NCBI RefSeq assembly: GCF_001307805.1
Contig: NZ_CP013862.1
Span: forward strand, 3,224,001-3,288,000
Reading direction: 5' to 3'
Source: Lentibacillus amyloliquefaciens
GTDB lineage: Bacteria > Bacillota > Bacilli > Bacillales > Amphibacillaceae
DNA length: 64,000 bases
Under the pieces are notes generated by a model. The model saw only the letters and a program-made list of their open reading frames with translations. It ran no database searches and was not told the DNA's origin. The position numbers and the translations under genes are program-made. Of this stretch, positions 1 through 64,000 are shown piece after piece (position 1 is the first letter of the stretch; every line of letters starts with the position of its first letter).

Positions 1-86
1 AGCAAAATAATGAACTGATTTCTGCTGACGCCTTTAACCTTCTTCAGTCTCAAGCTGATGCATTAATTGAAAAATGGGAAGCATAG
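1..86 (+). CDS. C-terminal end of a secreted protein with FIMAH-like domain (partial)
   Basis: The frame open from the left edge ends at the TAG at 84-86 and reads ...ISADAFNLLQSQADALIEKWEA. This matches the last 25 or so residues of the C-terminal domain shared by the hydrolase at 460, the transpeptidase at 1977 and the xylanase at 48961 (pattern: S..AY..L...AD.LI.KW). The catalytic part lies outside the window, so its activity is unknown. By analogy it is probably another exported enzyme. A terminator follows at 233-280. Confidence 0.6.
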   Translation, partial: QNNELISADAFNLLQSQADALIEKWEA

Positions 87-232
87 GTATCTGATTCATA
101 AAAAGCAATGGACCATTGATTGTGTGAATCCTGAAAAAATTAAGCTGATTGGAGACTTGGTAGATTCAGATATTTCTGATATTTCTATTGAACAAGAGCA
201 AAAGACAAATATCGCCAGTTAATGTAAAAAAA
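87..232 (+). other. Intergenic, possible gene fragment
   Basis: No gene with a start codon and ribosome binding site is visible. One frame ending at the TAA at 220-222 reads like protein (...KKQWTIDCVNPEKIKLIGD...) but lacks a start. It could be a decayed remnant or chance. Confidence 0.25.
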
Positions 233-280
233 GCAGCCGCTCTTTCCGTATGAAAATCTTTAAGAACGGCTGCGTTTTTT
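233..280 (+). terminator. Rho-independent terminator
   Basis: The arms GCAGCCGCTCTT (233-244) and AAGAACGGCTGC (262-273) pair with one wobble and are followed by a T run. It ends transcription of the gene cut by the left edge. Confidence 0.8.
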
Positions 281-437
281 TATCCCGCATGTAACTGGCA
301 GTAAGACCCCCGCCTCAAATGTTCGCGTATACGATGAAGATTAGGTGGGGGATCAACTGCCAGTAAATGTCCGATTCGTTCATCTAACAATCAGTGGGGG
401 AAGAAAGAGCCCCCTACTGATTGAAGATTCACTTTAT
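279..437 (+). repeat. Dispersed two-hairpin element, copy 1
   Basis: About 159 bp nearly identical to 60367-60586. It begins TTTATCCCGCATG and ends CACTTTAT. Hairpin 1 is nested: ACTGGCAG pairs with CTGCCAGT, and inside it ACCCCCGCCT pairs with AGGTGGGGG. Hairpin 2 joins CAATCAGTGGGGG to CCCCCTACTGATTG. Both copies sit just after a terminator and just upstream of a gene. The paired end hairpins and flanking TTTAT resemble non-autonomous IS200/IS605-type elements, which is inference. Confidence 0.75.
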
Positions 438-459
438 CCCATAGAGAGGAGTAACAAGA

Positions 460-1932
460 ATGAAAAACAAGTTTATCTCGTTAACACTGGCTTGCGCTTT
501 GCTTGTTTCTGTGTTTGTTGCAGGCGGTGGAAAAGCAGCAGCAACCGCACCTATCGTGCAGCCTGGACCGGCAGACAGTGTGCAAATGCTGCAGCAGCCA
601 TTAGATGAAATAGATAGCGTCATTCAGCAGGGAATCGCTGATAAATACATGGCGGGTTCTGTCGTTTTGGCAGCCAGATCCGGAACCATTGTTAAAGAAG
701 ATGCTTACGGATATGCGGCGCGCTATTTGGATGATGACTTTACGGAAATGGAAAACCCGGTGGAAATGCAAACTGACACGATATTCGATTTAGCTTCCAT
801 TACCAAAGTGTTTACAGCAACAGCTGCTATGCATTTATATGAACAAGGCGAATTTAACTTAGATGATCCGGTGGCGGACTACATTCCCGAATTCGCGCAA
901 AATGGGAAATCCGATGTCACAATCAGACAGTTGCTGACGCACACATCCGGCTTTCCGGCATGGATTCCACTTTATCAAACGACAGATTCACGTGAACAAG
1001 CCTATCAGGAAGTGTTCTCGACTGCATTAGAGCATGAGCCCGGCACACATTACGGATACAGCGACCTGAACATGATTACAATTGGGGCATTAGTCGAGCA
1101 AATTTCAGGTGAACGGCTTGATCAATATATTCAAACGAATATCACTGAACCGCTTGGAATGACAGACACGATGTTCAACCCGCCTGAATTATTAAAAGAC
1201 CGAATTGCTGCAACCGAATATCAGCCACAGACAGATAGAGGGATTGTTTGGGGTGAGGTGCATGATGAAAACGCATGGGCGATGGACGGTGTTGCCGGCC
1301 ACGCCGGTTTGTTTTCAACCGCTCAAGATTTAGCGGTATTTGCACAAATGATTCTCAACGATGGTCAATATGACGATACACGCATTTTGGAAACCGGGAC
1401 TGTGGAAAAAATGGAAACGAATCAGCTGCCTGATTTTCCGGGCAATGCGCATAGTTTAGCCTGGGAACTGAATCAGGATTGGTATATGGGTGGTTTATCC
1501 GAACCGTCAACGCTTGGGCATACCGGTTTTACAGGCACGTCAATCGTGATCAGCCCAAGCAAAGAAACGGTAGCGATTTTATTGACAAACAAAGTCCACC
1601 CGACACGGGATGCACCGTCCACCAATCCGATACGTCAGGCAGTGGCGGGAAAGACGGCCGATGCCATTAACGCATGGAGTGCATCCGCGATGAAAGCACT
1701 TGTAAAGGACTTTGCAGCTGAGGGAGAATTTTTAAGCGATGAAGCCGCTCATTCATTAAAGATTCATTTGACTGCTGTCAGCCATTATGAAGACCGGGAA
1801 CTAGGGGATAAAGTCATCAAACATATGGAAGGCTTTCAAAGCTTGCTGGATCATCAGCAGGAAAATATGTCAGAGGATGCCTATGAAACTCTTAAAACAA
1901 ATGCGGATTATTTGATTGGTAAGTGGCAATAG
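460..1932 (+). CDS. Secreted serine hydrolase, beta-lactamase/PBP4*-like, with FIMAH-like C-terminus
   Basis: A 490-aa protein with an N-terminal signal peptide (about residues 1-28). The class C beta-lactamase/DD-peptidase fold is shown by S113-x-x-K116 (SITK), Y200-S-D-L-N and H354-T-G. Such enzymes are peptidases or esterases acting on cell-wall peptides or other esters; the substrate cannot be read from sequence. Residues 411-490 form a FIMAH-like domain (helical, ...HLTAVSHYED... to ...ADYLIGKWQ), as in the next gene and the xylanase. GAGAGGAG precedes the ATG. The transpeptidase gene follows after 44 nt, probably co-transcribed, which suggests peptide or wall scavenging outside the cell. 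Confidence 0.85.
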   Translation: MKNKFISLTLACALLVSVFVAGGGKAAATAPIVQPGPADSVQMLQQPLDEIDSVIQQGIADKYMAGSVVLAARSGTIVKEDAYGYAARYLDDDFTEMENPVEMQTDTIFDLASITKVFTATAAMHLYEQGEFNLDDPVADYIPEFAQNGKSDVTIRQLLTHTSGFPAWIPLYQTTDSREQAYQEVFSTALEHEPGTHYGYSDLNMITIGALVEQISGERLDQYIQTNITEPLGMTDTMFNPPELLKDRIAATEYQPQTDRGIVWGEVHDENAWAMDGVAGHAGLFSTAQDLAVFAQMILNDGQYDDTRILETGTVEKMETNQLPDFPGNAHSLAWELNQDWYMGGLSEPSTLGHTGFTGTSIVISPSKETVAILLTNKVHPTRDAPSTNPIRQAVAGKTADAINAWSASAMKALVKDFAAEGEFLSDEAAHSLKIHLTAVSHYEDRELGDKVIKHMEGFQSLLDHQQENMSEDAYETLKTNADYLIGKWQ

Positions 1933-1976
1933 ACCATTTTGACAGAGTAAATATTAATACAGGAAGGGGTTTTATC

Positions 1977-4004
1977 GTGAAGAACAAGAAAATAGCATGG
2001 CTGTCAATCTTTATGTCGCTGTTGCTCGTGGTCCATGTTTTTCTGCCGGCCGGGTTGACTGCCAGTGCAGAGGGCATACAGGATGAACAAACGGCAGAAG
2101 GTGATTACGGCATGGTGGTGACCGCGCATCCATTAGCATCTGAAGTTGGAGCAGACGTGTTAAAAAATGGCGGCAATGCCATTGATGCCGCTGTTGCGAT
2201 TCAGTTTGCGCTGAATGTCAATGAGCCCATGATGTCCGGTATCGGCGGCGGGGGTTTTTTAATGTATTATGATGCCGATACGGAAGATGTGTCGGTCATT
2301 AACAGCAGGGAGCGCGCTCCTGCCGGTGCAAATCCTGATATGTTTCTGGAGGAAGACGGTGAACCAATGCCTTTCCAGGAACGGGTGCGCAGCGGAAAGT
2401 CAGTAGGTGTGCCAGGAACACTGAAAGGACTTGAAACAGCTCTCGATCAATGGGGCACGCGTTCAATGGCAGAGCTTCTGGAACCTTCCATCAAAATGGC
2501 GGAGGAAGGTGTCGATGTGAATTGGGTACTGGCCGACGCTATTGCCAGTAATGAGGAAAAATTGTCAAATACAGCGGCAAAAGAAGTCTTCCTGCCTGAT
2601 GGCGAACCGCTTGAAGAAGGCGACCTCCTCGTTCAGGAGGATTTGGCTGATACATTCAGGCTGATTGCCGAGCAAGGTACTGACGTGTTTTACGATGGCG
2701 AAATTGGTGAAGCACTTGCCGATGAGGTACAGAACCGTAACAGCAGCATGACACCGGATGATCTCAGCCGGTATGATGTCACCCATGAGGACCCGGTATG
2801 GGGAGATTATAGGGGATATGATATCGCCTCCATGGCCCCGCCAAGTTCAGGTGGGCTGACAATGCAGCAAATGCTGGACATGTTTGAAGAGATGGAACTG
2901 ACACAACATGGCATCAAATCGGCCGAAAAATATCATCTTATGGCCGAAACGATGCACCTCGCCTATGCAGACAGGGACGCTTATATGGGGGACCCGGAAT
3001 TTGTGAATGTGCCTGCTGAAGGATTGCTCCACCCTGATTACATTGAAGAAAGGGCGGGAATGATTAATCCGGATCAGGCAAATGATGAAGTTCAGCCAGG
3101 GAACCCATGGGAATATCAAGAAGGTGATCCTTACAAAATAAGTGAAAAAGCGGGAGACAAAACGAATGGCCAAACGACGCACTTTACCGTAGCCGATAGT
3201 GAAGGCAACCTTGTGTCATACACGACAACGATTGAGCAAGTATTCGGATCGGGGATCATGGTGCCGGACTACGGTATCATGCTGAACAATGAGTTGACGG
3301 ATTTTGACGCGGTGCCAGGTGGAGCCAACCAAGTTGAGCCGAATAAGCGACCGTTAAGCAGCATGACACCAGCTATTGTTTTAGAGGACGGAGAACCGTA
3401 CATGACAGTCGGCTCACCTGGTGGCACAACCATCATTACGTCAGTATTGCAAACCATTGTTAATGTGATTGGCTATGATATGGAACTTAAAAATGCCATT
3501 GAAGAGCCGAGAATTTTCAGCAGTTCTTACCCAAGTATTAGTTGGGAGACAGGCATTCCGTCAGATGTACGTGACCAACTGGAACAGATGGGTCATGAAT
3601 GGGAATCTGAACCAGGTGAAATCGGAAACGTCAACAGCTTAATGATTGATTCTGAAAGCGGGACTTACTTTGGCGCTGCTGATTCCACAAGAGAAGGCAA
3701 AGCAATCGGTATTTCGGCCGATGATTTGCCGCCAGAAGAATCAACGGTTGCATATTTGCAATATCTTGTTAATGAACTGAAGGATGATGGCGAATTTAAT
3801 GATGAAAATGCTATCCGCCATGTTGAAACCCATTTAACGGTGCTGGCTCATTATGAAAGCTCGGGATCTATGGACAAAGCGATTAAACATTTGAATGGAT
3901 TTAAAACGCTGATTGAACATCAAAGGGACGATGAATCGATTTCAGAGACGGCGTATAATGCGTTGATTTCGGCGTCTGATGTTTTGCTGGAAGAATGGGA
4001 GTAG
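1977..4004 (+). CDS. ggt: Gamma-glutamyltranspeptidase with FIMAH-like C-terminus
   Basis: An exported N-terminal nucleophile hydrolase that cleaves gamma-glutamyl bonds (glutathione, polyglutamate). The GTG at 1977 is chosen because AGGAAGGGG lies upstream and a signal peptide follows directly; the longer frame from 1923 has no ribosome site. The precursor should self-cleave before Thr about residue 400, in GQTTHFTV, giving large and small subunits. GSGIMVPDYGIMLNNE and the SPGGTTI loop are typical of the small subunit. The last 80 or so residues are the FIMAH-like domain, an addition to the usual length of about 580 residues. It pairs with the upstream serine hydrolase. Confidence 0.92.
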   Translation: MKNKKIAWLSIFMSLLLVVHVFLPAGLTASAEGIQDEQTAEGDYGMVVTAHPLASEVGADVLKNGGNAIDAAVAIQFALNVNEPMMSGIGGGGFLMYYDADTEDVSVINSRERAPAGANPDMFLEEDGEPMPFQERVRSGKSVGVPGTLKGLETALDQWGTRSMAELLEPSIKMAEEGVDVNWVLADAIASNEEKLSNTAAKEVFLPDGEPLEEGDLLVQEDLADTFRLIAEQGTDVFYDGEIGEALADEVQNRNSSMTPDDLSRYDVTHEDPVWGDYRGYDIASMAPPSSGGLTMQQMLDMFEEMELTQHGIKSAEKYHLMAETMHLAYADRDAYMGDPEFVNVPAEGLLHPDYIEERAGMINPDQANDEVQPGNPWEYQEGDPYKISEKAGDKTNGQTTHFTVADSEGNLVSYTTTIEQVFGSGIMVPDYGIMLNNELTDFDAVPGGANQVEPNKRPLSSMTPAIVLEDGEPYMTVGSPGGTTIITSVLQTIVNVIGYDMELKNAIEEPRIFSSSYPSISWETGIPSDVRDQLEQMGHEWESEPGEIGNVNSLMIDSESGTYFGAADSTREGKAIGISADDLPPEESTVAYLQYLVNELKDDGEFNDENAIRHVETHLTVLAHYESSGSMDKAIKHLNGFKTLIEHQRDDESISETAYNALISASDVLLEEWE

Positions 4005-4152
4005 TTTTTAAGATTAATAGAAATCAATGGAAAGGAGGCTTTTCACCGTCATCTTATGGGCTATAGCCATTCACTTCATCGCGACGAATAAGAAGCGTTT
4101 GGCTAAGCTTGAGAAAAAGAATATTGCTTAGAGAGTGCGATCGTAAATTGAT

Positions 4153-4191
4153 AATGCAGCCTTATCTGATTGAGATGGGGCTGTATTTTTT
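4153..4191 (+). terminator. Rho-independent terminator after ggt
   Basis: AATGCAGCC pairs with GGCTGTATT around a roughly 17-nt loop, which can pair further, and is followed by six T. Confidence 0.6.
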
Positions 4192-4489
4192 GATGGGATA
4201 CCGGGAAATATTTTCACAAAGCTAGCGTCGCTCATTCATGCGGCTTGAATGAACGAGGGCGGTTCCAACTCGTGCCGGGCTGCAACCCTAAGCATGTAAG
4301 GTGTTGCCATGGTGATTGCGATTCAATTTTGACTGCCGATTTGAAATGGTAACAGATGTCGAATCCTAGAAAAATATCAGTATTTCCCGGGCAATAATTT
4401 TGTCAGTAATTGTGAAAACTTGCAAGAAATGATGGAAAATATATTTTAATTTCCAATTAATTTGACAAAAAATAGCTGTAAATGCAGTG

Positions 4490-4533
4490 AAAAAGCTTTG
4501 ATTCTTAATGCCAAAGAATTGAAGCTTTTTTTA
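4490..4533 (+). terminator. Terminator-like hairpin without an obvious upstream gene
   Basis: AAAAGCTTTGATTCTT pairs with AAGAATTGAAGCTTTTTT and ends in a T run. The nearest upstream gene is nearly 500 nt away, so it may end a small RNA or be a second ggt terminator. Confidence 0.6.
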
Positions 4534-4607
4534 TATCGAAAAGTAAATTAAATACATTTGCTGCAAGGGTGACTAATGATTAAAAACAATCAATTTAAAT
4601 TAATATA

Positions 4608-4658
4608 TTGACAGTTAACTTTCAAATTGATATAGTTCAGATAATGAAATCGCTTTAA
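4608..4658 (+). promoter_or_regulatory. Sigma-A promoter of the nan operon with cre-like site
   Basis: TTGACA (4608-4613), a 17-nt spacer and TATAGT (4631-4636). TGAAATCGCTTTAA at 4645-4658 differs from the CcpA cre consensus mainly in the last C and would overlap the transcription start, so catabolite repression is likely. Confidence 0.75.
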
Positions 4659-4689
4659 AAAGCTACAGGAATCAGTAAGGGGACTATTT

Positions 4690-5400
4690 ATGGACATACT
4701 GGAAAAACTCAGGAACAAATTAATTGTGTCATGTCAGGCATTGGAGGATGAGCCGCTTCACAGTCCTTATATTATGTCGAAAATGGCATTGGCCGCAAAA
4801 CAGGGTGGCGCATCCGGTATCAGGGCCAATACTGTACAGGACATTCAAGCGATCAAACAAGAAGTGGATCTCCCCATTATTGGCATCATCAAGAAGGATT
4901 TTACCAATAGCCGTGTTTTCATTACGCCGACTATTCATGAAGTCGATGAACTTTATCGGGAAGGTGTGGACATTATAGCGTTTGATGCTACTGGACAGGA
5001 AAGGCCCGATGACAAAAGCTTCAAGGAGTTCTTTTCGGACATTAAAGCAAAGTATCCGGATCAATTGTTTATGGCGGATATTTCTACATTTGAGGAGGGA
5101 ATTAATGCTGAAAAAATGGGTGTCGATATCGTAGCTACAACGCTGGCGGGTTATACGCCTTATTCGAAAGATGCGGTGCCTATGAATCTGGTAACAGAAC
5201 TTATCGAACATTTATCTGTACCGGTGATTGCAGAAGGTAATTTCGATTCGCCTGAAAAAGGTAAAAAAGCGCTGCAGTCGGGTGCTCATTCCGTTGTTGT
5301 TGGGAGTGCCATTACTCGTCCGCAATTAATCACGGAGAAATTTAGTCAAGCTGTCGTGGAGCTTGCCAATAATTCAACAGAAAGAAGGGTAATAGAATGA
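4690..5400 (+). CDS. nanE: N-acetylmannosamine-6-phosphate 2-epimerase
   Basis: A 236-aa cytosolic TIM-barrel enzyme converting ManNAc-6-P to GlcNAc-6-P in sialic acid catabolism. The N-terminus ([13 protein letters not shown]), the GGASGIRAN segment, PIIGIIKKD and the C-terminal VIAEGNF...[10 protein letters not shown] phosphate-binding loop are family signatures. The last base pair steps overlap nanA (ATGA, 4 nt), so the two are translationally coupled. It is first in an operon driven by the promoter at 4608. Confidence 0.95.
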
Positions 5401-6263
5401 AAGGTTTATATACAGCACTAATGTGTTCGTTTGATGAGAAGGGCAATGTGAATGAAAAAGGTCTGCGGGAGATTGTCAGGTATAACATTGATGTCCAGCA
5501 GGTTGATGGGCTGTATGTGAATGGCAGTACCGGCGAGAACTTCCTCATTTCCAAAGAGCAGAAGAAACAGATTTTTGATGTGGTTAAAAATGAAGCAGGC
5601 GATGATGTGAAGCTTATTGCACAAGTGGGAGCACTTAATTTAGATGAAGCTGTGGAACTTGCGCAATATGTCACACAGCTCGGCTATAATGCCATTTCTG
5701 CTGTGACACCGTTTTACTATAAGTTTGACTTTGATGAAATAAAAGACTATTACAATGCGATTCTGGATAGTGTTGATAACGACTTGATCATTTACTCCAT
5801 TCCGGCCCTGACAGGCGTTAACATGAACCTCGAGCAATTTGGAGAGCTGTTTGAAAATGAAAAAGTGATTGGTGTTAAATTCACGGCACCCGATTTCTTT
5901 TTGCTGGAGAGAATCAGACATGCCTATCCGGATAAATTAATTTACTCAGGGTTTGATGAGATGCTGCTTTCTGCAAGTGTGTTAAATGTTGATGGGGCGA
6001 TTGGCAGCACATTTAACGTAAACGGCAAGCGAGCCAAGCAAATCTTTGAACTGGCCCAGAACGGTCAGATTGAGGAAGCAAGAGAAGTACAAAAAGTGAC
6101 TAATGACCTTATTGCTGAGATTCTGGACAACGGTCTTTATCCAACGATTAAAGAGATATTGAAGTATAAAGATGTAGATGCAGGCTTTTGCCGGAAGCCG
6201 ATGAAATCACTTACTCAAGAAGGCGTTACAAAAGCTGAGCAGATTGCTGAACGTCACTTATAA
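5397..6263 (+). CDS. nanA: N-acetylneuraminate lyase
   Basis: A 288-aa class I aldolase that splits sialic acid into ManNAc and pyruvate. The Schiff-base lysine is K161 in [11 protein letters not shown]. The carboxylate-binding loop [11 protein letters not shown] and the catalytic tyrosine in [10 protein letters not shown] are present, and the length is normal. Its start overlaps the nanE stop. The transporter gene follows after a 171-nt gap that holds its own operator and promoter-like sequences. Confidence 0.96.
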
Positions 6264-6295
6264 TTTTTTTGGAACAAATTGATAGTTATTAATCA

Positions 6296-6362
6296 TTGTT
6301 GTGAAAATATTGACTATAAATTTTCACAACAATCTATTCAACTAATCGTGAAAACGGTTTAA
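6296..6362 (+). promoter_or_regulatory. Inverted-repeat operator, promoter and cre-like site upstream of the sialic acid transporter
   Basis: Perfect 13-nt arms TTGTTGTGAAAAT (6296-6308) and ATTTTCACAACAA (6320-6332) overlap a possible -35 (TTGACT, 6310-6315). A weak -10 (TCTATT) lies 17 nt on. TGAAAACGGTTTAA (6349-6362) is cre-like and resembles the site at 4645. The inverted repeat is a candidate operator for the RpiR-type regulator at 10641. Confidence 0.6.
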
Positions 6363-6434
6363 GCATGAAAGACAGAGCACATAAGAGATTGATTTTGAAG
6401 TTGATAAGTATTACTTAATGAGAGGGTGAATTGT

Positions 6435-7970
6435 ATGGCAGGTAATTTCGAGATTATTGATTATATTATCTTAATTGGCTATTTATTATTCATATTATAT
6501 ATTGGCATGGCCGTGGCCAAAAAGGGTATGAAAGGGAAAGAGTTTTTTAAAGGTGATGGAAAGATTCCATGGTGGGTTACATCAGTAAGTCTATTTGCAA
6601 CGCTATTGAGTCCGATTTCTTTCTTGTCCCTTGCCGGAAATGCTTATTCTGATTCATGGCAATTATGGGTTGCTCAGTTAGGACTAATAATATCGGTTCC
6701 TATAGCCATGATCTTTTTCTTGCCGGTGTATCGCAATTTGAATTTAGACACAGCTTATGAGTATTTAGAAAGAAGATTCGACAAAAACATGCGGCTCTTG
6801 GCAAGTGTTCTGTTTATTATTTATCAAATAGGCAGAATGTCGATTATTATGTATTTGCCTGCAATAGCCTTGTCTGCTGTTACAGGAATCAATGCCGTGT
6901 TTATTATACTGTTTATGGGTATAATCGCCACCATTTATTCAACTGTCGGCGGTATAAAATCCGTAGTTTGGACGGATTTTATTCAAGGTGTCGTACTAAT
7001 AGGCGGCGGTATATTCGCGCTCATCGTTCTTATCTTTTCAATCGAAGGCGGTGTGCCTGCAATCCTCAACACAGGCCTTGAAAATGATAAATTTTTCAGT
7101 GAAGAAGTATTTTTTGATCCAAATCTCGTGAACGACAGTTTGTTCGTTATCTTTTTAGGCGCCGGTTTGTCGACTGCTTTTTCATATATATCCAGCCAGG
7201 ATATGGTTCAGCGTTATTTAACGACCACTGACTTGAAACAGATGAATAAAATGACGATTGGTAACGGCGTGCTGTCACTTGGTACGGCAACTTTATTCTT
7301 CTTCGTCGGAACAGCTCTGTTTGTTTTTTATACGCAGCAAATGGGAGGCGATATTCCTAGCGGCAATTCTGACTTGATTTTTGCAAACTTTATTGTAAGC
7401 GAGCTTCCTGCCGGGATATCCGGTTTATTGATTGCCGGCTTGTTTGCAGCAGGACAATCAACGCTTTCAACTGGTCTAAATAGTGTGGCAACAAGCTGGA
7501 CACTCGATATTCAAAAAATCATAAAGCCTGATTTAAGTGATGAAAGTAGTACAAAAATAGCCAAATTTGTATCAACGGCCGTCGGTATTTTTGCAATTAT
7601 TTTCGCCATTGTCCTTGCCAATTCTGATATCAGTTCAGCTTACGAATGGTTCAATGGTTTAATGGGACTCGTGCTTGGTATTGTCGGTGGTACATTTACA
7701 TTGGGTGTTATGACTCGAAAAGCAAATTCAAAAGGTGCTATGCTCGGATTTATAGTAACGTCGATTATAGCAATCTATGTGTCTTATTTTACAGACATTT
7801 CACTGTGGGCATATTCAATCATTAATTTGGTGAATTCTCTTGTCTTCGGGTATGTGTTTAGTTTGATTTTCAGTGGTAAAAGTAAAGCAGAGGATGAGAG
7901 TTTGGAACTGACTTATTATGATCGAAAAACAGAAATAAATGGTTATAATGATGATTCTTTTGCTCAGTAA
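6435..7970 (+). CDS. Sodium:solute symporter (SSS family), probable sialic acid transporter
   Basis: A 511-aa protein with about 13 hydrophobic segments, of the same superfamily as SiaT/PutP sodium symporters. The ATG at 6435 is chosen because GAGGGTG lies 7-8 nt upstream; the GTG at 6426 lies inside that site. IYSTVGGIKSVVWTDFIQ and GLFAAGQSTLSTGLNSVATSW are SSS core motifs, the latter around the sodium sites in helix 8. Position between nanA and nanK implies Neu5Ac as substrate, which is inference. It forms the start of a second transcription unit with the flavoprotein 21 nt downstream. Confidence 0.85.
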   Translation: MAGNFEIIDYIILIGYLLFILYIGMAVAKKGMKGKEFFKGDGKIPWWVTSVSLFATLLSPISFLSLAGNAYSDSWQLWVAQLGLIISVPIAMIFFLPVYRNLNLDTAYEYLERRFDKNMRLLASVLFIIYQIGRMSIIMYLPAIALSAVTGINAVFIILFMGIIATIYSTVGGIKSVVWTDFIQGVVLIGGGIFALIVLIFSIEGGVPAILNTGLENDKFFSEEVFFDPNLVNDSLFVIFLGAGLSTAFSYISSQDMVQRYLTTTDLKQMNKMTIGNGVLSLGTATLFFFVGTALFVFYTQQMGGDIPSGNSDLIFANFIVSELPAGISGLLIAGLFAAGQSTLSTGLNSVATSWTLDIQKIIKPDLSDESSTKIAKFVSTAVGIFAIIFAIVLANSDISSAYEWFNGLMGLVLGIVGGTFTLGVMTRKANSKGAMLGFIVTSIIAIYVSYFTDISLWAYSIINLVNSLVFGYVFSLIFSGKSKAEDESLELTYYDRKTEINGYNDDSFAQ

Positions 7971-7991
7971 GTTATATTAGGTGGGATTGTA

Positions 7992-9659
7992 TTGGAAATC
8001 ACAAGAAAAATCACAACGGAAGTTCTGGTAGTGGGGAGTGGACTTTCAGGAATAAAAGCAACAAAAGAATTGGCAGATATGGATCATGACGTTTTAATGG
8101 TGACAAAAACGAAGCTGGCTTCAGGTTCCAGCTTCTATCCCTTAAAAGCATCATTGGGTACACAGGTAACAAAGGATGAAGATGATAAAGAAATTTTCTT
8201 GCAGGATATAGAAGATTTGAGCCGCGGAATGCACAATCAGAAGCTTGCTGAAACCTATGTTAACGATATTCCGGAACGTGTGGCAGAATATCCCAACATT
8301 GGCGTTGATGCAAAGAAACTGGAAGGTGAAAGAAAAGCTTGCTTTGCCAATCATTCCCGGGATATTTATTTGCTAAGTGACTGGGATCAGATTCGAAAAA
8401 ATGTTAAAGAGATATTTAATCAATACGACAATTTAAATGTGATGCAAAAAACAGTAGTTGTGTCATTAATAAAGAAAGAAGGTCAAATCGCAGGCGCTAT
8501 TCTGTTGGATAACCAAAATGAATTTGTCATGGTGGAGTGTCAGGCTGTGATACTCGCTTCAGGTGGGTTTGGCAGTATCTATAAACATAACCTGAATCCG
8601 GCTGATGTCGATGGCTCCGGTCATATGTTAGCTGTTGAAGCAGGTGCGAGTTTAGTAAACATGGAGTTTATCCAATTTATTCCGGGCATTACGACACCAA
8701 GATATAAAACACTATTCGGTGAACATACCCTGATGTACTGCCGGGATATTGTTGACGATGAGGGAGAAAGTTTGCTTGATTCTTATCTTCCGGAGAACCT
8801 TTCCAAAAATGAATCCCTGGCGATCAGAAGCACACACGGCCCTTTTACGCATTCACTGGAATCCAAGTACTTTGACATCGCTATGATGGAGAATATTATT
8901 AGAACAAAGAACGAAAATGGATTTACATTGCTGTATGATGATGAACTGTACGAAAATGAAGAAGAGTTTTATAAAGTTTATCTCGATTGGCTAAAGGAGA
9001 AAAACGTTCACTTAACAGAACAGGAAGTGAAGATTGCACCCTTCGCCCATGCCAGTAATGGCGGTGTATCGATCGATGAAAACGGCGGAACAGGCATTGC
9101 TGGCTTGTATGCCATCGGCGAATTGTCAGCCAATATCGAAGGGGCCAATCGACTGGGCGGTAATTCCACTGGCGCTTGTATGGTGTTTGGGAAGCGATCG
9201 GCTATTGATTGCGATGCGTATTTACAGACAGCTGAAAGATATGAACTAAGTGAAGCAGATGGCGAGGCACACTTGGAACAGTTATCTGAATCTATAAATT
9301 CAGGTTCTCCAGATGATTTAACCGCTAATCAGATGATTGATCAGATAAAAGAGATTATGTGGTATTATGGAAATGTCGTTCGCTCAGAAGTCCGTTTAGT
9401 TGATGCCTTGGAGCAAATCAGTGAACTTGAATCAGGGTTTATGTTTGCAGATCTCCTGGAACACAAACAGTCAAGAAAGCTTGCCATGAAAGGAAGAAAC
9501 TTTATAAAGATGGCCCGCATTCTACTTCAAGCAATGCTTGCAAGAAAAGAAAGCCGGGGTGCTCATTATAGAGAAGATTATCCTGCAGAGAATTCATCAT
9601 ATGACAAGCGTTTATTTATTGCGAACGAGAATGAAACCACATCATATGAATTTTTATAA
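7992..9659 (+). CDS. FAD-dependent oxidoreductase, fumarate reductase/succinate dehydrogenase flavoprotein family
   Basis: A 555-aa protein starting at TTG with GGTGGG upstream. The FAD-binding motif VVGSGLSGIKA is at residues 14-24. A second FAD segment ANRLGGNSTGACMVFGKRSA is near 390, and the C-terminal SRGAHYREDYP is diagnostic of the SdhA/FrdA/L-aspartate oxidase family. There is no Tat signal, heme domain or iron-sulfur partner gene. Such a flavoprotein is not part of known nan pathways. It may oxidise or reduce a sialic acid derivative, or pass electrons elsewhere. A terminator-like hairpin separates it from nanK. Confidence 0.85.
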   Translation: MEITRKITTEVLVVGSGLSGIKATKELADMDHDVLMVTKTKLASGSSFYPLKASLGTQVTKDEDDKEIFLQDIEDLSRGMHNQKLAETYVNDIPERVAEYPNIGVDAKKLEGERKACFANHSRDIYLLSDWDQIRKNVKEIFNQYDNLNVMQKTVVVSLIKKEGQIAGAILLDNQNEFVMVECQAVILASGGFGSIYKHNLNPADVDGSGHMLAVEAGASLVNMEFIQFIPGITTPRYKTLFGEHTLMYCRDIVDDEGESLLDSYLPENLSKNESLAIRSTHGPFTHSLESKYFDIAMMENIIRTKNENGFTLLYDDELYENEEEFYKVYLDWLKEKNVHLTEQEVKIAPFAHASNGGVSIDENGGTGIAGLYAIGELSANIEGANRLGGNSTGACMVFGKRSAIDCDAYLQTAERYELSEADGEAHLEQLSESINSGSPDDLTANQMIDQIKEIMWYYGNVVRSEVRLVDALEQISELESGFMFADLLEHKQSRKLAMKGRNFIKMARILLQAMLARKESRGAHYREDYPAENSSYDKRLFIANENETTSYEFL

Positions 9660-9679
9660 ACAGAAAGATGACTATATTT

Positions 9680-9716
9680 AAGAGAGAAAAGCCTGGCTAT
9701 GGTTTTTCTCTTTTTA
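9680..9716 (+). terminator. Intra-operon terminator/attenuator hairpin
   Basis: AAGAGAGAAAAGCC pairs with GGTTTTTCTCTTTT, followed by TT. It lies between the flavoprotein and nanK and would reduce read-through into the kinase and regulator. Confidence 0.7.
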
Positions 9717-9734
9717 TTGAAAAGGAGAAACGAT

Positions 9735-10648
9735 ATGTTAATTGCTGTTTTTGATATCGGTGGAACGTCAATAAAGTATGGCATTGTCGATGAAGAAGGC
9801 AACATTTTAATGGATGGTTCTTTTCCATCAGAGGCGCACATCGGCGGAGAAGCCATTATAAAAAATGTCATTGCCAAAAGTAAGACACTGCAGCATGACT
9901 GGAATCTTGATGGTATCGCCATCAGTTCAGCGGGACAGATTGACAACAAAGCAGGTGTTGTCGTTCATGCTACCGACAATATCCCCGGCTACACGGGTGT
10001 CCGGATTAAACAAAGCATACAGGATGCCACGGGATTACCGGTCGCAGCGGAAAACGATGTGAACTGCACGGCGCTGGGGAATATTGGAAAGGTGCAGCAA
10101 TGGGTGCGGATGATTTTCTCTGTGTCACCATTGGCACCGGTATTGGTGGCGCGATTTTTAAAGATGGAAAATTATATTCCGGGTCGCGTTTTTCGGCTGG
10201 TGAAATAGGCCATATCAATCTGTATCCAGGCGGAAAGGCGTGTACGTGCGGCGATAGCGGTTGTTTGGAAAGGTATGCTTCAAGTTCTGCGCTTCAGGAG
10301 ATGATATTTGATAGATTAGGGTATAAAATGGAATTGAAAGATTTCTTTGATCGGTTACGCACCGGCGATGATGAATGCGTAACGTTATATAACCGGTGGA
10401 TTGATGATCTGACGACAGGTCTGAAGTCGATCGTACATATTTTAAATCCGGAATTGATTGTCATTGGCGGCGGGATATCGGCACAGGGTGATTTTCTGTT
10501 GGATCCGATCAAGGAGTCATTGTCGAAAAAGATCATGCCGAATCACGCAGCCAGTTTGGATGTCAGGATAGCGCAGCATGGCAATCAGGCAAATTTGCTG
10601 GGGGCAGCTAAACAATTTTTGATGATAAAGGATGGTGAATATGGATAA
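9735..10648 (+). pseudogene. nanK: N-acetylmannosamine kinase (ROK family), frameshifted
   Basis: The protein is split over two frames. 9735-about 10085 gives MLIAVFDIGGTSIKYG (ROK ATP-binding motif) to AENDVNCTALGNI. The next frame gives WKGAAMGADDFLCVTIGTGIGGAIF, the zinc motif region HINLYPGGKACTCGDSGCLE and the C-terminus to 10648. Adding one T to the TT at about 10085 restores one ROK protein of about 304 aa, a normal length. The enzyme phosphorylates ManNAc for NanE. AAAGGAG precedes the ATG. Whether this is real inactivation or a base-calling error is open, since glpD and phnJ here also each lack one base. Confidence 0.88.
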
Positions 10649-11480
10649 AAATCAGTTCAATGGTGTCAAGCCATCGATAACAATGGAGCAGCACAAACAC
10701 AGCTTTACGAAATCTGAGAAAAAGATATATCACTATATTCAGTCCAACAGCCAGCAGGTCCTGTATCATTCATTAACTGAATTATCGGAAGCAAGCGGTG
10801 TTGCTGAAGCGACTGTTCTTCGTTTTTTCCGTAAATTGGGTTTCAAAGGTTTTCAGGATTTTAAATTTCTATTCGCTCAGGAAGTGACAGTCCCGGAGAA
10901 TGATAACAACGACGAGACCTATGTCAATAAAATCAAACATAATATGGTACAGGCGGTTGAGAATTCCTATGAAGTGATCGACCATGACTCTCTGAAACTA
11001 TGTGTGGATGCGATTGATGCCGCAGATGACGTTGTGCTCTTTGGTGTGGGCTCTTCAGGCATTGCGGCACTGGATATGCAAAACAGGCTCATGCGAATCG
11101 GTAAACACGTGAGCGCTGTGACCGATCCCCATTTTCAATTCATGCGCGCTTCCTCGATGAATGAAAATACGGTCGTCATTGCTGTTAGTCTGACCGGAAG
11201 TACAAAAGACATCGTGGATTCGGTCGAAATTGCCAAGCAGCAAAATGCAACGGTGATTGCGTTAACCAATTATATTAAATCGCCACTCACCCAATATGCC
11301 GATCATGTTCTGCTTTCGTCTGCCAAAGAAAGCCCATTGGACAGCGGTTCACTTGTGGCTAAAGTGTCACAGTTATTTTTAATTGATCTTATTTGCACAG
11401 GTCTCACGATTAAAAATTACGAAAACGCCGAGGAAGTCAGAATGGGAATAAGCAAGAACACGGCGCGTAAGTTGTATTGA
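10641..11480 (+). CDS. nanR: RpiR/MurR-family transcriptional regulator of the nan operon
   Basis: A 279-aa protein with an N-terminal HTH_6 domain (about residues 15-85, SEASGVAEATVLRFFRKLGFKGFQDFK) and a C-terminal SIS sugar-phosphate-binding domain (about 120-260, FGVGSSGIAALDMQNRLMRIG and AVSLTGSTKDIVDS). The ATG at 10641 has AAAGGATG upstream and overlaps the end of nanK by 8 nt. Family members sense amino-sugar phosphates, so it probably represses the nan units in answer to ManNAc-6-P or GlcNAc-6-P. The inverted repeat at 6296 is a candidate target. The symbol is by context. Confidence 0.85.
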   Translation: MDKNQFNGVKPSITMEQHKHSFTKSEKKIYHYIQSNSQQVLYHSLTELSEASGVAEATVLRFFRKLGFKGFQDFKFLFAQEVTVPENDNNDETYVNKIKHNMVQAVENSYEVIDHDSLKLCVDAIDAADDVVLFGVGSSGIAALDMQNRLMRIGKHVSAVTDPHFQFMRASSMNENTVVIAVSLTGSTKDIVDSVEIAKQQNATVIALTNYIKSPLTQYADHVLLSSAKESPLDSGSLVAKVSQLFLIDLICTGLTIKNYENAEEVRMGISKNTARKLY

Positions 11481-11537
11481 CCGACACTGCAGGGTGGAAA
11501 GCACACGGTTAATCAGCAGAAGGAAGGTATTTTCAAT

Positions 11538-12179
11538 ATGAAGAAACGGGTTGTATGTTTTGGTGACTCAAACACATGGGGCTATGATGCGGAAACGATA
11601 GGGCGGTTTTCTGAAGATATTAGATGGCCGTGTCTTTTGCAGCAGCGGCTGGGCGATGACTATCAGGTGATTGAAGAAGGCCTTTCAGGGCGGACGAGCG
11701 TAAATGATGATCCGTTAGTCGAGGGGTTAAATGCTTTTTCTTACATTCATCCTTGTTTAATGAGTCATTCGCAATTGGAACTTGTTGTTATTATGCTTGG
11801 TACAAATGACACCAAGGAAAGGTTTGGTTTAACGGCATATAACATCGCACAAGGCATAGCAAGACTTGCCCATAAGGCTAAGAGTGCCAATGCGGGAAGA
11901 CTGGGAGGAGCGCCGAAAGTATTAGTGGTGACCCCGCCTCCCATCGGTGCACAGTATGCCGACACTGATATAAAACATCCAATGGGTGAAAACTGTGATA
12001 TGAAATCAAGAGAATTTCCGAGGCATCTAAAGGGATTATTGAAAGGCACCGGGATAGACTTTTTAGATGCAGGCAATGCTGTATCAATGAACCAAATCGA
12101 TTTTATGCATTTGGATCAGGCGGGTCACAAGCAGTTGGCTGATTTGGTTTTCGAAAAGGTAGAGTCGATTGCAGAATGA
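11538..12179 (+). CDS. SGNH/GDSL-family esterase
   Basis: A 213-aa protein without signal peptide. Block I GDSN (residues 9-12, nucleophile Ser), block III GTND (near residue 88) and block V D-F-M-H (near 196) give the catalytic set of SGNH hydrolases. AGAAGGAAGG lies upstream. It sits inside the sialic acid cluster, so removing O-acetyl groups from imported sialic acids is an attractive role, but the family is broad and this is inference. Intracellular action is implied by the missing signal. Confidence 0.8.
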   Translation: MKKRVVCFGDSNTWGYDAETIGRFSEDIRWPCLLQQRLGDDYQVIEEGLSGRTSVNDDPLVEGLNAFSYIHPCLMSHSQLELVVIMLGTNDTKERFGLTAYNIAQGIARLAHKAKSANAGRLGGAPKVLVVTPPPIGAQYADTDIKHPMGENCDMKSREFPRHLKGLLKGTGIDFLDAGNAVSMNQIDFMHLDQAGHKQLADLVFEKVESIAE

Positions 12180-12198
12180 TAAAAAGGAGCCAATTATC

Positions 12199-12885
12199 AT
12201 GACCTTAGAAATAATTGCAACCAGCTTAACGGATGTGAAACAGGCAGAAGCGTATGGGGCGGATCGTCTGGAATTATGTACGGGGATAGCAGAAGGTGGC
12301 ATAACCCCAAACTATGGGTTGATTGCTGAAGCGGTCAAAGCGGCCGCTATCCCGATTAACGTTATGATCCGTCCGCATAGCGAATCTTTTATGTATAACG
12401 AGGACGACTTAACCGTTATGAAAAAGGATATTCAAATGGTCAGAGAACTTGGAGCAAACGGCATTGTTATCGGTGCTCTGACAGCTGATGATATGATTGA
12501 TGAAGCAGTGCTGAAACAGCTATTGGATGAAGCGCAAGGATTGGATGTCACGTTCCATCGGGAATTTGATTTTGCTCGCAATCAGGAGGAAGCTTTGGCA
12601 TGTCTGGCCGGCTATCCCCAGGTGAAACGCATTCTAACATCAGCAGGTCAGCAGCCTGCACCTCAAGCTGTGCAAAATATGAAGCAGTTAATGCAGCTTG
12701 CAGGGAATACACATCTCGAAATCATGGCTGGTCATGGATTGAAAGCAGACAACTTTGCAAAATTTTATAAGGAAACTGAGCCAAAAGAAGTGCATTTTGG
12801 GTCTGGTGTGCGTGAAAAGGGAAGTTTTTCGTACTCAATTGATGAGAGAAAGATGAATGATATTAAAACTGTCTTGAGATCATAA
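12199..12885 (+). CDS. cutC: CutC family TIM-barrel protein
   Basis: A 228-aa protein (ATG at 12199, AAAAAGGAG upstream). Signatures: LEIIATSLTDVKQAEAYGADRLELC at the start, PINVMIRPHSESF, VTFHREFD, KRILTSAGQ and the C-terminal EVHFGSGVRE. CutC was linked to copper tolerance in E. coli, but the enzymatic role of the family is unsettled. Here it is the last gene of a sialic acid cluster, which fits a carbohydrate-linked function better than metal handling. It ends before a strong terminator. Confidence 0.9.
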   Translation: MTLEIIATSLTDVKQAEAYGADRLELCTGIAEGGITPNYGLIAEAVKAAAIPINVMIRPHSESFMYNEDDLTVMKKDIQMVRELGANGIVIGALTADDMIDEAVLKQLLDEAQGLDVTFHREFDFARNQEEALACLAGYPQVKRILTSAGQQPAPQAVQNMKQLMQLAGNTHLEIMAGHGLKADNFAKFYKETEPKEVHFGSGVREKGSFSYSIDERKMNDIKTVLRS

Positions 12886-12915
12886 CTTTTCCTTTAAGCG
12901 TTTTTAAAAAAATAA

Positions 12916-12968
12916 AAGGCTGAATGATAACGTCACCATACTGCGTGAGTTTGTCATTCAGCCTTCTT
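12916..12968. terminator. Bidirectional terminator between cutC and tkt
   Basis: AAGGCTGAATGATAAC pairs with GTTTGTCATTCAGCCTT. The genes on both sides converge here, and an A-rich run precedes the stem, giving T for the minus strand. Confidence 0.85.
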
Positions 12969-12978
12969 CAATCAACAC

Positions 12979-14982
12979 TTATTCAACAAAATCCTCAACA
13001 ATTTTCACGACATTTTCTACCGTGAAGCCATATTCCTCAATAACTTTGTCGCCTTTGGCTGATGCGCCGAAGCGGTCGATGCCGATAACTTTGCCTTTTT
13101 CGCCGACATAGCGTTCCCAGCCGAATGATGCGGCCATTTCGATAGCAACGCGATTTTTCACGTGTGGCGGGATCACTGAGTTCCGGTAGGCCTCATCTTG
13201 GGCGGCAAAACGATCCCATGACGGCATGCTGACAACACTTGCGTCAATGCCTTTTGCCTGCAATTCTTTCTGGGCATTCACGGCCAGCTGCACTTCAGAA
13301 CCTGTTGCCAAGAGGACAGTATCCGGTGTGTCTTTTTCAGCCGGGCTGAGGACGTATGCACCTCGCTTAACACCTTCGTATGCCTTTTCTTTTGTGCCTT
13401 CGAGTGTTGGCAGATTTTGGCGTGTCAGAACAAGTGCTGTTGGCTGATTGTCCGATTCCAGCGACAGTCTCCAGGCTGCACTTGTTTCGTTGCCGTCTGC
13501 AGGGCGGATCAGCGAAAGTCCCGGCATTGCACGTAATGCGGCCAGCTGCTCGATCGGCTCGTGTGTCGGACCGTCTTCACCGACTGCGATTGAATCGTGT
13601 GTGAAGACATAAGTGACAGGCGCCTGCATAATGGATGACAGGCGGATGGCCGGTCTGACATAGTCGCTGAAGACAAAGAATGTGCCGGCAAATACGTTCA
13701 GACCGCCGTGCAGGGCCATACCGTTCAAGGCAGCACCCATGGCATGCTCGCGTACACCGAACCAAATATTGCGTCCGGCATGATTCCGGCGTGAAAAATC
13801 ATCTTCATCATTAATGGTCGTTTTATTTGAACCGGCAAGGTCAGCGCTGCCGCCGAAGACGTTTGGCACTGTTTGGGCAATGGCATTGAGCACTTTGCCT
13901 GAAGCGGCGCGAGTTGCCACAGTATCCTCGCCCGGTTCGAATACAGGCAAGTCTTCCTCCCAGCCGTCAGGGAGTTCACCTTTTATCGCAAGCTCAAGTT
14001 CTTCAGTCTGTTCAGGATAACTATTTTTATATGAATCCATTAATTCATTCCATTCAGCTTCTGCTTCAGCACCCCGCTCACCGATTTTTTCCTGAAAGTC
14101 ACTATAGACTTCATCAGGCACATGGAATTCGTCGTGTGTCCACTGATAGAATTCTTTCGCTGCTTTTACTTCATCTGAGCCAAGCGGTGCGCCGTGAGAA
14201 GCTGCGGATGCTGATTTGTTCGGAGCACCATAGCCGATGACCGTTTTAACTTCGATCAAGGTTGGCTGCTCAGTGTTTTGCTGTGCTGCTTGAATGGCGC
14301 TGCGGAGGGCGGCTGTATCATTGCCATCTTCAACGTACAGTACCTGCCAGCCATACGCTTCGAAACGTTTCTGTGTTTCATCTGAAAACGACCGATCCAG
14401 GTCACCGTCCAGTGAGATATCGTTTGAATCATACAGCGCAATCAGTTTGCCGAGGCCAAGATGTCCTGCGAGTGAAGCGGCTTCGTGAGAAATACCTTCC
14501 ATTAAATCACCGTCACTGACAAGTGCGTACGTAAAATGATCGACTACCGGCAAATTTGGCTTGTTAAATTTAGCTGCCAAATGGGCCTCAGCCATCGCCA
14601 TTCCGACAGACATGGCAATGCCCTGGCCAAGCGGACCTGTTGTCGCCTCAACACCATCTGTATGGTGGACTTCAGGATGTCCCGGCGTTTTGGAACCCCA
14701 CTGGCGGAACCCTTTCAAGTCATCGATTGTGACGTTATAGCCGGATAAATGAAGCAGGCTGTACAAGAGCATTGAGCCATGCCCGGCAGACAGGACAAAG
14801 CGATCCCGGTTAAACCATTGGGAATGCTTCGGATTGTGACACATGAAATCTGTCCATAACGTATAGGCCATCGGAGCGGCGCCCATTGGCAGACCGGGGT
14901 GGCCGGAATTAGCGTTTTCAATAGCGTCAATTGATAATGTACGGATGGTATCGATTGAGAGTTGTTCGGTTGTGTTTGGCAT
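12979..14982 (-). CDS. tkt: Transketolase
   Basis: A 667-aa ThDP enzyme of full length. It transfers two-carbon units between ketose and aldose phosphates in the pentose phosphate pathway. N-terminal [20 protein letters not shown], the ThDP/Mg segment [21 protein letters not shown], the catalytic [17 protein letters not shown] and the [17 protein letters not shown] loop are all present. AGGAGG precedes the ATG. It is divergent from the PTS regulator at 15225 across a region with repeated TGTACAAT motifs. That placement suggests induction together with the neighbouring polyol PTS, supplying an exit for pentulose phosphates. Confidence 0.96.
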
Positions 14983-15070
14983 ATTGTATTGCCTCCTAGG
15001 TATGTTGAATTTTCACAAATCAAGAATACATCATAATTTTACATTGATTATTTGTCGAAAACAAGGTAAA

Positions 15071-15139
15071 TATGTACAATAATTGTGAATGAAATATGTA
15101 CAATTTGGTTTTAAAAATGTAAATCACAATATTGTACAC
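15071..15139. promoter_or_regulatory. Repeated ATGTACAAT operator-like motifs between tkt and the PRD regulator
   Basis: ATGTACAAT occurs at 15072-15080 and again at about 15096-15104, and the reverse form ATTGTAC at 15131-15137. TTGTGA/TCACAA pieces lie beside them (15084, 15124). The arrangement in a divergent intergenic region suggests binding sites for a regulator of tkt and/or the PTS operon. The protein is unknown. Confidence 0.45.
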
Positions 15140-15224
15140 TAACTGTTCAATCACTTGTGCTGAAAACGTATACAGTAAGCATATAAAAGCTGATACAATA
15201 AATTTAACGAAGGAGGAAAGCAAG

Positions 15225-17282
15225 GTGCCGCTTAGTGAAAGGGATAATAAAATTCTTGATGAGCTCATCCGCAACCCCGGTATCACAAGTATGGCGTTAG
15301 AGCAGAAGTACAGCTTGACACGCAGGCAGCTTGGGTACAGCATTAATAAAATTAATGACTGGCTTATGAGCAAAAACCTTCCGAGCATTGAAAGAACAAG
15401 ACAAGGTCATTTTGTTATTGATCAATCCGTTTTCACTAAACTTGATGTGAAAGATGAAAGTGCTCCAATGGAAACGGCGGTTCTGACAGGACAACAGCGG
15501 ATGCAAATGATCATTATGATGCTGCTGAGCAGTAAAGAAGAACTATCTCTGAATCATTTTACAATCGAACTGGATGTAAGCAAAAATACAGTGTTAAATG
15601 ATCTGAAAGACGCTCAGACCTTCTTGAATGATTATGATTTGACTATTCGGTATTCGCGAAAATTCGGGTATTTACTCGAAGGCAAGGAATTCCAGATTCG
15701 TAAACTGCTCATCAAGATAACGTATCAGATACTGTCTTTGCATGATGGGGAACGGCGGTTGAAGGAATTAACGAGGATTGATGCCCGGGAAATAGCTGAA
15801 TACAATGGTCGCATCGAAAACGTTGAAAACAAGCTGAATTTACAATTTACGGATGAGAAGCTTGCAACCATGCCGTATATCCTGATATTGATTCTCAGAA
15901 GGATTAAAAAGGGTTACGCCATTAATATATTTTCCATTGAATATGAAGAGCTCTCAAATACGAAGGAATATCAAGCAACAGAAGAAATTTTCCGTGATGC
16001 CGAACAAATACCGATGGAAGAGCGCTTGTTCATCACACTGCATTTACTGACGACAAATGTTTATCGCACCGAGTTCCCGACAGAAGAGGATGTCATCCCG
16101 AACTTGATGCCCGTCATTGATGATATGCTGCGGCTGTTTGAAAAAAGTGCTTGTATTTATTTACAGGAGCGTAACCAGCTTTTGGATAAACTTCTCCAGC
16201 ATTTAAAACCGGCATATTACCGCATTAAATATCAGCTGTCGGAAACCATTTCGCTTCAAGGTTCATTAAGTACTGAGTTCAAGGAACTGCACCATCTGGT
16301 TAAACGGTCTATCGGCCCACTGGCAGATTTGATTGGCAGCAGTATTCCCGATAGCGAAGTCACATATATAACGATGCTGATCGGCGGCTGGATGAAGCGG
16401 CAGGGCGAGAGTATTGAGAAGAAAATAAAGGCCATTGTCGTCTGTCCGCAGGGTGTATCCGTTTCAAGGCTCATGTTTAATGAATTAAACGAATTGTTTC
16501 CGGAGTTTGTTTTTCTCGATTCGTTATCTGTCAGGGAATTTTTAAATTATTCATTTGACTATGACATCGTCTTCGCACCGACGCACTTGGAAACGAACAA
16601 GAAATTATTCATTGCCAAAGCTTTCCTTGGACGTGAAGATAAACAGCGTCTCAGGAAACAGGTCATGCTTGAATTGCACGGCTACCTGCCGCAGGACTTG
16701 AATGTCGACGAACTAATGGAGATTATCCGAAATCATGCCACGATAAACAATGAAGGGGCATTGGCAGAAGACCTGCAGCAATATGTGAACCGTGATGATG
16801 ATTCATCTGTTTATCAGCGCCCATCGAAAAAATCCATTAATTTGGATGATTTGCTGACACCTGAGACGATTCTATTAAAAAATAACGTTGTGTCATGGGA
16901 AGAAGCCGTTCGTATGGGTGCGGCGCCGTTGGTTGAGAGTGGTGTTATCACGGCAGATTACGTGGAGGCAATGCTTCACTATTCAGAGGAAGATCCTTAT
17001 ATCGTCATCGGACCGAACATGGCCATTCCCCATGCATCCCCGGAGGATGGTGTCAATCAGGTTGGAATTAGTTTATTAAAACTGGATGAAGGTGTCACAT
17101 TTTCATCAGATTACAGCATTCATTTAATTATTGTTATCAGTGCAGTTGATAAAGAGCAGCACTTGCACGCACTCATGCAGCTGATGGAACTTGCCGGCTC
17201 AGAACATGACCGGAACCGATTGATATCTGCCGGCTCTGTTGACGAAATGTATACGATTATACAATCCTACTCCTCCGATTAA
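15225..17282 (+). CDS. PRD-containing transcriptional activator with EIIB- and EIIA-like domains (LicR/MtlR type)
   Basis: About 685 aa from the GTG at 15225, which has AAGGAGG upstream; the longer frame from 15132 lacks a ribosome site. Order: two winged helices (about 1-135), two PRD regions (about 160-390), a EIIB-like domain with VVCPQGVS (about 410-490) and a C-terminal EIIA domain with the phosphorylatable His in MAIPHASPEDG. Such proteins activate PTS operons when phosphorylated by HPr and not by their own EIIB. The gatABC genes follow directly, so this is almost certainly their activator. Confidence 0.9.
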   Translation: MPLSERDNKILDELIRNPGITSMALEQKYSLTRRQLGYSINKINDWLMSKNLPSIERTRQGHFVIDQSVFTKLDVKDESAPMETAVLTGQQRMQMIIMMLLSSKEELSLNHFTIELDVSKNTVLNDLKDAQTFLNDYDLTIRYSRKFGYLLEGKEFQIRKLLIKITYQILSLHDGERRLKELTRIDAREIAEYNGRIENVENKLNLQFTDEKLATMPYILILILRRIKKGYAINIFSIEYEELSNTKEYQATEEIFRDAEQIPMEERLFITLHLLTTNVYRTEFPTEEDVIPNLMPVIDDMLRLFEKSACIYLQERNQLLDKLLQHLKPAYYRIKYQLSETISLQGSLSTEFKELHHLVKRSIGPLADLIGSSIPDSEVTYITMLIGGWMKRQGESIEKKIKAIVVCPQGVSVSRLMFNELNELFPEFVFLDSLSVREFLNYSFDYDIVFAPTHLETNKKLFIAKAFLGREDKQRLRKQVMLELHGYLPQDLNVDELMEIIRNHATINNEGALAEDLQQYVNRDDDSSVYQRPSKKSINLDDLLTPETILLKNNVVSWEEAVRMGAAPLVESGVITADYVEAMLHYSEEDPYIVIGPNMAIPHASPEDGVNQVGISLLKLDEGVTFSSDYSIHLIIVISAVDKEQHLHALMQLMELAGSEHDRNRLISAGSVDEMYTIIQSYSSD

Positions 17283-17319
17283 GTGATTGATTTTTACTCA
17301 CATAGAAAGGGTGTCGCAA

Positions 17320-17811
17320 ATGAGTGAACTGTATTTCGATGAATCTGTCATTCTATTAGATGTAGAAAGCGATTCAAAAGAAGACGTTTTAACCGAAATG
17401 AGTCAAAACCTTATTGATAAAAATCTTGTTAAAGAAAGTTTCAAGGAAGCGATTATTTCAAGGGAAGGCGAATTTGCAACCGGCCTGCCGACAGGGGACG
17501 TTCCGGTGGCCATCCCGCATACCGACGTGGAACACGTTAATCAAAAAACAATCAGCGTCGGTATATTGAAGAATCCGGTAGACTTTTTTGTCATGGGCGA
17601 TGACAGCGAAACAACACCAGTTAAAGTTGTGTTTATGCTCGCAATGGAGGAAGCCGATTCGCAACTCTCTCTGCTGCAAAAATTAATGCAGGTATTCCAG
17701 GATCAGGCCTTATTGCAAAGCTTGGCAAACACTTCAGATAAAACAGAGCTTAAACACTTACTGGAAGATAAACTGGAACTTAATTCTTTTGAAGGAGGTG
17801 AAGTGAAATGA
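17320..17811 (+). CDS. gatA: PTS EIIA component, galactitol/fructose-mannitol type
   Basis: A 163-aa cytosolic phosphocarrier that passes phosphate from HPr to EIIB. The ATG at 17320 follows AAAGGGTG. The active-site histidine is H67 in VPVAIPHTDVEH. It overlaps gatB by 4 nt (ATGA), so the two are translationally coupled. The real substrate may be a polyol other than galactitol (see the cluster). Confidence 0.9.
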   Translation: MSELYFDESVILLDVESDSKEDVLTEMSQNLIDKNLVKESFKEAIISREGEFATGLPTGDVPVAIPHTDVEHVNQKTISVGILKNPVDFFVMGDDSETTPVKVVFMLAMEEADSQLSLLQKLMQVFQDQALLQSLANTSDKTELKHLLEDKLELNSFEGGEVK

Positions 17812-18092
17812 AAAAGAAACAAGTATTGGTAGCATGCGGTGCTGGCATCGCAACATCCACAGTTGTTAACAGCGCTATTGAAGAGATGGCGAAAGAGCAT
17901 AAAATTGATGTAGATTTAAAACAAATTAAAATTACTGAAGTGGGAAGCTATGAAGACAGTGCTGACCTGTTGGTGACAACAGCAAAGACGAAGAAAGAAT
18001 TCGCGTTCCCTGTCATCAACGCACAATCCTTCCTAACAGGCATTGGAACGGACGATACGAAAAAGCAAATTTTGGAAGAACTTCAAAAATAG
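17808..18092 (+). CDS. gatB: PTS EIIB component, galactitol type
   Basis: A 94-aa protein. The phosphorylated cysteine is C10 in VACGAGIATSTVV, the hallmark of galactitol-type EIIB domains. GAAGGAGG precedes the ATG. It takes phosphate from the 17320 product and gives it to the sugar bound by the EIIC at 18163. Confidence 0.93.
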   Translation: MKKKQVLVACGAGIATSTVVNSAIEEMAKEHKIDVDLKQIKITEVGSYEDSADLLVTTAKTKKEFAFPVINAQSFLTGIGTDDTKKQILEELQK

Positions 18093-18094
18093 AA

Positions 18095-18142
18095 CTGGTC
18101 ATCTCGGTTTCTTGCAATATAAGAAACCGAGATTTTGACCAG
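18095..18142 (+). other. Stable mRNA hairpin between gatB and gatC
   Basis: CTGGTCATCTCGGTTTCTT pairs with AAGAAACCGAGATTTTGACCAG, leaving a short loop. No T run follows, so it is more likely a processing or stability element setting the A/B versus C ratio than a terminator. Confidence 0.6.
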
Positions 18143-18162
18143 ATAGAAGTGGGGGAGGAAGA

Positions 18163-19422
18163 ATGCAAGCATTTGTCGATTTTATACAAGGCTTTTTGGA
18201 CCTTGGAGCAACTGTCATATTACCTGTTGTTATATTCATACTGGGAATGTTATTTGGTCAGAAACCAGGTAAAGCCTTCCGTTCCGGTTTAACGATCGGG
18301 GTAGCATTTGTTGGTATTTTCCTAGTTGTCGACTTGCTGGTCAATAACTTAGGACCGGCAGCGCAAGGGATGGTTGACCGGCTGGGTGTTGAACTGAATG
18401 TTATTGACGTTGGCTGGCCTGCCACATCATCGATTGCTTGGGCGTCTGCAGTGGCGGCATTTATTATTCCGCTAGGCTTAGTTGTAAACGTTGCCATGCT
18501 GCTGACCAAAACAACAAAGACGATGAACGTGGATATTTGGAACTTTTGGCACTATACCTTTATGGCAGCGGTCGTCTACACGATTTCAGGAAGTATGGTT
18601 CAAGGGTTAATCGCAGCGGTGATTTTCCAGATTGTTGCACTTAAAGTGGCCGACTGGACAGCCCCGATGGTCAGCGATTTCTATGAACTGCCGGGCGTTT
18701 CAATTGCAACGGGCAGTACTATCTCCTATGCACCAGGCATTTGGCTGGTACAATTGATTCAAAAGATTCCCGGCCTGAACAAATTAAATGCAGACCCGGA
18801 TACAATTCAAAAGCGGTTTGGAATATTTGGTGAATCAATTTTCATCGGATTGTTTTTAGGTGCAGCAATTGGTGCGTTAGCAGGCTATAGCGTAGGGGAT
18901 ATTATCGACATTGGGATGTCAATGGCAGCTGTTATGGTGTTAATGCCTAAAATGGTTAAAATCCTGATGGAAGGGCTAATGCCTGTTTCCGAGTCTGCAC
19001 GTGAGTGGCTAAACAAACACTTCGGAGACAAAGAAATTTATATTGGACTTGACGCGGCTGTATTATTGGGACACCCTTCCGTTATTTCAACCGCATTGAT
19101 TCTCGTTCCAATCACGGTATTGCTGGCGGTTATTCTGCCGGGCAACGCATTGCTTCCATTCGGAGATCTGGCTACGATTCCGTTTGTGGTTGCATTTATC
19201 GTAGGTGCAGCAAGAGGTAATATTGTTCACTCAGTCATCGTCGGTACCATCATGATTGCATTATCGCTTTACATGGCAACTGATATCGCCAACGTCTTTA
19301 CACAAATGGCTCAGAATGCTGAATTCGATATGCCTGAAGGGTCTGCTAAGATTTCAAGTATTGACCAGGGTGGTAACTTAATTAACTGGATTATTTGGCG
19401 ATTCTTTGAACTATTTAACTGA
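18163..19422 (+). CDS. gatC: PTS EIIC component, galactitol type
   Basis: A 419-aa integral membrane permease with about ten hydrophobic segments, the usual length for GatC. Typical pieces are VILPVVIFILGMLFGQKPGKAF, NFWHYTFMAAVVYTISGS and GLDAAVLLGHPSVISTALIL. GGGGGAGG precedes the ATG. It imports a polyol with phosphorylation through EIIA and EIIB. Two dehydrogenases and an aldolase follow in the same direction. Confidence 0.92.
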   Translation: MQAFVDFIQGFLDLGATVILPVVIFILGMLFGQKPGKAFRSGLTIGVAFVGIFLVVDLLVNNLGPAAQGMVDRLGVELNVIDVGWPATSSIAWASAVAAFIIPLGLVVNVAMLLTKTTKTMNVDIWNFWHYTFMAAVVYTISGSMVQGLIAAVIFQIVALKVADWTAPMVSDFYELPGVSIATGSTISYAPGIWLVQLIQKIPGLNKLNADPDTIQKRFGIFGESIFIGLFLGAAIGALAGYSVGDIIDIGMSMAAVMVLMPKMVKILMEGLMPVSESAREWLNKHFGDKEIYIGLDAAVLLGHPSVISTALILVPITVLLAVILPGNALLPFGDLATIPFVVAFIVGAARGNIVHSVIVGTIMIALSLYMATDIANVFTQMAQNAEFDMPEGSAKISSIDQGGNLINWIIWRFFELFN

Positions 19423-19482
19423 GTCAATTCCTCTAACGGTGTCAAACTGCCTGTGTAATAGAACATGAAGGAGGAAACATCA

Positions 19483-20514
19483 ATGAAAGCATTAGTTAAA
19501 ACAGAACTTGGTTTCGGCAATTTGGAACTGCAAGACGTCGAAGAGCCAAAGCCGGGAAAAGGCCAAGTGAAAATAGAAGTGAAATATGCCGGTATCTGCG
19601 GCTCTGATATTCACACCTATGAAGGTCATTACAAAGTTGCAGCACCTGTAACATTAGGACATGAATTTGCCGGCGAAGTAGTGGAAGTCGGAGAAGGCGT
19701 CACAGATTATAAACCAGGTGATCGTGTCACATCTGAAACAACCTTTTATATTTGCGGCGAATGTGAATACTGCAAAGCTGGTGATTACAATCTATGCAAC
19801 CACCGCAAAGGATTGGGAACCCAGCAGAATGGCGGTTTTGCCAAGTATTTGATTGCCCGGAAAGACAGTCTTCATCATCTGCCGGCAAATGTCAGCTATA
19901 AAGAAGCTGCTATGACAGAACCGCTGGCATGCACGCACCATGCTGTTGATAAAACAGAAATTAATGACGGTGACATTGCTGTTGTGATTGGTCCGGGGCC
20001 GATCGGACTCTTTACGGCACAGGTTGCTAAAAGCCGCGGAGCAAAAGTGATTGTTACCGGCCTTACGAATGACAAAGTACGGCTTGAAAAAGCGGAAGAA
20101 CTGGGTCTTGACTATGTCGCTAACACTCAGGAACAAGATGTTAAAGAACTTGTTAACAGCTTGACTGACGGTTACGGGGCAGATCTTGTGTTTGAATGTT
20201 CCGGCGCTGTGCCTGCTGCCAAACAGGGACTTGATCTATTGCGTAAAAAAGGCCAGTACGCGCAGGTTGGTATTTTCCCTGAAGCGGTTGTTCAATTCGA
20301 TATGGAAAAAGTGATTCAAAAAGAAATCCGTGTAGCCGGAAGCCGAAGTCAGAAGCCGGCAGATTGGGACCCGTCATTGGAATTGATCAACAATGGATCA
20401 GTTAACGCAAAAGATATGGTGACCCACGAATTTGATATTTCCCAATGGGATGAAGGATACAAGGCTATTAAAGACGGTGAAGCCATCAAAGTTTTATTGA
20501 CACCTATCGATTAA
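19483..20514 (+). CDS. Zinc-dependent polyol(-phosphate) dehydrogenase, MDR family
   Basis: A 343-aa protein. The ATG at 19483 has AAGGAGG upstream; the ATG at 19465 has none. Catalytic zinc ligands are in GICGSDIHTYEGHY and GHEFAGEV. The structural zinc motif is CGECEYCKAGDYNLC, and the NAD-binding loop is VVIGPGPIGLF. It resembles sorbitol/threonine dehydrogenases. As part of the Gat-type PTS operon it probably oxidises the imported polyol phosphate to a ketose phosphate. The exact substrate is not readable. Confidence 0.85.
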   Translation: MKALVKTELGFGNLELQDVEEPKPGKGQVKIEVKYAGICGSDIHTYEGHYKVAAPVTLGHEFAGEVVEVGEGVTDYKPGDRVTSETTFYICGECEYCKAGDYNLCNHRKGLGTQQNGGFAKYLIARKDSLHHLPANVSYKEAAMTEPLACTHHAVDKTEINDGDIAVVIGPGPIGLFTAQVAKSRGAKVIVTGLTNDKVRLEKAEELGLDYVANTQEQDVKELVNSLTDGYGADLVFECSGAVPAAKQGLDLLRKKGQYAQVGIFPEAVVQFDMEKVIQKEIRVAGSRSQKPADWDPSLELINNGSVNAKDMVTHEFDISQWDEGYKAIKDGEAIKVLLTPID

Positions 20515-20539
20515 AATTTCCGAAAGTGAGCTGATAGCA

Positions 20540-21211
20540 ATGGAAAATCAGGAGCTTACTGAGATGATTGACTATACGCTTTTAAAGCCAACTGTAAGCA
20601 AGGCAGATATAAAAGATTTTTGTCAGGAAGCAATCGATTATGGATTTAAAACGGTTTTCGTCAATCCGTATTATGTACCCCTTGCTCATAAATTGTTATC
20701 ACTCCACGGCATTAAAGTCGGTGCACCGATTGGCTTCTCACTGGGCGGGGCCACTACACAGACGAAGGTTGCTGAAACAAAAGACGCTATTAAAAACGGA
20801 GCCGAAGAAATCGATATGCTGATTAATCTCGGTGCCTTGAAGTCACAGGAATACGATGTTGTGAAACATGATATTTCAGAAGTTGTTAAAGCATCTGAAG
20901 GCTTGACGACCAAAGTGATTATTGAAAATGGACTATTGAATCATGACGAGAAAATAACAGCGGCCAAGCTGATTGTGGAAGCAGGCGCTGACTTTGTCAA
21001 AACGGCTACAGGCTTTAATGGCGGTGGTGCAACGGTTGAAGATGTGAAACTGCTCCGCTCTGTTGTGGGAGAAAACTTCGGCGTCAAAGCAGCCGGCGGT
21101 GTTCGCACATATGAAGATGCTCTTGCTATCGTCGGCGCAGGAGCCGACCGGATTGGTGCCAGCGGTGCAATTGCCATCGTCACAGGCGGCACATCAGAAG
21201 AAGCTTATTAA
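20540..21211 (+). CDS. deoC: Deoxyribose-phosphate aldolase family protein
   Basis: A 223-aa TIM-barrel class I aldolase. The Schiff-base lysine is K154 in FVKTATGFNGGGAT. The second lysine is in VKAAGGVRTYEDA, and the aspartate in EEIDMLINLGALKS is also conserved. DERA splits 2-deoxyribose 5-phosphate to acetaldehyde and glyceraldehyde 3-phosphate. No deoxynucleoside genes are near. The gene sits in a polyol PTS operon, so the natural substrate may be another deoxy-sugar phosphate. The symbol names the family, not a proven reaction. Confidence 0.85.
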   Translation: MENQELTEMIDYTLLKPTVSKADIKDFCQEAIDYGFKTVFVNPYYVPLAHKLLSLHGIKVGAPIGFSLGGATTQTKVAETKDAIKNGAEEIDMLINLGALKSQEYDVVKHDISEVVKASEGLTTKVIIENGLLNHDEKITAAKLIVEAGADFVKTATGFNGGGATVEDVKLLRSVVGENFGVKAAGGVRTYEDALAIVGAGADRIGASGAIAIVTGGTSEEAY

Positions 21212-21216
21212 ATACC

Positions 21217-21243
21217 GGGACATGGGGTCTGACCCCATGTCCC
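21217..21243. repeat. Perfect palindrome (GGGGTC/GACCCC class)
   Basis: Thirteen-nt arms GGGACATGGGGTC and GACCCCATGTCCC flank a single T, directly after the deoC stop codon. There is no T run. Related GACCCC motifs occur at 57039-57080 and 57467-57480, so this appears to be a small dispersed palindrome rather than a terminator. Confidence 0.7.
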
Positions 21244-21262
21244 ACAAGAAAAGAGGGTTAAT

Positions 21263-21418
21263 ATGGTTGATGCGATGCTGGAATTTATGTTGGGACCCTT
21301 ACGCGGAATAAGTGATTTTTACCTCGATTATCAAATCTATTTTAATACAGTTATCGTAGGATTCGCCTTATACAAAATATTGTTCAATAAAAAGAAAGCA
21401 CAGGAATCAACAAACTAA
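21263..21418 (+). CDS. Small predicted membrane protein (51 aa)
   Basis: ATG at 21263 with AGAGGG about 9 nt upstream, ending at the TAA at 21416-21418. The product begins MVDAMLEFMLGPLRGISDFY, then has one hydrophobic segment (FNTVIVGFALYKILF) and a lysine-rich tail. It lies co-directionally between deoC and the second dehydrogenase. The amphipathic start and single membrane helix are protein-like. I do not recognise the family; it could be an accessory peptide of the PTS permease. Confidence 0.6.
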   Translation: MVDAMLEFMLGPLRGISDFYLDYQIYFNTVIVGFALYKILFNKKKAQESTN

Positions 21419-21442
21419 CCAGAATTTGAAAGGGTGATAGAA

Positions 21443-22495
21443 ATGAGATCCCTTAATCTATACGGTGAACAGGATATCCGTTTTGAAGAATCACGAGACC
21501 CCGTCATTGAAAGCGGGGATGATGTCATCATTAAAGTAAAATCGGTCGGCATTTGCGGATCAGATATTTCACGCTATAAAAAGCTGGGACCGTATGTGGA
21601 AGGCATGACGTTCGGCCATGAATTTTCAGGCGAAGTGACAGCGGTTGGCGACAATGCAATTGGCTTTAAGAAAGGCGATTGTGTCACAGGCTGTCCGGCA
21701 TTTTATTGCGGCAAATGTGAAAGCTGTCAGAAAGGTGAGCTTGCCCGCTGTGAAAATCTCCATGTCATTGGTGCATGGCGCCCGGGTTCTTATGCGGAGT
21801 ATGTCAAGCTTCCGGCTGAAAATGTGATTCATCTTCCTGATAATGTGGATTATGACACTGCTGCAATGGTTGAACCATCATCAGTTGTTGCCCACGGATT
21901 TTACAAAACAAGTATCCAGCCTGGAGCAGAGGTAGCCATTATGGGCTGTGGCAGCATTGGTCTGCTTGCTGTACAATGGGCCAAAATCTTCGGTGCCAAA
22001 AAAGTGTATGCGATTGATATTGATAACACGAAACTGGAAGTCGCCGGAGAAGTCGGTGCTGATGTTCTGATCAACTCCATGGAAAAACCGCCACACGAGC
22101 AGATTGCGGAACACACTGACGGCAAGGGTGTTGACTTGGCAGTCGAATCGGCAGGATCACCGATTACGTCCGCGCAAGTGTTTGCTTTGCCGAAAAAAGG
22201 CGGAGAAGTTGTCTTTATGGGTATCCCTTATGCGGATATCAATATCGAGCGTTTCTATTTTGAGCGGATTGTCCGGAATGAACTCCGAGTGCTTGGCTCC
22301 TGGAATGCCATATCCTCGCCGTTCCCCGGAAAAGAATGGACATCCTCTGTCCACTATATGAGCACAGGCCAGATCAATGTCCAACCGATGATTTCCCATC
22401 GATTGAAATTGGAAGAGGGTCCTGAAACCTTTGATAACCTAATTAATCGCAAAGGGAATTATGTGAAAGTGTTGTTTCATCCGGAAGAGGGTTAG
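21443..22495 (+). CDS. Zinc-dependent dehydrogenase, galactitol-1-phosphate 5-dehydrogenase-like
   Basis: A 350-aa MDR enzyme (ATG 21443 with GAAAGGGTG upstream). Zinc ligands are in GICGSDISRY and FGHEFSGEV, the structural zinc in CGKCESCQKGELARC, and the NAD loop is IMGCGSIGLLAVQWAK. The C-terminal half (RNELRVLGSWNAISSPFPGKEW) is typical of GatD-like enzymes. It is the last gene of the Gat-type operon and gives a second oxidation step or a second substrate. A repeat element begins 2 nt after its stop. Confidence 0.87.
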   Translation: MRSLNLYGEQDIRFEESRDPVIESGDDVIIKVKSVGICGSDISRYKKLGPYVEGMTFGHEFSGEVTAVGDNAIGFKKGDCVTGCPAFYCGKCESCQKGELARCENLHVIGAWRPGSYAEYVKLPAENVIHLPDNVDYDTAAMVEPSSVVAHGFYKTSIQPGAEVAIMGCGSIGLLAVQWAKIFGAKKVYAIDIDNTKLEVAGEVGADVLINSMEKPPHEQIAEHTDGKGVDLAVESAGSPITSAQVFALPKKGGEVVFMGIPYADINIERFYFERIVRNELRVLGSWNAISSPFPGKEWTSSVHYMSTGQINVQPMISHRLKLEEGPETFDNLINRKGNYVKVLFHPEEG

Positions 22496-22497
22496 GA

Positions 22498-22730
22498 GGC
22501 TTGGACAAAAGTATTTTTATTACAGGAAAATCCGAACTTAAGAACGAGTATATAACCGCTCCGGAAATATACTCCGCTTTCCGGGGGCGGCCGATGAGCC
22601 TCCTCGTGCTGACGCACTCCGGGGTCTCATCCAGGCCTCTGCTCCCCAGGAGTCTCCGTATATTTCCTCCGCTAAAGTCGTCTATCGTTCATCTTTAGAA
22701 CTGATCGATTTAGTTCTGTCCAAGACTCCC
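22498..22730. repeat. MITE-like element with GGCTTGGACAAAA ends
   Basis: Ends GGCTTGGACAAAA and TTCTGTCCAAGACTCC are inverted. The interior has the GGAAATATACTCCGCTTTCC ... GTCTCATCCAGGCCTCTG ... GGAGTCTCC core shared with 42985-43223 and, inverted, with 31836-32150. It starts immediately after the dehydrogenase stop codon. No gene inside. Confidence 0.75.
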
Positions 22731-22752
22731 AGGACAATATAATTGCTGCATC

Positions 22753-22777
22753 AGCGTCCCGAGTGGGCGCTTTTTTT
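22753..22777 (+). terminator. Rho-independent terminator
   Basis: AGCGTCC pairs with GGGCGCT, followed by a seven-T run. It closes the gat-type operon downstream of the inserted element. Confidence 0.75.
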
Positions 22778-22796
22778 GTTGTTCAATTAAGCACTG

Positions 22797-22859
22797 TTGA
22801 CGCAGGGAAGAATACACTTTATGATATATTACAAAAGTAACATTAAAAAACAAATGTAA
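22797..22859 (+). promoter_or_regulatory. Promoter of sorC-1 with SorC-type operator (site A)
   Basis: TTGACG (22797-22802), a 17-nt spacer and TATGAT (22820-22825). Just downstream, 22829-22859 has outer arms TTACAAAAGTAAC and GAACAAATGTAA-like (AACAAATGTAA). It differs from the site at 32241-32271 at only three of 31 positions. The placement fits autoregulation. Confidence 0.75.
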
Positions 22860-22893
22860 CATTCTAATAAAAATCAAAGAAAAGAGCGATCAC

Positions 22894-23835
22894 ATGTTAA
22901 GTTGGGAAGAACGCCGCCTAATGGTGAAAGTAGCTAAATTGTATTATTTTGAGGGGTGGACACAGGCGCAGATTGCTGCAAAGAATAATGTCTCAAGGCC
23001 TGTGATATCAAAACTCTTGAACAATGCCAAAAAAGAAGGTCTGGTGGAGATTTACATAAAAGATGAAACGGTTCATACCGTTGATCTTGAGCAAAAACTC
23101 GAGAAGATGTATGACCTCGATGAAGTGATTGTTGTCTCAACTGCCGGTTATGATCCAGTGATGGTGAAGCGGCAGCTCGGTAAAACGGCTGCGGCTTATG
23201 TGGGGAAAAAATTGCAAAACGTGAAAAGTGTCGGGATTTCCTGGGGGACAACACTTTTATCCCTCGTTGAAGAATATCCGTATGAACGACGGGATGATAT
23301 TCAAATAGTTCCGATTGTGGGCGGAATGGGGACGAAGGATGTTCATATTCATTCAAATCAGCTTGCGTTTCATCTCGCCCAGAAGATGAACACGTCCTGT
23401 TCCTACCTTTATGCGCCGGCTATGGTTGAATCGGATGATTTAAAAGAAAGGCTCGTCAATTCCAAGGATATCGCCCACGTTCTTGATAAAGCGCGTAATG
23501 TGGATATGGCGTTAGTCAGTATTGGGACACCTTATAAAAGTTCTACCATGAAATCGATCGGCTATTTGGACGATGATGATATTAATTCGTTGAGCAAGGC
23601 AGGTGCTGTGGGTGATATCAGTTCACGGTTTTTTGACGCAGCCGGGGAGGAAATAGATCATCCCTTGAACAATCAAGTTATTGGGCTCAACTTAGAAGAA
23701 ATCAAAAACATCCCGCAAGTCATCGGGGTTGTCGAAGGGTCGTACAAGCTGGATAGTATTGAAGCAGCTTTACGGGGCGGTTACCTGGATATACTCATTA
23801 TTGATGATCAAACGGCTCAGGCTTTGATCCAATAA
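22894..23835 (+). CDS. SorC/DeoR-family sugar-responsive transcriptional regulator (paralogue 1)
   Basis: A 313-aa protein with an N-terminal helix-turn-helix (about residues 10-55, YYFEGWTQAQIAAKNNVSRPVISKLL) and a sugar-binding SorC domain (about 60-310, SVGISWGTTLLSLVEEYP and PIVGGMGTKDVHIHSNQLAF). It is closely similar to the protein at 26836, including IYIKDETVHTV next to the HTH. Family members bind phosphorylated sugars. The operator at its own promoter recurs at four other promoters nearby, so one or both paralogues control that set. Confidence 0.9.
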   Translation: MLSWEERRLMVKVAKLYYFEGWTQAQIAAKNNVSRPVISKLLNNAKKEGLVEIYIKDETVHTVDLEQKLEKMYDLDEVIVVSTAGYDPVMVKRQLGKTAAAYVGKKLQNVKSVGISWGTTLLSLVEEYPYERRDDIQIVPIVGGMGTKDVHIHSNQLAFHLAQKMNTSCSYLYAPAMVESDDLKERLVNSKDIAHVLDKARNVDMALVSIGTPYKSSTMKSIGYLDDDDINSLSKAGAVGDISSRFFDAAGEEIDHPLNNQVIGLNLEEIKNIPQVIGVVEGSYKLDSIEAALRGGYLDILIIDDQTAQALIQ

Positions 23836-23852
23836 TGACAACATACAAAAGA

Positions 23853-23892
23853 GCGAAAACGCTGGTAAAACCAGTGTTTTCGCCTATTATTT
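23853..23892. terminator. Bidirectional terminator between sorC-1 and the minus-strand dehydrogenase
   Basis: GCGAAAACGCTGGT pairs perfectly with ACCAGTGTTTTCGC around a 3-nt loop and is followed by T-rich sequence. Confidence 0.9.
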
Positions 23893-24951
23893 TTAAACAA
23901 GCTTTCGATCTCGCTCGCCTGGCTTCACGACACATTTCAGTCCTTCTTTGCTGAGTGCCGTTTGGAATGCTTTTTCCGTATCCTCTAATGTAAATGTATG
24001 CGTTATAAATGATGAAAAGTCAAGCAGACCTTCGTCAATCCATTTCACAGCTTCCATGTGAAGATACCGCGGTGCACCGTGCGTTCCGACCACTTTCAAT
24101 TGTTTATATATAAAATGGTTGGTGTTAATTGGATTTTCAGTCACCGGTTTAATCCCGGCGAACAATAACACTTTACCGGTAGTGCGTGCGACTTCCAGCG
24201 ATTCGCGCTGTGCATCCGCAGACGGGGCGGTGACGATAACGGTATCAGCTCCGAGTCTGTCTGTTGCCGCTTTTACTTTTTCTGTGGTATTTTCAGCCGA
24301 TGGGTCAATCACCAAGTCAGCCCCGGCTTCTTTCGCTTTTTGCTGCCGGGTTTTAGAACGCTGGACAGCGATGACTTTGGCGGCTCCCATTCGTTTTAAA
24401 GCAGCGATGTACATGCAGCCGATAGCGCCTGCTCCGTAGACGACCACTGTTTCACCAGGCTTGGTGCCCACTTCATCCAACCCGCTGAGCACACAGGAAA
24501 AAGGTTCAGATAAACTGGCAAGCTCGTATGACGTTGCATCAGCAATTTTTTGAATTGATCCGTTCTGCACGAATTTTTTTGGAAGCACGACGTATTCTGC
24601 AAAACCGCCGTCTGCCTGATAACCCATTGAATGGCCTTTGATACAGTGATGGCCTTCGTTCTGCTGGCAATAAATACATTCGCCGCACGGGATATGCGCA
24701 CCGAGTGTTACTCTGTCACCGGGCTTAAAACGCGTCACCCGCTCACCTGTTTCCACGACTTCTCCGGCAATCTCATGCCCAATAACACGCGGGTAATCAA
24801 TCCGGTCATCGCCATGGTTGTAAACTCTCAAATCTGAGCCACACACACCGATGGCATGCACTTTTAATAAGATTTCATCCTGATTAATAGCCGGAACGTC
24901 ACGTTTTTGTAGTTCCAATTGCTGTTTGCCGGTCAGGGCGATTGCTTGCAT
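23893..24951 (-). CDS. Zinc-dependent dehydrogenase, MDR family (third in window)
   Basis: A 352-aa protein. The ATG at 24951 (MQAIALTG) has AAGGGGG upstream; the frame open to 24975 has no site. Zinc ligands are in GVCGSDLRVY and IGHEIAGEV, the structural zinc in CGECIYCQQNEGHHC, and the NAD loop is VVYGAGAIGCMY. Its start lies 24 nt after the GlpD-like gene, so both form one operon with the SorC-type operator at 26695. It probably oxidises a polyol or polyol phosphate. Confidence 0.87.
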   Translation of the reverse strand: MQAIALTGKQQLELQKRDVPAINQDEILLKVHAIGVCGSDLRVYNHGDDRIDYPRVIGHEIAGEVVETGERVTRFKPGDRVTLGAHIPCGECIYCQQNEGHHCIKGHSMGYQADGGFAEYVVLPKKFVQNGSIQKIADATSYELASLSEPFSCVLSGLDEVGTKPGETVVVYGAGAIGCMYIAALKRMGAAKVIAVQRSKTRQQKAKEAGADLVIDPSAENTTEKVKAATDRLGADTVIVTAPSADAQRESLEVARTTGKVLLFAGIKPVTENPINTNHFIYKQLKVVGTHGAPRYLHMEAVKWIDEGLLDFSSFITHTFTLEDTEKAFQTALSKEGLKCVVKPGERDRKLV

Positions 24952-24975
24952 AGACTTTTTCCCCCTTAAGATCAA

Positions 24976-26627
24976 TTATTCCTGCTGAAATGTTAATGCT
25001 TTCTCAATGAGATATTCCATATTGCCCACCTGCTTTTGCCTTGTTTCAAAGTCCCATTCGAGCGCTGACTGCATTTCATCGGCTGCCGTTTCCATTGTCC
25101 GCCTTACTTTATCAAGGTCGAATAATAGATAGCTTGTGCGCCGGTCATAAAAATCAGCAAGTGATGCAGCCATTTCATATTCAACAGCGTATCGTGCCTC
25201 GGCAGCTACATTGCGCTGTTCATCATCGTTGTACAGGTCATCGAAATCTTTAATTATTTTTAAAATTTTTTCTGTATTGCTTCCATACCGTGTTACATAC
25301 GCTTGAATGATTTCTTTGGTCAGTCGCAAGTGACTGTATTGTTCATGCAGTTGATCAATCAGTGCTGTCATGTCTTTTTTGGATGTGAAATTGCCGCCCG
25401 AAAATTTCACACGGTCAGTATTTGAAGGCGTTGGTTTTTGTTTCTCGCGCTTCTCAATGTATTGCATGACGCGCTCAGCCATTTTGCGATAGCCGGTAAG
25501 TTTGCCCCCGGCAATCGTAATTAAACCGCTGTCGGATTCAAAAATCTCATCATGCCGTGATAGCTCGGATGGTTTATCCCCGTCTTTGCCAATCAATGGT
25601 CTGACACCTGCCCAGCTTGATGTGACATCATCGACGCCCAAGTCCAGCGATGGGAAAATGGCATGCAAACAGTCTAGCAAATAGTCTGCTTCTGCACGTT
25701 TGACATGAATATCATCCATATTGTCATGATAGAGTGATTCCGTTGAACCGACGAACGTCTTGTCACCTCTTGGAATGACAGCAATCATGCGCCCTTTATG
25801 CTGAAAGTAAGTGGATGAGGCGACAGGCAGCTTGTCATAATCGAAAACAATATGAATCCCTTTGGCGAGCACCATATATTTTCCGGTGACAGGCCGGTCT
25901 TTTTCGCGTACTTTATCAACCCATGGCCCAGCTGCGTTGACGACGTGTGTCGCCTGGATTGTGAATGATTGTTCGCCGATCCGATCGCGAGCAACGACAC
26001 CTTTGATCCGGTTGTTTTCATCTTTTAATACATCGGTCATTTCTGCATAATTCAGAATCGAAGCGCCTTTTTCAGCAGCAGTTTTGGCTGCTTCCATCGT
26101 CAGCCGGCTGTCATCTGTCCGGTATTCAACATAGATGCCGCTTCCTTTGACTGTTTTTGGGTTAAATAATGGCTCCCGCTTTAATGTTTGCCGTTTTGTG
26201 TATAGTTTGTGGCGTTCGGGTTTTTCGACGCCTGCGAGCCGGTCATAAACCGTGAGGCCAGCTTTTAATGTCGCTAAGTTGTAGGATTCTTTTTTGACAA
26301 TTGGAAAATTCATGTTAATCGGGTAGACAAGGTGACGTGCATTGTTATAAACAATTGCCCGTTCTTGACCCGTTTCTCGCACCACAGGGAAATCTAGTTT
26401 TTGAAGATATTTAAGCCCGCCGTGAATGAGCTTGCCGGAGCGGCTGCTCGTGCCGGATGCGAAGTCTTTTCGCTCAATTAAAGCCACATTCATCCCCGTG
26501 TTGCGGCATCGAGAGCGATTCCGCTTCCGGTAATGCCGCCCCCAATAACTAATACATCAAAGTGCTCCTTTTCCATTTCCGTTATGGCCGTACTTCGGAT
26601 AGTAGAAGAAAATGTGCTGTTCCCCAT
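24976..26627 (-). pseudogene. glpD: Aerobic glycerol-3-phosphate dehydrogenase-like flavoprotein, frameshifted
   Basis: The N-terminus starts at the ATG at 26627 (GGGGTG upstream) and carries the FAD motif DVLVIGGGITGSGIALDAATRG. It meets a stop near 26493. The frame starting there continues MNVALIERKDFASGTSSRSGKLIHGG. One base added to the G run (about 26494-26500) joins them into about 551 aa, the normal GlpD length. The body has GPWVDKV, FVGSTESLYH, SSWAGVRPLI and GGKLTGYRKMAE. GlpD oxidises glycerol 3-phosphate to DHAP and passes electrons to quinone. EryB of Brucella is a related polyol-phosphate enzyme, and the operon context favours a similar role. Confidence 0.85.
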
Positions 26628-26694
26628 TTTTACACCCCATCTGTTTTACTTTTTGTCTGAAGATGCCGGCTTGAGCCAGCAAAGAATTAGTAGT

Positions 26695-26768
26695 TTACAA
26701 TTGTAATCTATCAAATCATTTGTAAAAGCTTGTAATTTTAGTATATTGCTTTTAAAATAGTAAGTCAA
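26695..26768 (-). promoter_or_regulatory. Promoter of the glpD-like operon with SorC-type operator (site E)
   Basis: On the minus strand TTGACT (26763-26768), a 17-nt spacer and TATACT (26740-26745). Downstream of the -10, at 26695-26725, lies a 31-bp site whose plus-strand arms are TTACAATTGTAA and CATTTGTAA. It has the same length and outer arms as sites A and D. Confidence 0.72.
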
Positions 26769-26835
26769 TAAAGGGCTTACATATTAATAGTTTTGAAACA
26801 TCAACAACGATTGGAAACGTCAGGGGGGAAAAGTA

Positions 26836-27792
26836 ATGACAACCACGATAAAAGAACGCCAGCTCATGGAGAAAGTTTCTAAATTGTATTATCTCGAAGG
26901 TTGGACGCAAAACCAGATTTGCAAAAAGGTCGGCTTATCAAGACCGATTGTTTCCAAATTACTGAAACAAGCGCGCGAAAAAAATATCGTTGAAATCCAT
27001 CTAAAAGATGAGACCGTTCATACTGTTGAATTGGAACGACTGCTCGAAAAACAATACGCGTTGACCGAGGCTATTGTTGTTTCAGATTCAGATGAATTTC
27101 CCGGTGCAACACGCAGAGCCGTGGGCGAAGCTGCATCAGCTTATTTAAGGAATAAGCTGCCGAACATTCAAACGCTCGGAGTATCATGGGGGAAAACGAT
27201 ACGAACGATGGTTGAAAGGTTTCAGGGCGTTGAACAGTCGCACGTCCACTTAGTTCCGTTAATCGGGGGAATGGGCCAAAGTCATGTTGAATACCATTCA
27301 AACCAGCTTGCATTTCAGCTTGCCCGAAAGCTTAATGCAAGTTCTTCTTATGTTTACGCCCCGGCTTTTGCAGATAATAAAGAAATGAAAGCACAGCTCA
27401 TCAAATCTAAGGATGTTACAGCTATTATGAAGGAAGGGGAAAAAATTGATTTTGCCATTGTGGGGGTCGGAAGTGTCACGCGTGAGACAACGGGAATTGA
27501 AATGGGTTATATGAACGAAACCGACATCCAATCATTGGAAGCCTCGGGTGCGAAGGGTGATCTCAACTCATGGTTTTTTGATGATGATGGAAATGAAGTC
27601 AATCATTCTATCAACGACCGTATTATTGGTGCAAACCTTGATAGAATCAGGGAAATCCCTGAGGTGATGGCGCTTGCTGAAGGCGAACATAAAGTATCCA
27701 GTTTACATACCGCTTTGCGTGCAGGACTCGTCAATAGTTTAGTGACGGATGAACGGACTGCGGCAAGTCTAGTAAAAGGGTTCGGCGATTAG
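26836..27792 (+). CDS. SorC/DeoR-family sugar-responsive transcriptional regulator (paralogue 2)
   Basis: A 318-aa protein preceded by AGGGGGG. HTH YYLEGWTQNQICKKVGLSRPIVSKLL (about residues 18-44), then a SorC sugar-binding domain (TLGVSWGKTIRTMVERF, PLIGGMGQSHVEYHSNQLAF). It is highly similar to paralogue 1 over its whole length. It is divergent from the glpD-like operon and directly upstream of the glucitol-type PTS operon. It is the best candidate for the regulator of sites B to E; EryD, the Brucella erythritol regulator, belongs to the same family. Confidence 0.9.
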   Translation: MTTTIKERQLMEKVSKLYYLEGWTQNQICKKVGLSRPIVSKLLKQAREKNIVEIHLKDETVHTVELERLLEKQYALTEAIVVSDSDEFPGATRRAVGEAASAYLRNKLPNIQTLGVSWGKTIRTMVERFQGVEQSHVHLVPLIGGMGQSHVEYHSNQLAFQLARKLNASSSYVYAPAFADNKEMKAQLIKSKDVTAIMKEGEKIDFAIVGVGSVTRETTGIEMGYMNETDIQSLEASGAKGDLNSWFFDDDGNEVNHSINDRIIGANLDRIREIPEVMALAEGEHKVSSLHTALRAGLVNSLVTDERTAASLVKGFGD

Positions 27793-27817
27793 TCGCGAAA
27801 TTTTTTGACGAATTTTG

Positions 27818-27881
27818 TTGACAAATACCTGAAAGCGTTTTATTATTAGGTTTACAAAAGTTACGATTAAAACATTTGTAA
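27818..27881 (+). promoter_or_regulatory. Promoter of gutM-srlAE with cre-like site and SorC-type operator (site B)
   Basis: TTGACA (27818-27823), a 17-nt spacer and TATTAT (27841-27846). TGAAAGCGTTTTAT at 27830-27843 is a near-consensus cre overlapping spacer and -10. The operator 27852-27881 (arms TTACAAAAGTTAC and CATTTGTAA) lies just downstream. Induction by a sugar phosphate plus catabolite repression is expected. Confidence 0.82.
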
Positions 27882-27898
27882 AAAGAGGTGACAATAAC

Positions 27899-28297
27899 AT
27901 GTGGGGTACATTTATTATTGTATTTGCTTCAATCTGGGGCCTGCAGTTTCTGTTGACACATTTTCAGGTGAAACACTATCAATCTGAAATTAAGAAACTG
28001 AGTAAACGTGACAGTGGCTATTTGGGAACCGGTTATTATAAAAAGCGGTTTGGAACCGGAGCAATTATGCTTCTGGTGTGTGATGAAGATGGGTGGATTA
28101 CGGATGCGAAAGTGATGAAAGGGCTTACCGTTTTTGCCAGATTCAGAAATATGCAGAGGCTGATTGGCATGAAACTGGAAAATAGCAAATTGGCAGATTT
28201 TCTTCCAAAAAAGGAACAAATTGCCCTTACCAATGCGATTGACATGATAGAAAAAGAATTCAAAAAAAGAGAGGGGAATGAGGCATGGATTTCTTAG
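27899..28297 (+). CDS. gutM: Glucitol operon activator family protein GutM/SrlM
   Basis: A 132-aa protein with one N-terminal membrane-spanning segment (about residues 3-20) followed by a soluble domain (YYKKRFGTGAIMLLVCDEDGWITDAKVMKGLTVFARF), the GutM family pattern. AAGAGGTGA precedes the ATG. In E. coli SrlM is an auxiliary activator of sorbitol PTS genes; in Firmicutes its exact role is unclear. It overlaps srlA by 13 nt. It is the first gene of the glucitol-type PTS operon. Confidence 0.88.
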   Translation: MWGTFIIVFASIWGLQFLLTHFQVKHYQSEIKKLSKRDSGYLGTGYYKKRFGTGAIMLLVCDEDGWITDAKVMKGLTVFARFRNMQRLIGMKLENSKLADFLPKKEQIALTNAIDMIEKEFKKREGNEAWIS

Positions 28298-28827
28298 TCA
28301 CTCTGGCTGAAGGCTTTATAGGCATGTTCCAGGAAGGCGGGGACACCTTTATCGGCCTCGTCACCGATATTATTCCATTACTGATTGCTTTGATCACAGC
28401 AGTTAACGCTGCAATTAAATTTGTTGGAGAAGAAAGGGTTTTCAACTTTGCCCAAAAATGTACAAAATATTTTTTCTTAAGATATACAATTTTCCCTTTC
28501 CTGGCCGTATTTTTCTTGACGAACCCAATGTGTTATACATTCGGCCGTTTCTTGCCGGAACACAAAAAGCCGGCTTTCTATGATTCAACGGTATCGTTTG
28601 TACACCCGGTTACAGGTCTTTTTCCGCATGCGAATCCGGCTGAACTATTCGTCTATACAGGTATAGCCGCCGGAATTACAGACCTTGGCCTTTCAACAGG
28701 ACCATTGGCATTGAGGTTTTTGCTCGTCGGTATCGTTGTCATGTTACTGAGAGGTGTTGTAACCGAGTTTATTACAGTCCGAATGATTAAAAACAGGGAA
28801 AGTCAAGCTGAAAATTCCGCAGCGTAA
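28285..28827 (+). CDS. srlA: PTS glucitol/sorbitol-type EIIC (C2-type) subunit
   Basis: A 180-aa membrane protein of the SrlA/GutA family, full length. Typical segments are IPLLIALITAVNAAIKFVGEER, FFLTNPMCYTFGRFLPEHKKPAFYDS and FPHANPAELFVYTGIAAGITDLG. It forms the membrane channel with SrlE. AGAGAGGGG precedes the ATG. It overlaps gutM and is followed by srlE after 26 nt. The transported polyol need not be sorbitol, because no sorbitol-6-phosphate dehydrogenase of the SrlD type follows. Confidence 0.93.
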   Translation: MDFLVTLAEGFIGMFQEGGDTFIGLVTDIIPLLIALITAVNAAIKFVGEERVFNFAQKCTKYFFLRYTIFPFLAVFFLTNPMCYTFGRFLPEHKKPAFYDSTVSFVHPVTGLFPHANPAELFVYTGIAAGITDLGLSTGPLALRFLLVGIVVMLLRGVVTEFITVRMIKNRESQAENSAA

Positions 28828-28853
28828 CGCAAGATCGATGAGGAGGTAAACAC

Positions 28854-29924
28854 ATGAGTGACTATAAAGCAGCAAAAGTTTCAAAAGGTGGCTCGGGCTG
28901 GGGCGGTCCATTAGTTATCCATCCTAAAGAAAGTCAAAAATATATCGTATCAGTAACCGGTGGCGGTATTCATCCGGTCGCCCAGGAGATAGCGGACAAA
29001 ACAGGCGGTATTGCGATTGACGGATTTGAGAAATCAGTCGAAAAAGAAGAAATGGCCTGTGCTGTTATTAATTGCGGAGGCACCGCAAGAAGTGGTGTCT
29101 ACCCAAAAATGGGTGTCCTGACGGTGAATGTATTCAGTAATTCACCATCAGGTCCACTGGCAAAATTTATAAAAGAAACAAATTTTGTATCTGGTGTTAC
29201 AACGGACAATGTTGAATTAGCTGATGGCTCTGAAGGAGAGAATCAGCCGGATCAAACGGAAGATGATTCAGGCGAAGCAGAACAGGATGCAAAAGGGTCA
29301 TTGCTGGATAAAGATGTTGCTAAAGAAACAAAAGAAGAAGCCAAGCAAAAAGTAGCAGCAAAAGAAGAAAGCAACGGCAAGAAAAAAAATCCTGTTATCC
29401 GACTTATTGAGTTCCTTGGTGATAAAGTCGGCTTTGTGGTCAGTACGTTTTTCCAGGCAGGCCGCGATACAATTGATACTGTTATCAAAAATATTTTACC
29501 ATTTATGGCATTCGTCAGTGTGCTGATGGGGATTATTACTTATACAGGGATCGGTGACCTGATCGCGAACTGGGTATCGCCACTGGCTGGGTCACTTACA
29601 GGTATGCTGATTCTTTCACTGATTTGTTCAATTCCGGTCATTTCACCGTTACTTGCACCGGGGGCTGTTATTGCTCAGGTTGTTGGTGTTCTGCTTGGTA
29701 CTGAAGTAGGAAGAGGAAATATCCCGCCACAGATGACATTGCCTGCACTATTTGCTATTAACCCGCAAGTCGGTACAGACTTTGTGCCGGTGGGATTGAC
29801 ACTTGGGGAAGCAAAGCCGGAAACAATCGAAGTAGGTGTGCCGGCGGTCCTTTTCTCAAGATTGGTGACTGGACCGCTCGCGGTTGTTATTGCTTACTTT
29901 GCAAGTTTCGGTCTTTATAGCTGA
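28854..29924 (+). CDS. srlE: PTS glucitol/sorbitol-type EIIBC subunit
   Basis: A 356-aa protein. The cytosolic EIIB part (about 1-130) has the phosphorylatable cysteine region CAVINCGGTARSGVYPK. A charged linker (about 130-185, rich in E, D and K) leads to a membrane EIIC part with about five helices (VLMGIITYTGIGDLIANWV, SPLLAPGAVIAQVVGV). The linker is longer and more acidic than usual. AGGAGG precedes the ATG. It works with SrlA and SrlB. Confidence 0.93.
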   Translation: MSDYKAAKVSKGGSGWGGPLVIHPKESQKYIVSVTGGGIHPVAQEIADKTGGIAIDGFEKSVEKEEMACAVINCGGTARSGVYPKMGVLTVNVFSNSPSGPLAKFIKETNFVSGVTTDNVELADGSEGENQPDQTEDDSGEAEQDAKGSLLDKDVAKETKEEAKQKVAAKEESNGKKKNPVIRLIEFLGDKVGFVVSTFFQAGRDTIDTVIKNILPFMAFVSVLMGIITYTGIGDLIANWVSPLAGSLTGMLILSLICSIPVISPLLAPGAVIAQVVGVLLGTEVGRGNIPPQMTLPALFAINPQVGTDFVPVGLTLGEAKPETIEVGVPAVLFSRLVTGPLAVVIAYFASFGLYS

Positions 29925-30056
29925 ACAGAATCGGGGTGTTAGCATCCGTTAACTTCCACCCCAGCCTATTTGTTTGACCTCATGTTTAGAGGTGGGAGTT
30001 CTACGGGCGCTTGCGCCGGGATAAAATTGCCCTCTTTTAAAAGAGAGGGCAACACA
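29925..30056 (+). other. Structured spacer between srlE and srlB
   Basis: TTGCCCTCTTT (30027-30037) pairs with AAAGAGAGGGCAA, a strong hairpin without a T run. Upstream, ACCTC and GAGGT with GGTGGGAGTTC resemble a right-end hairpin of IS200/IS605-type elements, but no transposase is near. A new promoter follows. Confidence 0.4.
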
Positions 30057-30099
30057 TTGCAACCAGTTTTACGTATGTTATAATATAGAACAAATGTAA
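30057..30099 (+). promoter_or_regulatory. Internal promoter of srlB with SorC-type half operator (site C)
   Basis: TTGCAA (30057-30062), a 16-nt spacer and TATAAT (30079-30084). GAACAAATGTAA at 30088-30099 matches the right arm of sites A and D; the left arm is degenerate. Confidence 0.6.
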
Positions 30100-30124
30100 A
30101 AACAACGAAAATGGAGGATTTCAT

Positions 30125-30490
30125 ATGTCAAATGCATATTACAGCGTTAACATCGTTGAAGTCGGAAGTGATGCGCCATTAATGACAGAAGAAGATATGG
30201 TCATTTTGTTTAATAATACAGTCCCGGCAGATTTAAAAAGCATTGCATTCGTGCATAACGGAGATACAATTTCTGAGGAAATAAAAGCAGGCGACAAGAT
30301 GGTAGTCGATGGGGAAGCTTTTGACATCTTATTCGTTGGCGACAAAGTCAATGATACGATGCACGACTTAGGCCACGCGACATTCCATTTTAACGGGGAG
30401 AACCATTCAGATCTGCCTGGAACAGTTTGTCTCGAGGCAAAACCAATCCCCGAAATCAGTGCCGATTCTGTTATTACATTTACAAGATAA
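30125..30490 (+). CDS. srlB: PTS glucitol/sorbitol-type EIIA subunit
   Basis: A 121-aa cytosolic phosphocarrier of the SrlB family. The candidate active histidines are in MHDLGHATFHFNGE near residues 79-87. ATGGAGG precedes the ATG. It is separated from srlE by 200 nt with its own promoter and followed 39 nt later by the COG4091-type oxidoreductase, so those two are probably co-transcribed. A solo GCTGGGACAAAA repeat end lies in that 39-nt gap. Confidence 0.92.
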   Translation: MSNAYYSVNIVEVGSDAPLMTEEDMVILFNNTVPADLKSIAFVHNGDTISEEIKAGDKMVVDGEAFDILFVGDKVNDTMHDLGHATFHFNGENHSDLPGTVCLEAKPIPEISADSVITFTR

Positions 30491-30529
30491 AGTTAAGCTG
30501 GGACAAAATTACACGAGGAGTGAGTCATC

Positions 30530-31816
30530 ATGTTGGGTATTAATCGTAAACTAGCAAACTTTGAAAAATCAGATTCATACATTAAGGTCGGCCTTGTTGG
30601 GGCGGGACAGATGGGAAGAGGGATGATTTCCCAGATTGAGAGCATGAAAGGCATGCGTGTAGTCATTACAGCTGATTTAGCTATCGAGAATGTCAAAAAC
30701 GCTTATGAAAATGCGGGAATTGACGCAGCAAATATTGTGGAAACCGATGAATTGGAAAAAGCACATGCGGCAGTCAGTCAGGATAAGGTCATTGCAACGA
30801 AAGACAGTAAACTAGTTACAGCCCTTTCAGAAGTAGATGTTGTGGTTGATGCAACCGGTGTACCGAATATCGGTGCTGAAATTGCATGGGACAGCATTTT
30901 GAATAACAAACATATTGTCATGCTGAATGTGGAAGCCGATGTTACGGTCGGCCCGTTATTGAAGAAAATGGCTGATTCCAGCGGCGTTGTCTATACAGGG
31001 TCTGCAGGGGATGAACCCGGGGCCATCATGGAGTTATATGACTTTGCCGATGCTATGGGCTTTGAAATTGTTGCATTAGGAAAAGGCAAAAACAATCCAT
31101 TGAATCTGGAATCCAACCCCGATGTCACTGCAGAAGAAGCGGAGCAAAAAGGATCGAGTCCGAAAATGCTGGCATCATTCCAGGATGGCACGAAAACAAT
31201 GGTTGAAATGAACTGTGTTGCGAATGCGACCGGGTTTGCACCTGATCAGCCGGGCATGCACGGTTTTGAAGGTAAAGTGGCTGATCTTCCAGGCATCTTT
31301 ATTGAAAAAGACAAAGGTGGAGAATTGAACGGCCGTCAAGTCGTTGATTTTGTTAACGGAATCGCACCTGGTGTCTTTGCGATTATTGCTTCTGATAAAG
31401 CAGAAGTAAACGCAGAAATGAAATATTTGAAGATGGGTGACGGACCAAACTATGTGCTTTACCGCCCATATCATCTGACAAGCCTGGAAACACCACTATC
31501 CATTGCCAAAGCTTATTTTGATAAAGAACCGACCATTGCGCCGCACTATGGCTTGCAGGGTGAAACAGTCGCAGTTGCTAAGAAAGATTTGGCTGAAGGC
31601 GACTATCTGGATGGGATTGGCGGCTATTCAGTCTACGGTAAATTGTATAAAGTTGAGGAAGCCAAGGCGGAAAACGCTATGCCTGTCGGACTGGTGGATG
31701 GCAACGTGAAATTAACAAAAGCCGTTAAAAAAGGCGACGTTATCACTTATGACGCTGTCGAACAGACTAAAGAGTCAACCATCTGGAAACTGCGTGCGCT
31801 TCAGGATAAACAGTAA
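30530..31816 (+). CDS. COG4091/DRL-type NAD(P)-dependent oxidoreductase with SAF domain
   Basis: A 428-aa protein. The N-terminal Rossmann fold (VGLVGAGQMGRGMIS, residues 20-34) is homoserine-dehydrogenase-like. The family-typical SAGDEPGAIMELYDFADAMGFEIVALGKGKNN-type block lies near residues 163-195, and a SAF domain near 350-420. From memory, this family includes the DXR-like enzyme DRL of Brucella, which interconverts DXP and methylerythritol 4-phosphate. It occupies the place of a sugar-phosphate dehydrogenase in a glucitol-type PTS operon. MEP-to-DXP conversion is therefore a specific hypothesis. Other polyol-phosphate oxidations remain possible. Confidence 0.8.
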   Translation: MLGINRKLANFEKSDSYIKVGLVGAGQMGRGMISQIESMKGMRVVITADLAIENVKNAYENAGIDAANIVETDELEKAHAAVSQDKVIATKDSKLVTALSEVDVVVDATGVPNIGAEIAWDSILNNKHIVMLNVEADVTVGPLLKKMADSSGVVYTGSAGDEPGAIMELYDFADAMGFEIVALGKGKNNPLNLESNPDVTAEEAEQKGSSPKMLASFQDGTKTMVEMNCVANATGFAPDQPGMHGFEGKVADLPGIFIEKDKGGELNGRQVVDFVNGIAPGVFAIIASDKAEVNAEMKYLKMGDGPNYVLYRPYHLTSLETPLSIAKAYFDKEPTIAPHYGLQGETVAVAKKDLAEGDYLDGIGGYSVYGKLYKVEEAKAENAMPVGLVDGNVKLTKAVKKGDVITYDAVEQTKESTIWKLRALQDKQ

Positions 31817-31835
31817 TAACTGAACAGCGGTCTTT

Positions 31836-32150
31836 GCCAGGTGAGTTCTTTCTTGGAGGTTTGTTTTTACTGAGACAAAATGGCAGGATTGATTTCCTCT
31901 CCGGGCAGTCGCGCGCCTTAGGGCAACGCTTTAACTTCCTCGGAAGCAAAGGCATAGGTGAGACCCCCAATGCGCTAGCATGCAGGGGATCACCAGCCGC
32001 CCGCGAAAAGCGACGAGCAAAACATCCACCGAGTTTAGCTGCGAGTTGCGAGGAGTGCGGCTCCACCGATTTTGCTTGCAATACGACGAGCACCCAAGTA
32101 TATTTCCGGAGCGGTGTCATAGCAAGTAGCCGTAATACACATCGACTGTA
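31836..32150. repeat. Degenerate copy of the GGCTGGGACAAAA-type element, inverted
   Basis: The stretch carries GGCATAGGTGAGACCCC, then CACCAGCCGCCCGCGAAAAG and TATATTTCCGGAGCGG. These are the reverse complement of core pieces in 42985-43223 (TTTCCGCGGGCGGCTGGT, GTCTCACCTATGCC). The ends are worn; ACTGAGACAAAA near 31871 may be one. No gene is in the roughly 470 nt between the oxidoreductase and acoA. Confidence 0.6.
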
Positions 32151-32207
32151 AGCTATAAAATCTACAAAAATAGCCCTTTTGAAAATCAGGCGGGCAGGCA
32201 ATTTAAT

Positions 32208-32271
32208 TTGACCCGACTGTGGAATCGTTTTATAATATAATTACAAAAGTAACAATAAAGAACAAATGTAA
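32208..32271 (+). promoter_or_regulatory. Promoter of the aco-type operon with cre-like site and SorC-type operator (site D)
   Basis: TTGACC (32208-32213), a 17-nt spacer and TATAAT (32231-32236). TGGAATCGTTTTAT (32220-32233) is cre-like, with the same TTTTAT end as the site at 27830. The operator 32241-32271 (TTACAAAAGTAAC ... AACAAATGTAA) nearly equals site A. This links the dehydrogenase complex to the PTS regulon. Confidence 0.82.
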
Positions 32272-32287
32272 AGAAGGAGTGGGCATA

Positions 32288-33277
32288 ATGGAATTGACAA
32301 AAGATGTGACGCTCGTCCCTGATGTCAGTCAGGATAAATTGGTAGATTTGTATAAACAAATGTGGGTTATCCGGTTCTTTGATGAAAAAGTGGATGAGTT
32401 TTTCGCCAAAGGTATGATCCACGGCACGACCCACTTGGCGGTTGGCCAGGAAGCAAGTGCTGCGGGAGCTTGTGCGCTGCTCGACAATGAGGATAAGATT
32501 ACCAGTACACACCGCGGGCATGGGCATTGTATCGCTAAAGGTGCAACCCCTGACAAAATGATGGCGGAATTGTTCGGCCGTACCACGGGATACTGCAAAG
32601 GCAAAGGCGGATCGATGCACATTGCCGACATTGATATCGGCAACCTTGGTGCAAATGGCATCGTAGCAGGCGGCATTCCGCTTGCGGTGGGTTCAGCGCT
32701 GACTGCAAAAATGAAAAAGCATGACTATGTAACAGTTTGCTTTTTCGGCGATGGTGCAACAAACGAAGGAAGTTTTCATGAAGCGGTAAACCTGGCTTCA
32801 ATCTGGGATCTGCCCGTTATTTTTGTATGTGAAAATAACTTGTATGGCATGTCCGGGAATGTAAATGAAATGACAAATGTCAAAAACATTGCTGACCGTG
32901 CTGCAGCATATGGCATCCAGGGTGCTGTAGCTGATGGCAACGACATTGTCGACATGATGAATAAAACAAATGATGCAGTTGACCGTGCACGCAATGGAGA
33001 GGGACCGTCATTGATCGAAGCGAAAACCTACCGCTGGAAAGGTCACTCGAAAAGTGATGCGAAGAAGTACCGCACACGTGAAGAAGAAAACGAATGGAAA
33101 GCAAAAGATCCAATCAAACGATTCAGAGAAGTGCTTATAGAAGCTGATATCTTAACGGAAGAAAAGGCAGAAGAAATCCGTAAAGCTGCTAAAAAAGAAA
33201 TTGAAGATGCGGTTGAATTTGCTGAAAACAGTCCAATGCCGACTGAAGATGACTTACTGACGGATGTTTACGCATAG
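32288..33277 (+). CDS. acoA: Acetoin dehydrogenase-type E1 component, alpha subunit
   Basis: A 329-aa ThDP-dependent subunit (ATG 32288, AGAAGGAG upstream). STHRGHGHCIAKGATPDKMMAE, FGRTTGYCKGKGGSMHIAD and the ThDP motif FFGDGATNEGSFHEAVNLA are closest to AcoA proteins rather than pyruvate dehydrogenase E1. AcoA/AcoB cleave acetoin to acetaldehyde and a hydroxyethyl-ThDP that becomes acetyl-CoA. No acetoin regulator (AcoR) is present. The promoter carries the SorC-type operator, so a different ketol, such as DXP, is a plausible substrate. Confidence 0.9.
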   Translation: MELTKDVTLVPDVSQDKLVDLYKQMWVIRFFDEKVDEFFAKGMIHGTTHLAVGQEASAAGACALLDNEDKITSTHRGHGHCIAKGATPDKMMAELFGRTTGYCKGKGGSMHIADIDIGNLGANGIVAGGIPLAVGSALTAKMKKHDYVTVCFFGDGATNEGSFHEAVNLASIWDLPVIFVCENNLYGMSGNVNEMTNVKNIADRAAAYGIQGAVADGNDIVDMMNKTNDAVDRARNGEGPSLIEAKTYRWKGHSKSDAKKYRTREEENEWKAKDPIKRFREVLIEADILTEEKAEEIRKAAKKEIEDAVEFAENSPMPTEDDLLTDVYA

Positions 33278-33289
33278 GAGGGAACCATG

Positions 33290-34273
33290 ATGAGAGAGAT
33301 TACCTATTCAGAAGCAGTACGCGAAGCATTGAGCCAGGAAATGCGCAAAAATGATGATGTTTTTATTTTAGGGGAAGATATCGGTGTTTATGGTGGTGCG
33401 TTCGGTGTGACACGCGGCATGATTGAGGAATTCGGTCCCGACCGCATCCGCAACACCCCAATCAGTGAATCCGGTATCGCCGGGGCGGCGGTCGGATCGG
33501 CACTGACAGGTATGCGCCCAATTGCTGAACTGCAGTTTTCCGATTTCATTACGATTGCTCTGGATCAGATGGCCAACCAGGCAGCTAAAATTCGTTATAT
33601 GTACGGCGGAAAAGGCAAGGTGCCGATGGTTTTACGAACACCAAGTGGTTCCGGTACAGGTGCCGCTGCCCAGCATTCTCAAAGTCTTGAAGCATGGGTG
33701 GCGCATGTTCCCGGTCTAAAGGTAGTTCAGCCATCGACAGGCTATGATGCTAAAGGACTTTTGAAAGCAGCCATTGATGATGACAACCCGGTCATTTTTT
33801 ACGAGCACAAAACGCTTTATGGCACGAAATCCGATGTGCCTGAAGAGCAATACAGCATTCCGCTCGGACAAGCTGACATCAAACGTGAAGGAACAGATGT
33901 TACGATTGTTGCCTATGCCGTCATGGTGCCGCGTGCACTAGAAGCAGCTAAGGAACTGGAGAAAGAAGGCATCAGTGTTGAAGTGGTCGACCCGCGTACT
34001 TTGGTGCCGCTTGACAAAGAAACAATCGTGAAATCCGTTTCCAAAACCGGACGGGTTGTAGTTGCGCATGAAGCGGTCAAACGCGGCGGCTACGGCGGTG
34101 AAATCGCCAGCATGATTGCAGAAAGTGATGCATTTGACTTCCTAGATGCACCAATCAAACGACTGGGTGGTGCTGAATCGCCAATTCCTTACAATCCTGA
34201 ATTGGAAAAAGCCCATGTACCGCAAGTACCCGATATGATTAAAGCCGTAAAAGAAACGCTGAATAAAGCGTAA
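33290..34273 (+). CDS. acoB: Acetoin dehydrogenase-type E1 component, beta subunit
   Basis: A 327-aa partner of the alpha subunit with transketolase-like pyrimidine and C-terminal domains. Motifs: [36 protein letters not shown] (catalytic glutamate region), [18 protein letters not shown] and [21 protein letters not shown] 33290 is preferred over the adjacent ATG 33287 because GGAGGG is then 7 nt away. It lies 12 nt after acoA. Confidence 0.92.
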
Positions 34274-34286
34274 GGGGGGTTCTGAA

Positions 34287-35639
34287 ATGGCTAAAGAAGT
34301 ATTTATGCCGAAACTCAGCAGTACCATGGACGAGGGTACTTTGCTGGAATGGTTTAAAGAAGAAGGCGACCCGGTAGAAGTCGGGGAACCGATATTTGAA
34401 ATCATGACCGACAAAATCAACATTGAAGTTGAATCCTATGAAGAAGGCGTTCTGCTGAAACGTAATTATGACGTTGATGCTGAAATCCCTGTCAACGCCG
34501 TCATTGGCTATGTCGGCGAAGAAGGCGAAGACGTGCCTGAGAATCCTCCTGAAGCTGGAGCGAATGACAGTAAAGGTGCTCAAGCAGGATCTGGTGAGGA
34601 TGCTGGTCAAACCGGCGCACCAGCGGCTGAAGAGAGAGGCTCTGACGACGTTCAGGATGACACAGAAGGCGAAAAAGTGCGTGCAACCCCTGCAGCCAGA
34701 CGTGTTGCCCGCGAAGAAAATGTTAACCTTGCCTCTGTTCAGGGCTCCGGGCCAAAAGGACGCCGCCATGAACAGGATATGAAAGATGCACTCGACAGCA
34801 CGAAAGCCACACCGCTTGCCGGTAAAATTGCCGGTGACCAGGGCGTTGATCTCGCAGAAGTTGAAGGTTCAGGTGCTCATGGCAAAGTGCGCAAAGATGA
34901 CGTATTGCAGCACACAACACCAGCGGCCGCACAAAGCGCACCGGATGAAGATGCCGAGCGCATTAAGCTGAAAGGTCTGCGTAAAGCTGTTGCCGATAAA
35001 ATGGTTCAAAGTACCAGCGAGATTCCGCATGTCACATTGACGAGCGACGTCGACATGACGCATGTCATCGATGTGCGCAAGACACTGCTTCCGATTATCG
35101 AAAAGCAAACCGGCTACAGAGTTTCGTATACTGAAATTTTGATAAAGGCTGTATCACAGCTCATGGACGCACACCCACGGGTTAACGCGTCACTTGAAGG
35201 CAACGAGATTGTGCTTAACAAATCTGTTAATATCGGACTCGCTGTTGCGGTTGAAGATGGCTTAATCGTGCCATCTGTTAAAGATGCGGATAAGAAAGGG
35301 CTCGCCCAATTGACCAAAGTAAGCAAAACGCTTGGTCAAAAGGCACGCGATAACAAACTGACACCTGACGAAATGACCGGCAACACATTCTCCATCAGCA
35401 ACCTGGGCATGTATGCGATTGACAGTTTCACACCGATTATTAACCCGCCGGAAACAGCCATTCTCGGGGTCGGCCGCATTGTCGAAAAACCGGTTGTTAT
35501 CGACGGTGAAATCGAAGTCCGGCCAATGATGGCACTCAGCCTGTCATTCGACCACCGGGCAATCGATGGTGCTCCGGCGGCAGCATTCCTGACCGACTTG
35601 AAAGAGCGGCTGGAAAATCCATACGGCCTGTTGATATAA
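34287..35639 (+). CDS. acoC: Dihydrolipoamide acyltransferase (E2) with two E3-binding domains
   Basis: A 450-aa protein. One lipoyl domain (1-80) has the lipoylated K43 in MTDKINIEVES. An acidic linker leads to a first peripheral subunit-binding domain (131-168, RATPAARRVAREENVNL) and a second (173-208, ATPLAGKIAGDQGVDLAEV). The catalytic core (about 225-450) contains FDHRAIDGAPAAAFL. It moves the acetyl group from E1 to CoA. AcoC-type E2 proteins usually have a single binding domain, so the pair is unusual. GGGGGG precedes the ATG. Confidence 0.92.
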   Translation: MAKEVFMPKLSSTMDEGTLLEWFKEEGDPVEVGEPIFEIMTDKINIEVESYEEGVLLKRNYDVDAEIPVNAVIGYVGEEGEDVPENPPEAGANDSKGAQAGSGEDAGQTGAPAAEERGSDDVQDDTEGEKVRATPAARRVAREENVNLASVQGSGPKGRRHEQDMKDALDSTKATPLAGKIAGDQGVDLAEVEGSGAHGKVRKDDVLQHTTPAAAQSAPDEDAERIKLKGLRKAVADKMVQSTSEIPHVTLTSDVDMTHVIDVRKTLLPIIEKQTGYRVSYTEILIKAVSQLMDAHPRVNASLEGNEIVLNKSVNIGLAVAVEDGLIVPSVKDADKKGLAQLTKVSKTLGQKARDNKLTPDEMTGNTFSISNLGMYAIDSFTPIINPPETAILGVGRIVEKPVVIDGEIEVRPMMALSLSFDHRAIDGAPAAAFLTDLKERLENPYGLLI

Positions 35640-35651
35640 GGGGTGAACACG

Positions 35652-37043
35652 ATGAAATCTTATAATCTCGCAATTATCGGGGCTGGTCCCGGCGGCTATG
35701 TCGCAGCCATCAGGGCGGCAAAAGAAGGCTTAAGTGTCGCTCTGGTCTCCGGGGATGATCTAGGCGGAACATGTCTCAACCGCGGCTGCATTCCTTCCAA
35801 GACAATGCTGAAACATGCCGAGGTTATCGAAGACATTAAAGGTGCCAAGACATACGGGATCACCGTTAATGACTTTTCCTTTTCCATTAAGGATATGGTC
35901 GGCCGGAAAACGAAAGTCGTTAAAACATTGAAAAACGGCATCAAAGGCTTGATGAAGCAAAATAAAATTGAAGTCTTCAGCGGCATCGGTTCCGTCCAAG
36001 AAGATAAGACAGTGATCATTGCGTCCAACGGCGGCACAGAGACGATTCAAGCTGACAATGTGATGCTCGCGAATGGCTCAAAACCGCTCGTTCCGCCACT
36101 CCCTGGCATTGACGACATCGGATATTATACGAGTGATACGATTTTTGATATTGAAGAGGTTCCAGCCCATATGGTGATTATGGGCGGCGGCGTCATCGGA
36201 CTCGAAATCGCCTGTATTTTCAATAGCCTTGATACAAAAGTGGAAATCGTCGAAATGGCCGACCGGATCTTGCCAACTGAAGATCCGGATGCTTCGGATT
36301 ACTTGAAGCGTGAATTGAGTAAAAAGGGCATCGGTATCCAGACGGGTGCTAAAATTACCGGCTTCAGCAAGAACGGTCAGAAGACAACTGTGGACGTGGA
36401 GACATCAGATGGTAATAAAAACACAATCGAAACAGACAGCGTGCTTGTTGCCGTCGGACGTCAGCCTAACCTGACCGGCATTGACAATCTGGGGGTTACA
36501 TTTGACGGTAAATTTGTCAAAGTCGATCAGAACTTACAGACATCCGCAGCTGGCATCTACGCGATTGGTGACTTGATTGGCGGCTACCAGTTCGCACACG
36601 CCGCAAGCGATGAAGGTATCAGAGCCGTGACTCATATCGCTGGGAAAGCAGGGCATGGGTCGCAGCCGGAGTCGACGATCCCGCGCTGCGTTTATACATT
36701 TCCGGAAGTCGCGAGCGTCGGCATGACAGAAGCCCAAGTTAAAGAGAAAGGCTACCGCGTCAAAACGAAAAAAGTCGACATCGCTGCTAACGGTAAAGCA
36801 ATCGCAGCCGGCGAAACAAGCGGCTTCATGAAACTAATTTCAGAAGAGAAATACGGCGAAGTGCTCGGCGTCGTCATGGTCGGCGCCCACGTCACCGAAA
36901 TGATTAGCCAGGCAACCGCCTACATGCATCTCGAAGGAACCGCTGAAGAGCTTGACAGCATGGTATTCCCACATCCAACGGTATCAGAAGCCTTGGGTGA
37001 AGCCGGAAGCGTATGGCTGGAAAAAGGTATACATTACAGTTGA
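35652..37043 (+). CDS. acoL: Dihydrolipoamide dehydrogenase (E3)
   Basis: A 463-aa FAD disulfide oxidoreductase. The FAD motif IIGAGPGGYVAAIRA is at residues 8-22, the redox disulfide C41-x4-C46 in GGTCLNRGCIPSK, the NAD motif VIMGGGVIGLEIA near 180, and the C-terminal HPTVSEALGEA carries the catalytic His/Glu. ATG 35652 is chosen (GGGGTGA upstream) over the GTG at 35643. It re-oxidises the lipoamide of the E2. It is the last gene of the operon, followed by a clear terminator. Confidence 0.93.
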   Translation: MKSYNLAIIGAGPGGYVAAIRAAKEGLSVALVSGDDLGGTCLNRGCIPSKTMLKHAEVIEDIKGAKTYGITVNDFSFSIKDMVGRKTKVVKTLKNGIKGLMKQNKIEVFSGIGSVQEDKTVIIASNGGTETIQADNVMLANGSKPLVPPLPGIDDIGYYTSDTIFDIEEVPAHMVIMGGGVIGLEIACIFNSLDTKVEIVEMADRILPTEDPDASDYLKRELSKKGIGIQTGAKITGFSKNGQKTTVDVETSDGNKNTIETDSVLVAVGRQPNLTGIDNLGVTFDGKFVKVDQNLQTSAAGIYAIGDLIGGYQFAHAASDEGIRAVTHIAGKAGHGSQPESTIPRCVYTFPEVASVGMTEAQVKEKGYRVKTKKVDIAANGKAIAAGETSGFMKLISEEKYGEVLGVVMVGAHVTEMISQATAYMHLEGTAEELDSMVFPHPTVSEALGEAGSVWLEKGIHYS

Positions 37044-37058
37044 TATAGTTGATGAGGA

Positions 37059-37089
37059 GGTTTTCAGCAGAGGCTGAAAACCTTTTTTT
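37059..37089 (+). terminator. Rho-independent terminator after the aco-type operon
   Basis: GGTTTTCAG pairs perfectly with CTGAAAACC, followed by a seven-T run. Confidence 0.92.
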
Positions 37090-37149
37090 GAATTGATGCA
37101 GCGCGGTGTTAACTTTGGCTTGATGAGATTTGTGCTGGGTGTGGGCTGG

Positions 37150-37358
37150 AACGAGCGAGAGTGTGGTCGAGACGAGCGAGGGCGGGATTGAAACGAGCGG
37201 CAAGGGCCCCGGAACGAGCGAGAGCAGGGTCAAAATGATTCAACACGCGGTCTGAAACGGGCGAGAGCATCACCGAAACGAGCGACACACAACTCCAAAA
37301 AGAGCAATAATTACTCAAACTGGTGCAGGAAAGCCTTGAGCTTGTGGGAGAACAGTCC
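37150..37358. repeat. 21-bp tandem repeat array 1
   Basis: About ten degenerate units with ACGAGCGAG-type cores starting at 37151, 37172, 37193, 37214, then (after one extra base) 37257 and 37278, fading into GTGCAGG-type units. The period is 21 bp, each unit having a conserved half of about 12 nt and a variable half. It fills the gap between the aco terminator and the NERD gene; no gene seen. Confidence 0.75.
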
Positions 37359-37490
37359 CGCCGTATCCTTAAGAAAAGGACATACCCATCTGAAAAGTTG
37401 ATTTTCGACTCATGCTGAAAATTTATACACTTTTGCCTTCCAATATGCTATATTAATAACAATCCAAAAACTAAATAAAGGAGCAAAACG

Positions 37491-38444
37491 ATGATAATAA
37501 GAAACCGCCCAAAACCCCTTCCACTAAGAAATCTTGATGCAGCCATCCCACGACTCCCACCAACGTTTCCGAATCTCCCCAGAATGCAAGAAGATGTCAA
37601 AAAGCAACAGCAAGGCTATTCAGGCGAAAAAAAGATAGACTATTTTCTTGATAACCTCGCACCCATGTACACAATCCTTCACGATGTTTATCTCCGTGAG
37701 AATAACAAAAACTTTCAAATAGACTCCCTGGCTATTGCTAATCACTCCATTTTCATGATTGATTCCAAAAATTATAACGGAACCATTTCGTTTAATACCA
37801 CCCTCCGGCAGCTCACCCGCTCTGACGGCAAACTCGAGTCAGGCTTTGAAAATCCCATTACTCAGATTAAAAATCAAAAATTCCATCTGCAAAATTGGCT
37901 CAAGGAGCGTAACTTGGGGCATATTCCGGTAAAATGCTTTGTAGCAATTGCTGATCCGTCGACTGTTGTGCGGGTAGAAGGCAGCGAGGACGAGGTCAGT
38001 CAATATGTCGTTCATGCCGCTGAACTCCCCGAGCGAATAATGAACGCCGATCAGCAATACCGCAATAAAGGCGCGCGGAAGCTCCCAGACTATCAAATCG
38101 GCAAGACCATGCTGAGCGAATGTGGTGAATTTGATATTGATATATTCAAAAAATATGGCATGCGACTGGCGAACATATTACCTGGTGTCATCTGTCCTGG
38201 TTGTGGGCTGCGGGGGATGAAACGAATACATAGCGGGTGGTGGTGCCGTAAATGTCAGCAAAAACATTATCATGCGCATTGGCAAGCACTTGCTGATTAT
38301 TTACTGCTGGTGAAAAATACAATAACGAACAAAGAATGTATGTGGTTTTTAGGCTTGAATAAAAGAGGAACTGCAACAAGAATCCTTAAGAAAAGCGGAT
38401 TGACGTATGATGATAAATATAGATGCTGGTATAAAAAGAAATAG
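37491..38444 (+). CDS. NERD-domain (nuclease-related) protein
   Basis: A 317-aa protein with AAAGGAG upstream. The NERD domain (about residues 40-150) shows the nuclease-like pattern GEKKIDYFL, then FQIDSLAIANHSIFMIDSKNYNG (D...D-x-K). The C-terminus has a zinc-finger-like pair CPGCG and CRKCQ (about 235-260), then a helical tail. The domain is related to restriction-enzyme-like nucleases but its biochemical role is mostly unproven. It lies between two 21-bp repeat arrays and belongs to no neighbouring pathway. Confidence 0.82.
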   Translation: MIIRNRPKPLPLRNLDAAIPRLPPTFPNLPRMQEDVKKQQQGYSGEKKIDYFLDNLAPMYTILHDVYLRENNKNFQIDSLAIANHSIFMIDSKNYNGTISFNTTLRQLTRSDGKLESGFENPITQIKNQKFHLQNWLKERNLGHIPVKCFVAIADPSTVVRVEGSEDEVSQYVVHAAELPERIMNADQQYRNKGARKLPDYQIGKTMLSECGEFDIDIFKKYGMRLANILPGVICPGCGLRGMKRIHSGWWCRKCQQKHYHAHWQALADYLLLVKNTITNKECMWFLGLNKRGTATRILKKSGLTYDDKYRCWYKKK

Positions 38445-38453
38445 ACATATGAT

Positions 38454-38483
38454 GATTTTCGGCTGTGCCGAAAATCTTCTTTT
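38454..38483 (+). terminator. Rho-independent terminator after the NERD gene
   Basis: GATTTTCGGC pairs with GCCGAAAATC around TGT, followed by TTCTTTTT. Confidence 0.88.
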
Positions 38484-38507
38484 TACATCTGCCATCCTGT
38501 TGAGGCA

Positions 38508-38705
38508 ATCGAGTGAGAGCGTCATCAGAACGAACGACGCGCCAATCATTTCGAGCGGGGATGGCACCAAAACGAGCGGCAGAGGACCCGAATCGAGCGA
38601 GAGCGTCATCGGAACGAGCGACGCACCAATCAAAACGAGCGAAAACGCCACCGAACCGAGCGACAATCCACCATGAACGAGCGAGAGCCGGCAGTTCGCC
38701 GGCTC
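38508..38705. repeat. 21-bp tandem repeat array 2
   Basis: Nine units in exact 21-bp register (38508, 38529, 38550 and so on) with core CGAGCGA or CGAACGA. Units 1-2 and 5-6 are near copies (GAGAGCGTCATCRGAACGA), showing block duplication. The last unit runs into a hairpin GAGCCGGC/GCCGGCTC at 38685-38705. It lies between convergent genes. Confidence 0.8.
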
Positions 38706-38717
38706 CCCCTGCAACAG

Positions 38718-40328
38718 CTAGTCCTCTCCCTGATAACTAAAATAATCAAAATCAGCATATAGGTTTTTCCCTGACGTATCCTGGCACTGCATGCCGACAA
38801 ACGCTCCTGTGAAGAAGCCGCCGCCCTCTACGTAATCATCAGAAAGCTTGTACGCGTATAACGTAACCGGGATTTCAATCCAATCCGCGCGATCAAAGGA
38901 ATACAAATAACGATACGTATTCGTTTTAACATCAACTCGCAAGTATACGTACGCAACGTCATTCGGGATCGCAATTTTATCTTTAAGCGGCTGGTCGAAT
39001 GAAAAGTTGTCGCACACTGTTAATTCCAATATTCTTCCTTTTTCCTCATCCCATGTCACCTGCAGAGCTGTCCAGTTGCGTGTGTTATAATAATTGACCA
39101 ATCCGGCCGCCTGCTGAAACGATTCCGGATTAAAAGCAACTTTTGTCTCGGCGGTAAAATTAAAATGCTGCCAGCGCCGGGCGATATAAGCCTGTGTGAA
39201 TTTTGAGGTTAATGATTCCCGGCCGTACAGCCTTAAATGCCCCGGATTGTCCGTCAGCGATAGAATATCTTCACCCAAAGGAATCCGCAGTGACTGGAAA
39301 TGGTGATTTAAGACGGCAGAGTCAAAGTCGTCTTTTTCATCAAAGTCCTTTTCCCATTTGACTTCATCAATATCAGGACCTTCGATTTCAACGGATGGCC
39401 GGCTGCCGCCAACAACATACGGCCAGTCATTTTTCCACTCCAACCGCTGGATAGCGGTTTCTCTTCCCAATGGGCAGTAGCCGCGAATCCCGTCCAGCAA
39501 CGGCTGATCCTCTTTAGGCAGCGGCCGGCCTGTCAAATGGACCAAAAACCATTCATCGGTATGTGTCTTGACAATGGAAGCGTGTCCCGCTTTCTGAAGC
39601 GGAATCCGCGGGTGCGGCCATGATGTGATCAATGGGTTTTCAGGATGAATTTCGTAAGGTCCCCATAAATCTTTGGAACGGGCAATCGTGGCTTGGTGCT
39701 CATATTTTGTGCCGCCTTCAGCTGTCAAAAGATAGTAATAGCCGTTAATCTTATAGAGATGAGGGGCTTCGGTCAGCTTGATATCGGTCCCTTTAAAAAT
39801 CACTTTCTCGCCGCCAATCAGCTTCTGCTCCACGTCACTGTATTCCTGCAGCACAATGCCATAAAAATCATGACGGCCAATCCGGTTGTCCCATAACATG
39901 TTGACCAAATATTTTCTGCCATCGTCATTGTGAAATAGGGAAGGGTCGAAACCGGAGCTGTTCAAGTAAACAGGATCGGACCACTCACCATCAATTGTTT
40001 CACTTGTCACGAGGTAATTATGGCAGTCTTTCCAGGCGCCATCGACGACTTTCATATCGGTATAAATCAGCCAGAATTTGCCGTCAGCATACGATAGGGC
40101 AGGGGCCCAGACACCGCCGGAATCGGGGTTCCCTTTCATGTCCAGCTGGCTGAGGCGGTTCAGGGGCCGGGATGCCAGCCGCCAGTTTTTCAAATCCCTG
40201 GAATGGTAAATGCCGACACCGGGGAACCATTCAAATGTTGAAACAGCAATATAGTATTCTTCTCCGGCGCGGCAGATGCTGGGATCAGGGTTGAATCCGG
40301 TTAAAATTGGATTTTTAATCATTGTCAT
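38718..40328 (-). CDS. xynB: Beta-xylosidase, glycoside hydrolase family 43
   Basis: A 536-aa cytosolic enzyme without signal peptide that releases xylose from imported xylo-oligosaccharides. The N-terminal five-bladed propeller has the general base Asp in [10 protein letters not shown], the pKa-modulating Asp in SSGFDPSLF and the acid Glu in [10 protein letters not shown]. The C-terminal half is a beta-sandwich (DUF1349-like). The ATG at 40328 is chosen (AGAGGTGAT upstream) over the longer frame that overlaps xylR. It follows xylR by 10 nt, so both are one operon under the xylO site at 41562. Confidence 0.93.
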
Positions 40329-40338
40329 GTGATCACCT

Positions 40339-41514
40339 CTACTTATAAATTTTAAAGAAATTTTCAATCGAAAAGTGAGCGACACCCAAAGCAGTTGAAT
40401 GTGCTGATAGATCTGAGAAGTCTATTTGTAAATGTTTTTGCTGAAACCAGAGAGCATGGTGATTCACTTTTTCAAGCAATGGCTGTTCGATCCATTCTTT
40501 AGCAGCTGTCATGCGGTTTCCGATGATGACCTGTTGCGGGTTGAATGAATTGATAATGTTAATCATGCCAACTCCCAAATAATTACCGATTGTATTAAAA
40601 AGGCTAATCGCTTCTTTATCACCCTTTTCTGCCAGACGTATCATTTTTTCCAAAATGTTATCCACATCAGCATTTTTAATGCCGAATTGAGCGGCGTTGT
40701 TGATTAATGCTTGTTCTGAAGCGTAAAGTTCCCAACAGCCGTTATTGCCGCATCTGCATGTTGTTCCGTTAGCTTCGATGGTCATATGGCCCATTTCACC
40801 GGAAAAACCGCTGTTTCCACGATAAAGTTCACCGTTAAGAATTAATCCGACACCAATACCGACGCCTACACTGACATAAATGATATCCGAATCGTCAGTT
40901 CCTGTTCTGAATTTTTTCTCCGCATAAGCACCTGCGTTTGCTTCGTTTTCAATGACGACAGGGCAGTCATACTTTTCTTCCATAATGGATTTTAGATCAA
41001 CATTCTGCCAACCGAGGTTTGGTGCGAGTAAAACCTTGCCGTTCTTATCCGTTGCACCGGGCACACCGATTCCGATGCCGACAACTCCGTAAGTGCTTGG
41101 CGGGGCATGGGATGTCAGGAAATCGATTGTGTCATATAATTTATGTTCAATTTCTTCAAACGTCGGATCCTTATAGGTCAGTGATGTTTCCTTACATACG
41201 TTTCCTTTAAGATCGGTCAGAATCCCGAATATATAGTTGACGCCGATATCGATGCCGATTGAATAGCCCGCAACCTCGTTAAACAGCAGTATGACCGGCT
41301 TTCTCCCACCGCTGGATTCGCCGGGACCTTTTTCATAAATCAGATCTTCATCCAGCAATTCGCTGACCTGAGAAGAAACGGTTCCTTTGTTTAAGCCCGT
41401 TTCATCAGCAATATTTGCCCGGGAGATAGGGGAGTGATCCATGATTGTTTCCAATACAATTGATTTGTTGCCATTTTTAATGGTGTGTTGGTTCCATGTT
41501 TTGTTTTGCAGCAT
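40339..41514 (-). CDS. xylR: Xylose-responsive ROK-family repressor
   Basis: About 391 aa from the ATG at 41514 ([18 protein letters not shown]); ATG 41571 is an alternative start. The winged HTH (about 15-75, [26 protein letters not shown]) is followed by a ROK sugar-binding domain with [13 protein letters not shown] and the zinc motif [10 protein letters not shown]. Without xylose, XylR binds xylO and blocks xylose genes. Matching palindromes lie at 41562-41588 (its own divergent promoter region) and at 50407-50433. Confidence 0.92.
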
Positions 41515-41561
41515 AGTTAATTCATCACTTTCCTCTTTTTTGAATATTGTAGCATAAAAAT

Positions 41562-41588
41562 CTTTGTTCATCCACTGGACAAACAAAG
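41562..41588. promoter_or_regulatory. xylO: xylO operator 1
   Basis: A 27-bp imperfect palindrome with arms CTTTGTTCATCCA and GACAAACAAAG, between divergent xylR and the solute-binding protein gene. It has the same arms and length as the site at 50407. It can control both directions. Confidence 0.8.
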
Positions 41589-41658
41589 ATTATTTTGCTA
41601 TTATTCAAAATAAGCATTCAAATCGAATGTAATCAATTAAAAATGGAGGTAAATAAAT

Positions 41659-42963
41659 GTGAGTAAGAAAGCGATTACATTATTTTTGTCGGTACTGCTT
41701 CCGGTTTTGGTGATGGCAGGGTGCAACGGTGACTCGGAGGACAGCAGTGCAAACACCGAAGACGAAAAAACAATCGATTTCATGCACTTGTGGCCTGAGG
41801 GAAGTTCAGCGGAACATAATCGCATCGTAAATGACATTGTCAAGGAATATGAGAGTGAAAATGAAGGCGTTAACATTGAACTTGAAATTTTAAGCAATGA
41901 GCAATATAAAGATAAAATCAAAGTTCTATCGACTTCCGATGAACTTCCTGATGTCGGCATGACCTGGGCTGCCGGTTATATGGAGCCATATGTGGAAGGC
42001 GACAAATACGCATCTCTGGACGATGTTGTTGAAAGTGAAGAATTAAAGGGGCAGTTTGTTTCCGGAACGACCGATGCCTTTTCGGTGGATGGCACAGCGT
42101 ACGGGCTGCCGCTTGAATTGAACATTGCAACAGTGTTTTATAATCAAGCCATTTTTGAAGAGCACGGACTTGAAGCGCCTGAAACCAATGAAGAATTCCA
42201 AAATGTTGTACAAACACTGAAAGAAAATGGCGTCACACCGATTGCTTTGGGTAATAAGGATCGTTGGACCGGTTCTTTATGGTATATGTATTATGCTGAC
42301 CGAATCGGCGGGTCAGATCTCCTGACAAGCGCCATTAACCGGGAAGAATCATTTGAAAATCCGGCTTTAATCCAGGCAGCGGAAGAAGTTCAGAACTTGG
42401 TTGATATGAATGCCTTTAATGATGGGCACAACGGCCTTTCAGATCAAGAAGTCAAGAGCATGTTCATGAATGGGCAGACAGCGATGTATTTGATTGCCAC
42501 CTGGGATCTGCCAAACTATACGACAAACGAAGAAGTGCCTCAGGAATTCAGGGACTCAGTCGGCTATTTCGACTTCCCTACTGTTGATGGAAAAGGTGAA
42601 AAGAGTAGTTATGTAGGTGGACCCGGTGTTGGGTTGTTTGTCGCTGAAAATTCGGAAGTAAAAGAAGAAGCGAAAGATTTCACGAAGTTTTTTGTCCAGA
42701 AATGGGGCGAAAAATCAGTGACGGAAGCGGGCGTTATCCCGGCTACAAAAGTAGATGCCGAATCCTTGGATCTGCCGCAAATGTATGTGGACGTGCTGGA
42801 TGATTTGAATAATGCGAGTAATTTAACACTATTTGCTGATGTTCAAATGAGTCCTGACACAGCTGAAGTGCACTTGAACCAGATTCAGGCATTATTCGGC
42901 GGGGAAGTGACCCCGGAAGAGTTTGCAAAAGCACATGAAGAAGCACTATCACAGGAAGAGTAA
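41659..42963 (+). CDS. ABC transporter sugar-binding lipoprotein (xylo-oligosaccharide type)
   Basis: A 434-aa extracellular solute-binding protein, family 1. GTG start with ATGGAGG upstream. The signal peptide ends in the lipobox VMAGC (Cys about residue 22), so it is anchored outside the membrane. Motifs: HLWPEGSSAEHNRIVNDIV, YGLPLELNIATVFYN. It is next to xylR/xynB and under xylO, so xylobiose or longer xylo-oligosaccharides are the likely ligands. The two permease genes follow after a 239-bp inserted element. No ATPase gene is present; a shared MsmX-type ATPase elsewhere is expected. Confidence 0.87.
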   Translation: MSKKAITLFLSVLLPVLVMAGCNGDSEDSSANTEDEKTIDFMHLWPEGSSAEHNRIVNDIVKEYESENEGVNIELEILSNEQYKDKIKVLSTSDELPDVGMTWAAGYMEPYVEGDKYASLDDVVESEELKGQFVSGTTDAFSVDGTAYGLPLELNIATVFYNQAIFEEHGLEAPETNEEFQNVVQTLKENGVTPIALGNKDRWTGSLWYMYYADRIGGSDLLTSAINREESFENPALIQAAEEVQNLVDMNAFNDGHNGLSDQEVKSMFMNGQTAMYLIATWDLPNYTTNEEVPQEFRDSVGYFDFPTVDGKGEKSSYVGGPGVGLFVAENSEVKEEAKDFTKFFVQKWGEKSVTEAGVIPATKVDAESLDLPQMYVDVLDDLNNASNLTLFADVQMSPDTAEVHLNQIQALFGGEVTPEEFAKAHEEALSQEE

Positions 42964-42984
42964 ACGTTACGATTAAAGAAAAGA

Positions 42985-43223
42985 GGCTGGGACAAAAGGA
43001 TTTAAAGTACATGAAAAGACGAACTATTATTAGGAGGGAAGCGGGATACACCGCTGCGGAAATATGCTTCGCTTTCCGCGGGCGGCTGGTAAGCCACCGA
43101 AGCGCTAAAGCACTTCGGTGTCTCACCTATGCCTCTGTTCCCGCAGGAGTCTTCGCATATTTCCTCCGCTTACGGATCGCTTTATTCGTCTTTCCCAACA
43201 CTCGTTTTAGTTTTGTCCCAGCC
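42985..43223. repeat. MITE-like element with perfect GGCTGGGACAAAA inverted ends
   Basis: Terminal inverted repeats GGCTGGGACAAAA (42985-42997) and TTTTGTCCCAGCC (43211-43223) are perfect. The 239-bp interior contains GCTTTCCGCGGGCGGCTGG and CACTTCGGTGTCTCACC. It separates the binding protein from its permeases inside the operon. Short frames inside it are not real genes. Confidence 0.88.
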
Positions 43224-43257
43224 ATTTTCCAGCTTAAATATTTGGGGTTGAATATCA

Positions 43258-44136
43258 ATGAATAAAGTCATGTCCAACAAATGGATTATAGCACTATACG
43301 TTCTTCCGGCCTTGCTGCTGATTGGTGTCTTAATATTCATTCCGCTGATCCTGTCAGGTTATTATGGCCTGATGGAATGGAATGGCATCGGGGAAATGGA
43401 GTTCATCGGGCTGGAAAATTATATCGCAGCCATACAGGACCTTAAATTTTGGGACAGTGCCTTGCATTCCGCTTTATTGGCAATCTTTTCGACGTTAAGT
43501 CTGGTTGTTTATCTGGCTATATCGATGATTCTGGCTTCCAAAATCAAGGGGGCGGATCTATTAAGAAAAATCTATCTCATTCCGATGCTGTTGTCATCGG
43601 TTGCGATCGCTCAGCTGTGGATTAAGGTATTTAATCCTGCCAATGGGATGCTCAATCGGATTTTAATGGCCATTGGCTTTGAAAATCCGCCTGCATGGCT
43701 GGCTAATCCCGATATCGTATTATATGCGATTTTTATTCCAATCCTGTGGCAATATGCCGGTTTTTATATATTAATCTATTATGCTGCCTTGAAAAATGTC
43801 CCGGAAACAATCATTGAAGCAGCACGAATCGACGGGGCATCTCCTTTGCAGATTGCGTATAGAATTAAGCTTCCGTTAATTAAGGGTGTCGTTAAAGTCA
43901 CCGTCGTACTGGCAATTGTCGGTTCATTGAAATACTTTGATCTGATTTATGTCATGACTGGCGGCGGGCCGAATGGTGCCAGTGAAGTTATGGCTTCGTA
44001 TATGTATAAACTGGCTTTCAGCACGAATGACTTCGGTTACGGAAGTGCCATCGGTTTTCTGCTGTTGATTATTACACTGATTGTCACGGTGATTGTACGG
44101 AAATTAACAGCTGACAAAGACGAGATTCAATACTAA
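43258..44136 (+). CDS. ABC transporter permease, carbohydrate uptake (MalF/LacF type)
   Basis: A 292-aa protein with six membrane helices. The EAA loop for ATPase contact reads ETIIEAARIDGASPLQIAYRIKLPLIKG near residues 175-205. The first helix begins WIIALYVLPALLLIGVLIFIPL. It pairs with the permease 14 nt downstream. Expression depends on read-through of the upstream element or on a new promoter from it. Confidence 0.9.
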   Translation: MNKVMSNKWIIALYVLPALLLIGVLIFIPLILSGYYGLMEWNGIGEMEFIGLENYIAAIQDLKFWDSALHSALLAIFSTLSLVVYLAISMILASKIKGADLLRKIYLIPMLLSSVAIAQLWIKVFNPANGMLNRILMAIGFENPPAWLANPDIVLYAIFIPILWQYAGFYILIYYAALKNVPETIIEAARIDGASPLQIAYRIKLPLIKGVVKVTVVLAIVGSLKYFDLIYVMTGGGPNGASEVMASYMYKLAFSTNDFGYGSAIGFLLLIITLIVTVIVRKLTADKDEIQY

Positions 44137-44150
44137 AAGGAGGTGCAGCC

Positions 44151-44972
44151 ATGAATCGAATTGGATATGTTTTTCTGTACATATGCTTAGGGATTGTAGC
44201 AGTATTTCAAATTTTCCCGATCATTTGGCTTTTTCTCTTTTCCTTAAAAAGCAACCAGGAGATATTTGCGGGGTCGCCATTTGCCTTGCCAAAGGAATGG
44301 CTTTGGGAAAATTACGCGAAAGTATGGGAAGGCGGCATTGGTCTTTATTTCTTCAACAGTGTCTGGATTACGGCGCTGGCGATCATCTTTACCGCACTAT
44401 TGGCAAGCATGGCAACGTTTGCGATTACACGGATGCAGTGGAAGCTGGATAAATTCGTGCTCGGGCTGTTCATGGTCGGGCTGATGATTCCGATTCATTC
44501 CGCCATTATCCCGTTGTTCAATATGTTTTTGAGTGTCAATCTGATTGATAATCCATGGTCGATTGTCCTTACGTATACGGCCTACAATTTGCCGATTACG
44601 ATGATGATTTTGCTTGGATTCTATTATACATTGCCGCGTGAAATAGAAGAAGCCGCGATCATTGATGGCTGTTCGGTTCATCGCATGTTTTTCCGGATTA
44701 TTCTTCCGATGACGGCACCAGTGTTGTCGACGATTGTCATTATTAACATGATTTATAACTGGAATGAGTTTGTCTTTGTGAATACGTTCATCTCCTCAGA
44801 TGAATACAAAACATTGACTGTCGGGATTCAAAATTTCATCGGCCAGTATATGACGGACTGGGGAGCGATCGGGGCAACATTGATCATCAGTCTGCTGCCC
44901 ATTTTGGCTGCTTTTATTTTCTTCAGCAATAAAGTTGTGGAAGGAATCTCATCGAGTGCCGTTAAAGGCTGA
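44151..44972 (+). CDS. ABC transporter permease, carbohydrate uptake (MalG/LacG type)
   Basis: A 273-aa protein with six membrane helices. EAA loop: REIEEAAIIDGCSVHRMFFRIILPM near residues 165-190. AAAGGAGGTG precedes the ATG. It forms the channel with the preceding permease for xylo-oligosaccharide uptake. It converges on the DUF624 gene, leaving only 2 nt between the stop codons. Confidence 0.9.
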   Translation: MNRIGYVFLYICLGIVAVFQIFPIIWLFLFSLKSNQEIFAGSPFALPKEWLWENYAKVWEGGIGLYFFNSVWITALAIIFTALLASMATFAITRMQWKLDKFVLGLFMVGLMIPIHSAIIPLFNMFLSVNLIDNPWSIVLTYTAYNLPITMMILLGFYYTLPREIEEAAIIDGCSVHRMFFRIILPMTAPVLSTIVIINMIYNWNEFVFVNTFISSDEYKTLTVGIQNFIGQYMTDWGAIGATLIISLLPILAAFIFFSNKVVEGISSSAVKG

Positions 44973-44974
44973 GC

Positions 44975-45595
44975 TCACGTGTTGTGCTTTTTCCGCTCCA
45001 CGCGGTTAAAAGCATTGAGGCTCAGCCACATCGTGATAAATGCATATGTACTGCATCCGAATATAAAGGCTAATGCCGGAAGAGCTATCATAACAAAAAC
45101 GACGGCACCGAGACTGATGATCATCAGAAACGTGTGAATAGGGCTTATGAGCATAATCAGCAGCGTATTTTTCATAATGTTGCCTACGTTCAGGTCGTAA
45201 TGGACGAATACCGGAAATAAATAAAACAGACATAACAGAAACAAAAGCATAAACGTAAATATCGGGATGTAAGTCCATGACAAACTGTCGGTCAAATCGA
45301 CTTGAATAAAATAGATATTGAAAGTGATCACTAGAATGATAGCTGTAATGGGGATTCCCAGAAGATTTGCTTTTAAAAAGTCAGCTTTAACATATTTCCA
45401 GTAGGTATCAAAAATGCGGATATCCTTTTTACCGCGCAGCCAGTCCCGGATAATTGCAAACATAGCAGCGGTTGCAGGATAGATTCCGAGAATCACTAAA
45501 CCGGAAAGGGTAAAACCGATCCATAGTAATTGGAGATAAGCAAAACGCATAATCCATTCCATTATTCGGTAAAGCGTACTGGCGAACATATTCAT
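44975..45595 (-). CDS. YesL-like DUF624 membrane protein
   Basis: 206 aa from the ATG at 45595, placed 7 nt after GGAGGG; an in-frame ATG at 45610 lacks a site. Five or six hydrophobic segments, with the family pattern YRIMEWIMRFAYLQLLWIGFTL...GIYPATAAMFAIIRDWLRG near the start. Such genes commonly accompany oligosaccharide ABC transporters in Bacillales; the molecular role is unknown. It lies opposite to the permeases. Confidence 0.85.
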   Translation of the reverse strand: MNMFASTLYRIMEWIMRFAYLQLLWIGFTLSGLVILGIYPATAAMFAIIRDWLRGKKDIRIFDTYWKYVKADFLKANLLGIPITAIILVITFNIYFIQVDLTDSLSWTYIPIFTFMLLFLLCLFYLFPVFVHYDLNVGNIMKNTLLIMLISPIHTFLMIISLGAVVFVMIALPALAFIFGCSTYAFITMWLSLNAFNRVERKKHNT

Positions 45596-45707
45596 CAGAT
45601 TGCCCTCCATGGCATTTAGTGTCGGGGTCTATTATACAGGATGATTAGATAGATTCAATTTAAATAAGGCTGTATATTCACTGTTAGTATCTGTTATAAA
45701 AAATTCG

Positions 45708-45770
45708 ATGGAGCGGAAAGCGACTGCCCGCAGCGGAAATCAACACTGTCACTGTTTCGCAGTTTAGGGA
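45708..45770. repeat. Short remnant of a Bacillaceae intergenic repeat
   Basis: GGAGCGGAAAGCGACTGC and CCGCAGCGGAAATCAACAC resemble core pieces of the elements at 22498 and 42985 (GCGGAAAGCG, GGAAAT). It lies upstream of xylA. The rest of the 45596-45850 gap shows only a ribosome site (GAGGAGG) before xylA. Confidence 0.45.
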
Positions 45771-45850
45771 TTTTGTGTCATAAACAACCTTTTAGAAAAC
45801 AGCGTTAAGAAAAGGGCCTAAAATACAGAGAAATTGAGGAGGAATAAGTC

Positions 45851-47176
45851 ATGACCTATTTCAACAATATCAGCAATATCAACTATGAAGGATCCAATTC
45901 TACAAATCCTTATGCGTTTAAATTTTATAATCCGGAAGAAAAAGTCGGGGGAAAAACGATGGAAGAACAGCTGAAGTTTTCCGTCGCGTATTGGCATACC
46001 TTCACTGAAGATTTGTCCGATCCATTTGGGGCCGGAACAGCTCTGCGCCCTTGGGATAAATACGATGGCATGGACCGGGCAAAGGCACGGGTTGATGCGG
46101 CATTTGAACTGTTTGAAAAATTGAATGTCCCGTATTTCGCTTTTCATGATGTCGACATCGCCCCGGAAGGAAGCAATCTGCGCGAATCCAATCAAAATAT
46201 CGATACGATAGTTGCAATGATCAAGGATTATATGAAAGACAGCAAAACCAAGCTCTTGTGGAATACGGTGAATAACTTTACCCATCCGCGATTCGTGCAT
46301 GGCGCGGGCTCATCCAATAATGCGGATGTCTTCGCTTATGCCGCGGCAAAAGTGAAAAAAGGCCTGGAAGTCGGAAAGGAGCTGGGCGCTGAAAACTATG
46401 TGTTCTGGGGCGGCCGCGAAGGCTATGAAACACTTTTGAACACGGATATGAAACGGGAACTGGACCATTTGGGGCGGTTTTTCCATATGGCTGTTGATTA
46501 CGCAAGAGAAATCGGCTTTGATGCACAGTTCCTGATTGAGCCGAAACCAAAAGAGCCGACAACCCATCAATACGATTTTGATGTTGCCAGCGGTTATGCC
46601 TTCTTGCAGCGTTACGGACTGCAGGATGATTTTAAATTCAATATTGAAGCGAACCATGCGACACTCGCGGGCCATACGTTTGAGCATGAATTGCGTTATG
46701 CGCGGGTCAACAATATTTTGGGATCGGTTGATGCGAATCAGGGCCACCCGCTGCTTGGCTGGGATACCGATGAATTTCCGACTGATCTGTACGGAACGAC
46801 GCTCGCCATGTACGAAATTCTCAAAAATGGCGGTCTCGGAAGCGGCGGCTTGAATTTTGACGCGAAAGTCCGCCGGGGGTCGTTCACACCGGAAGATCTG
46901 GTTCACGCCCATATCGCCGGAATGGACAGTTTTGCCGTCGGGTTGAAAGTGGCGCAAAGGTTAATTGATGATAAAGTCCTCGATCGTTTCATAGAAGAAC
47001 GCTACAGCAGTTTTGACACAGGTATCGGCAAGGCGGTTGAAGACGGCACGGCAGATTTTCATAAACTGGAAGAACATGCATTGGGACTTGAAAATATTCA
47101 AAATCAGTCCGGACGGCTTGAACAAATTAAAGCGACGATTAATCAGTACTTATTGAAAGAATATGCAGGAGCGTAA
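45851..47176 (+). CDS. xylA: Xylose isomerase
   Basis: A 441-aa class II xylose isomerase converting D-xylose to D-xylulose. [13 protein letters not shown] carries the catalytic His/Asp, [15 protein letters not shown] and [18 protein letters not shown] are metal-site segments, and [18 protein letters not shown] is conserved. TTGAGGAGG precedes the ATG. It overlaps xylB by one base, so they are co-translated. Unlike in B. subtilis no xylO palindrome was seen directly upstream. Confidence 0.97.
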
Positions 47177-48681
47177 TGGCTATGAAATATGTGATTGGTG
47201 TTGATTTAGGAACAAGTGCTGTTAAACTGCTGCTGGTGAACCGGAATGGTGAAATCGCTCAGGAGGTTTCCAAGCCATTATCGCTCATCCAGTCGAAAAC
47301 CGGCTACAGCGAACAGGATCCGAATTTATGGGTGGAGCAAACAATGGCAGGCCTCAGGGAGATGCTCGGCAATTTTGAGGGTGATCCCGCTGACATCGAA
47401 GGCATCAGCTTTTCCGGGCAAATGCACGGGCTTGTATTATTGGATGAACATTATAACGTGCTGCGCAATGCGATCCTTTGGAACGATACACGCACAACAG
47501 CGCAGTGCCGGGAAATTTACGAGGCGGTTGGCGAACATCGTTTACTGGAGATCACGAAAAATCCGGCACTGGAAGGCTTTACCCTACCGAAAATTTTGTG
47601 GGTGAAAGAGCACGAGCCGGAGATTTTTCAGGAGGCAGCGGCATTCGTTCTGCCAAAAGATTACGTGCGTTATAAATTGACCGGAAAGCTTCACATGGAA
47701 TACTCGGATGCGGCCGGGACGTTATTGCTGGATGTCGGCCGAAATGAATGGAGCCGTGAGATATGCCGCTCGCTGGATATTGAGCCTGATTTGTGTCCCC
47801 CGCTCGTTGCCTCCTCTGATGAAGTGGGGCAGGTTGATGCACAGGTAGCTGAAGCGACGGGGCTGTCAGCTGGAACACGTGTATTTGCCGGTGCGGCTGA
47901 TAATGCTTGCGGGGCAATCGGGTCGGGTATTTTGGAAGATGGCAAAACATTGGTCAGTACGGGGACTTCCGGTGTGGTCTTGTCCTATGAATCTAGTAAT
48001 GATAAAGATTTCCGGGGCCAGGTGCATTATTTTAATCATGGCGCACCGAACGCTTACTATACGATGGGCGTCACACTGGCGGCAGGGTACAGCCTCAGCT
48101 GGTTTAAAGATGCCTTTGCCGGTGAGGAATCTTTTGACGATTTGCTGGCCGGCGTTGATTCGGTGCCGGCCGGATCCAATGGTTTGTTGTTCACCCCATA
48201 TGTTGCAGGTGAGCGAACGCCGCATGCAAATGCCGATATACGCGCCAGCTTTATCGGCATGGACAGCGCACATGAAAGACGGCATTTTGTGCGGGCGGTC
48301 ATGGAAGGCATTACGTTTTCGCTGAATGAATCGATCGCGATTTTTCGTGAACATGGTAAGCGGATTGAGAAAATCGTTTCCATAGGAGGCGGCGCGAAGA
48401 ACGATCTTTGGCTGCAAATGCAGGCCGATATCTTTGATGCTAAAATCGTAAAATTCTCAAGTGAGCAAGGACCCGGCATGGGAGCGGCAATGCTTGCGGC
48501 CTACGGCTGCGGATGGTTTGATTCGCTGCATGGTTGTGCGGATGCGTTTTTGAAAGTAGAGAAAATGTTCTCGCCGGACCCGGAAAATGTGGAAAGGTAT
48601 AAGGAATTGTTTGAGATCTATCAGGATGTGTATGGGCGGACGAAGGAGTTGAATGAGAAATTAGTAAACTTTCGGGAATGA
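47176..48681 (+). CDS. xylB: Xylulokinase
   Basis: A 501-aa FGGY-family kinase making xylulose 5-phosphate, which feeds transketolase. The N-terminal phosphate loop is YVIGVDLGTSAVKLLLVN. The substrate segment SFSGQMHGLVLLD, the catalytic Asp in LWNDTRT and the C-terminal ATP site IVSIGGGAKNDLWLQMQADI are present. The ATG shares a base with the xylA stop; an alternative ATG 6 nt later fits the AGGAG site a little better. Confidence 0.96.
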   Translation: MAMKYVIGVDLGTSAVKLLLVNRNGEIAQEVSKPLSLIQSKTGYSEQDPNLWVEQTMAGLREMLGNFEGDPADIEGISFSGQMHGLVLLDEHYNVLRNAILWNDTRTTAQCREIYEAVGEHRLLEITKNPALEGFTLPKILWVKEHEPEIFQEAAAFVLPKDYVRYKLTGKLHMEYSDAAGTLLLDVGRNEWSREICRSLDIEPDLCPPLVASSDEVGQVDAQVAEATGLSAGTRVFAGAADNACGAIGSGILEDGKTLVSTGTSGVVLSYESSNDKDFRGQVHYFNHGAPNAYYTMGVTLAAGYSLSWFKDAFAGEESFDDLLAGVDSVPAGSNGLLFTPYVAGERTPHANADIRASFIGMDSAHERRHFVRAVMEGITFSLNESIAIFREHGKRIEKIVSIGGGAKNDLWLQMQADIFDAKIVKFSSEQGPGMGAAMLAAYGCGWFDSLHGCADAFLKVEKMFSPDPENVERYKELFEIYQDVYGRTKELNEKLVNFRE

Positions 48682-48689
48682 TTTTGGGT

Positions 48690-48760
48690 TGAATCGATCG
48701 AGAGCAGCAAGAAATCGATCGACAGAAAATGATCAATCCAAGAACAGAAACGCTCAGCGA
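48690..48760. repeat. 21-bp tandem repeat array 3 (short)
   Basis: Three units directly after xylB: ATCGATCGAGAGCAGCAAGAA, its 21-nt neighbour beginning ATCGATCGACAG, and a degenerate third. Same orientation as the other arrays. A hairpin GATTTTTAGC/GCCAAAAATC follows at about 48793-48816 without a T run. Confidence 0.55.
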
Positions 48761-48948
48761 TAGCACATTCCTAATAGTTCATTGAAACGGGTGATTTTTA
48801 GCATAAGCCAAAAATCGTCAAATTGAAAAACCCCTTTTGACAGGCATTGATAACAGTACATCTCCAGCAAAAAACAGACATCATCTGGATAGCTCACAGG
48901 ACATCATGACGAAAGGAGGTGTTTGAAAATATATTTAAAGTATATTAA

Positions 48949-50385
<1,437 letters not shown>

Positions 50386-50406
50386 CAGATGTTTCTTATA
50401 CAACAA

Positions 50407-50433
50407 CTTTGTTCATCTATTAGACGAACAAAG
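50407..50433. promoter_or_regulatory. xylO: xylO operator 2
   Basis: A 27-bp near-perfect palindrome with arms CTTTGTTCATCTA and TAGACGAACAAAG, 40 nt upstream of xylF. It shares its arms with the site at 41562, so XylR should also control xylFGH. Confidence 0.85.
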
Positions 50434-50473
50434 CTAAAACTGAAATAAGTTTCAAATGAAAGGGGTCATCGCA

Positions 50474-51559
50474 ATGAGCAAGCTTTTCAAGTCCGGTGTT
50501 ATTGCAGTCATGTCAATTACCATACTGCTTTTAGCCGCGGCATGCGGACAGGACGCATCGAATGGCAATGATAATGCCGATGCATCATCAGACGGCGAAG
50601 TTACGATTGGACTTTCTGTAGCAGATTTAACATTGGAACGATGGCAGCACGACCGTGATATTTTTGTGGAACAGGCAGAAGAACTGGGGGCGGATGTTTT
50701 GGTGCAGTCCGCTGATGGGGAAGATGAAAAACAACTATCGCAAATTCAAAATATGCTCTCGCAAGGTGTTGATGCATTAGTAATCATTGCTAATAACTCT
50801 GATGCGTTAAGCCCTGCTGTTAATCAAGCCAAGGAAGAAAATATTCCGGTGGTAGCATATGACCGGTTGATAAATAATGCGGAAATTGACGCTTACGTAT
50901 CTTTTGATAATGAACGCGTTGGGGAGATGCAAGCTGAATATTTAATTGATCAGGTACCAACAGGTAAATATTTTCTTTTAGGTGGTGCACCAACGGATAA
51001 CAACGCACAAATGTTCAGAGACGGGCAGATGAATGTGTTGGATCCATTAATTGAAAGTGGTGACATCGAAGTGGTCGGGGACCAGTGGGTAGAAGGCTGG
51101 TCTGCAGAAACGGCTATGAGTATTGTAGAAAATGCATTGACTGCTAATGAAAATGATATTGATGCCATTGTTGCAACAAATGACAGTACTGCTGGCGGCG
51201 CAGTGCAAGCACTGTCTGCTCAAAATCTTGCAGGTGACATTGCTATTTCCGGGCAGGATGCCGATTTAGCGGCGGTACAACGCATTGCGGAAGGGACGCA
51301 ATCAATGACTGTTTATAAACCGATTCAGGATATTGCAACTAAAAATGCTGAAATCGCCGTTAAACTTGCTAAAGGCGAAGATATCGAAGCGGAAGATACA
51401 GTTAATAATGGCGTGACAGATGTTCCGTTCATTAAACTTGATCCGATTAAAGTAAGTCAGGAAAACTTAGTCGATACCGTGATTGCCGACGGGTTTCATT
51501 CATTCGAGGATGTGTATGAAAATATACCGGAAGATGAGCGGCCGGACAAGCCGGAATAA
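50474..51559 (+). CDS. xylF: D-xylose ABC transporter substrate-binding lipoprotein
   Basis: A 361-aa periplasmic-binding-protein-like (type I) lipoprotein. ATG 50474 is chosen (AAAGGGG upstream); the ATG at 50456 overlaps that site. Lipobox LAAAC near residue 25. Motifs: IGLSVADLTLERWQHDRDIFVEQAEELGA near the start and AIVATNDSTAGGAVQALSAQ and SGQDADLAAVQRI, as in XylF. First gene of xylFGH under xylO. Confidence 0.92.
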   Translation: MSKLFKSGVIAVMSITILLLAAACGQDASNGNDNADASSDGEVTIGLSVADLTLERWQHDRDIFVEQAEELGADVLVQSADGEDEKQLSQIQNMLSQGVDALVIIANNSDALSPAVNQAKEENIPVVAYDRLINNAEIDAYVSFDNERVGEMQAEYLIDQVPTGKYFLLGGAPTDNNAQMFRDGQMNVLDPLIESGDIEVVGDQWVEGWSAETAMSIVENALTANENDIDAIVATNDSTAGGAVQALSAQNLAGDIAISGQDADLAAVQRIAEGTQSMTVYKPIQDIATKNAEIAVKLAKGEDIEAEDTVNNGVTDVPFIKLDPIKVSQENLVDTVIADGFHSFEDVYENIPEDERPDKPE

Positions 51560-51635
51560 AAATGATATGACAATTATCCGGGGAGGAGGGGGACTCTCCT
51601 CTTTCCTATTGAGTTTTTAAAGAGGTGAATCTTTT

Positions 51636-53171
51636 ATGACTGGATATGCACTGCAAATGGAGGGGATCAGCAAAGAATTTCCTGGGGTCAAAGCATTGGA
51701 TAGTGTGACATTATCCGTTAACAAAGGAGAAATTCATGCACTGTGCGGTGAAAATGGCGCCGGCAAATCGACGCTTATGAAAATATTAAGCGGCGTATAT
51801 CCTTCCGGCAGTTTTGACGGAAAAATAGTAATTAATGAAAGAGAAGTCAGGTTTCGCAATATTAAAGAATCACAGGAAGCCGGTATAGCCATCATTTATC
51901 AGGAATTGGCTTTGGTGCCTGAAATGACGGTTGGCGAAAACATCTTTCTGAGCAGTGATTTGATGAGAGAAAAAGTATTGAATTGGAATAAGCTTTATGC
52001 CGAGTCAAAGCGGTGGTTGGATCATATTGGATTAAACATCGATCCACAACGGAAATTAGGTGATCTGACAGTTGGTAAACAGCAATTAATTGAAATCGTC
52101 AAGGCACTTACAAAGAATGCAGAGATTCTAATTTTGGATGAACCAACAGCAGCGCTGACAGAAAGTGAAGTAGAGGTATTGGTTGAGATTTTAAAGGATC
52201 TTAAATCAGAAGGTGTCACTTGCATCTATATATCGCACAAGCTTGGTGAGGTGATGCGGCTTGCTGATTCGGTAACTGTTTTAAGAGATGGTCAGACGAT
52301 TGATACATTCAATGTAAATGAAATAACAGAGGATACAATTGTTTCCAATATGGTAGGCAGATCACTAACGAACTACTTTCCTTATGAAGAACATGAGACC
52401 GGAGAAGAGATATTAAGTGTCAAAAATTATTCTTTCTATAATAAATCAACTGATGAAACAATAGCAGATAATGTGTCTTTCACACTGAGAAAAGGCGAAA
52501 TACTGGGTATATCCGGCTTAATGGGAGCAGGACGCTCCGAGCTGTTTATAAGCCTTTTCGGCGGGTATCCCGGCAAGGCATATGGAGAAGTGACAATCGA
52601 TGGAAAGCCAGCAGTTATCAAGAAGCCATCTGATGCCATCAGTGCCGGTTTAGCTTATGTATCAGAAGATCGTAAACGGTATGGCCTGGTGATAGGGATG
52701 GAAATTACCAAAAACTCAACACTCGCTGCCCTCAAAAAGGTTATGCCCAATGGATTGATTGATGCTTCTTTAGAGTTGAAAAGTGCAGAAGAAATGACAA
52801 ATAAGCTGAATTTGAAAGCCCATAGTTTAGAAGCAAAAGTGGAGCAGTTAAGTGGCGGCAATCAACAAAAAGTCGTGTTGAGTAAATGGCTGTTTACCAA
52901 TCCAAAAATTCTCATATTGGATGAACCAACAAGAGGGATCGATGTCGGTGCCAAAAATGAAATTTATAAAATCATTAATGAATTATCACAGCAAGGTGTC
53001 GGTATTATCATGATTTCATCTGAATTGCCGGAAATTCTGGGGATGTCGGACCGTATCCTTGTAATGGCAGATGGTACCATTTCAGGAGAACTCTCGAGGG
53101 AAGAAGCCACAGAGGAAAATGTCATGAAACTGGCGACAGGAGGAAATAATCATGAGCCAATCATCAACTGA
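51636..53171 (+). CDS. xylG: D-xylose ABC transporter ATP-binding protein
   Basis: A 511-aa protein with two fused ATPase domains. The first has Walker A GENGAGKSTLMK and signature LTVGKQQLIEI with Walker B ILILDEPTAAL. The second has a degenerate Walker A (GLMGAGRSEL) with LSGGNQQKVVLSKWL and ILILDEPTRGIDVGAK, the usual arrangement of sugar ATPases. AAAGAGGTG precedes the ATG. It overlaps xylH by 20 nt. Confidence 0.95.
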   Translation: MTGYALQMEGISKEFPGVKALDSVTLSVNKGEIHALCGENGAGKSTLMKILSGVYPSGSFDGKIVINEREVRFRNIKESQEAGIAIIYQELALVPEMTVGENIFLSSDLMREKVLNWNKLYAESKRWLDHIGLNIDPQRKLGDLTVGKQQLIEIVKALTKNAEILILDEPTAALTESEVEVLVEILKDLKSEGVTCIYISHKLGEVMRLADSVTVLRDGQTIDTFNVNEITEDTIVSNMVGRSLTNYFPYEEHETGEEILSVKNYSFYNKSTDETIADNVSFTLRKGEILGISGLMGAGRSELFISLFGGYPGKAYGEVTIDGKPAVIKKPSDAISAGLAYVSEDRKRYGLVIGMEITKNSTLAALKKVMPNGLIDASLELKSAEEMTNKLNLKAHSLEAKVEQLSGGNQQKVVLSKWLFTNPKILILDEPTRGIDVGAKNEIYKIINELSQQGVGIIMISSELPEILGMSDRILVMADGTISGELSREEATEENVMKLATGGNNHEPIIN

Positions 53172-54306
53172 AAAACCGGCTGAAAAGAAGTTAAGTTTTA
53201 AATTTAATGCGCAGTCTTATGCCCTGATTGTTGCCTTAATTCTGATCGTGTCAATCTTTGGAATTTTAACAGGTGGTGAATTTCTGTCATCACGAAATCT
53301 ATCGAACCTGTTTGCTCAAATGACTGTCATAGCTGTTTTGGCCATTGGTATGACGCTTGTCATCGTTGCCGGCCATATTGATCTGTCAGTAGGTTCATTA
53401 GCGGGATTAACCGGAGGCATTTCGGCTATTTTACAAGTATGGTTTGGATGGGATACCGTATGGGTCGTATTAGCTGCAATCGTTGTCGGTGCTTTGCTTG
53501 GTCTCTGGCAGGGATGGTGGGTCGCTTACCGTGCTGTACCTGCTTTTATTGTAACGCTGGGTGGTATGCTGATTTTCAGGGGTATTTTAATTGGAATCAG
53601 TGCAGGACAAACCGTAGCACCACTTCATGAAGGTTTCAGAGCTATTGCGAATAGTCATTTGCCATACTGGGCTGGTTATGTATTAGCGGTTGCGGGTGTC
53701 ATTCTATTATTTTTTTCAGCTTGGCAAAGCCAGAATAAACGGCAGCAATTAGGCTTATTGACAGACAACCCGTTTAAACTCTATGGAAAATATGCTGTGT
53801 ATGCCTTCCTGATTCTTCTATTAACTTATATGTTAAATCGCTACAATGGTATTCCTGTTCCATTAATTATCGTGATGTTCTTTGGCGGTTTGTTTATTTT
53901 CATTTCAAATAAAACATCCTTTGGCCGCTACATCTATGCAATCGGTGGTAACGAAGAAGCAGCTGCCTTGTCGGGGATCAATATAAAGCGCAATACGTTA
54001 TCTGTTTTCGTACTGATGGGCGCGCTTGCGGGAGTAGCCGGTGTTATTTTATCGAGCAGGCTGAATGCTGCAAGTGTCAGTGCAGGCGAAATGTATGAAC
54101 TAGACGCAATTGCGGCGTGTGTAATCGGCGGAACAAGTCTGATGGGTGGCCGAGGTAATATTGTAGGAGCCGTTATTGGCGCCCTGATTATGACCAGTAT
54201 AGATAACGGTATGAGCATGATGAACATCGAAACGTTTTGGCAGTCGATCGTAAAGGGATTGATTTTAATCATTGCTGTGTGGATTGATATCTCAAGCAAA
54301 AAATAG
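53152..54306 (+). CDS. xylH: D-xylose ABC transporter permease
   Basis: A 384-aa protein with about ten membrane helices, BPD_transp_2 family. GMTLVIVAGHIDLSVGSLAGLTGG and the C-terminal ELDAIAACVIGGTSLMGGRGNIVGAVIGALI are hallmark segments. AGGAGG lies upstream inside the end of xylG. The insert of about 50 residues between helices (QSQNKRQQLGLLTDN) is typical of XylH compared with RbsC. Confidence 0.94.
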   Translation: MSQSSTEKPAEKKLSFKFNAQSYALIVALILIVSIFGILTGGEFLSSRNLSNLFAQMTVIAVLAIGMTLVIVAGHIDLSVGSLAGLTGGISAILQVWFGWDTVWVVLAAIVVGALLGLWQGWWVAYRAVPAFIVTLGGMLIFRGILIGISAGQTVAPLHEGFRAIANSHLPYWAGYVLAVAGVILLFFSAWQSQNKRQQLGLLTDNPFKLYGKYAVYAFLILLLTYMLNRYNGIPVPLIIVMFFGGLFIFISNKTSFGRYIYAIGGNEEAAALSGINIKRNTLSVFVLMGALAGVAGVILSSRLNAASVSAGEMYELDAIAACVIGGTSLMGGRGNIVGAVIGALIMTSIDNGMSMMNIETFWQSIVKGLILIIAVWIDISSKK

Positions 54307-54364
54307 ACATTAATGGCATAATATTGGTAGAGTGTCGTAATGAATAACAGAAGGGATGAGCGTA

Positions 54365-55357
54365 ATGCGTTTTACAAAATGGGGCATACTAAGTACGGCG
54401 AACATCGCGCAAACTCAGCTGATACCAGCTATTGAGCGATTTGAAAATGCTGAAGTGACTGCAATAGCAAGCGGCAGCGGGAGGGCATCAGAAGTCGCTC
54501 GTGAATTAGGGATTCCCAAGTCTTATGACTGTTATGAGGGACTTCTCGTTGATCCGGAAATAGAGGCGGTGTACATACCGCTGCCGAATCACTTACATAA
54601 AAAGTGGGTGATAGAAGCAGCCAAAAAAGGCAAGCATATTCTCTGCGAAAAACCCGCGGTGTTAACGTCTGCTGATATGGAAGACATTCAAAGGACGTGT
54701 GAAGAAAACAACGTTCTTTTCATGGAAGGGTTTATGTACTATTTCCACCAGCAGCATGATCGGGTGAAAGAAATTATTGCCAGTGGCGAAATTGGCGATG
54801 TTAAACTCGTGAGATCAAGTTTTTCTTTTCTGGTAACAGACAAAGAAGATAACATTCGAATGGATGCTGCAAAAGGCGGCGGGACGTTCTATGATATCGG
54901 GTGTTACAGCATCCACTCCATCCGGCATATTTTGGGCAGTGAGCCGGTTGCGGTGCATGTACATGCGAAGCGTGATGCAACTTATGGTGTCGAGACGAAT
55001 GCTGTCACGTACATGGAATTTTCCGGTGAGATCATGACCGTCTTTGATAACAGTTTTGAATCGGCATTCCGGCAAGAATACGAAATTATTGGCACGGAAG
55101 GCCGTGTAACGGTACCACGCGCATACCGCCCTGATTTGAACGGCGGCGATGGGTTAGTGATTGTCGAAACTGATGGCGTGCGTCGTGAAGAAACTATAAA
55201 CACAGATCAATATAAAGCTGAAGTCGAGCATTTCTCGGATGCTATCCTAACCGGGGTAAGGCTCAAGCACACAATGCAAAATACCGTGAGCAATCTTAAA
55301 GTCATTGACGCATGTTTACAATCAATTGAAACGGGCGAAAAAGTATACTTGAATTAA
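54365..55357 (+). CDS. Gfo/Idh/MocA-family oxidoreductase, possible D-xylose dehydrogenase
   Basis: About 330 aa; ATG 54365 lies 9 nt after AGAAGGG, while the ATG at 54356 abuts that site. The N-terminal Rossmann fold (WGILSTANIAQTQLIPAI), the EKP motif in HILCEKPAV and DIGCYSIHSIRHILG are the family pattern, close to NADP-dependent xylose 1-dehydrogenases and dihydrodiol dehydrogenases. Position after xylFGH suggests oxidation of xylose or another pentose, giving a side route to the XylA/XylB path. No lactonase or xylonate dehydratase is near. Confidence 0.82.
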   Translation: MRFTKWGILSTANIAQTQLIPAIERFENAEVTAIASGSGRASEVARELGIPKSYDCYEGLLVDPEIEAVYIPLPNHLHKKWVIEAAKKGKHILCEKPAVLTSADMEDIQRTCEENNVLFMEGFMYYFHQQHDRVKEIIASGEIGDVKLVRSSFSFLVTDKEDNIRMDAAKGGGTFYDIGCYSIHSIRHILGSEPVAVHVHAKRDATYGVETNAVTYMEFSGEIMTVFDNSFESAFRQEYEIIGTEGRVTVPRAYRPDLNGGDGLVIVETDGVRREETINTDQYKAEVEHFSDAILTGVRLKHTMQNTVSNLKVIDACLQSIETGEKVYLN

Positions 55358-55363
55358 TAAGCA

Positions 55364-55394
55364 AAATCCGGGCTATAATGTTTAGCCCGGATTT
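55364..55394. terminator. Bidirectional terminator between the oxidoreductase and galM
   Basis: AAATCCGGGCTA pairs perfectly with TAGCCCGGATTT around a 7-nt loop, between convergent genes. Confidence 0.9.
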
Positions 55395-55396
55395 AA

Positions 55397-56428
55397 CTAT
55401 TCCGTTCCAAATGTGAAGGATGTCTGTTTTGAATAGCGTGTATTTGCTTTTAGTATGATAGATGGAAAACCGTCATGATGCAGCGATGCAGGCGGGCCTT
55501 GCGTTTCAAAGCATACACCCGCATATTTGCGCGACCGTTCACCCTTTAATGCCAGCCCTTCCTCCAGATTTTGACCTGTGTACATAACCACCCCTGGCTG
55601 GTTCGTTTCAATCTCCATGACCCGCCCGCTCGATTCCTCGTTGACACGAATATTACCTCGCTCATGATCAAAAAGAAAATAATGATCATAGCCATTACCG
55701 GCAATGGCGTTTTGGTCGGTACCCGATGCTATCCCGTCAATAAGCTTTCTGCCGTGTCTAAAATCAAAGGGCGTATGGCTGACGTTCAGTTTATTCCCAG
55801 TCGGTATCAAGTTTTGATCAAGCTCAATAAAATGGCTGCTGTTGATCTTCACTGTGTGCTGTTTGATTGTATCGCTTTGATTGCCGCTCAAGTTAAAATA
55901 TGTATGATTGGTCAGTGTTAAAGCAGTCGTTTCGTCACTGATCGCTTCGTAGTCTATTATGAATTGGTTCTGGTTATTCAGGGTATAGGTAACGGCCACC
56001 TCTATCGTTCCGGGAAATCCACCCTCACCATCCTGACTTGTGTAAGTTAGCTTAACACCAGCTTCATCAGCTGTCTGAAAGGGAACTGCATCCCAAATCA
56101 CTCTATGGAAGCCGGACGCGCCGCTATGTAAACAGTTATTGCCATCGTTCGCTTCCGGATTGTAATGCTTCCCGTCAAGCTTGAAAGATGCATCCTGAAT
56201 TCGGCCGGCAACACGTCCGATCATAGCTCCGAAAAAATTTGCGTCCCTCTTATAATCTTCAATATTTTGATACCCCAATACGACATTTTCAACATTCCCG
56301 TGTTTATCAGGCACAAGAATCTCCGTAATGATCCCGCCATAATTTAAAAAAGTCACTTGCATCTTATTGTGATTTGAGATTTTAAATCGCCTCCACCCAT
56401 TGTGAAGTTGTTCCTGAATTATATTCAC
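55397..56428 (-). CDS. galM: Aldose 1-epimerase (mutarotase)
   Basis: A 343-aa cytosolic beta-sandwich enzyme interconverting alpha and beta anomers of aldoses. Conserved GRVAGRI, NCLHSGASGFHRVIWDA (catalytic His), LTLTNHTYFNLSG (second His), GYDHYFLFDH and the C-terminal PGVVMYTGQNLEEG and GVCFETQGPPAS, with the catalytic Glu in the last. In this island it probably supplies alpha-xylose to XylA. It has its own promoter region overlapping array 4. Confidence 0.94.
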   Translation of the reverse strand: MNIIQEQLHNGWRRFKISNHNKMQVTFLNYGGIITEILVPDKHGNVENVVLGYQNIEDYKRDANFFGAMIGRVAGRIQDASFKLDGKHYNPEANDGNNCLHSGASGFHRVIWDAVPFQTADEAGVKLTYTSQDGEGGFPGTIEVAVTYTLNNQNQFIIDYEAISDETTALTLTNHTYFNLSGNQSDTIKQHTVKINSSHFIELDQNLIPTGNKLNVSHTPFDFRHGRKLIDGIASGTDQNAIAGNGYDHYFLFDHERGNIRVNEESSGRVMEIETNQPGVVMYTGQNLEEGLALKGERSRKYAGVCFETQGPPASLHHDGFPSIILKANTRYSKQTSFTFGTE

Positions 56429-56502
56429 TTTATCAGCTCCAATATCGAGTTGAAATTAACTTTATTGTACCATATAGTGTGGTTTTTCGGGCGGTGCAGT
56501 TG

Positions 56503-56649
56503 ATTCGAGCGAGAGGCGCGGTAACACGAGCGGGAATGTCTTGGAACCGAGCGAGAGGCGCGGTAACTCGAGCAGGAATGGCTTGGAAACGAGCGAGCCC
56601 CCCACTAACTTGTGCAGAAAAACCTTGAACTCGTGCAAAATCCCTTGAA
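56503..56649. repeat. 21-bp tandem repeat array 4
   Basis: Seven units in 21-bp register beginning ATTCGAGCGAGAGGCGCGGTA. Units 1-2 and 3-4 are near-identical 42-bp blocks; units 6-7 are of the CTTGTGCAG/CTCGTGCAA type. It lies between divergent galM and the CAP gene. The remaining 56650-56795 holds only a ribosome site and a possible promoter. Confidence 0.8.
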
Positions 56650-56795
56650 ATTTTTACAATAAGCGATCCGACTATGCAGGCAGGCTTCGGATATCATGTC
56701 AGAAATCCTTTCCAATGCTCCAATTTTGTATGACTGCCCATCTTAGGTGTATGATAGAGGTACAATGATACGAATAAAGTGAAGGGGCGCCCACC

Positions 56796-57464
56796 ATGAA
56801 ACGGCTTTTTATACTGGTTGCTATTATATTTATGGTATCGATTTGGACACCGGATTCGATTCAGAAAGTGTGGAACGCGGATAAGTTGGAATCAATCAAC
56901 ATTGAAAAATGGACAGGGTCGGTAAAGGGATGGTTTGCTGAACAGGATATCTCAGGCTTGATTGAGGATTCGGCGGCGCACCTGGAAGAGCAATTAACAC
57001 AGCTTTTCCAATCATCGGAACCTGCTTCATCGCTTGAGGGGACTGACCCCTCTGAATCGGGGACTGACCCCTCTGAATTTGAGAAAGAAGTGGTCAAACT
57101 TGTGAATGACGAGCGGACACAGAGAGGTCTGGAACCGCTTGAAATGCATAATCGTTTGAGCGATCTCGCCCGAAAGAAATCCCGGGACATGAAGGACAAC
57201 AACTACTTCAGCCACACATCACCGACGTATGGATCGCCGTTTGATATGATGAACCAGTTCGATTTTAACTACCGTCTGGCCGGTGAAAATATTGCAGCGG
57301 GGCAGCGCAGCCCGGAGCAAGTAGTGGAAGGCTGGATGAGTAGCGAAGGCCACCGTGAAAATATTTTGAAGGAAGGCTTTACGCACATCGGTGTCGGCTA
57401 TGTTGAAGGGAATGGGTTCAAGTACGGAACTTACTGGACTCAACTGTTCATGACACCGAGGTAG
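56796..57464 (+). CDS. Exported CAP-domain (SCP/PR1-like, YkwD type) protein
   Basis: A 222-aa protein with an N-terminal signal or anchor helix (MKRLFILVAIIFMVSIWTP). The CAP domain (about 100-222) has VNDERTQRGLEPLEMHNRLSDLARKKS, YFSHTSPTYGSPFDMM, GENIAAGQ and GHRENILKEGFTHIGVGYV. A linker contains a tandem repeat GTDPSES/GTDPSEF encoded by two 21-bp copies of a GGGGACTGACCCC-type palindrome, an in-frame repeat insertion. Function of bacterial CAP proteins is uncertain. The usual short ribosome site GAAGGGG is present. Confidence 0.88.
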   Translation: MKRLFILVAIIFMVSIWTPDSIQKVWNADKLESINIEKWTGSVKGWFAEQDISGLIEDSAAHLEEQLTQLFQSSEPASSLEGTDPSESGTDPSEFEKEVVKLVNDERTQRGLEPLEMHNRLSDLARKKSRDMKDNNYFSHTSPTYGSPFDMMNQFDFNYRLAGENIAAGQRSPEQVVEGWMSSEGHRENILKEGFTHIGVGYVEGNGFKYGTYWTQLFMTPR

Positions 57465-57525
57465 GGGGGTCTGACCCTTTTATGGACCGTGAGATAATAA
57501 ATGCTGGAACTAAAGAGGAGGCGTC

Positions 57526-58080
57526 ATGTTGAAGTTAGTTGGCGTATCAGGAACATTGGCCGGGAATAAAACATCCAAGGCTGTTTATGATGTACTGGCA
57601 GCGGCTAAGATGCTGGATAAATCAGTAGAGATAGAACTCATAGATTTAAGGGATTACGACCTGTCATTCGCTGACGGATCCCCGCTTGCTTATTTTGAGG
57701 ATGACACCTGGCCGGTGGCTGAAAAAATCATGTCGGCAGATTGTTTGGTGTTTGGCACACCGATTTATCAAGCTTCAATCTCCGGCGTGTTGAAAAATCT
57801 GCTGGATCATATTCCGGAATATGCTTTCAAAAATAAAGTCACCGGCATTGTTGCAACAGGCTTGTCGGAGAAACATTTTCTTGTAACCGAATACCAGCTG
57901 AAACCCATTCTTTCTTATTTTAAAGGGCTGGTGCCAACAGAGAATGTTTTTGTTCAGAATGATTGCTTCAGTTTGGAAAGTGAAGAAATTATCGATAATC
58001 TGGTTGCAAAAAGGCTGCATAACCTTGCCGATGAAATCTTGTTTCTGCAGGGGAGTATCAACGAGCGGATGAAGCGGTGA
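57526..58080 (+). CDS. NADPH-dependent FMN reductase family protein
   Basis: A 184-aa flavodoxin-like protein. The FMN phosphate loop is GVSGTLAGNKTSKAV (residues 6-20), and FGTPIYQASISGVLKNLLDHI (about 85-105) is the family signature. It reduces flavins, azo compounds or quinones using NAD(P)H. AAAGAGGAGG precedes the ATG. It stands alone, between the CAP gene and repeats. Confidence 0.87.
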   Translation: MLKLVGVSGTLAGNKTSKAVYDVLAAAKMLDKSVEIELIDLRDYDLSFADGSPLAYFEDDTWPVAEKIMSADCLVFGTPIYQASISGVLKNLLDHIPEYAFKNKVTGIVATGLSEKHFLVTEYQLKPILSYFKGLVPTENVFVQNDCFSLESEEIIDNLVAKRLHNLADEILFLQGSINERMKR

Positions 58081-58309
58081 AGACACGGATTAATCCGGTA
58101 GCTTATGAGTCACTACTGCCTTTAGAGTGAGGTTAATAAAAGTGTGCGGGAGTCGTGCGAGAACGCTCCAAACTCGTGCAGGAATCCCCCGAAACTCGTG
58201 CGATCCCCCTAAATATGTGCGACTATCCTCATCAAAAAAAACCCTATCCGCAAATAACGGGTTCCGTTACCTATCGCAAAACTCTAATTTGCGCACTAAA
58301 ATGTATATT
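58081..58309 (+). other. Intergenic with 21-bp repeat array 5
   Basis: At about 58140-58230 four or five degenerate units (GAGTCGTGCGAGAACGC, AACTCGTGCAGGAATCC, AACTCGTGCGATCC, ATATGTGCGAC) with spacing 19-22 bp. No gene is visible in this stretch. Confidence 0.6.
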
Positions 58310-58340
58310 AAAAAGCACCGAAAATGCGGTGCTTTTTGTT
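58310..58340. terminator. Rho-independent terminator
   Basis: AAAAAGCACCG pairs with CGGTGCTTTTT around a 6-nt loop; it can act on both strands, ending the FMN reductase transcript or that of the Rpn remnant. Confidence 0.82.
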
Positions 58341-58521
58341 GATAAAAAATAACCCAGTTCAATTAAAACTGAGCTATACGTTATTTTTATTTTTCAGTTT
58401 TCTATTCAGCAATCGCCCGGTTGCGGAAAAGAAAAACACTGATGCACCGGTCTTCAATCCGTACAATAAGGAGACTATTTCACACTTTGAAGCAAAGGAG
58501 CCTTCTGTTCATGAACCTATA

Positions 58522-58911
58522 TTAATCATTTCTGTCTTGTTGATTTTTTAACTCCGTAATTTCTTTTTCGCTCAACCCTGTTAATTCGGCTACCTTTGGT
58601 ACATCCATACCATCGGATAATAAGTTAATTGCCACTTTTTTAATTCCTTTTTCTATCCCTTTACGTTCATAAGAAGTCATTAACTCCATAACTTTCGCCT
58701 CCTCATCGGGGTTTAAGTGTCTTACTTCTTCCTGCAATATATATTCTTCCTCGTCCGTGAGTTTTAAATACGTTTCAAAAAACGTGGTCAATTCGCGGTT
58801 TCGTGCCGGATCTAGTTCCAACCTCACGAGCATTCGTAAAAATTCCTTTTTCACTTCAATTTTCTCATCTTCAGTATACTCCATTTTGCTCATTAACGCA
58901 CCTGCCCATCG
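58522..58911 (-). pseudogene. Rpn-family (recombination-promoting nuclease/putative transposase) C-terminal remnant
   Basis: The frame reads GALMSKMEYTEDEKIEVKKEFLRML, then LTDEEEYILQEEVRHL and ERKGIEKGIKKVAINLL to the stop, matching the C-terminal third of Rpn/PD-(D/E)XK transposase-like proteins (about 300 aa). The first ATG is at 58893, but homology extends upstream to a stop at about 58911. The nuclease domain is missing; 21-bp array 6 begins there. A truncated, probably inactive gene. Confidence 0.72.
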
Positions 58912-58925
58912 CCGGGAGCAGCCTT

Positions 58926-59261
58926 AACTCGTGCGAGAAGCCCCGAAAGTCGTGCAGCAGGTGCTCCAACTCGTGCAGGAATCGCTCAAGCTCGTGTGGG
59001 AGCGGGCTCAACTCGAGCGGGAAGCGGTGAAACTCGAGCGAAAACGCCCCGAACTCGCGCGGGAATCGCTCAAACTTGAGCGAGAAGGTCCTCGACTTGA
59101 GCGAGAGCGTCTTCAAAACGAGCGAGAGAGCCCTCAACTCGTGCGGGAGGCGCTCCAACACCTGCAGGAATCATTCGAACTCGTGCGGTAGCGTCCCCAA
59201 CTCGTGCGAGAACACCCCGAACTCGAGCGAGAGTACCCTCAGCTCGTGCAGGCCCCCCAAG
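58926..59261. repeat. 21-bp tandem repeat array 6 (16 units)
   Basis: Sixteen units in perfect 21-bp register with no indel (unit 15 starts at 59220, exactly 294 bp after unit 1). The consensus first half is AACTCGTGCGGGA (variants CTCGAGCG, ACGAGCG); the second half is variable. Read in frame it gives heptads such as LVREALQ and LEREGPR, but no start signal or domain supports a gene. It abuts the Rpn remnant. Confidence 0.85.
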
Positions 59262-59281
59262 CCCAAGCCGCTCCTTACGTA

Positions 59282-59476
59282 CTAATCCTTTTCATCATTC
59301 ATCGCAACAGCCTCTTCCATCTCTTCTTCGTGCCACCCTTTGCAAACATCGACCCATTGCTTGGCAAATGAATAGTTAAATAGTTCATCCCCCGTTAATT
59401 CAATGGCTGAATTTTCACTTCCACACGCCGGGAACAGGCTATCAAAGCGTTTGAGGTGGGACAAAGTGTCAGACAT
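59282..59476 (-). CDS. Small hypothetical protein (64 aa), doubtful
   Basis: ATG at 59476 with GAGGAA about 13 nt upstream. The product is acidic with a ...SFAKQWVDVCKGWHEEEMEEAV... tail. I do not recognise it. The start codon lies inside the GGGACAA/TTGTCCC palindrome, which argues for a chance frame or a gene decayed by an element insertion. Confidence 0.3.
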   Translation of the reverse strand: MSDTLSHLKRFDSLFPACGSENSAIELTGDELFNYSFAKQWVDVCKGWHEEEMEEAVAMNDEKD

Positions 59477-59484
59477 CTTGTCCC
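59458..59484. repeat. Internally deleted GGGACAAA-type element
   Basis: GGGACAAAGTGT pairs with ACATCTTGTCCC, flanked outside by GAGGT and GATTCCTC. The ends match those of the elements at 22498 and 42985, with nearly the whole interior lost. Confidence 0.6.
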
Positions 59485-59557
59485 AGATTCCTCAACTGAT
59501 GCTCTCGAATTGATTTTATATTACAATACATAGTAGACGTATCAAACTGGACAGGAG

Positions 59558-60286
59558 GTGGTTGTTATATCAACTGAAAACGAAACTGAGATTATCGATG
59601 TGCTGATGAGGGATATGATTGATGGCAAGCTGAAGGGGGACATGAAGCTTCCATCTGAGAATCAATTGGCTGATCAATTCCAGGTTCCGCGGATGACCGT
59701 TCGCAATGCGCTGAATGTGCTGGAAGCGAGGGGTTATATTTACTCGCTGCAGGGAAAAGGGCGATTTTTAAAGAAGCGGACAAATCTGATACAGCTTCAC
59801 CTCACAGGCAAGGTTAGTTTCACGGATAAAATGATTCAGGCCGGCTATGATTTGAAAACGGAAATGATCGCATGTGAGCCGATTTCATTTGATGAAAAGA
59901 TTTACAGCATATTAAATGCAGACGAGCATCATACAATCTACCAATTATGCCGGCTGCGCTACATTGACGGTGAGCCCATGGCCATCCATAATTCATTCGT
60001 TAATGAGGCGAAGTTCCCTGGGATTGGACAAGATGGCCCGCATGTTACATCGATGTTCGCCTATTACAGGGATCTGGGTTATTCGGAATTCACGAGCAAC
60101 AGAAGCTTGATGAGTATTTCTTTCCCGACAGTCACAGAACAGGAGCTGCTCATGTGCAATCATATGGTGCCCCTGATTGTCGTTGAAAGCAATTGTATCG
60201 ATGTTGAAACGGGCAACATGCTTGAATACAGCAAAATCAACTACCGGAGCGAAAAATTCAAATATGACATAACGACTAACGACTGA
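59558..60286 (+). CDS. phnF: GntR-family transcriptional regulator, PhnF-like
   Basis: About 240 aa: winged HTH (LPSENQLADQFQVPRMTVRNALNVLEARGYIYSLQGKGRF, residues 25-70) and a UTRA ligand-binding domain (about 90-235, HTIYQLCRLRYIDGEPMAIHNSFV). The frame opens at GTG 59558, but that codon is part of the AGGAGG site. ATA at 59567 is 8 nt downstream of AGGAGG and may be the true, non-canonical start. Adjacent to phn genes, it probably represses them in answer to phosphonate or phosphate signals. A terminator separates it from phnG. Confidence 0.85.
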   Translation: MVVISTENETEIIDVLMRDMIDGKLKGDMKLPSENQLADQFQVPRMTVRNALNVLEARGYIYSLQGKGRFLKKRTNLIQLHLTGKVSFTDKMIQAGYDLKTEMIACEPISFDEKIYSILNADEHHTIYQLCRLRYIDGEPMAIHNSFVNEAKFPGIGQDGPHVTSMFAYYRDLGYSEFTSNRSLMSISFPTVTEQELLMCNHMVPLIVVESNCIDVETGNMLEYSKINYRSEKFKYDITTND

Positions 60287-60290
60287 ATGC

Positions 60291-60324
60291 GCATGTAGGG
60301 AAATGATCCTTGCATGCTTTTTTT
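60291..60324 (+). terminator. Rho-independent terminator after phnF
   Basis: GCATGTAGGGA pairs with TCCTTGCATGC (one wobble), followed by seven T. phnG and later genes need their own promoter. Confidence 0.82.
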
Positions 60325-60366
60325 GTTCGCTCGTCGTTCTCACCCCGCTTACCCATCTCCATTCAT

Positions 60367-60586
60367 TTTATCCCGCATGTAACTGGCAGCCATCCATGAA
60401 TCAAAGATTCACCAATTAGGATGAAAATAACTTTGGATTTTCATGGGAGTAGAACCCCCACCTCAAATGTTCGCGAAAACGATGAAGATTAGGTGGGGGA
60501 TCAACTGCCAGTAAATGTCCGATTCGTTCATCTAACAATCAGTGGAGGAAGAAAGAAACCCCCAACTGATTGAAGATTCACTTTAT
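60367..60586 (+). repeat. Dispersed two-hairpin element, copy 2
   Basis: Matches 279-437 from TTTATCCCGCATG to CACTTTAT, with about 62 extra bases after ACTGGCAG. The core hairpins are kept (ACCCCCACCT/AGGTGGGGG and CAATCAGTGG/CCAACTGATTG). It lies between the phnF terminator and phnG, as copy 1 lies between a terminator and a gene. The rest of the gap to 60676 holds only the phnG ribosome site. Confidence 0.75.
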
Positions 60587-60676
60587 GAATCTCATTTTTA
60601 CAAATACTTAACACGCACTTTATACACATCCACTTGGCGACAAGTTACGATGAATTTGTCAAGGAGGGATAACAAC

Positions 60677-61099
60677 ATGCGAAGGCGAAGACGGACAACA
60701 ATTTTAGTGAATGGCGATCCGAATCTCGCCGGGCGTTTGGCCGGTACGATCAGGCAAAACCATGATTGTCAGGAAATAATTGCACCGCATTATGGAATGA
60801 CCATGATCAAGACGCGTGAATCAGCCCGGAAATCTTTATTTTATTTAGGAGAAGTGCTTGTCACGGAAGCAAAAGTTGAAATTAACGACTGTGTTGGCAT
60901 TGGAATCGTGAATGGGATGCAGGATCAACTTGCAAAAGATTTGGCTGTCATTGATGCCGCCTATCAAGCAAATTTAAACGAGACAGTTGAATGGAATGAT
61001 GTCCTTCTGGCAGAAGAAAGAGACATCACACGAAAACGGGCTGAGTTGCAATCTGAATTGATGAATACGAAAGTCAATTTTGAAACGATGACCGAATAA
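60677..61099 (+). CDS. phnG: Phosphonate C-P lyase core subunit PhnG
   Basis: A 140-aa protein; ATG 60677 has AAGGAGGG upstream, and the longer frame from 60542 runs through the repeat element. LAGTIRQNHDCQEIIAPHYGMTMIKTRESARKSLFYLGEVLVTEAKVEI-type sequence is the family pattern. PhnG, H, I and J form the core complex that attaches the phosphonate to ribose triphosphate and cleaves the C-P bond. First gene of phnGHIJK. Confidence 0.92.
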   Translation: MRRRRRTTILVNGDPNLAGRLAGTIRQNHDCQEIIAPHYGMTMIKTRESARKSLFYLGEVLVTEAKVEINDCVGIGIVNGMQDQLAKDLAVIDAAYQANLNETVEWNDVLLAEERDITRKRAELQSELMNTKVNFETMTE

Positions 61100-61133
61100 C
61101 GACAAATAAAATTAAATGAATCGGAGTGATGAT

Positions 61134-61727
61134 ATGCCAGTCGATTACGTTCATGATCTGCAGAACGTCTACAGACAACTGCTGGACAGTATGGCACGTC
61201 CCGGGAAAATCAATGAACTCTTGAAAGAGCCGGAGCGATCGAATGAGAATCTGCCTTGTTTTGACGCGACGCTATTGACGGCTCTGACACTGCTTGACGG
61301 GGAAGTCACCTTTTATATCATTTCCGGGCAACAAGCCGAATTAGCGGATAAATTTTCATCATATACACTTGCCAAACAAACAGAAATCGATGAGGCGGAC
61401 TTCATTTTCGCCATGCAGGATGCACCTATTCAAGCCATCCTGGAGGGGTTGGACTGCTGCAAATGCGGCAGTCTGGAAAATCCGCAGCATTCGGCAACCT
61501 GGCTGATTGAAAGCAACACGCTTACGAATGATCCAAGTGTGACGTTGACAGGACCCGGCATCCAGCATTACGAGACGCTCCAAACGGAAGTCCCGCAAAC
61601 CATTTGGGCAAAACGGAATGCAATCAGTCAGGAGTTCCCGCTGGGGATTGATATGATTTTTATTGATGACAAGGCAAGAACGGCTTGTGTGCCACGATCA
61701 ACCATTGTGGATTGCGGGGTGGCTTAA
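61134..61727 (+). CDS. phnH: Phosphonate C-P lyase core subunit PhnH
   Basis: A 197-aa protein (ATG 61134, CGGAG upstream). Family segments: VYRQLLDSMARPGKINEL near the start, TLLDGEVTFYII, and the C-terminal LTGPGIQ...FPLGIDMIFID...PRST. Structural core subunit binding the PhnG/PhnI/PhnJ complex. Its stop is followed at once by the phnI ATG. Confidence 0.92.
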   Translation: MPVDYVHDLQNVYRQLLDSMARPGKINELLKEPERSNENLPCFDATLLTALTLLDGEVTFYIISGQQAELADKFSSYTLAKQTEIDEADFIFAMQDAPIQAILEGLDCCKCGSLENPQHSATWLIESNTLTNDPSVTLTGPGIQHYETLQTEVPQTIWAKRNAISQEFPLGIDMIFIDDKARTACVPRSTIVDCGVA

Positions 61728-62831
61728 ATGGGTTATGTCGCAGTCAAAGGCGGTACTGAAGCCATCGAAGCGTCCATACAACGGATAAAATATGAACGGT
61801 TAAACCACCAGCATACGATCGATGCCGCTGTGATTCAGGAAACCATGAAGCCCCTTATCGATCAGGTCATGTCAGAAAGCAGTCTCTATTCCAGGGAGCT
61901 TGCGGCGCTTGCCATTAAACAGGCACAGGGAAGCATGGAAGAAGCCGTGTTTCTGATGCGCGCCCATCGTTCCACACTGCCCAGGCTCTATTACAGCCAA
62001 ATAGTTGACCCTGAGGATATGTTTGTGAAACGGCGCATATCGGCCAGTTTCAAGGATATTCCCGGTGGGCAGCTGCTCGGATCAACGAATGATTACACCC
62101 ACCGGCTGCTGGATTTTGACTTGGCGCATGAAGCCCGGGAAACCATCGACGCATGGCTTCATGCTTATGAGAGGGACATGAAACAATCGGTAAAGACGGC
62201 TGAGGAAATCATATACTTTCCCAAAGTGGTTGATTATCTGCGGAAACAAGGGCTGTTTAATTGGGAGGAAATGAACGACACACCGCCCGATGACATCACG
62301 AAGGAAAGCCTGCAATTCCCTGCCTCGCGCAGTGCCAGGCTGCAGTCATTGACTCGGGGGCAGACGGGGGCTGTCACTTCACTTGGTTATGCTTCCTTGA
62401 GAGGCTATGGGCAGGTACACCCGACTGTCGGGGAAGTGCGCGTTGGTGATGCCCCAATTTACATTGAACATCCTAATGAAACTGATACGGACCGAGAGGA
62501 CGATTATTATATTGGTGATATTGAACTGACTGAAGTCGAATCGTTCGTCCCGGTCACGGTCAAAAATGAAGCCAATCAAAATGAACTCGACTTTGAAATC
62601 GGCTATGGCATCAGTTACGGCCAAAATGAAACAAAAGCGATTGCCATGAGTATCCTGGATCAATGCCTGGAGCACCCGGAAGCGGATTTCCCAACCCATG
62701 ATGAAGAGTTTGTTCTGTTACATATCGATTCTGTGGAGTCAACAGGGTTCATTTCACATTTGAAGCTTCCGCATTATGTCACCTTTCAGTCCAAACTTGA
62801 CAGTATCCGGCAAATCAAGGAAAGGAGTTGA
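61728..62831 (+). CDS. phnI: Phosphonate C-P lyase core subunit PhnI (ribosyl-triphosphate phosphonate synthase)
   Basis: A 367-aa protein beginning directly after the phnH stop (TAAATG). GYVAVKGGTEAIEASIQRIKYERL, QIVDPEDMFVKRRISASFKDIPGGQLLGSTNDYTHRLLDF-type and GYASLRGYGQVHPTVGEVRVG segments are diagnostic. It displaces adenine from ATP with phosphonate, helped by PhnG, H and L. Normal length; it overlaps the phnJ ribosome site. Confidence 0.95.
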   Translation: MGYVAVKGGTEAIEASIQRIKYERLNHQHTIDAAVIQETMKPLIDQVMSESSLYSRELAALAIKQAQGSMEEAVFLMRAHRSTLPRLYYSQIVDPEDMFVKRRISASFKDIPGGQLLGSTNDYTHRLLDFDLAHEARETIDAWLHAYERDMKQSVKTAEEIIYFPKVVDYLRKQGLFNWEEMNDTPPDDITKESLQFPASRSARLQSLTRGQTGAVTSLGYASLRGYGQVHPTVGEVRVGDAPIYIEHPNETDTDREDDYYIGDIELTEVESFVPVTVKNEANQNELDFEIGYGISYGQNETKAIAMSILDQCLEHPEADFPTHDEEFVLLHIDSVESTGFISHLKLPHYVTFQSKLDSIRQIKERS

Positions 62832-62836
62832 CCGCT

Positions 62837-63699
62837 ATGACGATGAAAACCCATTTCGCATTATTGGATGAAGGGTCGAAACGAGAAATCCGCCGTACCA
62901 CTTTAAAAGCTGTTGCCATTCCCGGTTACCAGGTCCCGTTTGCGTCAAGGGAGATGCCGATCGCACGCGGCTGGGGCACGGGCGGGTTGCAGATTACCCT
63001 GTCGATCATTGGCATGCAGGATATCCTGAAAGTGATTGACCAGGGTGCTGACGAATCCGTGAACGCCGTCAACATTAAAAAACTGGTGCAAGAAACAACA
63101 GGTGTGAATTTGACGGAACAAACTGGAGAAGCGTCAGTCATTCAATCGCGGCACCGCATCCCGGAAGTGCCGTTATCGGAGGATCAGATTATTGTTCTCC
63201 AGGTTCCGATGCCTGAACCATTAAGAGCTGTGGAAGCAAGTGAATACAAGACTAAAAAAATGCATGCTGAGCAGGAATACAGCGGCGCGTGGCTCATGCT
63301 GTTCGAACAGATCATGCAGTTCAACCGTACAGCTACGAATGCCGATCATCCCGTGCTCGTGAATCACCGCTACGTGATGGCGCCAAGTCCCATCCCGCGG
63401 TTTGACAATCATAAGATGCACCAGTCTGATGCTTTAATATTGCTGGGTGCCGGCAGAGAAAAGAAAATTTATGCCGTCCCCCCTACACCGATGTTGAACC
63501 GCTGGCGTTTGAGGATTATCCGTTCACGGTGGAATCGTTCGAAGGCTGTGCATGCAGGCTGTGCGGTGCAACCGATACATTCCTGGATGAGCTCACCGAC
63601 CCCGATACAGGTGAGACGGTTCATCAGTGCAACGATACAAGTTATTGCCTGGAACGCTTAAACAACTTAGAGCAGGAGGTGGACGAACTTCATGTCTGA
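62837..63699 (+). pseudogene. phnJ: Alpha-D-ribose 1-methylphosphonate 5-phosphate C-P lyase PhnJ, frameshifted
   Basis: Radical-SAM enzyme that breaks the C-P bond. The frame from ATG 62837 (AAAGGAG upstream) is good up to LLGAGREKKIYAVP (about 63480). It then slips in a run of six C (63478-63483). The next frame carries EPLAFEDYPFTVESFEG and the iron-sulfur/radical motif CRLCGATDTFLDELTDPDTG ... HQCNDTSYCLERL to the stop at 63697-63699. One more C would restore a 287-aa protein. Sequencing error is likely, since the motif is intact, but it is unproven. Confidence 0.9.
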
Positions 63700-64000
63700 G
63701 CAACCAATTCTTCAAGTCCGACATTTTAACAAACATTTTGGTCCCGGCTGTGGGCATTGCAGCCGGCCGGAAAACCGCGGGCTGGAGGGGAATTACTGCC
63801 CCGTCTGCGGCACGGTGTATGCCTGTGATGATGTTTCATTAGACTTATATCCCGGGGAAATTCTGGGGATCGTCGGCGAAAGCGGCAGCGGCAAATCGAC
63901 CTTGATGAAATGCCTGTATTTTGATGATGCGGCGACGTCCGGAACAGCCTTCATTCAGGATGAAAAGGTCGCTTTAAAAAATGTGTTTCAACTGTCATCA
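63692..64000 (+). CDS. phnK: Phosphonate C-P lyase system ATP-binding protein PhnK (partial)
   Basis: ATG 63692 overlaps the end of phnJ by 8 nt, with AGGAGGTGG upstream. It begins [20 protein letters not shown], contains a cysteine-rich insert ([11 protein letters not shown]...CPVCG) and Walker [13 protein letters not shown], then runs off the window. PhnK is an ABC-type ATPase that docks on the PhnGHIJ core rather than a transporter. Confidence 0.92.

Follow-up and report, generated by a model that had tools for sequence, protein, structure and literature searches.

A probable gene set for methylerythritol catabolism

Two operons in the window (the whole 64,000-nucleotide stretch of Lentibacillus amyloliquefaciens DNA analysed here) probably serve the inducible breakdown of a 2-C-methyl tetritol via MEP and DXP; 2-C-methyl-D-erythritol is the most likely substrate. 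A glucitol-type PTS would take up the polyol and phosphorylate it to MEP. The DRL oxidoreductase, working in the oxidative, isomerising direction, would convert MEP to DXP, opposite in direction to Dxr; that the Dxr equilibrium favours MEP is a point against this step. An AcoABCL-type complex would then attack the CH3-CO group of DXP through thiamine diphosphate and release glyceraldehyde 3-phosphate, with the two-carbon unit ending up, via lipoate, as acetyl-CoA and with NADH formed; oxidation would thus break the bond made by DXS. Both operons would be induced by SorC-type regulators through common operators, the inducer probably being a sugar phosphate (MEP or DXP). We infer methylerythritol as the PTS substrate and DXP as the E1 substrate, and likewise the direction of the DRL step and the inducer. 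Methylerythritol is a sugar alcohol of isoprenoid metabolism, and methyltetrols are plant products and isoprene oxidation products. The open-licence literature searched yielded no published report of methylerythritol catabolism via MEP and DXP; in the available part of a cloud water study, methyltetrols appear in a reference title only (PMC6529453).

Gene content of the locus

Reading frames are open in all genes from SorC1 through acoL (26836-37043), which lie on the plus strand. SorC1 (26836..27792; PF04198, 245 bits) encodes a SorC/DeoR-type regulator with a sugar-binding domain and is followed by gutM (27899..28297; PF06923) and the glucitol-type PTS genes srlA (IIC, 28285..28827; PF03608, NF049923 over cut-off), srlE (IIB/C, 28854..29924; PF03612 and PF07663, NF049924 over cut-off) and srlB (IIA, 30125..30490; PF03829 over cut-off, below the NCBIfam cut-offs). 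Next come the DRL/DXR-II oxidoreductase gene (30530..31816), whose product would carry out the oxidation and isomerisation of MEP to DXP, and genes for acoA-like E1 alpha (32288..33277; PF00676, 300 bits), proposed to cleave DXP, acoB-like E1 beta (33287..34273; PF02779, PF02780), acoC-like E2 acyltransferase with lipoyl and E3-binding domains (34287..35639; PF00198, PF02817, PF00364) and acoL-like E3 dihydrolipoyl dehydrogenase (35652..37043; TIGR01350 over cut-off, 538 bits). We took the start of acoA as the ATG at 32288, preceded by AAGGAG; the listed start at 32219 is an upstream GTG. An earlier note on this DNA had described gutM-srlA-srlE-srlB, a COG4091/SAF oxidoreductase and a complete AcoABCL in succession, and this order was confirmed with intact frames over 27899-37043.

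Upstream lie a second SorC gene (22894-23835) and, on the minus strand, a zinc-type (MDR) dehydrogenase gene (23893..24975; PF08240, PF00107) and a gene for a glpD-like FAD oxidoreductase (24976..26493; PF01266, PF16901), whose real start is probably further upstream than annotated. Both minus-strand genes are possible accessory members. The glpD-like gene is retained beside the regulator at L056, L062, L067, L209 and L210, and the MDR dehydrogenase is retained together with it at other loci. SorC-type regulators are present at many DRL loci.

Taken singly, the families resemble a sorbitol-type PTS and a PDH or acetoin dehydrogenase, which favours a reading as unrelated operons, sorbitol uptake next to an acetoin dehydrogenase. 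We consider such unrelated neighbours very unlikely. A Pfam scan of the 22 window proteins from 15132 to 41586 gave no PF00106 match and hence no SrlD-like short-chain dehydrogenase, in agreement with the earlier note, which had seen none following the PTS genes; a sorbitol operon was rejected.

The oxidoreductase belongs to the DXR-II clade by sequence

The window DRL matched PF21135 (DRL_cat) at 224 bits against a cut-off of 27, and PDB entries 3upl and 3upy at 343 bits, the latter aligned over residues 2-427. Entry 3upy is Brucella DXR-II (PMC3847144). Equivalents of the substrate residues Lys191, Lys193 and Thr229 and of Arg320 (Brucella numbering) are kept in the window protein and in 54/54 Aco-linked DRLs, and the Thr229 position is Val in all six DLO-like rows. 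In a quick tree of 114 rows, which carried long-branch warnings, merged identical rows and took 28 of the 80 named loci picked for spread, a branch of support 100 split off the six DLO-like rows and left the window protein on the side of Brucella DRL. Judged by tree and residues, the protein sits inside the DXR-II clade; the earlier note had named its placement in a tree as a check, and the outcome did not refute its reading.

Two positions vary. Brucella Val351 is Gln in the window DRL and in BH0774 (P0029), a protein 70% identical to it that appears, by accession counting, to be the B. halodurans entry in the table of PMC3847144. This deviates from the DXR-II pattern but is no bar to membership, because Val351 is claimed to be conserved only in most members (PMC3847144). 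His250, found in all but four DXR-II members of that study (PMC3847144), is present in the window DRL and in 38/54 Aco-linked DRLs and is Asn in BH0774. Eleven tested members of the DXR-II clade were functional as DXR-II and four tested DLO members failed (PMC3847144).

A distinct type of E1 accompanies DRL

One clade (SH-aLRT 97) took in every one of the 58 distinct rows of DRL-linked E1 alpha, and it is separate from the clade of the sigma-54-linked acetoin type (SH-aLRT 99). This tree was also quick and carried long-branch warnings; merging identical sequences reduced 95 E1 alpha rows to 88, and the window E1 was represented by its 94%-identical relative in L067. Six AcoA residues, including T47, which stands two positions ahead of a conserved His, and K255, which follows GHS in the active-site loop, were fixed in 67/67 rows of the DRL-linked type and replaced in 14/14 acetoin-type rows, a count in which L117 and L133-L138, although in the tree, belong to neither class. 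The window AcoA and AcoB carry the signature residues of the DRL-linked type. E1 alpha identity between the two types was mostly 49-55%; G210, G211 and one G254 match, order-level E1 proteins of 62-66% identity, were assigned to neither.

A sigma-54 activator motif was found near 10/14 acetoin-type E1 loci but near none of the DRL-linked type (0/23, 0/9, 0/16 and 0/27 loci, 75 entries over four overlapping sets that share organisms, so that counts are not additive), nor in the 22 scanned window proteins. The exception is L117, where an E1 inside the DRL-linked clade adjoins a sigma-54 activator. The separate clade, the fixed residues, this activator pattern and the SorC-type sites described below led us to reject an ordinary acetoin dehydrogenase. 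A second Aco-type E1 is absent from the host (the next-best match has 36% identity), so the complex could also serve acetoin there, and this absence is a point in favour of unrelated neighbours; against them, the E1 clade is distinct from the sigma-54-linked type. As precedent for the chemistry, the part of PMC3424233 available to us reports that a mutant aceE (PDH E1), and not the wild type, supported DXP formation in vivo.

Operator-like elements are shared by both operons

The exact element TTACAAAAGTWAC-N6-9-ACAWWTGTAA occurs three times across the 3.86-Mb genome, and its reversed control has 0 matches. All three lie on the plus strand of the window: before gutM (27852..27881), before acoA (32241..32271) and before the second SorC gene (22829..22859). 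Shared sites of operator-like form were thus found, where the earlier note had described SorC-type operators. Weaker elements matching at 19/23 positions precede srlB (30069..30099, plus) and lie upstream of SorC1 on the side of the glpD-like gene (26695..26725, no strand assigned), and these five (22829, 26695, 27852, 30069 and 32241) are the only window sites at 18/23 or better. A control on the half-site was less favourable: with up to two mismatches it gave 7 window matches against 3.3 expected, and 9/100 shuffles reached 7. With 0 mismatches, the half-site marks the same three places as the exact element.

In a survey of upstream stretches of at least 120 bases, an operator-like site preceded 18/22 DRL-linked E1 genes and 9/9 additional genes for this E1 type, five of which lie at least 233 kb or another contig away from DRL. 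It also preceded 17/25 gutM genes, and was found before 0/14 acetoin-type acoA genes. Such sites directly precede only 10/40 DRL genes and are rare before E1 genes outside the host's order (2/16). That operator-like sites are common to both operons also argues against unrelated neighbours.

DRL and its E1 type co-occur across genomes

Among 397 genomes of the host's order, a strong DRL was found in 40 and the DRL-linked E1 type in 36, with both in 35 against 3.6 expected. Similar gene sets thus exist in other bacteria; the earlier note had proposed looking for them in other Bacillales. Fifteen of the genomes with DRL-linked E1 also carry the acetoin type, with which DRL co-occurs only mildly (15 genomes against 7.8 expected, p 0.005). 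The exceptions are five DRL genomes without the DRL-linked E1 type, and G155 with the E1 type and without DRL; at its locus, L208, acoC and acoL are found together with a SorC gene. Gene order varies, with Aco genes downstream of DRL at 11 of 25 loci, upstream at 11 and on the opposite strand at three. This co-occurrence and varied gene order led us to reject a chance neighbourhood.

Coverage is uneven. No Aco genes were in view at 15/40 order-level, 22/38 phylum-level and 51/79 named DRL loci, the named list being the best 80 of at least 585 confirmed; some of these loci end at contig ends, and in several genomes E1 sits elsewhere. Open reading frame calling returned no DRL from L198 and L259 and no E1 from L127 and L208, and these rows were dropped. 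At three loci with no gut PTS in view, an FGGY kinase is present (L051, with an MFS transporter, L058 and L221); MFS transporter and FGGY kinase stand in place of the missing PTS at two loci.

The true substrate may instead be another branched or 1-deoxy polyol (2-methylthreitol, a 1-deoxypentitol, a 1-deoxyhexitol or apiitol), with DRL isomerising the polyol phosphate or acting on it as a plain dehydrogenase and the complex cleaving the resulting 1-deoxyketose phosphate. This is rather unlikely, but several observations point towards it. In four of five genomes that we label B. pumilus-like by guess, the E1 operon has a PTS of the Gat type as its partner, along with an MDR dehydrogenase and a pair of short-chain dehydrogenases (Pfam assignments for L109 only), and the complex may therefore act on other substrates; the fifth, L110, has a SorC gene only. 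Within the order, identity between DRL subfamilies is only about 47%, and genes of the TIM, class II aldolase and UPF0047 families occur at other DRL loci. Against it stand the published activity of clade members as DXR-II (PMC3847144) and the invariance of Lys191, Lys193, Thr229 and Arg320. For apiitol, the phosphate would by our reasoning yield xylulose 5-phosphate, leaving an acetyl-forming complex unneeded.

The host lacks matches to Dxr and IspH

Dxr and IspH, the two enzymes on which we judged the MEP pathway, had 0 matches each in the host genome, with control genomes positive, and two HMG-CoA reductases were found. DRL therefore cannot serve isoprenoid synthesis there, and a biosynthetic role in the host was rejected. 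More generally, DRL could make MEP for isoprenoids as in Brucella, with its clustering incidental; DXR-II proteins do complement Dxr-deficient E. coli (PMC3847144). We regard this as extremely improbable, since 35 of the 40 DRL genomes in the order encode a Dxr of their own over cut-off (the G254 copy carries an internal stop), and the same 35 have IspH. HMG-CoA reductase is present in the five others. It is likewise present in L278, L285, L209, L210 and G638, which lack an IspH match, evidence that is weaker where genomes are MAGs. This applies to two MAGs from Chloroflexota that gave no IspH match and carry DRL and E1/E2 genes of the DRL-linked type.

Taken together, these sequence-level checks are mainly in favour of the MEP/DXP catabolism that the earlier note had proposed. 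The missing Dxr and IspH matches in the host, the co-occurrence, the single E1 clade, the Chloroflexota MAGs and the loci with MFS transporter and FGGY kinase give it better support than the one locus did. We tentatively entertain, as a possibility short of even odds, a wider reading: the DRL-linked E1 may be a dedicated 1-deoxyxylulose-5-phosphate dehydrogenase complex, and DXR-II may at its root be catabolic (Bacillota, Chloroflexota and others), with recruitment to isoprenoid synthesis, as in Brucella-like bacteria, coming later. On that reading, methylerythritol would have been overlooked as a nutrient. The proposed catabolism via MEP and DXP would itself give a physiological reason for DXR-II in organisms with their own Dxr or without the MEP pathway, a matter left open by PMC3847144, in which Finegoldia magna has DXR-II activity with neither MEP nor MVA genes found and Chloroflexus aurantiacus has it with MVA only. 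It would also bring in a DXP-breaking thiamine enzyme complex, and would let free methylerythritol, perhaps also related methyltetrols, re-enter central metabolism.

Comparison with known systems

The window DRL resembles Brucella DXR-II (3upy) in whole-length similarity, substrate residues and its side of the tree relative to the DLO-like outgroup. It differs in its proposed oxidative direction and in its surroundings, which are genes for a PTS and a thiamine complex in a host where neither Dxr nor IspH was matched. The complex shares its E1 alpha, E1 beta, E2 and E3 families with acetoin dehydrogenase AcoABCL but has a separate E1 clade, fixed residue differences and SorC-type operator-like sites in place of the sigma-54 activator AcoR. 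The PTS subunits and GutM are those of a glucitol/sorbitol operon, whereas no SrlD-type dehydrogenase is in view and DRL takes its place. Erythritol catabolism by the ery genes is a polyol phosphate pathway, as likewise proposed here, and we take the glpD-like gene beside the regulator to resemble EryB; the window route would differ from it in using PTS phosphorylation, DRL and a thiamine complex.

The gene cluster and its DRL protein

Every gene described in the earlier note was recovered in gene calls and profile scans of the window, with frames intact and in the order claimed: gutM-srlA-srlE-srlB, the DRL gene (30530-31816) and acoABCL (32288-37043), all on the forward strand and preceded by a SorC regulator gene (26836-27792). 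The AcoABCL-type complex looks complete, as its E2 carries lipoyl, E3-binding and acyltransferase domains and its E3 scores over the dihydrolipoyl dehydrogenase profile cut-off. Divergent from the SorC regulator, a GlpD-like FAD oxidoreductase and an MDR dehydrogenase are encoded on the reverse strand (23893-26493), with a weaker operator-like site between the pair and the regulator; the pair is kept at five other loci (L056, L062, L067, L209 and L210). A second polyol island upstream of the cluster (15132-22495) encodes a PRD/EIIA-type regulator, EIIA, EIIC-GAT, an MDR dehydrogenase, a DeoC-family aldolase and a second MDR dehydrogenase, and is possibly a deoxy polyol pathway.

The window DRL contains PF21135 and matches PDB 3upy and 3upl over its whole length at 343 bits. 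PMC3847144 identifies 3upy as Brucella DXR-II, defines a DXR-II clade in which 11 members were functional whereas four tested DLO members were not, and names conserved DXR-II residues. The window DRL keeps Pro118, Gly121, Tyr161, Glu174, Phe178, Lys191, Lys193, Thr229, His250, Arg320 and Tyr322; Val351 is replaced by Gln in the alignment to the residues named in that paper. Lys191, Lys193, Thr229 and Arg320 are retained in 54/54 Aco-linked DRLs and His250 in 38/54. The proposed DRL-type identity held up in a quick-method tree of 114 rows, where a branch (support 100) split off six DLO-like proteins and the Brucella DRL fell among the rest. Named relatives at 89% identity or more include three from Lentibacillus (94, 90 and 89%) and one from Virgibacillus ihumii (90%). 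A protein named BH0774 by its source (P0029) is 70% identical, and counting accessions in the PMC3847144 table suggests that it is the B. halodurans entry.

Operator-like elements shared by the two operons

SorC-type operators common to both operons had been claimed, and an exact putative element was indeed present before both gutM (27852) and acoA (32241). The whole genome, a single contig of 3.86 Mb, holds three copies of the pattern TTACAAAAGTWAC-N6-9-ACAWWTGTAA, the third preceding a second SorC gene (22829), and the reversed-element control gave 0 matches genome-wide. Scanning the window at a score of at least 18 out of 23 returned five places, all at this cluster. Half-sites with up to two mismatches were not unusual (7 in the window vs 3.3 expected, a count reached by 9/100 shuffles).

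Across the order, sites scoring at least 18 lay upstream of 18/22 DRL-linked E1 (AcoA plus AcoB) genes, 9/9 other E1 genes of the same type, 17/25 gutM genes and 10/40 DRL genes, and were found before 0/14 acoA genes of the acetoin type; shuffled upstream regions reached this score in 3/126 cases. Outside the order the site was rare before E1 genes (2/16). Given these shared sites, the PTS-DRL and Aco operons are probably controlled as a single regulon within the order.

Co-occurrence and gene order across genomes

A search of 397 genomes from the order found PF21135 matches in 59, of which 40 had E <1e-50, and an E1 alpha at least 69% identical to the window copy in 36. A strong DRL and this E1 type occur together in 35 genomes vs 3.6 expected (Fisher p 1e-43, kinship ignored). 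Acetoin-type E1 (46-56% identity) is present in 77 of the 397 genomes and overlaps with DRL in 15 vs 7.8 expected (p 0.005), all 15 of which also have the DRL-linked type.

Gut PTS and Aco genes were in view at 36 and 25, respectively, of the 40 order-level DRL loci (from 39 genomes), at 21 and 16 of the 38 phylum-level loci and at 50 and 28 of the 79 named loci (from the best 80 of 585), many loci being cut by a contig end. Relative to DRL, the Aco genes at the 25 order-level loci were downstream on the same strand in 11, upstream on the same strand in 11 and upstream on the opposite strand in 3. PTS, DRL and Aco genes stand together in Bacilli and beyond, for example in Thermoanaerobacter (L231), Thermovorax (L228), Acetobacterium (L240) and Chloroflexota (L278 and L285). 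Tissierella (L235) has PTS and DRL with Aco genes about 9 kb further on, and Hakubella (L266, filed under Actinomycetota) has DRL, acoABC and a regulator with no PTS in view. No gut PTS was found in the fetched stretch at L051 and L058, where DRL is followed by an FGGY kinase (Pfam, both) and an MFS transporter is encoded (by Pfam at L051, by likeness at L058); an FGGY kinase follows DRL at L221 as well. Transporter and kinase would be an alternative delivery of the phosphorylated polyol.

Second DRL copies in three genomes (L180-L182; G511, G544 and G620) lie beside transaldolase-like and PtsI-like genes, with a Gat-type PTS also present at L181-L182. A CxxC protein of about 110 aa is encoded in 20/40 order-level DRL regions (e.g. 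L053 10803-11150 and L109 16752-17081); the one copy scanned matched no Pfam family over cut-off, and the protein was not seen among listed window ORFs of at least 90 aa at 24000-41000. At two loci acoL is followed by PRD-type regulator-like and EIIA-like genes (L035 16292-18801 and L056 1294-3707), and the two PTS kinds may sometimes be joined.

Isoprenoid pathway of DRL hosts

Dxr (TIGR00243) and IspH (PF02401) had no match in the Lentibacillus genome (G000), control genomes being positive as expected, and HMG-CoA reductase (PF00368) had two. As judged from these profiles, its isoprenoids are not made through MEP. Of the 40 strong-DRL genomes of the order, the same 35 carry both Dxr over cut-off and IspH; the Dxr copy of G254 has one internal stop. 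G000, G292, G373, G150 and G201 have a strong DRL and HMG-CoA reductase and neither Dxr nor IspH; G348 has all three isoprenoid markers. IspH was found in 11/16 further genomes examined and was absent from those of L278 and L285 (Chloroflexota MAGs), L209 (Lentibacillus halodurans), L210 (Virgibacillus subterraneus) and G638, with HMG-CoA reductase present in 5/5 of these. PMC3847144 reports that DXR-II of the mevalonate-only Chloroflexus aurantiacus complements, and that Finegoldia magna has an active DXR-II and neither pathway was found there. A catabolic role of DRL, if true, would explain both.

Proposed chemistry and alternative substrates

The earlier note's interpretation, use of methylerythritol via MEP and DXP, is supported at the sequence level, and we consider the pathway as stated (methylerythritol to MEP, DXP and acetyl-CoA) likely. 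The Dxr reaction is reversible, with its equilibrium towards MEP. Breaking DXP down to acetyl-CoA would draw the reaction from MEP towards DXP. Overall, methylerythritol, PEP, NADP+ (or NAD+), NAD+ and CoA would yield pyruvate, glyceraldehyde 3-phosphate, acetyl-CoA and two reduced cofactors. Thiamine E1 enzymes can handle the DXP bond: PMC3424233 describes rescue of a DXS-deficient strain by mutant, not wild-type, aceE (PDH E1) with DXP formed in vivo, formation of 1-deoxyxylulose by purified PDH, and a cited 1986 paper on 1-deoxyketoses from pyruvate and acetoin dehydrogenases.

A closely related route that starts from a different methyl or 1-deoxy polyol is rather unlikely. It draws on four of five B. 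pumilus-like genomes, where the E1 operon lies with PTS-, MDR- and short-chain-dehydrogenase-sized genes and a SorC regulator; at L109, Pfam identified EIIA, EIIC-GAT, an MDR dehydrogenase and two short-chain dehydrogenases near the operon. The fifth (L110) has the E1 operon with a SorC gene only. In view of these contexts, the complex may accept 1-deoxyketose phosphates as a class. At all five loci (L109-L113) the DRL-type E1 complex is far from DRL, and an operator-like site precedes acoA in 5/5.

At many DRL loci no Aco gene is in view. Five of this kind (L230, L244, L264, L282 and L288) combine DRL and the gut PTS with genes of the TIM, class II aldolase and UPF0047 (YjbQ) families, assigned by Pfam from one representative each. 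Such loci suggest that DRL may supply other routes as well. For the methylerythritol pathway itself, searches of open-licence papers, which leave out most subscription journals, turned up no report; novelty is not thereby proven.

Separation from acetoin dehydrogenase

In a quick-method tree of 88 distinct E1 alpha rows, one clade (support 97) holds the 58 rows linked to DRL, 9 more of this type that lie beyond the linkage limit and one exception, L117; a second (99) holds 14 other rows, 10 of them adjoining a sigma-54 activator. L133-L138 fall outside both. Among the 9 rows, L114-L116 either lie no more than about 13 kb from DRL or sit next to gutM where a contig ends, L108 and DRL are on separate contigs, and the five B. 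pumilus-like rows are at least 233 kb from DRL or on another contig. A sigma-54 activator motif was found near none of the DRL-linked-type E1 genes (0/23 order-level, 0/9, 0/16 phylum-level and 0/27 named loci, the last from the best 80 of 585) and near acetoin-type E1 at 10/14 loci. The E1 complex at L117 (about 3236-11919; 62-63% identity) adjoins a TRAP transporter (DctM), a short-chain dehydrogenase and a sigma-54 activator, and may represent a third role for E1 of this kind.

AcoA residues T47, S189, S254-K255-S256 and R262 are fixed in 67/67 rows and replaced in 14/14 acetoin-type rows (by F, A, F-E-G and K, respectively), and AcoB G33 is fixed in 65/65 and is A in 14/14. K255 comes directly after the GHS of the active-site loop. 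In alignment to human PDH E1 (1ni4), PDH has Met at this position, and T47 aligns to a Phe, with a shared His two positions further on. The smaller residue and the lysine suggest room for, and binding of, a phosphorylated substrate.

Since G000 has no other Aco-type E1, the window complex could also use acetoin there. By clade, fixed residue differences and neighbouring genes, the E1 type of the window is not the sigma-54-linked acetoin type.
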